Assembly (NCBI GenBank): GCA_963920665.1
Contig: OY987269.1
Coordinates: 17,176,501-17,240,500 of the forward strand
Origin: Straminergon stramineum
Lineage: Eukaryota; Streptophyta; Bryopsida; Hypnales; Calliergonaceae
Reading direction: 5' to 3'
DNA length: 64,000 nucleotides
The translations under genes and the position numbers were made by a program. The notes beneath the pieces were generated by a model that made no database searches, had not been told where the DNA came from, and saw only the letters and a program-made list of their open reading frames with translations. This document shows positions 1 to 64,000 of this stretch, piece by piece (position 1 is the stretch's first letter; every line of letters begins with the position of its first letter).

Positions 1-2586
1 TAGTGTAGATGGCGGCACATGATGGTACTATATTTAAAATGGATGGTCGTAAGGGGCTTGGAAAAGGTACATTTCAAAAATCTATTTTTGAAGAGGAAAC
101 CAAATGCTGAGCCAACTACTAGTACTATTTCATAGTTTTGTACAATTGTCCGTGATAAACCATTTGAGTTGATTCAAATTCTCCTCATCTCTATATCATG
201 CTTTTCATTAGCAGTCTTCATTTCCATTGCTCTATGCATAAGTTCTCCGGATGGCTTGCATTCGAGTAGATGGTCATGAGGTACCTCTTATGTTTCCAGT
301 AGAGGATGGAGGATGCGCTAGAGTTCTCAGTCACCTTCTACACGTTCGATTTAGATTTGTAGAGTCCTCTATCTATGTTGAAGAAGAAAGGATGTCAGAG
401 TTAGGCAAGGTGAAAGAATTTGTCCTTGTTGTGAAATCCGTAGAAGATGAAGAACATTGCTGGTACCTTTCCCCCAAGAACTATAGAGCATACGGACTTC
501 CTTTTTCCATGCTAGGGTCTTCCACTGAGATTTTGAGTCGCCAGTTAGATAACTCAATGGTAGATATGCCATATACAGTACAAGGTGTTTCACGTAGTGC
601 AAGTCCTCAAGTTTCTCCAGTTCTTCTAAGGCCTTCATTACTTCACGCTGTGAAGGTAGAGAAATTAGATCCAATCATAGAACTCTCTAGTGAATCGGAA
701 GGAGAGTCTCCTAAGTTGATCGTCAAAAATGCAAGATGTTCTATTAGAACTACCCCCAACAACATGGCCCCATCGAACTCCACATGTGGAAGTCCATCAA
801 ATAGTCAATTCCAGTCCTCATTGTCTCATCCTTTGTTGCATCTGTATCCAAGTAGCAATGTAAGTATAATGGACTGTTTGAAGAGACTAGCCAACATGCA
901 TCGATCTCGAAATGAATTGTCTACAATGGATCTGAGCATCATAAAGCACCACCGTGTTGCATGTCTTCCAGCAATATTTGATGGAGATATCATTTTCGAA
1001 ATACTGCCATGCCGCTCTACTTCATCTTCATTAGCAACACGGAGCTTGGAAGGAATGGACAAGCGCTATGATGGACACCCGTGGTGCAGGCTCGTCACCA
1101 CAAACATCAACAACTCAGACAACCTCAAGTTTCGTAAGTCCCACTGTACCGGCCATCTATCTTGTATGAACCCAAACTGTGATTATTTGAATAGAACTTC
1201 TAAGAAGAATGAAACAGAGTGGAGTGGCTTTACATCGATTCCTTTTGCAGTTGGAGATGTACCTCCCAAAGACAGTACCCTTGTTTGCAAAGTGTGTAGG
1301 AAACCACCTTTGTATCTTAGCCCCTGCAATGCTAGGATATACTACGCTTTCAGTGATAATCCACAAATGAGTCGGGCTGCTATACACTTCGGAGAGCACA
1401 ACCACCCCGTTGCAAAGGGCATGTATAGAGATTCTACAAAAGAAATATGTGGGCTCATTGAAGAGCAGGTGGCTAAAACACCAGCGGCCACCAACTCGGC
1501 AATTGCTCTATCCGCCAGTAAAGAGTTCTTAATAAACTATCTATTTCACAACGGAGATGGAGAGAAGGAGTTATTGAAGGGGGAGGAAATGGAGGAGGTT
1601 ATGGACCGCTTCCAATATCTCAGTAGTCCAAATATACGGAATGCAATCTCCTCTTTCCGCTCAAACAATTGAGGAGGGATTATTGACAACATTATGACCA
1701 TGAAGAAGGAGTCGAAATTCGAATTCATACACGATAGCGTCTTCCCTGGCCAAGGAAAGGAGAAGGTTTATATCTTCAAAATGCTCACGGAAGGACCCGG
1801 AAGTGGAGTGGACCTTGTAAGGCGCATGCAACCAGGAGGTAATCTACAGAACGCGTGGTTGATGTTTGACCACGTGAAGCGCGTGAAGGAGTGGACCACC
1901 ATGGCCTGCCACGTGTATGATGTTGAGTACAAGAAGGTGATGACTATTGCAGTGTGCGATATGCAGTGAGAAGATATTGAGGTACAAGTACAATTCTGGA
2001 GGAGCTTAAACACTGTCATGGAGAGACAAGGAGTGGCAAATCCAAACTTTAAAGGATTCATGGCTGATAGTGCTATGGCCAATTGGAATGCGGTCTGGAT
2101 TGTCTATGGGAGTGGATCTACCAATGAGGAAATGGAGAATCATGAAAGGACTTGTTTGCTGCATTGGAGTAGTTCTCTTCATAAACACACTTAGAAGTAC
2201 ATCAAGGAAGCACTTCAACAACAACATCTTTCTCTATGTAAGCAATACAAAGATTCCAAGAATATGGATGAGGCAGAGACACGTTACCTAGAAATTCGAT
2301 CATGGTGGCTATCATCTGGAGCTGCAAATGAAGAAGCACTTCATCATTTAGACCATTGGCTAGCCTTTTGGCATTTTCGGTATCGGCAATGGGGAGGCTT
2401 CATGGACATGGTGAGTGACGTAGTTCTTTGTATGCATAAGGGGATTTCAATTTTGTGAAGGTATCATATCGTATAATGTTAAAGTAAACCTACGGTGCTA
2501 CATATAATGTTCTTTGTTTTCCAATGATGTAGAATAAAGAAAGAACTGCATTTTATAATTTTAAATTTTCAGAGTTATTCTTCCTA

Positions 2587-2684
2587 GGTACCCAAAAAAG
2601 GGGGTCTACCAAACAGTGGAAAAACATACGTCGGGTCCGACAAAAGTCTTTGTGGTGTTTACTAGACCCCCTCTTTTAGGTGCC
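2587..2684. repeat. 98-bp near-perfect hairpin inside the MULE intron
   Basis: Two arms of about 29 bp (GGTACCCAAAAAAGGGGGTC ... and its near-complement ending AGGTGCC) enclose a loop of about 38 bp. It lies in the intron between the catalytic core and the C-terminal half of the MULE. It could be a very short foldback MITE. No clear target duplication was seen. Confidence 0.6.
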
Positions 2685-4139
2685 TTTAAGTGAACATGCA
2701 ATTCTTCAAAGTCCTTATGTATGATGTCAGTACTTCCATGAATCAAGAAGTTGAAAGAACATTGTGTTCATCTATTTCTGTATAGTAATATATGTGTATT
2801 TGAAATTGTCTTTGAATGTCCTTCATTGCTTGATAAGACATGTTTAGTAGACCAAAAAAGAGTTTACAATTACAATTGTCTATGAGGTTTTCAAAGTGAA
2901 GTGCTAACTCTTCCCTAAACTTCCATTCATTTCTAGAAATTGAATTTGGAGGAGATGATCGACCTACCATCGTGCAATTTATCTGAAATGGTTCATAACA
3001 AGTGGCTCCAAATGTCTGGAAAAAGGGGAAACAACTTGTTTGATGCCACTTGTGATGACAGTATTCATGCATGAATGCAAATGACAAATTATCGAGCATA
3101 CCTTAGAGGTCATGCACATGGCTTTGGTCCATCGAAGAATGAGTTGAAGTTGAGGGCTGCCACTAGAAGCAAAGATCCAAAGAAAATTGTAGAAGCACTC
3201 AACACTTTACCTAGAGTAGAGGGGCTTGGAAATCGAATACCTCATTTGGAAAGAGAAGAGATCTTTGGAAGTACAAAGAGGAAGTTGGATGTACCCATAG
3301 GAGATGCTGGAGACTCACATCGACCGAACAAAGTGAATTTCTCTCAACCGCCCGTGCGTACCAGGTCCACAACCACTTCTACGAAGATCTTGGAAGGGAA
3401 AGGTAAAGAGTTGGACACAAATACTTCTCTACATGTCACTATTGCGTGTGAAAGTGACTGTGACATATCCAAATGGCATATTGCAAGGATTAGCCACAAA
3501 TCAAATGCAAAATGTCATGCTCAACAACAGGGGTCGAATATCAAGTGTTCTACCAAAATTGCTCGAGGAAAAAAGGGAACCCCAACTCCAACCTATCGAG
3601 GTAGAAAAATAGATTATGGTAGTAAGCGAGAAGTGGTGGTCGACTTCTGGTTTTGTTGGGATGACATTGAACATTGTGTGAAAGGTTCAAAACGAAAGTG
3701 GATAATCGATTGGCCAGAGGTGCCAGAGGTTTGGCCTATTCTGTTAGGGACACACCTCAATTGGGAGGAAACTCTACTCTTGCAACATGTGGGCTTTCGA
3801 CTCCAACAACGTCCTACGTTGTCACACTAGTAGAAAATTCAGTGACCAAATTAACAAAAATTCAACACAAAAGTGTTGATTTTTTTTGTTAATTTGGACG
3901 TGTTAATTTGGATAGTTGTTAACAAAAAAGTGTTGATTTTTTTGTTAATTTGGTCACTTGAATAATGAAGAAAAACCTTAATTTTAAATAAAATCCAACC
4001 ATACATAAAATGACATGTGGCAAGTGCCACCTCATCACTAAATTGACACGTGGCAATTGACATATCACCACAAGAGCCACCTCATCAACTCTACAACCCC
4101 ATCACCTAGGCCGCAAGCCACCAACTAGCCAAGGGGTGC

Positions 4140-4205
4140 CAATGGGGTTTGAACCTTGCACCTCTTGCTTGTAGAGGTAAGGCCTTTACCAACACACCAT
4201 GGTTG
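4140..4205 (-). other. tRNA-like A/B-box relic
   Basis: On the minus strand there is a B-box match (GGTTCAAACCC, complement of 4144-4154) and, about 35 bases upstream, a loose A-box-like stretch (TGGTGTGTTGGTAAAGG). The spacing fits a tRNA-derived promoter. No acceptor stem or anticodon arm could be folded with confidence, so this is at most a tRNA pseudogene or SINE head carried inside the MITE. Confidence 0.3.
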
Positions 4206-4264
4206 TATTCTCATGCCCGTGAAAGGGTTCCGGTTGGATTTATTTAGTTTTTGCTAGTGTTTTT

Positions 4265-4640
4265 CATTTGGCTCTAAATTCAGTAGACTTCAGAGGTCAT
4301 TTAGTCATAGTAAAAATACTTTTTTTAAGAAACTTACAACTAATAAAAGTAGGTAAATCAAGTTAACTTTCACCTCCAAAAATCCGTTTGCGATTTTGAG
4401 CTTTTAATCAAAAGTTATGGACAATAATCAGAGAGGATGTTTGAAAATGTCAAAGAAAATGTCAATTCCAACACCTCTCTGAATTTTGTACATAACTTTT
4501 GATTAAAAAATCAAAATTTCAAACGGATTTTTGGAGGTTAAATTTAACTTAATTTCCCAACTTTTATTAGTTGGAAGTTTTTTGAAAGAAGTACTTTTAC
4601 TATGCCTAAATGGCCTCTAAAGTCTGATGATTTCAAAAAA
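4265..4640. repeat. Inverted repeat with arms of about 165 bp
   Basis: The left arm (about 4265-4430) and the right arm (about 4480-4640) are roughly 80% complementary. Matching landmarks are CTCCAAAAATCCGTTTG against CAAACGGATTTTTGGAG and TTTAATCAAAAGTTATG against CATAACTTTTGATTAAA. The arms lie inside the CACTA-ended element and are separated by about 50 bp, so a transcript would fold into a long hairpin. Confidence 0.8.
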
Positions 4641-5453
4641 CACCAAATTTTGAATGAATAAGTTAAAAAATAAAATTTCATTACATATAGAATTGCAAGC
4701 ACAATGATTTAATTCTAATGCCTAAGCCTTTAGAAGACTTATTTAACACTTTCGCACTAAAGTGAACAAAAAAGTGTTGATTTTTTTGTTGATTTGGACC
4801 TTCACTGCTCAAATCAACAAAGTTTTGTGACCAATTTGTTAACTTGTGCCAAAATCAACAAAAAACTATAAAAATGGACGATACAGTACCCACTTCAACA
4901 AAAATTTGTTGATGTTTTGTTGATTTGGTCACTGTTTTTCTACTAGTGATCACCACGTCAACTTTTCAACATGTCAAAGATTTTCAAGACTGCCTTATTT
5001 AACCAGCCACCACCAAAGAATCCAGATGCATATCCAACAATCCGTAATAGCCGAACTATTCGAAGGATTGCTAATGCACCAACTATAGAGCAACGGAACA
5101 AGTGGGAGAGTGTAGGAAACATTAGAGGGCAAATTCTCAGAGTAACATTACTCCCCGCACCAGGCCTAGGTGCAATAGTCTCACTAGAGACAGGGCCAGA
5201 CGATAACAAAAATGTCTACCGAATTACAGTTGGCATGTTTCCCACATGCACATGCCCAGACTTTATAAATATGGTTGTTTCTGCTACTGGAGGTCGACAA
5301 CAGTACGTGAATTGCAAACACTTGTACTACTTGTACAGGTACTTCTGCAAGATGGATGTCAACGAAGACAAATTCATTCATGCACCTAGTTATAGCTTTA
5401 ATGAGTTAAAACTACTTCTAGTTCGAGCAGGAATTATTATAGTTCCCGAATAG

Positions 5454-6528
5454 GCATGGATGCCTTTTCAAGAAATTCATACTTCATTTGTATTGTTTTC
5501 ATTTACATGTGTTATGATTGAAATGATTTACAGCACCTGGAATTGAAAATGTCTATGCATTTCCTCCGTATTGGAATATGTCTCATCAGTAAACTGTTTT
5601 TAAGCCAGTTCCTATGAATAACCCTAAACCATAATTATAATTTAGTATTACACACATAAATACGCAAATTTTTTTAATTCCATTCATTCTATATTTTTAC
5701 TACCTCGGTCAAAGTTGGACAACATGTTTACACATGGCATTACATTACAATCACCTGAAAATAAATTCTTAAAATTTAAAATTATCTTGTGCAACATACT
5801 TATGAATGGGAGAGAGATTTCTACCACAATGATTTCTCGTAGACATCTGACCTAAACTTGTCAAGTGTCCACTCATCCTTCACGTGCCCTCTTATACTAG
5901 CTCATGTTGGAAATCCCAATCCATATGTGGTATTCCTCAAAAGACACAATTCTCTATATTCATTACAGTTTTTCACAAAATTACAATTCACTATTGCCAA
6001 AGTGATATGCGTGTACTATACATGAAGCAGTGGGCATATTGTTTGTTATACTTAATAAACAAATAATTTTAACTTTGCACAAAATTCTAGAAGTCTAAAT
6101 GCATGGCCAAGAAATGAAGAACAGTAAAATATAAAACTTTATCACAATCCACGGTCATAGGGGACATGGTCATAGGTCCCAAAATTTACTATAAATAGTA
6201 ATATTTCCTCAATTTTTTCCAACAAATATGCAAACAAAATTTTTTTGAGAAAAATTTTCAAAAAAATACGGTTTGGGGGCTCACTGCTCTAAGCTCGCAC
6301 GCTAGCGTCGTTGGCATATTGATATGTAATAGGAACATTGTAAACTCCCAATCTTGCAATTGGCAAACTTTTAGGTAATTCTTTAGATTCCGATTTGATG
6401 TAAACTTACCTCCTAGAGTTCGAACTCTATCCTAGGTGTTTTATTTTTAATATAAAAAGAATTTAAAATACTGTTTACAATATGCACCAAAGCTTCTACA
6501 TTTGGACGCATTGATGTTATGACACAGG
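5454..6528. other. AT-rich intergenic stretch
   Basis: Between the MULE and the Tc1 relic I see no gene. A palindromic B-box-like string (AGAGTTCGAACTCT) occurs near 6415-6428 but has no supporting A box at tRNA spacing. Confidence 0.5.
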
Positions 6529-7345
6529 TTGCCCAAAATGCATAGAGAATGCCAAATTACTGTAAGTGTTGATACAATGAGAGGGGCTTTATGTGATGCA
6601 AGGCTCGAATCCAAAGTGAAGCAAAAGAAGCTAAAATTGAATGAAGAAAATATGAAGGAGTGGCTTGAATTTGCTAGATGCCATGAACATTGGACCATTT
6701 GTGATTGGGAGCACGTTATCTTCTCTGACGAGACAAAGATAAACTAATTTTGCTCAGATGGTCATGTTGGTTTTGGATTCATGATGGACAATCTTATGAT
6801 TCAAGACAATTTCAATGGACAATAAAATTTGGTGGTGGTTCGGTGATGGTATACAATTGTATGACATCCTAAGGCCTTGGTATTTGTTGTAGAGTTGAAG
6901 CTAGGGAGGGTTAATGTGTTAAAAAAAAATAAGGATATAGATGCAAACAACTACGTACTATTTTATAGGGGGGTATGATTTTTTTCCACACGCTAACATT
7001 ATGTAATTTTCTAATGGAACCTATTATTCCATATCCTATAATACTTTAAAGATGTTCAATGCCATTTTCAACACCCTATATTACTCTAAATCCATTTACA
7101 ATTTTTAGCCCCCATTTTTTTAAGATACCCTATCATTTGTTCACATGTATATTGCTGCTCCAACCACTCACTACCCTCCCCCCTGAGAGTTGAAGGAAGA
7201 ATGGATCAACATCAATACAAAGAAATCTCATAGAGAGATTTATTAAATACTTTGATAGTTTATAATCTTAATCCTTCCTATTTGATTTTTCAGCATGATA
7301 ATGATCCCAAATATGTAGCTAAAGTGTCTGCCAATGCAAGTGAGA
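6529..7345 (+). pseudogene. Tc1/mariner-type transposase relic
   Basis: Translated pieces match the core of Tc1-like DDE transposases in order: a helix-turn-helix tail (KQKKLKLNEENMKEWLEFA), the first catalytic Asp in HWTICDWEHVIFSDETKIN, then KFGGGSVMVYNCMTS and GLGICCRVE. After a 285-bp MITE the protein resumes with MDQHQYKEI, and the second catalytic Asp lies in FQHDNDPKYVAKVSAN near 7289-7336. The third acidic residue (usually in SPDLNPIE) was not found. Stops at about 6745 and 6870 and a frameshift near 6765 make it a pseudogene. Wording such as SDETKIN and FQHDNDPK is closer to Tc1-like transposases of animals and fungi than to the usual plant mariner-like (DD39D) ones. Confidence 0.8.
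6901..7185. mobile_element. Mutator-type MITE inserted in the Tc1 relic
   Basis: A 285-bp insertion is flanked by direct copies of AGAGTTGAAG (6891-6900 and 7186-7195), a 10-bp target duplication in the 9-11 bp range of Mutator-like elements. The ends are weak inverted repeats (GGGAGGGTTAATGTG against complement GGGAGGGTAGTGAGTG). Removing the insert and one duplication joins the transposase as CCRVEGRMDQHQY, so the boundaries are well supported. A second, truncated copy in inverse orientation lies at 43861-43927. Confidence 0.82.
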
Positions 7346-7735
7346 TGTTTATTTTAGAGCACTATCAGCAAGAAGCAAGTTAATTTAGTATAGAGTTAAT
7401 AAACTATAGATTGAAGATTTACATCCTATATGCATTGAAATGATCAAGTAAGATTGAAGTCTAACTGTGCTCTGTAGTCCCTAGGCCAAAACAATGTGTA
7501 AATATGTGATCATCCTCACCAAGTGCATATTGGTTTGGTATACAAAGCGGCATCTAGAGTATTTCCTGCAAGTGACTTTGGACACTAGATATAAAATATG
7601 CCATGTTAAGAAGAGTCCTAGCATTTGAATGCCACTTTCTTTGAAAGAGCTAATGACATTTATTTCTTGGCATAACATTAACCTATCCCCTTAGCACTCT
7701 GAAAGGTTCCTAGGTTTTTTGGTCCACAAAAGTTC

Positions 7736-9790
7736 TCGTTTGTCAAATCAATGCTTGACTTTTAAAAAATCATTTTGAATGATGATTTTGATGAAATTGA
7801 GGTATGTTCTGTAGGTTTATAAAGATGTAAGCAAAAGTATCCAAAAATATCATGAAAGGCTTTAGGTACTAAGAGGTTAACAATTTTACAATGGTTATTG
7901 CATGTACTTAGTCTCATGGAGAACTATTTCAAACATTGCATTGTCACTATTACATTCTACCATTAGTAAAGTGGGGAATCCCACACCATAGCTATCCATC
8001 AAATTTAAACAACACACCATCTTAGATTCTTAGACAATGAAAATTACATTTGGACAAATTAATAAATTAGAATCCAAAAAAACCCTTTGTTGTGGTAAGA
8101 AATATTCCACTCTACTTTACAAGGACTCTTTCTTTCTTCCTAACTGGATTTTATTAGGATTGCATAATTCTCATGAAGCCACTCAATGTGACATTCCATT
8201 TTAATTCTACACTAGTATCATGTTACATATATGTCCAAATCCAAAAAAGCAATACCTCAACTATATGTTGAAATGAGGCTTTACATGCTTTTACACAACT
8301 TTTGATACTAGCGATACCCATCCCTCACCTCCCTCTCATTGAACTAATCTCAAAAGTTCACTAGCCATAACTTCTTGAACAATGTTAGAGCTCTCTCCCA
8401 AGTGTAGAGGTTGACTTTCTACATTATTTGTAACAACTACTAGATTTTCTTCACCTACAACCAAACTTCAAGTAAAGTTCAAGCTCCTTTTTAGTCCAAT
8501 TAGTCCAATTGGGTATCCAACATATAGTATGCCTGAAATATTTGAAAGCATCATAATTTCATCATGACAAACTTAATGTGGTATACATAAGTTACATGAG
8601 GGCGGAGATCAGTATAATGTTTTTGAGCTAAACTTCGTTGGACTCCCGCAAGAAACATGAAGGAAAAAGGTTCTCAAAACCTGACCTCAAGATGTTATTA
8701 ACCCATAAACGATGCGACGAACATTTTTTGTCCAATGAATGACAAAGGATTCTCTTGTAGGACAAAAATGCAACTATTCATCCATGGAATTAGGGGTGGA
8801 AAGGGGAGATCTTCTACAATAGTTGACTTTCAATGAATATTTTGGTTTTTCTTAAAGTGGATGATGTCACATGGTTCCAAAAAGGCTGATTTCCATGGTC
8901 ACCAACCCAGCATTTAAAGGTTAAATATTATCCTTGCAAGAATTGAATCACCTTGATTGAACCCCTGGACACTTGGTTTGATCTTAATGAGTAATTAACA
9001 AATGGTCAATATACAATGGAAGCAGTGTTTGATTTCGAATTTGGTAGATCGAGACACAAATAGTAGATGAGGAGAGATCATGGACAAATTTTTGTCACCT
9101 TGGGAGCCATCCAAGATTGAAAAGGAAGCTTACTTTGGTAGAAATATGGCGAATTTCATGAAAGTGGTGGTATTCCATGTGCCATTTTCATTTTGAATTC
9201 CATTAAAATGGAGGTATTGAAAAGTAACATCTAGGATAGGTATAGTTTACAAACATCTAGACAAGATACAGATTTCAGAAATCTAGGACTACTATAGATT
9301 TCAGATCTCACATTCTACAAAATCTAAGATAATTTTAGATATCTAGAAATGGTATAGATTTCAGAAATCTAGGAATCTTATAGATTTCAGATCACGCGAT
9401 CTGAACTGAAATATGTGCCAAAGTAACGAAATACTGCCATTTTAATGAAATTGGCCATGAATGGACTTGGCATTGACAGGAGAAGTTCAACAGTACATTG
9501 GCTTTATTTTTTCCAAGCAAACGAAAACTTCACTTACTGAAAAAACTGAGAAAATCTGAGAAAACTAAAACTAGAAGTTCCTTCTTCAATAGAACTCCTC
9601 CTGTCCTCCCTGGAAATGTGCAGAAGCGCGGAAGTCATCGATCCTCGCAAATCGCCCGATCCTTGACCAATTGAGCTGGAGAATCCCTAGGAGAGGAATT
9701 TCTTCACTCTGAACAGGTGCAGGACTCCATGGTTGCTCTTTCCACAGCTCCTGTTCCCATCTTCCCATGAAAGTGGACACCTCCAAATGC
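7736..9790. repeat. Non-coding segment duplicated at 48.3-49.6 kb
   Basis: This stretch matches 48357-49640 in the same order and orientation. Landmarks are ATGCTTGACTTTTAAAAAA, the run CTCACCTCCCTCTCATTGAA at about 8325 and 48967, GTTAGAGCTCTCTCCCAAGTG, and GACCAATTGAGCTGGAGAAT at about 9665 and 49576. This copy holds about 550 bp more (about 9010-9570). A short piece near 9747-9770 (CTCCTGTTCCCATCTTCC) also matches 52719-52740 upstream of the receptor kinase. No coding capacity is seen. Confidence 0.8.
9203..9455. mobile_element. Possible short MITE with CATTAAAATGG ends
   Basis: The left end CATTAAAATGGAGGTATT and the right end (complement CATTAAAATGGCAGTATT) are inverted about 250 bp apart. 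The interior carries several copies of the palindrome AGATTTCAGAAATCT. It lies in the part of this segment that the copy near 49 kb lacks, which fits an insertion. No clean target duplication was seen. Confidence 0.5.
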
Positions 9791-10300
9791 CACAGGTGCT
9801 GTTGCTGTGTTGCAAGCAGAGTTTGCGAAAAGGCATGCCCAAACCTTCATGTACTGAGAGGCACATCAGTTGTAATTGTCCCTTACTCGTATTCCACACA
9901 AACTCATATATAAAACCTGCAGAAGTGATTTAATATAGGCCACAAACTTCATTTTCTGAAGTTTGGGCACGAGGTGGATTTAGCTAGCTCATGCATGCCG
10001 ATTCGCCGAGCATCCAGTTCATGACACGGATCTCATTTAACAGCAGAGAGTGAGAGAGCTCATTTCTGTACTGTACATAGAAATGACAATCAGCTAGACG
10101 AGAAGGAAGGATGGATAATCCGTTCATTGTGTGCCAAAGAAAGGGAGGATCGATGAAGCAGTACATGACAAGTTTGCCTATTGCTGAAGCCTTTAATGGG
10201 GGCAACATGAGTGAAGTGGGCAAGCCGGCAACTTACTATTCACTTAATTGAACAAAAAATAACAAATGAATGCAATTGCCCTCTCTCAGATTACTGGATA

Positions 10301-10538
10301 CTACACAAAATAGTGAAATTAGGTTGCCTTGCAATAAGAAAGTTATTCTACAAGCCATCAAAGTCAACAAATATTTCTAAAAGTATTTTCCTTTGTATAC
10401 ATGGAGGTTCATGAGTCCTAATTACAACAATATATAATTCAAAAGTAGTACATTCTTGTACAATAATTGAAATCATTTATATACTATCAAATGTCGAGAA
10501 ATTAGTGTGGGGCAACCTAATTTCAATATTTTGTGTAG
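10301..10538 (+). mobile_element. MITE, full-length copy 1 (CTACACAAAAT ends)
   Basis: The ends are inverted: CTACACAAAATAGTGAAATT and AATATTTTGTGTAG, followed inward by AGGTTGCC/GGCAACCT. The interior (ACATGGAGGTTCATGAGTCC) recurs in three more places in the window. A TA on each side is compatible with a TA target duplication, but it is palindromic with the end and so not decisive. Confidence 0.85.
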
Positions 10539-11174
10539 CTGGCTACCAACTTGTCCCTATATTCACCGTGTTTGGAGGAGGCTTTGCACCGACAAAAGAA
10601 GCTACTTTACAGGGAGGAAGTTTGAGACTTCGAGTAGCTACCTTAGAGCATTGCCACTAGTTCCACTCCAATGGACCATGGCACCAAGAAGTGGCGAGTT
10701 GCTTACTGTCCGATGAGATGTAGTTGTATCGTGGTCACCCAATGCTCCCCAACAACAACCCACTAAAATTGGATTGGTCCTCATTATTCAAATGCCACCA
10801 AGGTGCCAAGTCATGGGAAATGCCACTGTGGTGCTTTGTGAAGTCAGCAACTAAAGGCTATTCCTCAAATGAAGGAGATAGAGAGAGTTTTTCAACTGAG
10901 AAAGTATTGACTTGTTCTCTGGAGCTACAAGGTTGATATTTTGAATAATGTATGGTTCTTTTATCAATTTGAGGAGATTGCTTCCAAAACATATTGTTTT
11001 CAAACTTTTACATAAATTATGTACATGGCATGAATTAAATGTTCATAAATTATATTTAAAATGTAATTTTATTTTAAAATTTACTAAGTCTATTTCCCAA
11101 AGTTTTTTCGAAATAGTCTTGCCATCAATGGAGGCTACTTCTAGGTATTCTTCAAGTTTGCTTTTGAAAACTCT
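10539..11174. other. Intergenic stretch before the CACTA element
   Basis: Only short open frames without recognisable motifs are present. I see no gene, RNA or repeat that I can name. Confidence 0.5.
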
Positions 11175-13439
11175 CACTAGAAGAAAACACATAGTCGTCC
11201 AATTGTGAAATTTGGACACTCAGACGTCAGATCAGACATTAGGCATGTTGACGTAGGTGTCTAATCACATCACGTTTGCAAAAATAGGGGTCGGACATCC
11301 AAGAATCAACCTGGATAGCGGCATGCTAAGCACCGGACATCCAAAAAAACACTAGTCAATGGGTGCCAGAACTCTGCCATGTGGCTACAAATTTGGTGCC
11401 ACCTGAGCATGGGTAGCCAAGTTGGCAATTTTCTCATCCATCTAATTTTGGTGATGTGGCATCTGATGTGTACATTGACCGGGGAGTCAACATTAGGTGA
11501 CGTGGCATCTTCGAATGCTGACATGGACAATTTTGGTGTGTGGAGAAGCCTATTTTGGAGCTTTCTACATACGTATGGAAGATGTCTTTTCAGACATCAC
11601 AAAGTCTAACACGATGTTGTCCTAGACACAACTATATTAAAGACAATGTTTATGCGGAACATGCACTGCTGGTAAGCACTACGATTCTAACGCCATTTGT
11701 GTCATTTGAGGCTTTCACAGTGGGGCATTCGACATGGTTAAGGACATGTTCATGCAATTTTCTACTAGATGTGTGACGCGTTGGATGTCAACATTCACAT
11801 GTACAACATTTTTACAAGTAACAAATCATTTTAGACAACACGTGCATGTTTCATACCAACATGCTTGAAGATTGGGTTTGAGCATTGGATGTCTGAAATG
11901 ACACTAACCAGTTAGGCAATTGAGAAGCACAAGTCTGTGTAGACAATGTTCAGGACGTGTATAGGGCTATGTTTAATGACATGCATGCATAGCTTTTGAT
12001 GCTTCCACGTTTAGGGCAAGCTTAGATGTGATAGCAATGTGCACTGTGAGACGTGAATGAAGACATGTTGTAGACTTCGTAGACATTGACACTGAATTGA
12101 AGGGGTCTAGGATTATGTCCTACCTAACCACATGGTGCATTCCTATGTGCACTTGTAGACAGACGTAGAGACATCAAAACAATGCAGTGCAACATTGCAA
12201 TGATTGTGAGGACGTTGAACATTAGACATTGTGCCCACATTTGAAGAGACCTAAACAACGCTCTGGCATGGCATGTATTTACCAAAGTTGGTTTTATACT
12301 ATATCAATGAATGACATTGCATAGCAAGAGAGCTTAGCACAATCACAATACTTGAAATACATGCACCACTGAATGGAGGAACCTCTAGGCAAACAAAAAA
12401 TATCATATTCATATACCGGGAAAGTGTTGCAAGGAAAACAATCTCCATGAGGACAACAAAGCTTTTGTAAAAGGTAATATAGCACAACATGCCCCACAAA
12501 AAATATGATAGACACTAAACCCGTTTAGATAATCATGAAATAGTGCCACCAAGAAGTTCTCACAATGTTGCGTGAAGCGTCCTCTATGTCTAAGCAAACA
12601 TTTGAGCGTTGAAGGCGAGGTCTCCATGGATAGAAGGAGTCCTGCAAACAAACGCTGGACGTTAGTGATAATGGACAAACAAACAACTAAAGGCCTACCA
12701 GCCACATATCCATGCTTTTGAGAGAATCAAAACACACCTCAATGGTCATTTCTTCGGTGATGCTTCTCCTTTTTTGGGCTGCCCCCCTCCTGTAGGGGGA
12801 TTGGGTTTGGGCACTTGCTGCATGGTTCCCTTCGTAGCCTTCATAGTGGTGACCACTTGTGTTGGCTTTGGTGTTGGCTTCAAGGTCCTTGTCACTCAAT
12901 TGGCGCGAGACGACAATCCCGTAAATGGAAGATTTTCAACCTGATTGCACATAATACCACCGTACATACTATTAGAACTAAATGATAAAACACTATAATA
13001 AGAGAGAGATACAAAATGTCCACTACAATGTCTAAAACAACACACCAATGTCTAGCTCCCATCTATGTTCTTGTCCCGTCCAACATGAGAAATACCTCTC
13101 GAGGGTTGGATTGCCCTGCCAAAGCAATAGGAGTACCCTCTCCCTCAACGGATGCCGGCTGAGCCACTATGGAATATGGATCCGCAGGGACGTCCACGGG
13201 AGCGCTCACCGCGTTATCAACAAGCGTTGCAGGGGGGTTAAGGGCCACTCCGTCAATGCCGGAAGTGGTACCTGCAGCAACATCCAGGGTTGTCATATCG
13301 GACGGGTCAGGGTCACTGGACGTCCCGGACGGATGGGCGAACTGGACCGGACGGCCGGACTGTCCGGACCAATCGGACGGCTTCAATTTTTCAAAGTTGT
13401 GGAATTTTTTTGAATGACACGTCACCTCGGACACCTAGA

Positions 13440-13592
13440 TCCAGGGCTCGGACGTCATGTGAGGGCGCGGACTCCTTCAGGCAGGGCGCGGACTTCAGCG
13501 TCAGCGTTAGGGCGCGGACTCCTTCAGGCAGGGTGCGGACTTCAGCGTCAGCGTTAGGGCGCGGACTCCTTCAGGCAGGGCGCGGATGGGAA
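13440..13592. repeat. GC-rich motif array 1 (hAT left side)
   Basis: Tandem repeats of about 51 bp combine AGGGCGCGGACTCCTTCAGG and AGGGCGCGGACTTCAGCG, about three copies, downstream of the hAT transposase. The core motif is the same as in the arrays at 17.8-18.2, 20.95-21.1 and 27.2-27.4 kb. An AT-rich TATATATATATAA stretch follows at about 13625. Confidence 0.85.
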
Positions 13593-14024
13593 ATGGTGGA
13601 TTTTACTTATGTGTTCTCCAATATATGTATATATATATAAATTTATTTTTTGAACAAATGGGAGACCCCACTGCATTAAAAAGAACTAGTAACTGCAATA
13701 TAATTTACATGATTGCACTCACCAATGTTTCCAACATGCCCGTCAAATACAAAAATACAGAAAAGAAATATTAGTAGGCTACAATGTTTGTGATAACCAA
13801 AACTGTTTATAAAATTCATGCATTGCAAAGTATAATAACAATACAATGAATCTATACTTCCAAAATACGCTCACTTTCTCATAGGTTATCTAAGACATTC
13901 CTTTGGCTTCTCGTCCATCTTTCTTCCAATTGCTACAATTCTCTTCAACTCTTAAAGACCCGAGATCTACCATCGATGCAACTCAATAACCTCAATTATT
14001 CAAACGACTCGACCTACGAACTTC

Positions 14025-17000
14025 TTAGGCACTTGGATCCACTACATTAGCATCTCGAACAACAACATCATCATCCTCTGGTGCCTCATCATTCGCATCT
14101 TCATTGCTGTCATATTCATCTTCTGCTTCACCACTGTCTGTGGTCCAATGTCCCTCAACTTCCGAGTTTTCATTTCGAAGTTCTATTGTAGTTTGACCTT
14201 GACTACGTTTGCGCTTGAACCTCTTATGTCGTTGTGCATTGGGGTCTTCTGCATCAGAATTTATAGTGGGTCCACCTGGAATTGTTGGAACAACAAATGC
14301 CGGGGTTGACCCACTAGGTCCTGGTACGTATGTACTTAGGAACGGTTCTATCACCCTATTTGGATCTCTTGCCCCAATTCCAAGGAGTAGATGATTAGTA
14401 GGCCTTGATGATGATGCTTCTCCAATATGTTGACCTTCTCTTCGTCCATGGCCTCTACTTCCTCCACGGCCTCCAGCCCTTCCACGGCCTTTCGTTTGTC
14501 CACGGCCTTGTTGATATTGACCTAGTTCATGACGAACAGGGGGCCGAGGGGCCATAGGTGGTCTACCACCAATAGTACCACGTGAAACGCTTTGCAGAGT
14601 CAAATCAACATTCCCTAGAGAGCCTAACCCTGCTGGAGAAGGTCTTCGAATGGCATTGGAATTTGTTACTGAAGATGGGTCTATGGAATGTGGTGTTTGT
14701 ATACCTTGATTAGAAATAGTAGGATGGCCCTCAACTGCAGCGGGTACACGAGCAAGGTCTTCTGGTGGTTCTACAAATGCAAAAACATCATTAGGGTCCA
14801 CATGCTCTGGATCAAAAGGCCTTCTCACATTACCAGTTGGTTGGTTTCTTGTAATAGGGCATGCCACTCTTGCATTTCTAACGTTTCTGTCATGATGTCC
14901 TTGAATAGCTCTAATGTTTCGAGTTGATGGCCCCACTCCTATAGGCCTTGTATTTCCATCTCGATTGTGAGAAGATCCTCCACGGTTTGGATTTGCATTC
15001 TTCCCCCTGTTTACGTCGCCATCTTCATTTCCATCGCCATTTCCTGGAGGGAGGTTGTCATCATCGTCGTTGTTGTTATGGGAAATACCATCATCGACGT
15101 TATCGTCATTTGGATTGTTGGTCTCTAGAGAAGACGACAAAGCGGGGACTTCAACGATCCCTTCATTTTGAGGAAGTGGAGGTGAAGGGCTGCGACGTGG
15201 ATTGGGTGGAATGGGTGGCCCCCAAGGACCCCAATGACCATCAAGGAGTTCCTCCTCTCCATCGTCAGCATCTCCGTAGTAGTTCCTTGCTTCCTCAAGG
15301 TGATCAGCTCCTCGCCTCCAAAGATCTGGGTTTGCCGGATACTCTTGAGGTGCTACATAGGCTTCTCCATCAACCTCTTCTTCTTCCTCTGCTTGCATTG
15401 CGTCAAATTCCCGATTGCGTTCATTCGTCGGGAGCGGACCAAGGGCATCTGGATCGGAATCCTCCGAGTACATATTTGCATCATACCAACGAACTAGATC
15501 GGCTCCTGGTCGCTGTCGAAGTACACGGCTATTGGTATAAATATATACCAATGACTTTGCCTTTTCGGGGGCTAATCGATTTCGGACCTTATTGTGAACA
15601 AAGGAATACATACTCCAATTCCTTTCACAAGAGCTAGCAGAACACGTGAGGGATAAAAGACGCACAGCAATTTTTGAAAGAGCTCGATCTCCAACCCTGT
15701 GCCACCATTGGTGGAGAAGCATTTGTGTCACACGGATGTTGGGTGTCATAGCTGGACTGTACGGTCCACTACCCTCCTCAAATTCTATTAATTCCGCCAA
15801 CACATCATCGAAATTCACACCCACTGAATCTACCATCTTGCAGATGACTCTATACAATGCACGTAGGGCAGTTCCATCCACCCTGAGCGCCACATTATCC
15901 AAGAGATGTGGATTCAAAAGGGCCGTAGCGTAGTGTGTATCTTCAAAAACCATGTTCCATCTTTCATTGAAAGATGCTTCCAAAATGACTGCTATGTCAT
16001 CACGTAAGTTGAAAGGTGGTTCTCTTAAAGAATACACGTGCCCTTGCAAATTGTGCATTACGAGCCACGCCCGACCCATGGCTGGTTCTCGTCCATCAAA
16101 CACACGCAAAGCCTTCAATACGTCTTCAGTCATGTATACATAATTCACACATCGTTGCCAGAAAGCCACATCTTGAATGGTTCTTTTGACATTACGTGAA
16201 GCGGTAGCTGCCTGCGGTCCATTTTGTTCGTTCCGTAGGGTATCAAAGTAATTTAGAACACGTGGGTGGTTATTCAACCGCTCCAAGACTCCTTTGAGTT
16301 TCACCAGTCGCTACAACATGAGGAAATTACAAGCGAAGCGGGTTTCGCTAGGCACTACGAGTTGCAGATTCGGACTCAATTCACGGAAAACCGACATGGT
16401 TGCATGATGGTTTCGAATGTATTGGCACAATCTTTTTGCCCTGGCAATTAAATCCGAAAATTCCTGGATTTTGGCCCAATCTTCCAACATGAGATCCAGT
16501 GCATGTGCCATGCAGCCTTGCGCAAAAATGTGCGGATATGTTCGAGTGATGTCTTGCAATGCCCCAAGCATGTTTGCTGCATTATCTGTGCACACTTGTG
16601 TCACATATTTGGGATCCACCTTCTCAATGTACACTTTCATTTGGTCCGCTATGTAGTGCATTGTTTTCTTTTGCGAGGTAGTATCAATTGACCCCAAAAA
16701 TACGTCACTGTAGGGCATGACATCATCACATTCATGAGGGGCCTCCAATTGACATCATCCCAACCATCGGTGCATATCGACACCCCATAGTGCTTGACAG
16801 CAAATCCAACCTTCTCTTGAATCTGCTTCTCAATTTGCAACCTCCTCGGTTCAATTAAATTAGTCCTGAACTGATGGTAAGAAGGTGGACTATATTCAAA
16901 CCTTGCCTGTGAGGTTGCCTTTACAGCCTCAATGAAGGCTCGATGCCTTGCCACATTAAATGGCACATTCGCTTCATAGAAAAAACTTGCCCACTTCTCA

Positions 17001-17497
17001 TCCAACTCCTTCTTCTTTGCAATGTTGAATGCGTCCGCCGTGCGTTGCTGACGTAGTGATCCAGATCTCGTAGAATTCGATCCAGTAAGACTATATGACG
17101 TTTGTAGAATATCATTTCCTTCTGAAACGTTTGCCCCTTCTTCCGCTCTCCCACCATTGATCCCACCTGTCACCTCATTTTCAGTAGCTTCACTTGAACT
17201 TGCACGTGCAGTTGCTCTAGATGGCGCACTTTGAATTGGTTCTCCCTCATACATGTCCTCGACATCCATTCGTAGCGGGACAAAACCTGTACAATTGGCA
17301 AATCTATGTCGCACATGACGAGGCATACTTCGACAAATTGACCTCTCCGATTTTGAGCCATATCCGAAATGTGCAAAAGCACGCTCACGTTTGTAATTGA
17401 AGGTCCCAGCATAGAAAACACAAGTCACCTTAATCCCATTCTCCGTAAAGTTCAGCCATGGTTCCCATTCCTTGGTCTGCTTCCTTTGACTTGCCAT
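14025..17497 (-). pseudogene. hAT transposase (BED/DUF659/hAT-C type) with long C-terminal tail
   Basis: Transposase of the surrounding element. The start chosen is the ATG at 17497 (MASQRKQTKEWEPWL). The N-terminus is a degenerate BED finger (VTCVFYAG ... HVRHRFANC, second Cys lost). A DUF659 region follows (NVARHRAFIEAVKA, YGVSICTDGWDDV), and after a one-base frameshift near 16700 the second catalytic Asp region (VTQVCTDNAANML). An in-frame TAG at 16311 precedes VKLKGVLERL. The hAT dimerisation domain follows (WWHRVGDRALSKIAVRLLSL, SCERNWSMYSFVHNKVRNRL). After it come about 490 further residues: acidic and Asn/Asp-rich, then a Gly/Arg block (RGRGRAGGRGGSRGHGRR), then an acidic end. Such a tail is unusual for the family. 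Promoter: TATA at 17756-17766 with motif array 2 behind it. The frameshift and TAG mean this copy is inactive. Confidence 0.9.
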
Positions 17498-17755
17498 TGC
17501 GTTCAACCGTTCACAAATAATTTCAAATGTCTTCCTCCTCCTTCGTATTGAAGTTAAAAAGATCGTAGATATACCGAACAAAGTATCAGTAACAGCAGTT
17601 AGCGCTAATCCACTGCTTGAACTGATTTTGACATCACCTCAGCAGCAAACTAGGGCCATCTGACACCCAAGTAGACTGACAAGGAGCTCAAAATGAATTG
17701 AAGTCCAAGAGATAGAGGCCAAGTGACAAATGTGGGGAATGCCGGGTCTTCCTTT

Positions 17756-18235
17756 TCTTTATATACTTAGGGAATGCAAGGGCGTGGACTTCACCGATGT
17801 GCGTGGCAGCAGGGCACGGACGTCTTCATTCCCAAAGTATAGGGCGGGGACGCACACTTCAATCCCTAGCATCAGGGCACGAATAGGAAGGTAGGGCGGG
17901 GACTTGAAGTTAGGGCGCGGACTCCAGGGCGCGGACTTGAAGTCAGGGCGCGGACTTCAGGGCGCGGACTTGAAGTCAGGGCACAGATTCTAGGGCGCGG
18001 ACTCCAAGGCGCGGACTCCAGGGCGGACAATTCACAGAGGCGGAAGAACTTGAGAGAGCGCAGCTGAATCACAGACTCCATAGTGTGGACTTGAAGTGAA
18101 GGTGTGGACTCCAAGGCGCGGACTTGAAGCTAGGGCGCGGACTTGAAGTCAGGGCGCGGACTTCAGGGCGCGGACTTGAAGTCAGGGCGCGGACTCCAGG
18201 GCGCGGACTTCAGGGCGTGGACGTGCTCGTCCAGC
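17756..18235 (-). promoter_or_regulatory. TATA box plus GC-rich motif array 2, promoter of the hAT transposase
   Basis: On the minus strand a TATA box (GTATATAAAG, 17756-17766) lies about 260 bases upstream of the transposase ATG. Directly behind it, from about 17780 to 18235, are more than a dozen copies of AGGGCGCGGACT with spacers TTGAAGTC, TCC or TTC. The stretch is GC-rich and CpG-dense in otherwise AT-rich DNA. The array-then-TATA order recurs at the other genes of the element. Promoter function is inferred. Confidence 0.7.
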
Positions 18236-18440
18236 ATAGGAGGCAGGACTTTGAAATGCGCTTGGGCTTTGACATTCTTCAGTCCCTCCTTTTTTTGGAG
18301 CGGAGGAACCATTAATTATAGCCTCAACAACTTGTTTTGGATTCCGACAAGGCAATGAAAGCAAGATGCCAAATAAAGAGCTCCATTGACTAAGATTTGG
18401 AAGAAACTTCATGGAAGAGCATGTCCCCTTCATTGTGGTG
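18212..18440. repeat. 229-bp block, copy 1 (second copy at 21337)
   Basis: This block starts in the last array motif (AGGGCGTGGACGTGCTCGTC) and runs through CATTCTTCAGTCCCTCC to TCCCCTTCATTGTGGTG. It is almost identical to 21337-21565, so part of the element was duplicated internally and recently compared with the T-rich repeats around it. Confidence 0.9.
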
Positions 18441-18449
18441 AAAGATGTT

Positions 18450-19500
18450 AGCAAAGCTCTCCCATCCCAACTCTATGCCATTCATTTGCGTTTGGATCAT
18501 TCTCTCTCACATATTTTTGGCTTCATTCTTGAAACTCTCACATTCCAACTTATACTAATTTTTTTCTTTTGGTTGAATCATTCTTTCTTCTATTTTGTTC
18601 CTAAAACACTCCCATCCCAACTCAAAGCCAAATGTTCATTTTTTGTTCCATCATTCCTTTCCCTATTTTTTTGAATCATTCCTAAAACTCTCCCATCCCA
18701 ATTCATTGTTCTTTTTTTTATTTGTTGAATCATCTCCTTTTCTATTTTGTTTTGCTTCATTATTTAGCAAGACTCTTTTCTAGTTTTCTTCCAACTCCAT
18801 GCCGATCTTGATTTGTTGAATCATTCCCTTTCCTATTTCATTTTTGCTTATTTCCTAAAGTTCTCCCACCCCAATTCAAAGCCATTAATTTTTTGTTCCA
18901 CCATTCCCTTTCCTATTTTTTTTGGCTTTGGATTCCTAAACACTTCCATGCCATTTTGGGGGGGTGGATTAATTCCCTTTCCTATTTTATTTGTTTCATT
19001 AGGAAAGTTGTTCCATCCCAAGTTATACAAAAACTAAATGGCATTATTATTCCCATCCTAGTTTTTTTGGGCTTGATTAGCAAAATTGCTCCATTCCAAC
19101 CCAAGACCCAACTCCCCCAAGGCCATTGAAATGATTTAATTTTTGTATTCCCTAAACCCTTTCTAATTTTTTTTGGTTTCATTTGCAAGATTATTCTATC
19201 CCAACTCAATGCCATTTATTTTTTGGTATATCATTTACTTCCTAATTTTTTGTGGGCTTCATTTGCAACATTATCCCATGCCATCCCAATGCCATTTATT
19301 TTTTGTATATCATTCCCTCCCTAGTTTTTTTTGGCTTGATTAGCAAAATTGTTCCATCCCACCTCAATGCACTTTATTTTTTGTATATCATTCACTCCCT
19401 ATTTTTTTTGGCTTGATTAGCAAAACTCTTACATTCCAACTCAAGGCCATTTAGTTTTGTGGTATCCCAATTCAATGATAAATTATTTTTACGATATCAA
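18450..19500. repeat. T-rich degenerate minisatellite, block 1
   Basis: Imperfect tandem units of about 65-80 bp built from CCCATCCCAACTCAATGCCA, a T-run with TTTTTTGTTCCATCATTCCC, and TTTTTTGGCTTGATTAGCAAA. There is no coding potential beyond low-complexity frames. Flanking DNA to 20860 is AT-rich and holds no gene I can see. Confidence 0.75.
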
Positions 19501-20869
19501 ATTGAAGTCTTTCCATTCTCCTTGCATGTCATATACACAAAGTAGGTAAGAAAAAAAATTGAGGATAAAGGCTATCATATGCATTAGAAAATCAACATTG
19601 GCAATCGACACCTTGCATTAAATCTTTAGGGTCACTCCATCCCAACTCCATTCCAACTCAATGATAAATTTTATTACAGTACATTTCCATTCTCTTCACA
19701 TGTCATAAAAAAATAGATAATAAAAAAATATGAAGTTAAAGGCCATCACATGCATTAGAAAATCAAGAATGATAATGGATACTTTGCATTAAATCTTGAG
19801 TAGAAAAATTTAACCCATTTGTTTATGGTACATGGGGCAAAAGACTCTTTAATAAAAAGGAAAATAGTTAAAAAAAAATTCCTATCCATTTAGGTCCCAA
19901 CTTTGTATAAAATAGAATTGTAGGGCCTTACATCGGATCCTACCCTTGGATTCCTTGCTTGCCTCGAATTCTCTTCCTTGGATTTCTTTCTCCCCGTTTT
20001 TCTTTGCTAGAATTATATTTTAGCAAAAAATCAAATTCAAGTATTTGTGTTTGGGATTTAGGCCCTTAGGCTCAAACATTGTAACTTGTAACTAAAGTTT
20101 TGAATCATACCGAAATTAAATTTACGAAAGTTTGGATGACCCCATCCCTCGTTATGGGCATTGAATTTCAAAGCACTTACATTTGAAGTCAATGCCATTT
20201 TGGGGGGTTGGATAACTTGGAAGGGAACCATTTCTAAGAAAATAGCTACAAGGGATGGTTTTTGAATGGAAGCTCAGATCTTCCATTCTTTTGGATTCAC
20301 GTGAAGGGACTAATATTTGAAAATGCTTGGTATAAGGGTTTTTGGAATAATTGATAGAATGAATTTTATTAATGAACCCATAGGTTTTATTTAACAAATC
20401 CATCATTCATAATAAAGGATTCAATTTGAGGCATATTAACTAAAAGAAATTTATTTCGGAAACGAGAAATTACAAGTTACATTTTCTTCTAAATATAAAG
20501 GGATTGTTTGTTTTTGCTCATATCTCTTCATTGTCTAGCCTTTGTGGCTTGTCCTGTTGTGTATTTTTTTTTATGCAATGGTTCTTTCCATTTGTTAAAA
20601 AAACAAAAAAAATGTAAAGGGATTCAAGTTTTTTTTATTACCTGGCAGTTGGTACAAGGGACTATTGCTTAATTGAACGTACAAGTTAAATTGAAGTAGA
20701 ATGATTGTGAATGCCAATCCATGATTACGAATCATTGGTACAAGAAATTGATTTTCACATGAACTTACAAGTTATATTGATTTGAATGCATGAGAAGGGT
20801 TCTTTTCTAAAGGTAATTGCTACATCTATTTGTTATTTAATTCAAACATAAGCCATTAACTCAAAGCAT

Positions 20870-20897
20870 AAACCCTAAACCCTAAACCCTAAACCCT
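20870..20897 (+). repeat. Interstitial telomere-type repeat, (AAACCCT)4
   Basis: Four exact copies of the land-plant telomere unit lie inside the hAT element, just upstream of motif array 3. Such telo-boxes also occur in plant promoters. Being inside a transposon, it is not a chromosome end. Confidence 0.9.
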
Positions 20898-20944
20898 GCA
20901 CTCTTGAAACCCTTGGTCAAAATAATTCAAGAAGTTGGAGGGTG

Positions 20945-21125
20945 GAACTTCACTGCGCTGGCGCTACTCAGGGCGTGGATGTCATCATAGGGCGGGGACT
21001 GAAGGGCGGGGACTCCAAATGAGGGCGGGGACTTGAAGTTAGGGCACGGACTCCAGGGCACGGACTTGAAGTCAAGGCGCGGACTTCAGGGCGCGGACTC
21101 CACGGCGAAACTCCACTATATAAAT
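20945..21125 (+). promoter_or_regulatory. GC-rich motif array 3 plus TATA box without a recognised gene
   Basis: About eight copies of AGGGCGGGGACT/AGGGCGCGGACT (20970-21105) are followed by CTATATAAAT at 21116-21125, the same array-then-TATA order as the promoters of the three hAT genes. Downstream is an open frame of 117 codons at 21130-21483 with no motif I recognise. It overlaps the 229-bp duplicated block, so I do not call it a gene. This may be a promoter whose gene was lost. Confidence 0.6.
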
Positions 21126-21336
21126 GTAGGTGCGCACATGGGGATGCACTAGGCATGGGATCCCTCCTTCTTCCTATTTAATGGTCTTGGAAGATGGTGT
21201 CCCCCCTTTTCATGGAAAGAGGGAAACATTAAATGCTGTCACACCTTTCTTTAGAGTCCTCATATTCATGGAGAGACAAGAATGCTTTCTCTCACAAATG
21301 TTTTTGCTGAATGGACTGTGTCAGGGCGCGGACTCT

Positions 21337-21565
21337 AGGGCGTGGACGTGCTCGTCCAACACAGGAGGCAGGACTTTGAAATGCGCTTGGGCTTTGACAT
21401 TCTTCAGTCCCTCCTTTTTTTGGAGCGGAGGAACCATTAATTATAGCCTCAACAACTTGTTTTGGATTCCGACAAGGCAATGAAAGCAAGATGCCAAATA
21501 AAGAGCTCCATTGACTAAGATTTGGAAGAAACTTCATGGAAGAGTATGTCCCCTTCATTGTGGTG
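21337..21565. repeat. 229-bp block, copy 2
   Basis: Near-identical to 18212-18440 in the same orientation, again preceded by the GC-rich motif (TCAGGGCGCGGACTCTAG). Confidence 0.9.
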
Positions 21566-21789
21566 GGAAATGTTTTTCCTTACTTCTTGCAACACTTCAA
21601 ACTACTTTGAACCAACAAATAGTTTAGGGTGTAAAAAAAAGACTCTAAATTCTAAAGTGTTTAGGACACTTTGAGGAAATATTTAGGAAATGTTTTGGAA
21701 ATGTAGTGTACTAGATAAAAGGGTAAAACCTCATTTTGTTTAAAATGAAAGAAATAGTAGGGGGTTAAAAAAAATTCTAGGCCTTCAAT

Positions 21790-23350
21790 ACGTCACTTGA
21801 ATTTTTAATTCCATCATTCCCTTTCCTATCTTGGGGGGCTTCATTCCTAAAACTCTTCCATCCCACCTCAATGCCAGTAATTTTTTTGTAAATCATTCAA
21901 TTTTCTTTTTGGCTTCATGAACTCTTTAAACACTTCCATTTCAACTATTTGCCCTCTGTTTTTTGTTCCACCATTTCTTTCTTCATTAATTCCTAAAACT
22001 CTTTTATTCCAACTCCATGCCAATATTTATTTGTTGCGTCATTTCCTTTCCTATTTTTTTTGCTTTCCATTTTTTTTCCTTCATTTATTCCTGAAACTCT
22101 TTTATTCCAACTTTAAGCAAGCTTTTTTTTATTCCATCATTCCCTTTCCTATTTTTTTTACTCATTAGCAAAATTCTTCCATCCCAACTCAATAATAAAT
22201 GTTTTTTATGGTACCAAATTGGAGTCTTTCCATTCACTTCCCATTTCTCATATGAAGAAATAGGTAATCAATAATAAGATTTGTTTCATATCTCTTTCAC
22301 ATTTGTTTGCTTTTATTAACATTTAAAATGCACTTACATTCTAAAGGATTGACATTTCTTTCCCTTCCCTAGTTTTCGTCATTGATTGGAAATGAATCCT
22401 ACTCCAATTCAATGACATTTAATTTCATTCCCTAAATGTTTTTATCATTAAATCCTATTCCAATTCAATGACATTACATTTCTTCACCTAATTTTTTTTA
22501 TCATTGAATATTTGAATCCTATTTCAACTCAATGACATTTCATTTTCTCACCTAAATTTTATCCCCATTGAATCCTAATCCAATTCAATGACATTTCATT
22601 TTTCTCACTAACTTTTTTATTTATTAAATCCTATTCTAACTCAAAGACATTTTACTTCCTTCCCTAATTTAAAGTTTTCAATTTTATTTTATGGTCATTT
22701 TTTGGTAACCATTTTATTGGATATGTACCTATTTCCATCCCAATTTAATGATTCCTATTTACCTTTCCCAATTTTGGGTGCTTCGGATAACAATACACTT
22801 CCATGCCATTTTTTTGGTAGGATTCATTCCCTTTCTGATTTTTTTTGCTTGATTAGCAAAATTGTTTCATCCCAAGTCATACAAAAACTAAATGGCATTA
22901 TTATTCTCTTCCTAAATTATTTCCAATTCAATGCCATTTTTTTTTCATTGATCATTCCCTTCCTAATTTTTTTGTGCTTGATTAGCAAATTGCTCCATTT
23001 CAACCCAAGTGCATTTAATTTTTGTATTCCCTAAACCCATTCTAATTTTTTGGGGCTTGATTTGCAAGATCATTTTATCCCAACTCAATGCCATTTATTT
23101 TTTGGTATATCATTCTTTCCCTATTTTTTTGCTTTTCTCCATCATTCCTTTGCCTATTTTAGTATTTTGCAATTAAATATGTACCTATTATCATCCCATT
23201 TTTGGGAGGGTTCCATCATTCCTTATTTCCTTTGCATTAATGACATTTCAAAAGTGTTTTTTTCCTATTAAATGACATTTGTAGTCCTTCCCTAATTTTA
23301 TTCATTAATTGGAAATTGGGAATGAATTTTACTCCATTTCAATGACATTT
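21790..23350. repeat. T-rich degenerate minisatellite, block 2
   Basis: Same unit types as block 1 (CCCATCCCAACTCAAT, TTTTTTGCTTGATTAGCAAA). Near 22370-22640 there is a second unit type of about 60 bp built on AATCCTATTCCAATTCAATG, repeated about five times. No genes. Confidence 0.75.
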
Positions 23351-23583
23351 CATTTCATGGTATAAATAATTTTAATATGTATGAAGTCGACAAGTCGTTT
23401 CAAATGGGTATGTGCAAAAAATAAACGAAGTCAATTTGGGCAAAACCATTCAAAACAAAATCATATATATTTCATATGCATAGTGTAATATAAAGTAGGA
23501 AAGTATATAAGCCTATATAATGCTAGGAAAGTAAGTCTTCTAAGAAAACCTAAGCTCACTAGCTAGAACACTCTAAACTATAC

Positions 23584-26500
23584 TTAGTCAATGTTCATTG
23601 GACTACTTGCACTACCACTTGGTCCAGCCTCATTGTCATGTGTCCCGACGTGGACTGGAAGGTCTTCATCTAAGCCCAAACGAAGTCTACGAACTGCAGA
23701 TCGAATTCTCCTTGCTGGTCCGTCTTCCTCTAATATAGCCCTCAATATTTGTGATTGTTTGAGGCTCTGAAGACATTGGAGAGTTCCCGGGCTATGTTGT
23801 TCTAACAAATAGTCCATCCTTTCATTTCGAAAGGTTTCTCACCACTCTGACTCTGATAGTTGTGCAAGTTCAGCAGGGTCTAGCATGCCAATGTCTTCCC
23901 CCATCCGCATCCCATTGTCGTCAGTAATGCGAACTCCATCAACGCCCCATAACCATCCACGAGGATGAGGTCCAAATTGGAAGTGTTGTCCAGCTTCGTT
24001 CCAATGCCCATTGAAGCATTGGAAGAAGAAATTCCGTCTTCCTTTGCTGAAGTTGTCCTTTAGTGGAACCAAGTGGTGGCACACCTCCACAATTTGAGCC
24101 GGATCTCTTTCCCAACCCCATTCGGTACAAAGGTTTTGTTTGTCCAACGAATGGATGTTCAATTTCCAGCTCCACACCAAGTTTGTTCCCCACTTTTGAG
24201 AATGATCAGGGGCATTTTCAGCATTGAATTCCCAATGCGGTGGCATGTAGGGAACTAATCCAAACAACTCATACAAGCGCTCATGGAAAGGAGCCTTGCA
24301 CAATGAACAGCGTCGGCGAATAATCATCAAGCTAATTAGGCAGAATGGGTGGTACAAATGTTCACACATGCCTAGGTGCATTCCACCTTCTAGGCCAAAT
24401 GGATTAAGACAAATGGGACATGTAGTTCCATCATGCACGAAGGTTGAAGGATTTGGCCACAGTAGTAATGGATTGCCTTGATGGTTGACGGCAGAGTGTC
24501 GCGCCCCTTAGTGACACTTACCACCTTAAGCTCACTTTCCAAACACTTAGCACCTTAGTGCCATTAAGGTTCACGCTCTCCTAACACTGCACATGCCACG
24601 CACCCACAATGTTAGGTTCCAACCCAAGTCACGGGGTTCCCCATTCCTCCGTGACTCCCAATCCTTTCCTTCTAATCCTTAACTCCCACAAGACACCGGG
24701 CATGTCATTTGATGACATGGGGCAGAACTTCCATTGATGTCCAAGCAATCGGTGAGGCACTACTCCCACCGGTGCTAATCGCCCTTGAATGGGACCCAAC
24801 TCCCCATTAGGCCCAACCCAACTCATTTCGGGACTCACTAATCGGGACTCACCCAACGGGACTCACACCATGGCCTAGTGTAGAGTGGGACACCACCCAA
24901 CCGGTATCAAGGAGTGCCCAAGCACTCCATGGTAACACACAAGTGGTGGTGAGGCTCCAACACTAACCTCACCACCCGGGGCCACTTAGGCTCACCATGG
25001 CACCATCCGGGAGTGAGGAGGGAGACCACCCCTCCTCATAGTACTCTCTGCGGGATTCGGCAGCCCCCCCCCATACTAGAGGTCACCGGGAACCCCCAAG
25101 ATGCACCCCATCTTGGAAGACCACCCATTTCTCCCGATTCGCACTACTTTGGGACTCCCGAACTTCCACCCGGCATAACTTTGCGGTCCGGGATCCAAAT
25201 CGCACATGCGACCCCATTTTCGACATCTACGAGACGCGTAGATGCCTATGGACTACTCACTTGCTCCATTCGGACAAGTACTCGCAAAGATATCGCCCTC
25301 CAAAGATTCGGGACACTCCCGGCGCGGCCAGAGCACTCCCGGCGCGACCAGGGCGCTCCCGGCGCGACCGGGACACCCCCAACTTTGAACGCCCATAACT
25401 TTTGACTCGCAAGTCCAAATCACGCGTTCTTTGGACGGCTAGAAGCGTCTTCTCAAGACCTTTCCAAGCATGTATCACACGCCTTCAAATTCATCCGGAT
25501 CAGAGCGCTACATCGCTCTGATCGCTCGGGACTCCTAGTCCCCCTCACCTCATCTCTTGCAAGGCTTGGGGAGTCACCCCCAATGTCCCCCTTGCTCACC
25601 AAGGTGGCACGGGCACGCCTTGTGATGAGGGTCGTGACACAGAGCCAACTGTATTCTTGAAATCCCAAGCATGTTTGGACCAATCGATGGATGTTGGTCC
25701 ACCACCAATGTTGATGGTTGTCATTTCATCCATATTGAAAAGATCATCCACCAGGGCCCACGATGTCAAACCAAAAACCCTCTCTTGATTGTTCGCGCCG
25801 TAATTGTTGTCTATTTTTTTGAATTCTTCCACCATTTGCCTAGTTCTATCAACACTAAAGATGCATGCCATCTTCCATTGGTAATATTGCTCCATCAACG
25901 CATGCAATTGATTTTTCAATCTCAAATTGTTTGCAAGCGCGTCCGTCAGTTGGGTGCTTCGGTCAACTGGTATTGCTGCAACTACATTCGTGGGTAATTC
26001 TACAAAGGACAATGAATCTTCTTGAGTACCCATTGTTGCACCAACTTCTGTATGTTCCAATGGAATTTGAGAATTATTTGAAGGCCCTTGCGCTTCCCCT
26101 CGTGGATCCTGACCAGCATTGGTTAATGTTGCTGCCTCAAGAGCGTGTCAAAGTACCTCCATCTCAAGTTGTTGTTGATTGATGATGTTGTCCTTCTCTT
26201 TGATTTCTTCCCTCAATTTGTTGACATCATCATATAAAGAATGCAATTCCGCATTCTTGTCATTCACTTCGGTCAACAAACTCTGAATTCGGTTTGCAGC
26301 AGCTGTAACATCAACAATTCCTATTGTTGGTTCGTCAGTAGGTGGCACCTGTTCCTCCACAACATTTTCTGGTAAAACCTCATTAGTTGCACGCGTAGCC
26401 TCCTCTTTTTAGCACGTTGTTGTTGTGTTCTAGGGTTGACTACAATTGGTACATGAGATCCATCAAAGTCGCTGTTCGTAGATGAGTCCGAAGTGTCATA

Positions 26501-27028
26501 GTTTCGTGGTGCGCGAACCTGTGTAGTTTTTTTTGATAGACCACCTTCCGGGTATCTTTTTACCCCCCTTGGAATGAATCCATTCTCTGGGGGAGGAATT
26601 TTGACATTTTCCCCCATTGTCTTCAAAGTTGACCAATCCACTCTCTTGTTCAACTTCACCTCCGCATGGACCCCTCGTGCAATGAAAAGATGCACTTCAT
26701 TGCGTGTGACGTTCGGGACATCATACAACACCTGGAACACCTCAATGAATCAGTTCGTGAACTCATTGTCAAGGCAATGTTTCAAATTTGCCTTGTGGAA
26801 GCGTCTATGAAAGTTATGTCGCTCTTCCGGGAAGACCTTGTCAATGTGGCACCACTTGATGTAATTGGTGCAGTCATCATAAGTCCATGGATCAGGCACG
26901 TCCTCCCACCCCTTGAATGCAAGCTTGGTAGGGTTACGTAGAACATGCAGTCGCTTATGATGTTTGGTTCCTGCTCGCAGCCGGGTCTTGTCTCGTTCCT
27001 CCTTGGTCCTTCTTGGTGGTGTAGCCAT
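23584..27028 (-). pseudogene. Coiled-coil/RING-finger protein carried by the hAT element
   Basis: An intronless frame of about 765 codons once the solo LTR is removed; start chosen at 27028 (MATPPRRTKEERDKTRLRAG). The N-terminal half has no family I recognise. The middle is a predicted coiled coil (IQSLLTEVNDKNAELHSL, LREEIKEKDNIINQQQ). The C-terminal third has a RING-like Cys/His cluster (CPICLNPF, CEHLYHPFC, CSLC), suggesting an E3 ubiquitin ligase; this is inference. Damage: TGA at about 26750 (between EFTN and FIEVFQ), a one-base shift in an A-run near 26405, TGA at about 26148, TGA at 23839 and the LTR insertion. The frame rejoins exactly as KNTVGS + AVNHQG when the LTR and one 5-bp duplication are removed. 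It is transcribed divergently from the kinase-like gene. Confidence 0.7.
24497..25639. mobile_element. Solo LTR (1143 bp) inserted in the RING gene
   Basis: It begins TGTCGCGCCCC and ends GGGTCGTGACA (TG...CA), flanked by the perfect 5-bp target duplication CAGAG (24492-24496 and 25640-25644). It holds no gag-pol coding sequence, only CG-rich non-coding DNA including three copies of CTCCCGGCGCG. A lone LTR with matching duplication is the product expected of recombination between two LTRs of a retrotransposon. It is younger than the hAT insertion, since it lies inside hAT cargo. Confidence 0.93.
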
Positions 27029-27156
27029 TTTTGCAGAAAAATTCGAAAACCTCCAACGTGGCAATCAAGTAGACCCCGCACAACGCTCACAACCAGCTCA
27101 ACAAAGAGGTGGAAGGTTGAGAGTATGCAGGGCGGGCACAAATGGGGCGGAAACGA

Positions 27157-27343
27157 CTTTATATAGTTGGAGGTGGGGGACGCTAGGGCGCGGACGCCAT
27201 CGCAGGGGGCACGGACACCATCGCAGGGGGCGCGGACTCCAACACTGGGGTGCGGACGCCATCTCAGGGGGCGTGGACCTCTGGGAGAGGGGCGGGAACA
27301 CTAAAAGTCAGGGCGTGGACGTGAGCGGGGGGACTATATAAAG
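27157..27343. promoter_or_regulatory. Bidirectional promoter with GC-rich motif array 4
   Basis: Two mirror-image TATA boxes, CTATATAAAG on the minus strand (27157-27166, toward the RING gene, ATG 27028) and CTATATAAAG on the plus strand (27334-27343, toward the kinase gene, ATG 27538), enclose about 165 bp filled with AGGGCGCGGAC/AGGGGGCGCGGAC motifs. Inverted copies (AGTCCCCGCCCT, AGTCCGCGCCCT) follow to about 27390. The arrangement supports coupled expression of the two divergent genes. Confidence 0.75.
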
Positions 27344-27537
27344 CGAGTCCCCGCCCTCATTTCTTTGCCAAGTCCGCGCCCTATGCTTCACACGCTAGTT
27401 CGTCCCCGCGGCCTATGTGAGTGAGTTTGGTGGGTGGTGGGCTTGGCCCGCATATGTGACCTAGTTTTTTTGAATTTTATTTAACTTTCGTGCTTTCGGA
27501 TAGATACGGAGGCCCATCGTACCAAATTTTTTTTATT

Positions 27538-29118
27538 ATGACAAGGGAAGGGAGTGGATTTGCGGAAAAACTTCCTATGTTTAAAGATTTGGATGATGTT
27601 GGTGAGATGGTAATTCCATCTACGAACACATTGATGTCCTCAGGTTCATCAAATCCTTCCTCATCAGGCCAAAAGAAGCGCAAAAAAACCCAAAATCCCC
27701 ATATGCCTCCACATGAATTCATAGTTGAAGGGAGAGCAATAGCTGTGGTATTCTACACTCGTCGAGGTACAACTATGTTGACCAGGGAGTATGTGGCGCA
27801 CAACGAAGAAGGATACCACAAACTGACAAGGGACTTGCGAAGGGAGCTGGAGTCAAAGTTTGAAGCATCTGAGAAATTCAACAATTTCTCTAATTATTGG
27901 TTGCACCAAGATTGGCTGGATAAACAGGTAGTTGCCCTCACAACCAATATAGTGTCAAATTGGTGTTACCACACAGGTAAGAAAGAGGATGGTAGTGATT
28001 GGGACATGCAGAACAAAGAGTTGGTTGCAAAATTGAAAATCATTCAAAATTTTGCTCAACAATTTTCTTCATTGCGTAAGAAAAAGCAAGCACCATGGAA
28101 AGCGACAATTGAAGACGCAATAAGGGCTCATTGTGTGAGTGGAACATTCAAGTGGCTTGAAAGTTCAGTAAAAGTCATCCCCATGCCAGAACAGAGTGCG
28201 GTTGGTTCATATGGGACCGTGAGGAAGGTGATGCTTACAAAACTTGAGAGCATTCCTAGTTGGATATTTTTTGCTAGGAAGAGCTTGAAAACCACAAATG
28301 AAAAGGAGAAGCGCCAAGGAATCATCAATGAGGCGGGAGGGTGTCGAGTGATACATCCTGGCATCATTCGAATTGCGTACCTCCACCCTAAAACGATGGA
28401 AGGCTATACGCTGTGGTGGAATGGAGGATCTCTAATTTCTTTCTTATCCAAATACAATTCGAAAGTGAGCAAATCAGTGGATGTGGATGACATTGAGCAT
28501 GAACAAGGTACGGGGTTGACAAAAGAGGAGCTTGCATGGGTTGCAACTTACCGAAAGAACTGAGTGAACTTGGCACTCTCCTTGCTTGTCATTGTAGGGA
28601 AATGCCACGATGCACAATACATGCACAACGACATAACTCCATCCAATGTTTTGCTCCATTTTGATGATTGGAAAGAACAGAGGGTGTACATAGGGATATG
28701 TGATTGGGGACTTTCTAGCCGAGTTGTAGAGAAGGAGCCATCAAGGTATGGCTTTCCCAGCATGGAGATTCTGGCAAAAGAGAAGAAGAAGTGAAGGTTT
28801 GCAGCCCCTGAATTGTTTTATGTATACGGAGAGCAGAGTTCAGCAAATTCAATTGAGGCCATGCAGAAAACACATTTGTACTCCATAGCTGCTGATGCAC
28901 ATGCGACGGGATGGATAGCAGCTGCAATTTGGAAAGAGGATTGGAACCCCAAATACTTTACAACGAAGAATCCAGAGCAATATCAGAACCTCAGGATCAA
29001 ATTGGAAAGCCTCGTAAAAGAGGATGTGAGTGAAAGGGCGTCAGTGCCAGATGTTCTAGACACATTGAGAAACACACCCCACTGTTGGACTATGCCAGAT
29101 TGTTGTTATTGTACATAG
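27538..29118 (+). pseudogene. Protein-kinase-like protein carried by the hAT element
   Basis: A single-exon frame of 527 codons from the ATG at 27538 to TAG at 29116-29118. TGA codons at about 28561 and 28792 break it; the frame is otherwise continuous. Residues 1 to about 215 are unrecognised. The rest carries kinase landmarks in order: a glycine loop (VGSYGTVRKV), candidate ATP-binding Lys in IFFARKSLK, catalytic loop HNDITPSNVLL (HRD Asp and the Asn kept, the usual Lys replaced by Thr), CDWG in place of DFG, and APEL. The ATP, base and metal residues are mostly kept, so the ancestor may have been active. Divergent promoter shared with the RING gene. The substrate is unknown, and I recognise no kinase subfamily. 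Confidence 0.72.
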
Positions 29119-29783
29119 TATTTAGTTGTTTCACTTTTTGTAGTTTAGCATATAGTTTAGGCATAGAGGGTAAATCATCCTCATAGAGGACCATGTGTAC
29201 CTACTTGGAAATTGCCAAACACCTCAAAATATATATAAAATCGGATGTATTCTATACTCAAAATCTCATAATATATTAATATTTCATTTGATTGTTCTTT
29301 CTCATTGCATTTTTATGAGTTCTATGAATTGATGATAAAACTTAAATAAAAAAAATGAATGCAATAGTTTGGTATAAAAATACATACACTTTATGTTTTC
29401 ACTATACCTATGTTTTAGGAGTTCATGAAGCCCCCTAAAAAAAAGAAATGATCCACCAAAAAAAAAATGACATTGAAGTAGATTGGAAGAATTTTAGGAA
29501 TGAAGAAAAAAATATGGAGTGTTGGAGTGACTTGGAATATGGCATATGAAATATGAAATGGAAATATGTAAAAGCATATTAATTTAGCATATGTAAATCC
29601 AGTCCGCGCCCTGACGATTCTGTCCGCGCCCTACATGTTGCAGAATCCATGTGGCATCCACGTGGCCTATTTTTCTGTTTTCATGAAGTCAACTTTGTGT
29701 TGACTGTATCGGACGGGCGAGACCTCTAACGGACGTCCCAGACGGACGGGCAAACCGGACGTCTGTCTACTATGACAACCATG
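29119..29783. other. hAT right subterminal region
   Basis: AT-rich sequence is followed by two inverted copies of the GC-rich motif (TCCGCGCCCT at about 29602 and 29622), a palindrome-like GTCAACTTTGTGTTGAC, and the GC-rich terminal stretch ATCGGACGGG to the terminus at 29783. No gene. Confidence 0.7.
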
Positions 29784-32627
29784 GCAACATCAATCTCAAT
29801 CTGTTTGGGATCAATGTCTCTTGCGTTGTCCGGGGGATGGTCCATCAAGTAGTCAACCTCAGGCTCCGCATCCTCATCTGCATCCATGCCAACGTCTGCA
29901 CCAACTTCACCAGCCTGCACAGCATTGGTTCTATCTCCATCAACATCACTTGCAGTAGTGTTGTGACCATGAAAGACTTGGGGAATATCGGTGTAGACGT
30001 TGCCCTGCAAGAGTGCCAGGCCTGCGGGCGTTGATGCAAGAATCTGATGCTATACACTGTCAGGGCCAAAGGATTGCACAAGCAAATGGATCAAGTTATT
30101 CATCTCAGCAAGACGATTTCCAATCTCTGATGTTGTTGCACGCACTCCCTCGATGTCCTGGGGGGATGCATATCGGATGTTTGCATTGCGGAGCTCTTTT
30201 TCATGCCGGGCAAACTCTTCTTCGGTGGCACGCTGAAGCTCATCATCCTGGGGTATGCATCCCAGTTTCAGAGTCTGCCAATTATACATCACAAGCTCAC
30301 TGTTAATCTAAAGAAACAGTAAAGAAAACAAAACATGTGCATCTAGACATTGATGAGGAAATAAATAAGAGGCCACTTGTCAACACCCATGCTTATACAT
30401 GCATGATAACAACATTAACTAATGCTGGTAAGGACAACAAATTTAGCATAGAAACATTGAAACACCACTTAGAGTGAAGCACATGTTACCAACTCCCCCA
30501 TCATACGCTTCTCTATGGACCTCATCTGGGTTTCCTTGTTGCTCTTAGACTTTGAAACTGCACGCATCTGCATTGATTTCTCTTGAGCCTTTGCTGATCT
30601 ACGCTTCGCTTTGAGGGTTTCCCAAACCTTGGGGTTCAAGCCGACGGGCATAGGTAAATCAAGGTCAATGAGCCTCATGAGGTTGTGGCGTACATTGATC
30701 AAAGTCTTCATCACAAACTGAGCATACCAGCCTGGGTTGATCTCAAGACCACCTTTAACAGTCCAGTCTGCAAGGGCAACAAAATCAAGTGAACTAAGAG
30801 TCCAAAGTAGTGAGTCATCTGATAAATTGACATCTTGCTCAACACTAAAACGTCCGAGACAGCATGTGGACGTCTGTTGCACCAACACCAAAACGCAAAC
30901 CATTACAACAACTCCAATGTCAATTAATACCTACTGCCATGCGTTCAAAGAACCGCATCTTGTCCTTCATTGGCTAGTCGCCCCACCCATATGCCTGGTG
31001 GAGATCCTTTGCAAATGACTTCACGTCATTTGCAAGATATTTAGTGGCTTTTCCGTAAGGATTGCCACATCCATCCACCTTCACTACTTGCTTATCCCCC
31101 TTTGCAGTGTCCTCCTTCTTGATGATCCATTTCACACGATTCAAGGGTGGATTTGGAGATGGAGTTGGCTCCTTTTCCAACATCAGTGTGTCGGGATCAT
31201 CGTCTGAGGACGACGAGTCCCCGTACTCGAACATCTGCCTGTGCCATGAAGACCACAAAGTCAAACCAAGAACATCTCTGCTACATAAAGACATACGACG
31301 TCTTCATCGATGTCTAGAACAATGTCTACATCAACGTCTCATGACGAAGCCGGTGTTGGAATCAGTGTCTACTAGCAAAATTACGTTGACGTGAGACTCA
31401 CTTGACAACACCTCAATCAGTTGAATGGCCTTCACATGGACTCCTACGACATGCTACTATAGGCAAGCATTCTCTAAGAAAACCTGAAACTCGAAACAAA
31501 GGGACAAAATGAAAGCACAAACTTGGATTTTGAGGGATCATCGGAGTCATTGTTGGAACCCTCATACTCCACTTCATCTTTTGGGTCAGACTCCTCCACC
31601 TCCTCTTGTGCCATGCGCGCTCGGCGCTTCTTCAATGGTGGACTCCTCGCAGCAGCCTTCCCTTCCCCTTCCCCTTCTCTTGTTGGCGGCTTGCCAATTG
31701 CCAATTGTCATTGCCATGCTTGGAGCGTTGCTCCGGGGATGAACGATTGTAGACCACTTGACGCGGCCTAGCATCTGATGAAATTCCCCGGCCACGTCGT
31801 GACTCTAGTCCACGCTTCATTGGTAATTTTGAACGATTTGGTGCCATTCTTGGTTCTGATAAAGGCCATTTCACAAAATCTTCACCTGCTACCTGTAACA
31901 AACATGCAAGGAAAAACACCAAACGGGATCATTGTGACACTTCCTAAACATCACCTATGGCGTTCAAAGCTAAATATGCAGCACTTCACATGACTGAGAT
32001 GTCTATTACAACATCAGTCTCAACATCTAGACATCATTCTAGGGTTCACTCACGTGACCTTCATATATTTCAAGATATCAAAAAGGGTGTCTAAGTATAG
32101 GGATTTCCAAAAAGATGAGACTCAAGCAACATAGCTATTGCTGTAGGCAAAAATTGAGATTCAGCACGCACAAGGCCTTCATCACTGATCATGACAACAC
32201 AAGTCTCACAATTACTGATTTGAACACCATATGACTACAACAGCACAGTCCCATGGTCCTGGAATTTCACCATGGCGTTTAGACATCTTAGATGTCCACA
32301 ACGACGAATTTACATCAACAGCGACATGCAGTCTCACCAAAATAATCAATAAAAATATAAGCCCAAACATAAGCACCTTGGGGGGCACAGCCAATCCATG
32401 TCAACACAAATAATTTAAAACATTAGGGGGGCTTCCAATGGGGGCCTCAATGTTCATGAACATAAACTACGTTTCCTAACCTATTAAAACCCTAAGCCCA
32501 TAGAGGGGCCAGAAGCCGTAGTTAAAAACTGGAATCAGATTGTTTGCTTCAATGTCCAAAACAGTGATTGCATCCACATTGACATGTCCGCACCAAGATT
32601 GAGACCTCGTACCAAGCATCAACTGAC

Positions 32628-33830
32628 CAGATTTGTGGCATCACCCAGACGTCCTCAACAAATAACTCAAAACAATGATTTCAGTTCAAAACACTCGCTG
32701 AAGACAAGGCAACAAAAAGAAGACAACTAGTTCACCGAGATTACCTACAAAAGCTCCCAGAATTGATCCTAAACCCCGGCAGTCAAGCATCCTCACTCTC
32801 AACCTAACACACTAATCTGCAGGGTTGTTCTGTCGAACACATTTTGGGGTTGGGTGTCAAGTTGTTCGTTTGATGTCGCGTGTCGTACAAGACGAGTGTC
32901 GTGTATACATGACAATTTTGACGAATAAAGCCTTATCCTAACAGCAAAGATAATTTGAAATCTCATTTTATTTATGATCCATAATTAAGAATGGAATAAG
33001 TGATTATTAAATTGAGACACTTCAATAAAATGAAACTCAAATATGTCAAGATTGGAAATAGAAAGTGTTTTATTTGAAAGTCAACCTTAAAGTTGACTTT
33101 ATTAGACAGACAAGGGGGTCTACTAGACATGTAGGACGTCGTGTTCATCGTGTTGTCGAGTTGTTCGGCCGAACAACCATGCTAATCTGAGATCAAGAGA
33201 GGGTTTAGGTTTCTCGACAAGGCAACAGGATCAGCGCTGCGACCAATGTCCAAGACACGGTCCAACATAGCGTTCAGACGTTGAAGCCAACACTCACAGG
33301 TCGTGACCAATGTCAAAAGACCAAATTTGTGGCATCACCCAGGCGTCTTCACCAAATAACTCAAAACAATGATTTCAATTCAAAACACTCGCTGAAGACA
33401 AGGCAACAAAAAGCACACAACTAGTTCACCGAGATTACTTACAAAAGCTCCCAGAATTGATCCTAAACCCCGGCAGTCAAGCATCCTCACTCTCAACCTG
33501 ACACACTAATTTGAGATCAAGAGAAGGTTTAGGTTTCTCGACAAGGCAACAGGATCAGCGCTGCGACCAATGTCCAAGACATGGTCCAACACTCACAGGT
33601 CGTGACCAACGTCAAAAGACCAAATTTGTGGCATCACCCGGGCATCTTCACCAAATAACTCAAAACAATGATTTCAATTCAAAACACTCGCTGAAGACAG
33701 GCAACAAAAAGCAGACAACAAGTTCATCGAGATTACTTACAAAAGCTCCCAGACTTGATTCTAAACTCCGGCAGAGTCAGGCGTCCTCACTCTCAACCTC
33801 AGTGCAATAATCTGAGATCAAGAGAGGCTC
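32628..33830. repeat. Tandem repeat of about 300 bp in the TNPA-like intron
   Basis: Units share CAAATTTGTGGCATCACCC, CAAAACACTCGCTGAAGACA and CCCCGGCAGTCAAGCATCCT. Copies run from about 32632 (broken by a hAT MITE), 33318 and 33618; the last is partial. All lie in the first intron of the TNPA-like gene within the CACTA element. Confidence 0.85.
32820..33181. mobile_element. 362-bp non-autonomous hAT element related to the 16.5 kb hAT
   Basis: Ends CAGGGTTGTTCTGTCGAAC and (complement) CATGGTTGTTCGGCCGAAC are flanked by the perfect 8-bp duplication CTAATCTG (32812-32819 and 33182-33189). The first nine bases of each end, including the CAG/CAT asymmetry, equal those of the 16.5 kb element. A subterminal GTCAACCTTAAAGTTGAC also resembles that element's right end. 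It has no coding capacity. Confidence 0.9.
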
Positions 33831-35204
33831 GTGACGTCAAGGCCACCGACGTTCACACCACCGATGCTCACACCCTTGCGCTCCGACCACCAATGTTGAC
33901 ACCCTTGCCGCGACCCTCGCAGTTCAATCCCCAACCAAGATTCAGTACTCGATCACTCCACCAGAATCTGAAAACTACGCTACCTCGCCCATCACCCAAG
34001 GTTCCTCTGAATTCCCAAGGCTCCTCCGAATTGCAAAGTTTCACAAAATTCAAGAACATAGAAGCAACAAGCAAGCACACTGCGAAGAAAGAGAAAACGC
34101 TACGGTGTTGCCGAAGATATCTAGAATGAGTATTGTGGAACGCTAATGGATGGGGATGGATGAACGCCAAGCTGCCAAAGGAGATGAACACCATAATTAA
34201 TAGTCTACGTCTGCACACCCACCGTGATTGATGCCCACCATCAAGTAAGAAATTCAAATTTCACGAAGTGAGCAACCGCCAAGCTGAGGGCCGACGTAGC
34301 TGGGAGGGACAGACAGCAAAGCTGTGAGGGACTAGGCTCCGGGCAGGACACGGCACTGGGCGTAGGTGCGAGGAGAACCGGCGCAGGTGCGAGGAGGACT
34401 GGCGCATCCAGCACCGTACCTCATCGGGACGTCTACAAGAGCGCAGGTGAGGGACGGGCCAGAACCCTAAAACCGCACCCTATCCCTCTCTAGCTCAATC
34501 TACACACCCCTGTGCACTCTCTCCTTCCAATCAGGGAAGCAAAATCAACCTCTACCGAAAACCCCAACACTAGATTACCCAAACATAGTGTCCAAACAAT
34601 GAAGGTGTGTCGTAAAGAGAGTTTGTTACCTTCTTCTTCTTCGGAATTTGTTGCAGGGGTGTTGCAATTTCATTGACCAACTCACTTGGATTGTGTAGGC
34701 GGCTACTTCTACGGAGTTTTTGGGTGGATGCAGTGGGCGCCTCAGCTGCCTCCATTGTTGAGGTGAGTGATGCGGCCACAACCCCCTCCAAAAAGTTCTT
34801 GAAAATGATGAGACCTACACTATCCCTGTCAAGATCATGATCTCCTTCTATTAAAGCTCCTTCTCCACTTGGAAACAGAAGACAACTATGCGCACCTGAG
34901 TGAAGTGTCATGTTGCACACAAAAAATTGCTCTCAATTCCAAAGCTAAATTTCTGAACAGTCTGCAAGAAGATGCCTTAGGGTTCCACGCGACAGGCAAA
35001 AGCAGGCGTCCACCTTTTTAGGGTTCCATAGTCACGATTGTTGACTGTCACTAGAATGAAGATCTGTGGCATCACGATGTTCTACAGAACATCATAACGT
35101 CCATTCCAATGTCTTCTAAGACATCTAAGAGTCCCAAGTGGCACGCCTTTTTAAACCATTTCTGTCAAAATAGATGACAACAACAATAGTATAATATAAT
35201 TTCA

Positions 35205-35690
35205 AAATCTTGGAGGCCTGCCCATGTTTCCATATTTTGTTTTATGAAGATGCATGGAGGCCTACACATTTTTTTGGATTTTATGAGGATGCTTGTAGGC
35301 CTACACATGTTTGCATATTTTTCTTGATTTTATGAGGATGCTTGGAGGCCTACACATGTTTGCACATTTTTTTGGATTTTATGAGGTTGCTTGGAGGCCT
35401 ACACATGTTTGCATATTTTTTTGGATTTTATGAAGATGCTTGGAGGCCTACACATGTTTGCATATTTTTTTGGATTTTATGAGGATGCTTGGAGGCCTAC
35501 ACATGTTTGCATATTTTTTTGGATTTTATGAGGATGCTTGGAGGCCTACACATGTTTGCATATTTTTTTGGATTTTATGAGAATGCTTGGAGGCCTACAC
35601 ATGTTTGCATATTTTTCTTGATTTTATGAGGATGCTTGGAGGCCTACACATGTTTGCATAGTTTAGTTTTTAATAGGAGGATTGGAGGCT
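35205..35690. repeat. 49-bp minisatellite between the two CACTA genes
   Basis: About nine to ten copies of a unit starting CTTGGAGGCCTACACATGTT and continuing TGCATATTTTTTTGGATTTT; two adjacent unit starts at 35341 and 35390 give a period of 49. It lies in the divergent interval between the TNPA-like gene (start about 34920, minus) and TNP2 (37565, plus). Confidence 0.9.
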
Positions 35691-37564
35691 TGCAAAGTTT
35701 TTTCATGAGATTACTTGAAAACAATAGAGAGATTTCAGATGCTACGCATGTTTCCATATTTTTAGTTCAAATGAACATTGTCAATTTGGACACTTTCAAT
35801 CAATTAAGATGTGTTAGTTTGGACATTTTTGGTCCATTCTTTGTCATTTTAGACATTTGTTTTTGAATGTGGACATAATTAGTGTATGTGGACCTATGAA
35901 TTTGGACCCTTTTATCTTCTTTTGTTATTTCCTAAGATGGATTTGGGATACTACAGATGTGCTCATGTTTGTTTTCTTTAGTGGGATGGATGTTCATCCT
36001 TTTGGGGTTATTGAAGTTACGAGGCCTACACATGTTTGCATATTTTTTCTGATTTGGGTGCAAAAGATGTCTCCATTTTTTTCCTAAGTGGGCTTCAAGG
36101 GCCTACAAATTTTTTCCTAGAGGGGCATTAGGAAATTGAAAGCATTTAGAGCGCCGGAGATGCTTCCATATTTTCTATTGAAATGAACATGATCAATTTA
36201 GACACTCTCTGTCAATTAAGACATGTTACTTACAACCTCTTGGGTCAGTTTAGGGTCATTTTAGACATGTTCCCATCGATGCAACCCTCATTACTAAATT
36301 GTGTCCTAGCAATGTGGACATTGGTCATTGCTATTTTTTTTCCTTAGGGGAATTAAAGATGTTGGTTCTATTTTTTTTTTTCATTCTTGACTAGAATGAA
36401 GACCCTAAACCCTCACCCCTATTTCTTCCATTACATCATCAATTTCCATCAAGAAAAGTGGGTCTATATGTTCATTTGTTTGTGGCTTTAGAATTGAATG
36501 ACCTTAAGTACATAAAAGTAGTGGACATCCAAAAGTGCTAGGAGATCTATATATCTTGTACCCACAAATATGTTAATAGCGTTGTTTTTCGTCCTACACA
36601 GAAATGGAAAATAGTCTTGCAAACTCCGTCTATTCTATAATGCTTGATTGGTCTGCTAAACGACACACATCATGGGATTTTTTAGTTGCCTCTAGTGAAG
36701 AAGAGATCCTTGTCTTCCCTAGACTAGCAATAGCAACAAAAGTTGGCAATCAATATCTCAAGGAATGGGAAGAGAACCACGTAGTCAGCATGAATTGAAG
36801 CTCCAAGTTTGATAGGTGCAAGTCATCATTATATAGAGTAATGTCTAGTCTGACATTCATGATAGTTTTCAATGTCAAAATTGACTTTTTCCAGATAATT
36901 CCTTGTCCATTTGGACAAACTGTATCAATTTCAAGATGGTTAATAGAATTAGACTTGTCCATTCAGACACTATGTTTTTAAAGTGATATGATATGGCATT
37001 TATCCCAGATATTTTGTATTTCGTACTGTACAATTCATGACATGTATGTGTGCAATTTCAAATATGATGTACACCTAGTATAGTATCAGAGGAGGTAGTC
37101 TTTGTATTTGGCTTACAATATAATGAGTGAAATGAATGTGCTTGTTTAGGGTCTTCATTTGGGAAGTAGTAGTATCATGGATGCACATGCTGGCATGTTT
37201 AGAACAAGGATTATGTGTCAAAAAAGAGGTCTACTTTGACTTTCTAGAGTATAGAAAATTGCTTTGGTAGACCACATCCCGTTTGTCCTTCATGTTTATG
37301 AAGATGTTTTTTCCTTGTTGCTGGACATAGTATGTCTTTTATAGTGTCCATGATAGCATTGTGAAGTCAACTCTAGCAGGCTTCTGGAAGCTATGTGTAC
37401 GGCAGTTTGCCACTTCCAATGTTTACTTTTGTGATGGTTTTGTGCAAAACCAAAGTCCTAACATGTTGCATGTGTCTCATTGCATCCTGTTGCAATAGGA
37501 GGGCTTCTTCAACTTTCTTCCAAGGCTCTTAGCATAATGTGAAGCTAAAGAAGCATATACAACC
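35691..37564. other. Upstream region of TNP2, non-coding
   Basis: AT-rich DNA with decayed echoes of the 49-bp unit (GAGGCCTACACATGTTTGCA near 36020) and no supported gene. Confidence 0.5.
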
Positions 37565-40500
37565 ATGGTGCGTGAAGCCCCGCTACGAGGGGCACGAATT
37601 AGAATCAATCACGATGGTCGAGTTCTCCGCCACATTCCCGTGTCAGACCTCATCCTTCAAACAGAGTTGAGGGTGGCAATGGAGATGGATTTGCGGAATT
37701 ACCGTTGCCCTTGCCAGACCTGTCATGGAGGGACACGCCGTGCCATAGATACTATTAGAAAACATCTTTGTGAGAGGGGTCGAGATGACTTCCTTATGAA
37801 GTCGATGGTGGGAGGGGACCCTCTAGATGGTTATCCTCATAATGGCATTTGGGTAGAAGACCAAGCTTATGGTGACGATGTCATTGACAATGACGCAGAT
37901 ATTGAAGGCAACAACATTGGTGTTGTAGACAATATCCAAGACAATGAAATGGAGGATAACAATGTTGGCTTCGTACCACATGACGAAGACAATGCAATGG
38001 ATGTTGGACATGATGTCGAACGGCAAGTCTTAGAGGCTTTTGATCGTGGCGACACATTGCATGCAGCTACCATGGCGTTTGAGCCCATCCTTGAGTCCAT
38101 AGAGGCGGATGAAGAAGATGATAGAGTGGATAATATGGAATGTCTATACGAGCACGCCACCACCCCAGTGTACCTGGATGCAACTTGTAGTATTCTCTCA
38201 GCCACCATCATCATCATGAATATGTTTACAATCTTTCGTGTGAGTAACAAGTTTGCGGATGAATTGTTGCAGTATTTGTCATCGGACTTGCTACCACAAG
38301 GCAATAACATGCCAAGTAGCCATTATGAGGCTAAGAAGATGATGAAGAAGTTGGGCCTAGAGTACAACAACATCCATGCTTGCCCAAGTGGATGTGTGCT
38401 ATACGAGGTGGAGCATGCAGAGCTGAGCACTTGTCCTAAGTGCACAAAATCACGATGGTTGAAGGGCTCAAATTCCATACCAGCAAGAGTAATTCGGCAT
38501 TTTCCCTTGATTCCAAGGTTGAGACGTATGTTTCGATCTTCAGACTTGGCCCAGATGTTGACCAGTTGGACGAAGCATGTCAGTGAAGATGGTGTCATGC
38601 GTTCAGTGGTGGATAGCTCCACTTGGAAGCATGTCAATTCAGACCCTGTCTTTGCCAACTTTGGTGCTGAAGACAGGAATTTACGTCTGGCATTGGCATT
38701 GGATGGCGTGAACCCTTTCAAATTGAGCAACACCACTTGGTCTACATGGCTCGTGCTCATTTTGATTTATAACTTTGAGCCATGGTTTGTACCTAAGAAG
38801 TTTTTTATTTCATTAAGCATTCTCATTTCAGGGAAACATTCCCCAACTTCGAAGAACTTGGATGTGTTTTTGCGACCACTACTTCGGGAGCTACATGCCC
38901 TTTGGCAAGGGGTTGCAGCGCAAGATTTTACTAAGCCTGCAGGTTCAAGGCAGTTCATCATGCGGGGGTTGTTGTTGTGGACTATATCTGATTTTCCAGC
39001 GTACGGCCTCATCTCTGGTCTTTGTTGCAAGGATTATAGAGGATGTCTAGATTGTGGACCTGAGACAGATTCTAGAATGGCGCGGACGGGTGATGTCCGC
39101 GCAGATTGAAGTGTAAGAGGGTCCAAGATTGTTTATGGTGGCATACGCAGGTATTTACGTCATAATCATCCATACCATCGGAATCTTCGGTTCAATGGTT
39201 GCACAGAGCATCGTAGTAGACCAACTTGAATGACCGAAGAAGACGTCGTCCGATATGCTGCATTGTGGCAATCATATTTGGATTTGGGTGGGAAAGAAGA
39301 TGGACCAGATGACCCGATTCGTTTTACTGGGGTCAAAAGGCTTTGGGCTTTATATGAACTTGATTACTTTCAGGTGAGCATTTTATAGTTTCTATAACCT
39401 AGGTTGTACGCTGACGCACTTGTGATGTAAATTCCGATGTTGTAGACGCTGTAGGTGTGCAAAGTTGTACTCTGTGTCTAACAATGAAGATGTCCACTTC
39501 TGCAGCATCTTTTGGAACGGCACATTTTGGACGTCATGCACTGTGAGAAGAATTTGTGTGAGAATATAGTGAAGACGCTTCTTGCTATGAACGACAGCCC
39601 TGGAAGTCGAGTTGATGCACAAGAGTTGGGGATTCGCGAAGAAATTTGGCTACAAGATTCACGTCATCGACAAGATGATTTTTACATGCCCCATGCGCCT
39701 TACATCATGACCCCAGAAGAGCGAACGGAATTCATGGACATTATATGCAAAATTCGCACCCCAACAAACTATGTGGGGTCCATTCACAAACAATTCCAAG
39801 ATGGAAGACTTCAGTACATGAAGACACATGACTACCACGTGCTTATGCAACAAGTGAGCCACACAATCCCATGATAGTTGTTATAAGTGAATGATGTCTA
39901 CAAAACCCACCAATGAAAACATCTACAAAATCCAGCAATGGGCTCATGATGAGCATGCTTTGTCCATGATACTGTTGTAGTAGACATTGTGCTGGAAGTG
40001 TTGTTGTCTATTACAACACTCAGTTGGATAGACTGTGTCTGAGTGCGCTAGTTGAATAGACATAGAGCTTGTCCATTTCAATGAAAACTTTCCTGTTAGA
40101 TGTCTATGGTTGAAGTGGAAGCCTTCAATTAGGTGATTTAGGTCACATAATAGGCCACATGTCTTTAATGAAGTAATTTATATTGCATGCAGATTTTACC
40201 GGTGGCAGTCCGAAACATCTTGGACGAGAACGTGAGATTGGCTATTATAAAAATTAGCAGAGTCTTCCAACGACTATGTGAAAAAGAAATAAGAGAGGCA
40301 GACAAAGATGACGTCATGGATGATGTGATCATGGCAATATGCTTGTTGGAAAAGGAGTTTCCAACAACTTTTTTGAACATCATGACACATCTTCCACTAC
40401 ACCTTGTGCAACAATTATTTGTATGTGGACCAGTGCATTGCAGATGGATGTATCCTATAGAACGGTACATGAAGACACTTAATGATTATGTCCGCACATA

Positions 40501-41892
40501 TGCACGACCAGAAGGCAGCATAGTAGAAGGATATCACAATGAAGATACTCTTGGCTTTTGCATGGAATACATGAAAGATTTTCGAGGAACGCAGCACCAG
40601 GTATGGGAGGCAGAAGAAGACCCCATCATGAATGATGAGGTCATACGGAGCAAGGCACCAAAGAAGCGTCCCATGTCAGATGAATTGCGTTTGTTGGTAC
40701 ATGCATTTGTCATTGACAACGCCGCGTGCTTGGAGTCTTGGCGCGAGTAAGTTGAACAATGTCAATAATGATGTTCTTGTGTCAATTGTGATGTTGTCTC
40801 TGTACTATCCATGTGTTTGACAAGACACTTTGCATTCTCGAGGAATGTCTAATGTCTGAATGATTTTAGGGCATCCTAGATTCCTTTCATCATTGTCTTG
40901 CATATTAGTAATTGGAATTTATTACCAATGCTCTTGGATACGGCGTGAAAAATAGCTTAGTTTGAATGCGGGTGTTTCTCACTAAACAAATGCCAACTCT
41001 TTGCACTTCATATTGGAGATCTTTTCAAAATATGTAGAAGATTGATTCCATGAATAGGGAGTACATTGAGGCAAGGAGTCAAAGATGGGAGCAGCGCGAA
41101 GAGTTTCGTCGGTGTTCAAGGCATTCACATCCTCGCAGAACTGTCCAGTATCCTCAAGAATTGAGTGACTTCCCCCCTTTCACGCAGTGGTTGACATCTA
41201 CCGTGAAAGAAGCAGAGCGTTCTGGACATCATGTTCAGCAAGATGTGTTGCAGTACTCGCAACCCCCTCAACGAAATGCAACATCACATCATCAAATGTA
41301 TTGCCATGATATGCATCTGCACGTCCGTAGTGCGGAAGGTGGTCTTGTTACACAAGATTCATGTGTTGTTGCATCTTTTCGCCGGCAATGTCATTGGGGT
41401 CTTTTGAATGGGAGGCCTCGTGAAGTTTCATAGGAGTATGTAGGATACATTGAGGAAATATTGGTTTTAGATTACCGAAATCATTGTGTTACCATTCTGC
41501 TTTGCGATTGGGTGCGTGGGACTCGAGACGCTCGTTTTCCAAGTATTGAACGGGACCGGTATGGCTTTAGTATGGCAAACTTCAATAACATGGATGGGCA
41601 GGTCCATGCTGATTCATTTGCCTTTCCACTTCATTGCCAGCAAGTGTTTTTCTCAGATGACCGGCATCGACGAGGGTGGAAAGTAGTGTGCCGAACTGTT
41701 GTTAGAGGAAGACGTAGAGCAATCCACTTTGATGAAGACACTCCAAACATTCTGCAATTGCGAAATGATGGTGACTTTGCTGGCTTGCAGCTAGTGGCAG
41801 CTAAATCAGACCCTATTAGACATCCCATGGATGTCGAAGAAGACGTTAGAGACATCCTTGGAAACAATGTTGTGTCCGATGATGAAGCTTGA
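37565..41892 (+). pseudogene. CACTA TNP2-type transposase
   Basis: Main transposase of the CACTA element. Exon 1 starts at ATG 37565. It has an N-terminal Cys motif (YRCPCQTCHGG), an acidic linker, then the Transposase_21/TNP2 core (HACPSGCVLYEVEHAE, CPKC, LALALDGVNPFKL, WTISDFPAYGLISG). The reading continues through TGA at 39107 and TGA near 39227 to a donor at 39373. Exon 2 (39506-39853) carries LDVMHCEKNLCENIV and MKTHDYHVLMQQ. Exon 3 (40193 to about 40746) has the DUF4218-like LPLHLVQQLFVCGPVHCRWM. A last part from about 41041 to 41892 has the DUF4216-like end (YVGYIEEILVLDYR, FPLHCQQVFFSDD), with TAG at 41431. The domain set is complete for the family, but three nonsense codons disable this copy. 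The exon 3 to 4 join is uncertain. Confidence 0.88.
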
Positions 41893-43071
41893 TTGACATT
41901 GTCCCTTGTACATGTAGCATAGGGTCGCCTAACACATAGCCGTCTGTGCGGACATCATGAAAATACTGTAGACGATATGTATGTCTTAGTGCATGTTTTA
42001 GTGCATGTTTCAGTACTCCCAAAACATTCATATGACATTGCCAATTTGCATTGAAGGTGCCTCATGTGAACCCTCTACGCAATGCACGTCTTTGTAGTTT
42101 CCCACATCATCATGCTCCTCCATGCCACTTGTTCTTATAACTTTTGTATCAGATTATTAAGAGCACTCATGAACCTTCCCCTATGGACATTTATAGTTGG
42201 AAATCATCTTCCATGGTGAACACCGTAAACATCATAGTAAAGTTTCATGCTTTAGACACTGCATAAGCTAAATTCTTGTGAATTCAATGCATGTCATCTC
42301 AGACAAACATACCTTGTGTTGAAGTGCACATGTGCAAGACAATGAAGACTGCCATGCCCCATTGAATGTCCATATTGCCTTATCCTAATCTCATCATCAA
42401 CATCCTCTTGTCTCATGTGCCTCAATGTAAACACCCGAATATTAATAGGAAGATCACCCTCAACGCCAATAGGTGCTCTGAGACATCATTTACAACATTA
42501 AACATCTACGTGGATGTCTTTTGGGACGTCTTGGAGTTGCTCATGGCATTCCAAAGAACACCATCAGAATGGTTAAATTAAGAAATTGTTGACATGGCAG
42601 TGCCTGCCAAGTCAGCATATTGTTTGCCACGTCAGCTTTGGAATACGTCATCTACCATGTCATCTGCCACATCACCACTTTTTAACATACCCTGCCTAAA
42701 AAATGATGCCCAACTCTTTTTTTCAACTGGGTACCGTTGTTATTTAAAAATATAATAATGTAAATGAAAATTACCCATAGTCAAAGTGGGTCCCCACTGC
42801 TGACGTGTCAAATATTGTTTTTTCAGACAACCATTTGAACATGATGATGTTAGGCACCATCTCAACGTCAAAGTGGATGCAAATAGCAACACCACCGTGT
42901 TTTTTCACGTGAATTTCACTTTTTTCATCTCCAACATCCACTTCAACCCCTAGTAGACGTAGAGATGTACAAGAAGACATGTAGACACCAAGTTGGACAT
43001 GAAATGTCTAGGCCTTAGACAGGAGCATGTTAAGGCCCGACACCAAAAAAAACGTAATTTCTTCCTGTGTG
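41893..43071. other. CACTA right subterminal region
   Basis: Non-coding, rich in GACATC, TGTCTA and ACGTC words in both orientations, resembling 11.2-13.0 kb. Ends at the proposed CACTA terminus. Confidence 0.5.
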
Positions 43072-43860
43072 AATAGGTGTTGATGTGGTCGAGATGATGT
43101 GAAAAGGGTCCCAAGGTATCCCCTCCTACAAATTTTGCAAGGAGGTTGCACCCTAGAGATTCTTCAAATTTCGGTTGTAGGCTACAAATTTGCCATGCTG
43201 TCTTAGGTTGTTCAATATTGCATCGTAAGAAACCTGAATCCTAGTCTGTGATCTCCCTTGCACCTGTTTGTTTTGTTTAGCAGTCCTCCACACTCACTTG
43301 GAGACGTCTCGAGGCATTGTTTGGGTTTGTTTGAGCTCATTGTGTGTTCATTTCTTTCTTGGACATTTCCATTGATGCAAGTGTGTATGTTTGCTACAAC
43401 GTAGGTGTACAACTAAAGGGGATTTTGAATCACAGTTACAGTAGCACATGTTGGAGTTTAAGTTTACAACCTTAGTTTTGTTCATGTTTCCATGCTATGC
43501 ACATTTTATTTCACTCATTGTGTTTGTGAACGCAATGGGAACATTCTATTTCTTACTACTATAATTGTGCACAAATACTTTGTACATTGTACTTCATAAT
43601 ATGACTGATTTCATACTAAAGGTTTGTATCGTTTTTACATGATGTATACAAATTGCTTTTTGATATCAAATTCACTTTAACCTACATTGTTTGATTTCAT
43701 GTACGTGTTCACAATCTGATGAGGGACAAAAATTGTAATAGAATTTTTTTTAAATCTAAATTAATATATCATTTATTCATATCAATTTGGAATTATAAGT
43801 AATGCAAGCCCCTTTTCTATTAACCCAAAGTAGAAAATCATATAATGATAGCATGCGGAA

Positions 43861-43927
43861 AAAAAAAACCTCTAAAATAGTGGTTGTTCGCACCTACATC
43901 CTTATTTTTTTAACACCTTGACCCCCC
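43861..43927 (-). mobile_element. Truncated second copy of the Mutator-type MITE
   Basis: Read on the minus strand this is about 65 bp similar to 6905-6978 (GGGGGGTCAAGGTGTT, AATAAGGATGTAGGTGC, ACTATTTTAGAGG). Only one end is present. Confidence 0.7.
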
Positions 43928-44685
43928 AGCATGTTTGCCAGAATTCTTGTTCATTTTTGGGCAAAATCAAAATCATGTGAGTGATAGAGTATGCAAATTG
44001 TATCACTTCCACATTAGCCATGATCTTAATTTCTCAAATCAGTTGCTGCAAGGCTTTCTTCTAGATGTTGGAGTAGAATTGCATGATTCTAAAGTTGGTG
44101 TACATATGCTCATGGGTTTTGGAAGCATTAGGTATTCACTTTTTGAATTATAGTTATACTAGTAGTGGATTTCATCTTCATAGAGATTCCTCCTATATTA
44201 GTAGTCACTTTGGAAGAATGGGACGAAGGTGGTTCCATGGATGAGAATGGAAGCTACTGGAAATATAGTGTGACACGAAACTTGTGATTCTTGTTGCCCA
44301 TGTAGGAAGAAAGGATGTGAAACTTGTCCCGAAACTGGCATTTGGAGTCTACCTTCCCTTTATGAATTTGTCTCCAAAGGCTTTAGCAAGAAACTACCAA
44401 TTGCACTTACATAAATTCCCATAAACCACTAAAAGGAAATGTGTCAATTTGCAACCTCAATCACTCTTTAGAAAGTGTAACCCAATTAGATTTTTAGTTC
44501 TCATAGCCTTTCGTCTCTCTATCGCAATGGTAGTTGGGCGTGTCCCATTCCTTGGAAACATTGCCTCATCGGCATCCTTCTACACTGAATAGGGGTATTA
44601 AGGGAACCAAAAAAATTAAAGTGACTTACTGTGGAAAATTGTAGATGTTTGAAACATGATATACATCCCCTGGACACTTCAATAA

Positions 44686-44956
44686 CTACACAAAATATTG
44701 AAATTAGGTTGCCCTACACTAATTTCTCGACATTTGACAGTATATAAATATTTTCAATTATCGTACAAGAATGTACTACTTTTGAATTATATATTGTTGT
44801 AATTAGGACTCATGAACCTCCATGTATACAAAGGAAAATATTTTTAGAAATATTTGTTGACTTTGATGGCTTGTAGAATAACTTTCTTGTTGCAAGGCAA
44901 CCTAATTGTTAAGGCAACCTAATTGTTAAGGCAACCTAATTTCACTATTTTGTGTA
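44686..44956 (-). mobile_element. MITE, full-length copy 2 (CTACACAAAAT ends)
   Basis: Same family as 10301-10538, in inverse orientation, with both ends present. The right part has a small expansion: AAGGCAACCTAATTGTT in tandem near 44895-44940. Confidence 0.88.
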
Positions 44957-45573
44957 CTAATGTACAATAAAGGTAGATATTTATATAGTGTGGAATGTCG
45001 ATTAATTAGTATGGGTCCCCTTAAAACCCCTATTCAGTGTAGAAGCCGTTATTCTCCCGCCATCGCGACCACCCATTTATGCCAGCATGTCTTGCCACAA
45101 AGCATTTGCACAGTACTTTGGAACGCCACCGCATCGCGTATTCGGAAGTGGCCTGTTGCATTTCCAGGTGACCCACCGCTTAGCGCATACAACGACTTGA
45201 ACCCCACAATGGCCGTGTTACTGCAAATTTCAATCTGAGATTTTTTGTGGGGACCCCGTGTATCATTGGAATTCCACCCACCGGAGTGATCTTCCAAAGC
45301 TTCACAGATCGATTTTATAAAAATTGTAACATCTCTACACAAGACTATACATTGTCGTTGGCAATGCAATTTCCAAAAATTTTGAGCACTGCGGCAATGA
45401 AGAGCCTTGAAAAAAATTGTCCGTGACCTGAAGTATACACGTCCCTAATCGGAACGGCTAAAAGTCAGAATTCTCGTTATTTGAGCCAAAATCCAACTTC
45501 GGTCTCGTCGTATTCGAAGGATACAGTGGCGTACAGGAAGAGCCCAGGGTCGTTCAAGGGTTAATGTACTAGG

Positions 45574-46173
45574 TTGATGAAAACCTGTAGCTTGGGCGGG
45601 GATGTCAAGGCTGCAGGTTTCAAGGTTTTAGGTATCTATCTTCACATTGTTGCGGCGCTCTTGCAAGCAAGTCGAGTTGTCCTCTTCTGTGTCTTCTCCT
45701 TCCAGTCTCTCTCGCTCTTACTCGTCTTTTCCTTTTGCTTGCGCTACCTTCGCCATAGCCTAGCTCCGAGATCAAAAGAAACAAGCGCGGCGGAGAAACG
45801 AGCTTGCTTGAAGGTTTTCCAAGCGGAGGCTTCAGGTAAGTTAATTCTATCGTTTATGCATTTTGAGAATTGATTTTTGCATATCCAGCTTTGAATAAAA
45901 ACATTGATATTTGATAGCATGTTTTTTATGATCAAAATTATTCTAGGAGGCAAAGTTTTTAGACTTGAAACTAAGTGTTGCACTTCTTACGTGAGTGCTT
46001 GTTGAGTGTGAAACTTTTTAGAAGATTGACGACTGTGTTTCAGGTGAAGGATTGGGACTGGTTTATTTGGGCAACAAACTTGGCACCTCTTTCAGGAATC
46101 CTACGCCTGGTGCTTGTCATCTACGCCCCCACTTAGCCATGTAAACACAACGTGTTTCAAAGGAGAGGAAGGT
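45574..46173 (+). other. Possible non-coding exons
   Basis: A pyrimidine-rich, 5'UTR-like stretch (TCTCTCTCGCTCTTACTCG) ends at a strong donor (CAG|GTAAGTT, about 45835). A second stretch is bounded by TTTCAG (about 46044) and GAAG|GTAAGC (about 46171). No conserved protein is encoded. It could be the leader of a lost gene or a long non-coding transcript; evidence is splice-site context only. Confidence 0.25.
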
Positions 46174-47522
46174 AAGCTTGGGGATGTAAGGCATCGGTTC
46201 TAGGTTTTAGTTCTTCGTAACATTTGCTTGCGTTTCAAATATATTAGATCTGATTCACCAGCATTTTTTAGGTTTAAACCCTTTTGCAGTTCCTTGACTA
46301 TACGTCCGTTTTGAGAATGTACTCCAGTAGTTAGGGTGCGATTTTACTTCACAAGTAGCCATTTTAGTCTACACAGCAAGAAGCATTAGATTGAAAGGTT
46401 CTGGGTTTATGGTGGGTACTCCCCAAATCGCCCTATGTCTAAAAGCGCCATCTACAGCAGGTGAACATTCCGAAATTCAGTTATGTACCTATTTGCATAG
46501 AGCGCTTTTAGAAATAGACTTTGACTGTGAATAACTTTTGCATATAATATCTAAATGAGGTGTTCTTTGGTGCATTGGAACCTCCTTTCTCTTGCCAACA
46601 AGGAAATATAAATATCTGATCAGCCCAATAATAGTAACAATGCACAGTACTAAATTTTGGCGCTTTTGGGTGTATCTACCTTAATGGTTAAGAATGTTGA
46701 AGTTAAGTTCTAGAAATTTGAAAGTTCTGACAATATGTAAGTATCTTGTTTGTGCATAAAGGAAACTCTTCTAAATCGATGTGCGAAGTCATGTAATGGA
46801 GGCAACCCATGTTTGACCACTTAAGCAAATACACGTATTTGCAAGGGAGGTTTCAACAGTGGAGAAATTTTTCCATGTGCAGAAATAGAGTTTATAAGGT
46901 TTCCATAATTTTTCAGATTTTTATTTTTCAAAATAGAATTACTATGAATTTTTTAGCTGAAGATTTTGTTCTACCCATATTGGTCATACAGACTTTCCAA
47001 TTTCTAACCAGAGGTTGGTTGCAATATTGAAAGTCTTATAGTCAATCATAATGCGTCACAGCTTTGCCGGGAAGTCTGCCAACAGTAATGATGTTAATCA
47101 CCTCCTAATCAAAATTACTCCACCCTACTCTGCCAGAATGGGGCGGTGATCAGGAATGGGTTGCCTCCCATAAAGCTTCACTACATCACTCTCCTTGAAG
47201 TCTCCTTGAAGAGCGCATGTGCCTCAAATTGCACTCTCAGATGTTGAAAATGTTTCTTGGACTCACAGAATTGGGGTTTCATCCAACGTCTCATCCATTT
47301 TATTTAAAGAATCATTCACTTTTGCATCTGCAGAATGAATTTAACTTCCATCCAAAAAGATCATTTACAGTCGCAGAAGTCCATCCGTATACTAAACAAA
47401 TTCATCCAAACTTGTTCCCACCACGTTGAACATCGTTCCCAACTATTTAAAAGTGCCTACTCTATATGCGGTATGTGTCCGGTTCAATGCGGTGTCTGGT
47501 AAATGCCATGTCTCCCTCACTT
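46174..47522. other. Intergenic, nothing recognised
   Basis: Short frames without motifs. A stretch at 47040-47180 looks faintly coding on the minus strand but matches no family I can name. Confidence 0.5.
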
Positions 47523-48082
47523 GTATGTACCATTTTTTTGACTAGTGCGTTCGCTTGTTTAGTAAATCCAGCGTAAGACATACCTCCAGGCAAGCACACG
47601 ACCGGCAACTACTCCGATTGGAAATGGCGATGACGAAGCCCTTGGTGGCGATCAGAATCTCTTTGTTTCTTTCTCTCGTTGTCTTCAGCAATTACGCTGA
47701 TGCACAGAATACTACAATCTAGTTACCAGAAGTTGAATGTAAGACTTCGAATTCTCGAACTTCAGACAGTCACGTAACTTTTGCAAATTTTGTGTTCAGC
47801 ATGTTTGAGCTTGGATGTTGGCTGTCCCTTCTGAATTCGAGGAGTTTGCTATTTTCAGAGAGATTCGAAGCTGCTGGTGCATAGATTCAATTTTGGCATC
47901 ATCCGGTACTAAATAATTCAATTTTGGCATCATCCGGTACTAAATAATTCAATTTTGGAGGAGAATTGCAAAATATAGAATTGTAGACTGACGAGGTAGA
48001 TAATTGCAAGAAACATTTGCACTATTTCCTGTCACTGACATGTTACAAGGGTATATGATTTTTGGTCATAACTTTTCCTATA
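47523..48082 (+). pseudogene. Truncated duplicate of receptor-kinase exon 1 and intron 1
   Basis: About 540 bp almost identical to 53337-53858, covering 5' sequence, exon 1 (47624-47738) and most of intron 1 of the intact receptor kinase. The signal peptide is kept (MAMTKPLVAIRISLFLSL), but codon 33 is TAG (47720-47722) where the intact gene has CAG. Retention of the intron shows duplication of genomic DNA, not retroposition. A 31-bp tandem duplication (CATCCGGTACTAAATAATTC) is specific to this copy. It breaks off near 48082, shortly before a MITE copy at 48136. Confidence 0.93.
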
Positions 48083-48135
48083 CGTCTTGAAAGGATCCCA
48101 TATTCATAATTAGGGAACACATAACTATTGTACAA

Positions 48136-48270
48136 CTACACTAAATAGTGAAATTAGGTTGCCTTAACAATTAGGTTGCCTTACCCTGAGAAAGTTACTG
48201 TACAAGCCATCAAAGTCAACAAATATTTCTAAAAATATCTTCATTTGTACACATGGAGGTTCATGAGTCC
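48136..48270 (+). mobile_element. MITE copy 3, right half missing
   Basis: Starts CTACACTAAATAGTGAAATT and follows the family through ACATGGAGGTTCATGAGTCC, then stops where a 40-bp tandem repeat begins. Confidence 0.85.
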
Positions 48271-48276
48271 CATTGT

Positions 48277-48390
48277 CATTCATCCAAATCATTGCTTGAC
48301 TTTTAAAAAAACTTATCATTCATCCAAATCATTGCTTGACTTTTAAAAAAACTTATCATTCATCCAAATCTATGCTTGACTTTTAAAAAA
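48277..48390 (+). repeat. 40-bp tandem repeat, about 2.9 copies
   Basis: The unit is CATTCATCCAAATCATTGCT followed by TGACTTTTAAAAAAACTTAT, with starts at 48277, 48317 and 48357. It marks the left edge of the segment shared with 7.7-9.8 kb. Confidence 0.9.
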
Positions 48391-49640
48391 AATCATTCTT
48401 TATGATGAATTTGATGAAAGTGAAGTACATAATATAGATTTATAAAGATATAAGCAAAAATATGCAAAAATTCAAGAAAAAATAAAGGTACTAAGAGGGT
48501 AAGAGTTTTACAATGATTATTATATGTACTTAGTTTGATGGAGAGTTATTTCAAATATTGTGTTGTCTATATTAGATTCTACCATTAGTAAGTTGGAGAA
48601 TCCAACACTACAATGATTCATCAAATTTTAAACAACACACAATCTTAGATTTATAGGCAATGAAAAATATATTCACACAAATTAACAAATATTATCATCC
48701 CAAAAAACCTTCTATTGAGGTAAGGAATATTTCACTCTATTTTACAAGGACACTTTCTTTCTTCCCAACTGGATTTTATTAGGACTGTATAATTCTCATG
48801 AAGTCACTCAATGTGACATTCCATTTAAATTCTACACTAATATCATATTAATATAGATATTCAAATCCAATTCTAATTTTGAAATACAAAAAAGTAAAGA
48901 CCTAAACTATATGTTGAAATGAGACTTCACGTATTTTTACACAACTCTCACTAGCAATGTCCATCTCTCACCTCCCTCTCATTGAACTAATCTCAAAAGC
49001 TCACCAGCCATAACTTCCTAAACTATGTTAGAGCTCTCTCCCAAGTGGAAAGGTTGGTTTTCTATTGTACAAAACATCATTTGGAACAGTAACTAGATTT
49101 TCTTCATCTACAACCAAACCTCAATTAAAGTTTGATCTCTTTTTTAGTCCAATTAGTCAAATCCCAAGAAATGGTATTGAACTGGTGTCCAATAGACAAT
49201 ATGCCTAAAATATTCGAAAGCATCATAATTTCATCATAACAAACTTAACACGGTATATTTGAGTTGCGTGAAGGTGATTAGTATAATGTTTTTTAGTGAA
49301 ACTTTGCTAGACTCCTGCAAGAAACGTCCAGGAAAATGTTCCCAACACCCGAACTCAAGATGCTATTAAACATTATTTATCCTCAATGGAATCAGATTAC
49401 TACGATTGGATTGAACCCCTTGACACTTGGATCGATATAAGTAATACTTTAAGAGTCATCGATACACAGTGCAATAAGTTTCTTCTTCAATAGAACTCCT
49501 CCATGAGTCCCTATAAATGTAAATGTGCAAAAGTGCGGAAGTCATCGGTCCTTGAAAATCCTCCGTTCCTTGACCAATTGAGCTGGAGAATCCCTAGGAA
49601 GGAATTTCTTCACTCGGATTGAGTGGGCAGCACTCTGAAG
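48357..49640. repeat. Second copy of the 7.7-9.8 kb non-coding segment
   Basis: Collinear with 7740-9720 as described there, but shorter by about 550 bp. No coding capacity. Confidence 0.8.
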
Positions 49641-51565
49641 ACAACCACGGTATTATTTACAGCTGAACAGTGACTTGCCCTTCCCCGATAGTGGGCAGGC
49701 AGCCCGCACACATGCCCATCTGTATGGTGGGTGCTGGCGGTTTACGCCATGCTCCGCTTGGTGGACTGGTGGAACCGGCCCCAGTGGAATTGAGCACCGC
49801 CAAGCGTGGCGGATGTTGAACTTTTTTACTTTGGATGAAAAACAGAGCCAGTTGGAGTTGGGCTCGTAAACTGAACTTGGATTTTATTCACATCCCTGCA
49901 ATCCCCTTCCTCGCAACTCTTGTGCACTTTCTGTAGAGATCCATAGCAAGTCCATAAGGTTCAGGGCTTTTATTTCATTTTTTATGAAGTGCCGAAGTAG
50001 CTATGTAAAATGTTATAGTGGTGTTCTAAATTGCAACATTCATCCACGAATGGGATAGAAAATATTACATTCATGCATATCACATGCCCAGGTAGGCAAC
50101 TCTTACAGTATACACAAGGGTCATTGGCATTAAAATAGCTTAGAGGACAGCTTTTCTTAAAAGTACATCAAATTAAAAAGACCAAAAATCTAGGTGAAGA
50201 CCAAATTAAAAGAAAATTAAATGTAGAAAATGTTGAATTGCATACATTTTAGAAAAAAAAACTCACAATGTATATGAAGAATTGAAACACCTATGCATAG
50301 TTTCTAAAAATGCATACATGAAGTTCCCTCCAATTAAAATTAAATTTTTATTAGAAAGTCCAAAAAGTTGCCTAGCTTGGCCTTTTATACATGTTTAGTA
50401 AAAACTCCTATAATTAGATTTTTATTGCTATGATTTTCTTAAAAAATGTTCATTTCATGTACATAAGTACATTTTTGGAATCCTTGTTAAAAGGATTATG
50501 AGATTATTCTATAGTAAAACAAATTATATCCCTTAAGATTGGATTAAAATGCATAATAAGTGATTATAATCATAGCCATATAATACTGGAGTTGCATACC
50601 CAGGATCACATGTCCATAATTTTGTTTTACCCACAATTTGGCAATTTCATCCAAGAATTTTTGTAATTCAAAGTTTTTTAGCAAAAAAATCACAATGTGT
50701 TACCAATTTAAAGCCAAATAATTATTTTTTGGTGCAATCTAGTACCAAAGAGCCAAATAAAAAAGCCCTAATATAGATCCAACAAAGTTCATAGTTTTTT
50801 CTTGTATGCAACTTACAAGCTAGTGTTTAGGGTTTAATATCTCTTCATGTTGACTCTTCCTAAATTTAGGGTAAGAAATTTCATTTAGAGATTACTGTAA
50901 TAATTAATTTTAAAATGCAAATTGCTCACTTATAATGTTTGTGTTTGACATGTGGGAGGCAACCCATTAATAATTACTCATTCTCGCATTATAGAGTGGT
51001 CTTTTCCATGCAATAAAGATGAGTAGTGATTAACTACAACATTTCCAAATATAATTGTAGAACATTCTGATTGCAAGCAAGTATCTCAATTGTTTAAGTG
51101 GTTAGAATTGGGTTGCCTCCTTTATTTCAAATTGATTTCAGATCATGGTGCAAAATCTTGTTGAGAAGGCTCCATGAATGAGAGAGAACTATAATTCATG
51201 CTAAGATTTCTTTTGTAGGTGACATTGTTTTTTAAGTGGAAGGATGAGAAAGCAAAAGACACACTGTTATGATAGGAAACCTTGTTTTGTTTCATAATTG
51301 TTTCTTAGAAGGGTTAGAAAACAAATGAAAGACTATTGTAATTTGTTTTTGAAGTTTTTGAAGTGACCACTCAAGATTTGATTGCCTTTCCAAAGAAGTT
51401 AAACTCTTTGAAACAATTCCAATAAATTTTTGTAGGAAGTATAATGGAATTGGCATCTAACCAAAGTCGTTTCATTAAATATTTGGAACTATTTACATTA
51501 GCATTGGTTTTAAACCCGAGTCCCATTTGCTTCAATACCTACAATTTTTTTTGACCACCTTTCTC

Positions 51566-51566
<1 letters not shown>
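49641..51566. other. AT-rich intergenic stretch with a small GC-rich patch
   Basis: 49670-49870 is locally GC-rich with a 64-codon frame lacking any motif. The remainder is AT-rich. No gene called. Confidence 0.5.
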
Positions 51567-51625
<59 letters not shown>

Positions 51626-51630
51626 CTCTC
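51567..51630 (+). repeat. (AC)28 microsatellite followed by (TC)4
   Basis: A perfect dinucleotide run 51567-51622, then TCTCTCTC, about 1.8 kb upstream of the receptor kinase start. Confidence 0.97.
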
Positions 51631-52439
51631 TTGGTTTTCTTCCATTTCGCAACTAAAAGTGAATGAAATTTTTTATATTTTTTTCAAAGGTGAAGGCATA
51701 CGCTTACTAGAAGCTACAAATGTTTATTTTTTTTTGGGAAGAATATGAAATTATTGAGAATTCCTTAAGACAAAGAGGAGGAGCTAGGATGTTCCACTAA
51801 AAAGTTTAACCCCCAAGTGCTTTGACGACCATTTTGTGAACAATAGACAAATGAAAACTCAAGTTTCATCCTCCTTATTGCTTGGATGAAAGTTACCGTA
51901 ATTTTGTAGAAATACATTATCAAGTTGTTGTCCTATCTAAGGGTTGGATTTGGTGATATTAAAGTACATTTTTTTCTAAAATTAAAAATGTGGGAGTATG
52001 TCAAGTGGTTGACCAAGCCAAATTTGCATTGACTCTAGTTCTAAACTAAAATTGCCAAAATTGTCATAGAGCTTAAGAACACACAAACTTCAAGAAATCA
52101 CCATGAGAAGATAATCTCATTCCAAATCCATTCCAACAAATTTTACCCAAAAAATGATAATATTTTTCTTGAAATTGCATTTAGAAGGAATTTAAAAAAA
52201 ATTCTTTCAAAATGTATAAAAAGAATATTGGTCATAGCATTGGTGAATCTAATTGTATGGATGGAATCTACAACTCACAGTCTACAACTTTTATTTGTAT
52301 AGAAATTCCAAAATAGTTTTCCAAATAGCACTTTACAATGGTTTTTCTCAAATCGTTAATTCTGGAGATGAATCTGGACGTTTAGGGGTTAAAAACATTT
52401 TCATTGAGGTCATGCTAGCCTTCGAACAAATGGGGCTTC
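51631..52439. other. AT-rich intergenic stretch
   Basis: Nothing recognised. Confidence 0.5.
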
Positions 52440-53433
52440 CCAATTTCACCTGTGGCGGGGCGTGGCATGGCGGGGGGGTCTGGTTCATGTGCGTGGGGAG
52501 GACCGCCAGTCTACGAGAGTTTCGTCCTGACCAATCACGCCCGGCCACGTGTCCTCGCGGTTAGCGGCTGGCGGGTCGCAGTTCTGGCATGTGCGCTGGC
52601 TGAGGGACGATGTTCGGCTTTTCCACGGCACCTGTCATGGCTCAGGTGGACCAATGAGAACTCAACATGTTCACAGGCATATCCTTGAAGATGCGAAGCA
52701 CGTGGCGGACTCCACTGCTCCTGTTCCCATCTTCCTATGAAAAGGGATTTTCAACGAAAATTCAGCTGTAACAGTGTGCACCGATAGAGGCGGGACACTC
52801 ATTAGCTGCCATCCACCGCGCTTGTGAGGTTGAAATTGGGGCGATCTCCGAACCTGCATCTCCATCGTTCCCAAGATTCGGATTCCCATCTAGACTTTTG
52901 TAACTATGCTTTTGTAAAGACAATTGATCGAATTTGTAAAGTATGATTAGAAGCAAGTGTCGAGAGACTTCAAGGCTTCAAGTAACACTGGTTCAAGCAT
53001 GTCAGGAGTAGATAAATAAGCGTTCTGAGTTTCAATGGGTATTCAGCAAAAATTCGGCTCTAACAGCTGTGCACCGATAGACCGGACTGCCATCCACCGC
53101 GCCTTTGAAGTTGAAATTGTTGCGATTTTGAATATGTCCGCTATAAGAAGCTAAGGACACTTTGAGGACCGGTACAACAATGCCTCCTCTGAGGCATTAT
53201 CACTCATAATTGGACTGAAGAGGCGTGAGGTCGATTAAGGTTGTGTGAATTAAGGTTGGTTGCTTTAGTAGTCTTGATTTTATTATTAGATCGTTCGGGG
53301 GCAGATGGAACTAAGCGTGCAAGACGTACTTGTCTTGCATGTGCCATTTTTTTGACTAGTGCGTTCGCTTGTTTAGTGAATCCGGCGTAAGACCTCCAGG
53401 CAAGCACACGACCAGCAACTACTCCGACTGGAA
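52440..53433 (+). promoter_or_regulatory. Upstream region of the receptor kinase
   Basis: A GC-rich patch (52440-52640) holds a G-box/ABRE-like CCACGTGTCC (52545-52554), and another CACGTG core lies in GCACGTGGC (52699-52707). Two direct copies of a segment of about 90 bp (52750-52845 and 53041-53126; shared GTGCACCGATAGA and GCCATCCACCGCGC) lie nearer the gene. The last 97 bp are shared with the truncated duplicate at 47.5 kb. No convincing TATA box. Regulatory role is inferred from position. Confidence 0.4.
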
Positions 53434-60461
<7,028 letters not shown>

Positions 60462-63400
60462 AGGATTGATTTTTCATTGCTAGCAACTATAGAATTTGAT
60501 AAGATTTATTTTCACCTATCAAACAATACCAACATCTACTTTGGCTATTGAATACATTGCACCAATAGTAGTTCATTGTAACACACATTGTTGCATTTGT
60601 GCTTGTGACAATTTTATTTAAGTGAGCTTTTATTTTCATATATAAATCAAAATTATTTTGCAATATAATTGTGTTACTCAACTTGGGGATTTTTTTTATC
60701 CATTAAATGACTTCAAGGAGGGTTGTATGATGGGAGAGAAATAGTTTTTCATTCAAATTTTTTTGGGGAGTTGCTCAATTATTTTATCTGTCAATAGTAT
60801 TGAATATTCCCTCATTTTTATATTATTGGCTTTTCAATAGAAGATGATGCTTAATCCATGGATCACCTTGTAGTGTATTTCAGCCTTTTTTTGCTCTCAT
60901 TCTTAATGTGAATTTGAGTCACAAAAAGGATCTTTTTTGAATTTAAGGCCAACTTATGAAATGATGTTTATCAAGATCAATTTCTATTTTCAATGGAAAA
61001 TTTGAAAAACTCTGAAAACTTATTGTTTTATTTCAATTTGATCATGGATGTCTAATCATGTGTGAGCACTTTAATACCTACCTTTGGTATTAAACAAGTA
61101 GAACCATGTCTTAGTTTGAAGTTGCAAAATCTTCTACCTAAGTACCTAGGTGTGGTCCATTGTGCCTTCAAAGCAATGGATCTTTCTATGTGCCTAATTG
61201 GAATGAAATGCTAAATAACATAACTAATAATTTAAAACAAAACCAACTTTATCCGATTGGCCAAACTAAACAGGGACTATGTACTTTTAAATAAAATAAT
61301 ATTTAGATCAAATCTATCTATCATTAGTTGTAGATCAAATTATGTCATTTTGAAAAATGTAAAACTCATCCCAATTTGATTTTCTTAGAGAAAGTTATGG
61401 CCGGATGAAATTAGGTCTTTGGAAGGACAATTCAAACTTCATCCATTCTTTTCTATGGGTTCCTATACTCAAATGGAATTTGGATTTTGTCTATGTTTTC
61501 AAAGTAGATACTATCTAAGTTCTAGATTTGAGCTCTAATTAATGGAAACTTTACAACTTCATCCAACTTCCATTCTAGACTTCATCCTTCATTATCTTAT
61601 GGATTTTTAGGTGATTTCCTAAGTATGAACCATTTCTCGACTCCATTAAACTTTTTCTATATGATACTAAACTTTAATTCTAACTTGGTTGTCTTCAAAA
61701 GATTCTAGATTAACATCTATTTCTTCCTAAGGATGATGGACTTTTTCTCTCAATTACCTTTTTTTATATTTTTAAAGTTTATTCCTTGTAGGGATTGAAT
61801 TCGTCTATCCAAAATGCTAAGACACTTGAAGATTGATGTTACAAACCTCCCACGGCTTGTAACTTCAAATGACAATAAACTCTAAATACGAACATCAAAT
61901 GTACTTATGAACAAGAATGCTTTTACAAAGAACTCAAATCACCTGACCTTAGAGAGAGTTTAATCTCAAAAGAAAGTCTCCTCACCCTCTATGAGACCCC
62001 ACATTGGCTCAAAAATTAGAATTAGGAAAAATTAGACAATTTAAGTGAAATGATAAGTTAGGAATTATTTGTTAGATGAATTTAAGCCATAATGATGAAC
62101 TAATGGATTTTCTAATAGTTTGGAACTGAAATTCTCAAACAATGGTGTGAACTTCATGAAATTCCAATTATGCAAAAATGATGTGGAAATCCTAAAGAAA
62201 AATTAGGAATTTAAAATAAAAAAAATATTAAGTAAAAAATATAAATTAAATTAAATTAGGCAAATGGTTAAATGTGGAGAAATTAGAATCAAACTACTAC
62301 ATGAAGAAAATTGCATAAAAAATGAATCGGAAATAAATAATGAAAAATAAATAAAAATAAAAATGAGTAGAGTTAGAACAACTATTGGAAGACTAACATT
62401 ATGAAAGACACTCCAAAATAGGGGAAAAAACAGTAAATTAGGGAGATGCAGAGTAAAGTAGCGTGATTTACAATAAATTAGTGCGTTTCACGAAATTGAG
62501 TTCAATTTTTAGTAAAGTAGCGAAAGGATTAAATTTTAATGGATGAATTATACAATTAATGGCTCTTACAGGAGGGGATTAGGTTTAGAAGGTCTCTTCA
62601 CTTCTTTTCTCTTTCTTTCGTGTGTTTGTGCGAGTGTTTTGAGGATTTCTAGGGTTTTTTGAGGAGACTTCATTTCCTTGTGAAGGGAAGAAAATCATGT
62701 AGGTTAGTTGGGAAATGGGGGTTAGCAAATCTGTCGATTAGGTCCTATGCAGTAGTTGTGTGTGAAGATCAGGGTAGAAAAAATGTTTGAAGTGGAAGAC
62801 AGATTGGAATTTGATAGAATTGTTAGAGGATCTTGCTTTTAATTCAGGGGCTATTGAAGTTTGAACAACTCCTAGCCATGAAACCAAAAATCCAAAAATC
62901 CAAACGATAACCAAGCCAGATCAAATCAAATCCAGGTTGGAAAGCTGCTGGGATGGCCTAGAAGGAGCATCAAAAGTGAGGGATAAGGTAGTCTGCTCAT
63001 AAACCATGCGTTTAAGGGCTGGTCGGCCTTTTCGATGTTTCTTCGATGCACGAAAATATTTTTCCTTATTTTTCATTCGAAGAAAAATTGATATGGAATC
63101 TAACCCAAGTGGTTTCATATTTTTCGGAGCATTTTTGAATTACTTATGAATTTCTAAAGAATTCTGTCATAGGTATCTATTTCTTGATCGTAGGCCTTTC
63201 AAAACCCACACATGTGTAGTCTGAAAAAAGACATGGCTTCACCAAAAACAAGCACTGCAGCATGTAGAAAGTAATAGACAGGGTTCCCAAATGCAACCTT
63301 TACTAAACTAAACTCCTAAAGGACCAACTGAAGGCCTATTTTTTGACAAAAATCCCTCGAAATTGTCATTTTTGCTGCATTCTTCCAAGAGAGAAAAAAA

Positions 63401-63863
63401 ATTCAAAATTCAAAAATCAAACCATAGGATCTTGTAATATACTTGTATGAGATCATGTGGTAAAACTTTTATCAAGTTTGACCGTACAGATTGAACAATA
63501 TTAGCATTCAAAGTTGGGGGAGAAAAGTTTTTTTGAACACAGGTAAACATTTCAAAAATGGACCCACCTTGGCTCTTATTCCATCCACTAGCACAGTATA
63601 AAAGAATGTTTGACAAATTTTAAACTGCTCTGACAACATTGACAAAACATTCAATGCTTTACACATATGCATTTTACAACTTGTTAATGTCTATTTCAGA
63701 ACCTGACTAAGTACAGTCTTTAGAAAACAAGTGGATTTAGAGCAGACTATCATAGGTGAAAATAAAATGATGAGAAGATTTGGATGGTGACCAACTCGGG
63801 AACAACAATGGCCACAAGCTCTAGCAAGCTCAAAGATCGAGATTAGAAGGCCAAATGAACTAT
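60462..63863. other. AT-rich intergenic stretch downstream of the receptor kinase
   Basis: Only short, motif-free frames. A locally pyrimidine-rich stretch near 62585-62660 resembles a leader or LTR interior, but no matching partner was found. No gene called. Confidence 0.5.
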
Positions 63864-64000
63864 ACTATGTAGTGAAATTAGTGAAATTAGGTTGCCCTAA
63901 CAATTAGGTTGCCTTACCTCAAGATAGTTACCTTACAAGTCATCAAAGTTAACAAAATCTTCTACACATATTTCCATTTGTACACTTGGAGGTTCATGAG
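63864..64000 (+). mobile_element. MITE copy 4, cut by the window end
   Basis: TATGTAGTGAAATTAGTGAA, then AGGTTGCC and TTGGAGGTTCATGAG at the window edge, the same order as copies 1 and 3. Confidence 0.85.

What the first reader, a model, noticed from the sequence alone, without database searches (positions are those of the whole stretch)
13285..29783. A 16.5 kb hAT element that carries a RING-type gene and a kinase-like gene besides its transposase
Termini (13 bp, one mismatch) and a perfect 8-bp target duplication (GCAACATC) define one mobile unit. Removing it restores the frame of the CACTA protein it interrupts, so the whole 16.5 kb (15.4 kb before the later LTR) appears to have moved as one piece. 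hAT elements are usually a few kb and encode only a transposase. A divergent RING/kinase pair with transposase-like promoters suggests accessory proteins that could act on host ubiquitination or phosphorylation, or on the transposase. I know of no described hAT family with this gene set.
Basis: partly seen in the sequence, partly recalled or inferred. Interest (0 to 1): 0.92.

Follow-up and report, generated by a model that had tools for sequence, protein, structure and literature searches.

The report
Three-gene hAT jumping element
A large jumping DNA element, present in many copies in a plant genome that is probably a moss, carries a ubiquitin-ligase-like gene and a protein-kinase gene along with its transposase, which is unusual because elements of this class are thought to carry only the transposase.

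Summary
The window element (13285-29783) has 13-bp termini and a perfect 8-bp target duplication. In the host genome (326 Mb, unnamed, probably a moss) 35 of 42 scored transposase copies have both extra genes nearby in the same layout; 58 of 59 scored RING genes have an opposite-strand kinase within 30 kb, 57 within 2 kb; 60 of 68 kinase-side termini have a kinase just inside, pointing at the end. All 12 copies read at both ends have perfect, different 8-bp duplications. One 15,467-bp copy has all three frames open. Four of nine older loci were read (kinase 56-67% identical) and all keep kinase and RING. Kinase, RING and transposase show similar purifying selection (dN/dS 0.14-0.30). The motif GGGCNNGGAC lies in arrays at both ends and in the transposase and RING/kinase promoters, and nowhere else in the window. 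Best reading: a three-gene hAT family whose RING and kinase are maintained accessory proteins; their target is inferred. The window copy is broken in all three genes. Narrow searches of open-licence papers found no such hAT.

The parts
13277..13284 (.). target site duplication GCAACATC (left)
   Evidence: perfect match to 29784-29791
13285..13297 (+). left (transposase-side) terminus CAGGGTTGTCATA
   Evidence: same kind of end in 10 of 10 further copies read, one of them with first base T
13444..13586 (+). subterminal array of GGGCNNGGAC motifs
14025..17497 (-). hAT transposase gene (ATG at 17497), broken by one frameshift (frames overlap at 16649-16754) and one stop (16311-16313); long low-complexity C-terminal tail
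   Evidence: Pfam DUF659 and Dimer_Tnp_hAT; 97 relatives; ATG; open 1167-codon frame in the C1 copy
17780..18222 (+). motif array upstream of the transposase gene
18400..23500 (.). AT-rich non-coding stretch of degenerate repeats, present in the C1 copy too
20990..21347 (+). second internal motif array, next to a 253-bp repeat (97% identical) of 18197-18449
23584..27028 (-). RING-H2 protein gene (765 codons in the C1 copy), broken by three stops, one frameshift and a solo LTR
   Evidence: zinc ligands conserved in relatives
24497..25639 (.). later solo LTR-like insertion, 1,143 bp, 5-bp duplications CAGAG at 24492-24496 and 25640-25644
27166..27381 (.). divergent RING/kinase promoter: motif array (27186-27381) in both orientations, with divergent CTATATAAA boxes at about 27166 (-) and 27334 (+)
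27538..29118 (+). protein kinase gene (526 codons), single frame with two in-frame TGA at 28561 and 28792
   Evidence: catalytic residues conserved in relatives
29602..29631 (-). subterminal motifs at the right end, inverted relative to the left end
29771..29783 (-). right (kinase-side) terminus CATGGTTGTCATA (complement)
   Evidence: 68 such ends in the genome with up to 2 mismatches in 26 bases, 0 for the control pattern
29784..29791 (.). target site duplication GCAACATC (right)

Best explanation
This is one decayed copy of a high-copy, three-gene hAT family of about 15.4 kb. SHOWN: transposase, RING and kinase genes sit between one pair of hAT termini, have moved together many times, and share an element-specific motif placed at the ends and upstream of the genes. 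INFERRED: the transposase (or an accessory protein) binds the GGGCNNGGAC arrays, which serve both as subterminal recognition sites and as common control sites, so that the three genes are expressed together. The RING protein is probably a ubiquitin ligase and the kinase an active kinase; as a pair they most likely mark a nuclear target for removal, either a host silencing factor (most likely) or the transposase itself (dosage control). My odds: about 0.95 for the three-gene unit, 0.8 that the extra genes serve the element, about 0.4 for host silencing as the target. The confidence given here is for the middle claim.
For: Linkage: 35 of 42 scored transposase copies with both genes, against 0.45 of 42 expected by chance for RING; 41 of 42 with an opposite-strand kinase within 40 kb, 37 of them within 12.3 kb; 58 of 59 RING genes with an opposite-strand kinase within 30 kb; 60 of 68 kinase-side ends with a kinase inside pointing at the end. 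Unit mobility: perfect and different 8-bp duplications in the window copy, the C1 copy and 10 of 10 others. A copy with all three frames open, 542, 765 and 1167 codons. Constraint: dN/dS between subfamilies 0.17-0.26 for kinase, 0.18-0.26 for RING, 0.14-0.30 for transposase. Kinase Lys, Glu and Asn in 18 of 18 aligned relatives, catalytic Asp and DWG Asp in 17 of 18; RING ligands in at least 23 of 24 at seven of eight positions. Shared motif: 37 of 37 window occurrences inside the element, 0.3 expected there by simulation, none in the other 47.5 kb. A contig from another source (L001) has an intact 801-codon RING gene behind seven motif copies and a hAT-type end CAGGGTTGTCAA 506 bp past its stop.
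Against: No expression, protein or activity data. Synonymous sites are saturated or near it in most comparisons, so dN/dS is rough. L001 shows no kinase in its 4.9 kb. One transposase copy (C3:6821316) has a kinase-side end 8.9 kb away and no kinase or RING hit near it, so a copy without them seems to exist. Eight of 68 kinase-side ends have no kinase hit. Nineteen of 85 kinase hits have no scored RING or transposase near, although reading four of these 19 (the window and three old loci) showed a RING gene. The one copy read of a different hAT family has neither gene, so hAT elements in this genome do not all need them. The RING domain scores below Pfam's cut-off in the window and in three relatives scanned.
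Confidence: 0.8

Rival explanations
1. Passenger capture: a hAT element picked up a host RING/kinase gene pair once and amplified it without benefit (like Pack-type elements).
For: Gene capture is common in plant DNA transposons (reviewed in PMC13317346, passages read). Most scored copies carry stops: only 6 of 42 transposase core matches, 5 of 59 RING matches and 14 of 85 kinase matches (three of them partial) have none.
Against: Both genes show purifying selection similar to the transposase between subfamilies; the four old loci read still hold the pair; in the C1 copy the genes are single open frames, and the motif and TATA-like boxes stand in their promoter. No source gene outside such elements was identified, but the contigs of the 22 and 24 relatives could not be read.
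Confidence: 0.13
2. The RING/kinase pair is a separate mobile element nested in, or fused with, a hAT element.
For: A second kinase/RING family in the genome has another layout (convergent, mostly about 3.7 kb apart) and no transposase identified yet.
Against: No extra pair of termini seen around the genes; in 44 of the 60 ends with a kinase, the kinase match ends 631-693 bp from the end pattern; the 8-bp duplications flank the whole unit in 12 of 12 copies.
Confidence: 0.03
3. RING and kinase act on the element's own transposase (phosphorylation, then ubiquitination) to limit copy number, rather than on host silencing.
For: The common motif suggests matched dosage; the transposase carries a long low-complexity tail rich in acidic stretches and serines that could be a substrate.
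Against: No direct evidence; self-limitation should be only weakly selected in an amplifying element (general reasoning).
Confidence: 0.3

Closest known systems
hAT superfamily (Ac/Ds, Herves, Tol2 and the like)
   Same: 8-bp duplications, short termini beginning CA, transposase with DUF659 and C-terminal dimerisation region, repeats near the ends; subterminal repeats matter for the hAT-derived Kat1 endonuclease (PMC4763223, start of abstract in a search listing)
   Different: about 15.4 kb instead of a few kb (typical size recalled), and two additional conserved genes with shared promoter motifs
VANDAL (Mutator-like) elements with the anti-silencing gene VANC
   Same: multi-gene plant DNA transposon; the targets of the accessory protein often form tandem repeats within the element (PMC5735166, abstract and Discussion read)
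   Different: different transposase superfamily; VANC is neither a RING protein nor a kinase (recalled); no anti-silencing activity shown here
KIU / Kaonashi Mutator-like elements with a Ulp1 protease domain
   Same: a DNA transposon carrying a conserved domain of the ubiquitin-like modifier pathway (PMC13317346, passages read; the pathway is recalled)
   Different: Ulp1 protease instead of RING protein plus kinase; Mutator-like, not hAT
Two-gene DNA transposons (MuDR mudrA/mudrB, En/Spm TnpA/TnpD)
   Same: a second element-encoded protein besides the transposase (recalled; PMC6446971 lists second ORFs in some MULE groups, passages read)
   Different: those second proteins are not known enzymes of host protein modification (recalled)

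Membership tests
hAT superfamily | 8-bp target site duplication | tested here: met
   12 of 12 copies read at both ends: the window, the C1 copy and 10 chosen for standard spacing from the 35
hAT superfamily | short terminal inverted repeats beginning CA | tested here: met
   13 bp with one mismatch in the window; 19 of 20 ends begin CA, one begins TA
hAT superfamily | transposase with hAT dimerisation domain | tested here: met
   Dimer_Tnp_hAT 31.8 bits, cut-off 21.4
hAT superfamily | catalytic D, D, E residues and excision/integration activity | not tested
   residues not mapped; activity needs an experiment
RING-type ubiquitin ligase | eight zinc ligands in RING order | tested here: met
   six positions 24 of 24, one 23 of 24, the eighth H in 20 and C in 3 of 24
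RING-type ubiquitin ligase | curated domain score and fold | tested here: inconclusive
   below Pfam cut-off in the window and three relatives scanned (best 26.1 bits, cut-off 27.3), but 9 of 24 relatives carry a precomputed RING Pfam entry; best fold match RNF165 RING, probability 0.99 but E 0.23
RING-type ubiquitin ligase | E2 binding and ubiquitin transfer | not testable with these tools
   needs biochemistry
eukaryotic-type protein kinase | kinase domain score and fold | tested here: met
   Pkinase above cut-off 31.7 in four of four relatives scanned (33.4, 43.4, 31.9, 49.8 bits); 1823 PDB chains at E <= 0.001, TM-scores modest, model pLDDT 78. The window's own two pieces gave no Pfam match
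eukaryotic-type protein kinase | catalytic Lys, Glu, Asp, Asn, Asp | tested here: met
   18, 18, 17, 18 and 17 of 18 aligned relatives (18 of the 22 found were aligned), with HND and DWG in place of HRD and DFG
VANDAL/VANC anti-silencing element | Mutator-like transposase and a VANC gene | tested here: not met
   the transposase is hAT; a VANC homologue was not searched for

The most novel reading that the evidence does not exclude
Bryophyte hAT elements have carried a heritable ubiquitin-ligase plus kinase module for a long time, kept under selection and driven from the element's own control motif, as a counter-silencing weapon against the host; at least two deeply separate families in one genome still pair a RING and a kinase gene.
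Probability: 0.35. Interest if true: 0.93.

Novelty: new variant of a known kind. Interest (0 to 1): 0.83.

Why it matters
hAT elements are the textbook one-gene cut-and-paste transposons. A recently amplified family with a conserved RING/kinase module, a copy with all three frames open and a defined candidate control motif makes it directly testable whether DNA transposons use host protein-modification chemistry to control their own movement or host silencing. It also points to two protein families that current annotation leaves unnamed.

Tried and rejected
Viral origin of the pair: no relative confirmed in the viral contig collection. Known RNA family in the element: none at gathering score. 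My first reading of the kinase as frameshifted was wrong; relatives show one frame with two stops. The kinase search of the MAG that holds L001 found nothing and had no positive control. P0081-type hAT family: the one copy read has neither gene; 0 of 45 copies lie within 30 kb of second-family genes and 6 of 45 within 30 kb of main-family genes, the latter perhaps neighbouring or nested insertions; a RING-like fragment stands upstream of one such transposase in L060-L061, unresolved. The transposase of the second kinase/RING family was not found: the search meant for it (P0055) did not complete. The transposase-side end pattern did not complete. The RING model is poor outside a few stretches (pLDDT 66, pTM 0.33), so its N- and C-terminal regions remain unassigned. 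The first divergence estimate was wrong because minus-strand loci were not turned; one search replaces it. dN/dS was first computed and redone with more loci. Literature: ten searches, nine on hAT or other elements with extra genes and one on moss transposable elements; none listed a hAT with RING or kinase genes. The term combinations were narrow and the library lacks most subscription papers, so this is weak evidence of absence.
Full report
OBSERVATION. TSD GCAACATC flanks 13285-29783 on both sides, and the termini match over 13 bp with one mismatch. Joining the flanks leaves one open minus-strand frame of 159 codons through the junction. I could not confirm that this frame is a CACTA protein. 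A solo LTR-like block of 1,143 bp with 5-bp duplications interrupts the RING gene. Without it and one duplication copy the element would be 15,351 bp.

GENES. The minus-strand transposase pieces have DUF659 and Dimer_Tnp_hAT domains. The RING gene (27028 to 23584, minus) and the kinase gene (27538 to 29118, plus) diverge from a 509-bp spacer. All three are broken in this copy. Protein searches found 22 relatives of the kinase, 24 of the RING protein and 97 of the transposase in a database of 5.8 billion sequences; the highest identities listed are 94, 96 and 75 percent (the last over 65 percent of the query). Few carry names; a kinase filed under a Bacilli MAG is most likely a contaminant (inference). 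Kinase catalytic residues are kept in at least 17 of 18 aligned relatives (18 of the 22 were aligned) and RING zinc ligands in at least 23 of 24 at seven of eight positions. The predicted kinase model matches kinase structures; the RING model supports only the small RING domain, weakly.

HOST GENOME TEST. The window lies in a 326-Mb assembly of 59 contigs. The nearest transposase relative that carries a eukaryote's name is from the moss Ceratodon purpureus, 39 percent identical, so I infer a moss; the genome itself is unnamed. With single-protein queries the tool scored 42 of 1019 transposase candidates, 59 of 1746 RING candidates and 84 of 760 kinase candidates (85 rows); counts are of this scored part. 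Of 42 transposase copies, 35 have a same-strand RING gene 2.8-12.6 kb upstream, 28 of them at 5.97-6.65 kb. Of the same 42, 41 have an opposite-strand kinase within 40 kb (37 within 12.3 kb), and 35 have both. Chance would give 0.45 of 42 for RING. Of 59 RING genes, 58 have an opposite-strand kinase within 30 kb, 57 of them within 2 kb; 35 of 59 have a scored transposase within 30 kb. One transposase copy (C3:6821316) has neither gene. Nineteen of 85 kinase rows have no scored RING or transposase near; one of these is the window's own, whose RING and transposase genes are split and so not among the scored hits.

ENDS. I read one further element whole, on contig C1: 36001073-36016539, 15,467 bp, TSD ATCCAAAC, 96.8-98.8 percent identical to the window element in the five longest aligned blocks. 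Its kinase, RING and transposase frames are open over 542, 765 and 1167 codons. I then read both ends of 10 more copies, chosen from the 35 because their spacing was standard: 10 of 10 have perfect 8-bp duplications, all different. A 26-base pattern of the kinase-side end has 68 matches with up to two mismatches and 0 for the reversed control. Sixty of the 68 have a kinase inside, within 5.5 kb and pointing at the end; of the other eight, one has a transposase hit 8.9 kb inside, one a RING hit, and six none of the scored hits.

AGE AND DECAY. Thirty transposase copies differ by 2.9 percent on average (range 1.5-5.2), 90 percent of differences being transitions; 1056 of 1323 changes from the majority base are C to T or G to A (the window copy is included in the second count). 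Stop-free matches are 6 of 42 for the transposase core, 5 of 59 for RING and 14 of 85 for the kinase, three of them partial. This fits recent amplification followed by methylation-driven decay (inference).

OLDER SUBFAMILIES. Nine kinase hits are only 55-67 percent identical; I read four. C8 (56 percent) has transposase, RING pieces in two orientations and a left terminus; C11a (66 percent) has RING, transposase fragments and a left terminus; C11b (64 percent) has the divergent RING/kinase pair and no transposase in 18.9 kb; C7 (67 percent) has the pair and, further on, a different hAT transposase. No right terminus with the duplication was found for C8 or C11a. Between the C1 copy and these, dN/dS (Nei-Gojobori, stops skipped, pieces of broken frames pooled) is 0.17-0.26 for the kinase (four loci), 0.18-0.26 for RING (three loci; C8 and L001 saturated) and 0.14 and 0.30 for the transposase (C8, C11a; C7 saturated).

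OTHER GENOMES. A scan of the prokaryote genome collection found one RING relative, on a 4.9-kb contig in a cyanobacterial MAG, which I take for plant contamination. It has an intact 801-codon RING gene, seven GTCCNNGCCC motifs before it, one after it, and a hAT-type end at 4829. No kinase is on that contig and no second end was found.

CONTROL MOTIF. GGGCNNGGAC or its complement occurs 37 times in the window, all inside the element; simulation expects 0.3 in the element. The arrays stand at both ends (in opposite orientation), upstream of the transposase, in the middle, and in the RING/kinase spacer together with divergent CTATATAAA boxes. The C1 copy has 33, at the corresponding places. The exact box was not found in the C8 or C11a loci. 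This links the extra genes to the element's own signals.

SECOND FAMILY. With more distant queries the genome shows a second kinase family (53 of 83 hits, by my sorting; the other 30 are hits already seen with the first query) and a second RING family (53 of 57 scored; the other four are main-family). Twenty-one of the 53 RING genes have such a kinase within 30 kb, all 21 convergent, 16 of them 3.5-4.0 kb apart. Their transposase is unknown, and I read no DNA of this family. A third, P0081-type hAT family (45 scored copies) has neither gene in the one copy read.

MECHANISM. Shown: a three-gene unit, repeated transposition as a unit, a shared motif, and dN/dS well below 1 for all three proteins. 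Inferred: co-expression through the motif, ligase and kinase activity, and their target. The closest functional parallels are the VANDAL system, where an accessory protein binds motifs that often form tandem repeats and removes silencing (PMC5735166, abstract and Discussion read), and Ulp1-carrying Mutator-like elements (PMC13317346, passages read). A review of giant transposons has no mention of hAT in its main text (PMC6431247, term search and passages). Ten literature searches, nine on hAT or other elements with extra genes and one on moss transposable elements, listed no hAT element with this gene set.

VERDICT. Membership in hAT is met on the features tested; the gene set makes it a new variant. 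What the RING and kinase proteins do remains open.

Noticed in passing
G000 C5:6084673-6092174 and similar places (21 pairs): Second kinase family (mostly 586-codon frames) and second RING family (mostly 903-codon frames) lie convergent, usually about 3.7 kb apart; transposase not identified.
   Followed up: partly
L062-L063 and the other places: Another hAT family (P0081-type transposase, 45 scored copies); the one copy read has no RING or kinase gene: a possible comparison group.
   Followed up: partly
L060-L061 joined, 9177-16006: A P0081-type transposase with a RING-like fragment (25-34% identity) upstream on the same strand; CAGGGTTGACA ends nearby but no matching duplication.
   Followed up: partly
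window 18197-18449 and 21322-21574: 253-bp direct repeat, 97% identical, each next to a motif array: looks like a duplicated transposase promoter inside the element.
   Followed up: no
window 24497-25639: Solo LTR-like insertion, TG...CA, 5-bp duplication CAGAG, inside the RING gene.
   Followed up: yes
window 35167-35754: Tandem array with a 49-bp period.
   Followed up: no
window 10317-10538 and 44686-44907: 222-bp inverted repeat pair, 97% complementary, 34 kb apart: another repeat family in the window.
   Followed up: no
P0002 and P0096 (public records named Bacilli bacterium): A kinase and a DUF659 protein filed under a Bacilli MAG belong to these plant transposon families; probably contamination of a public MAG.
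   Followed up: no
G000 contig C11: Six of the ten kinase hits on C11 are of the diverged 60-67% type; C11 may keep old copies (a sex or low-recombination chromosome would fit).
   Followed up: no
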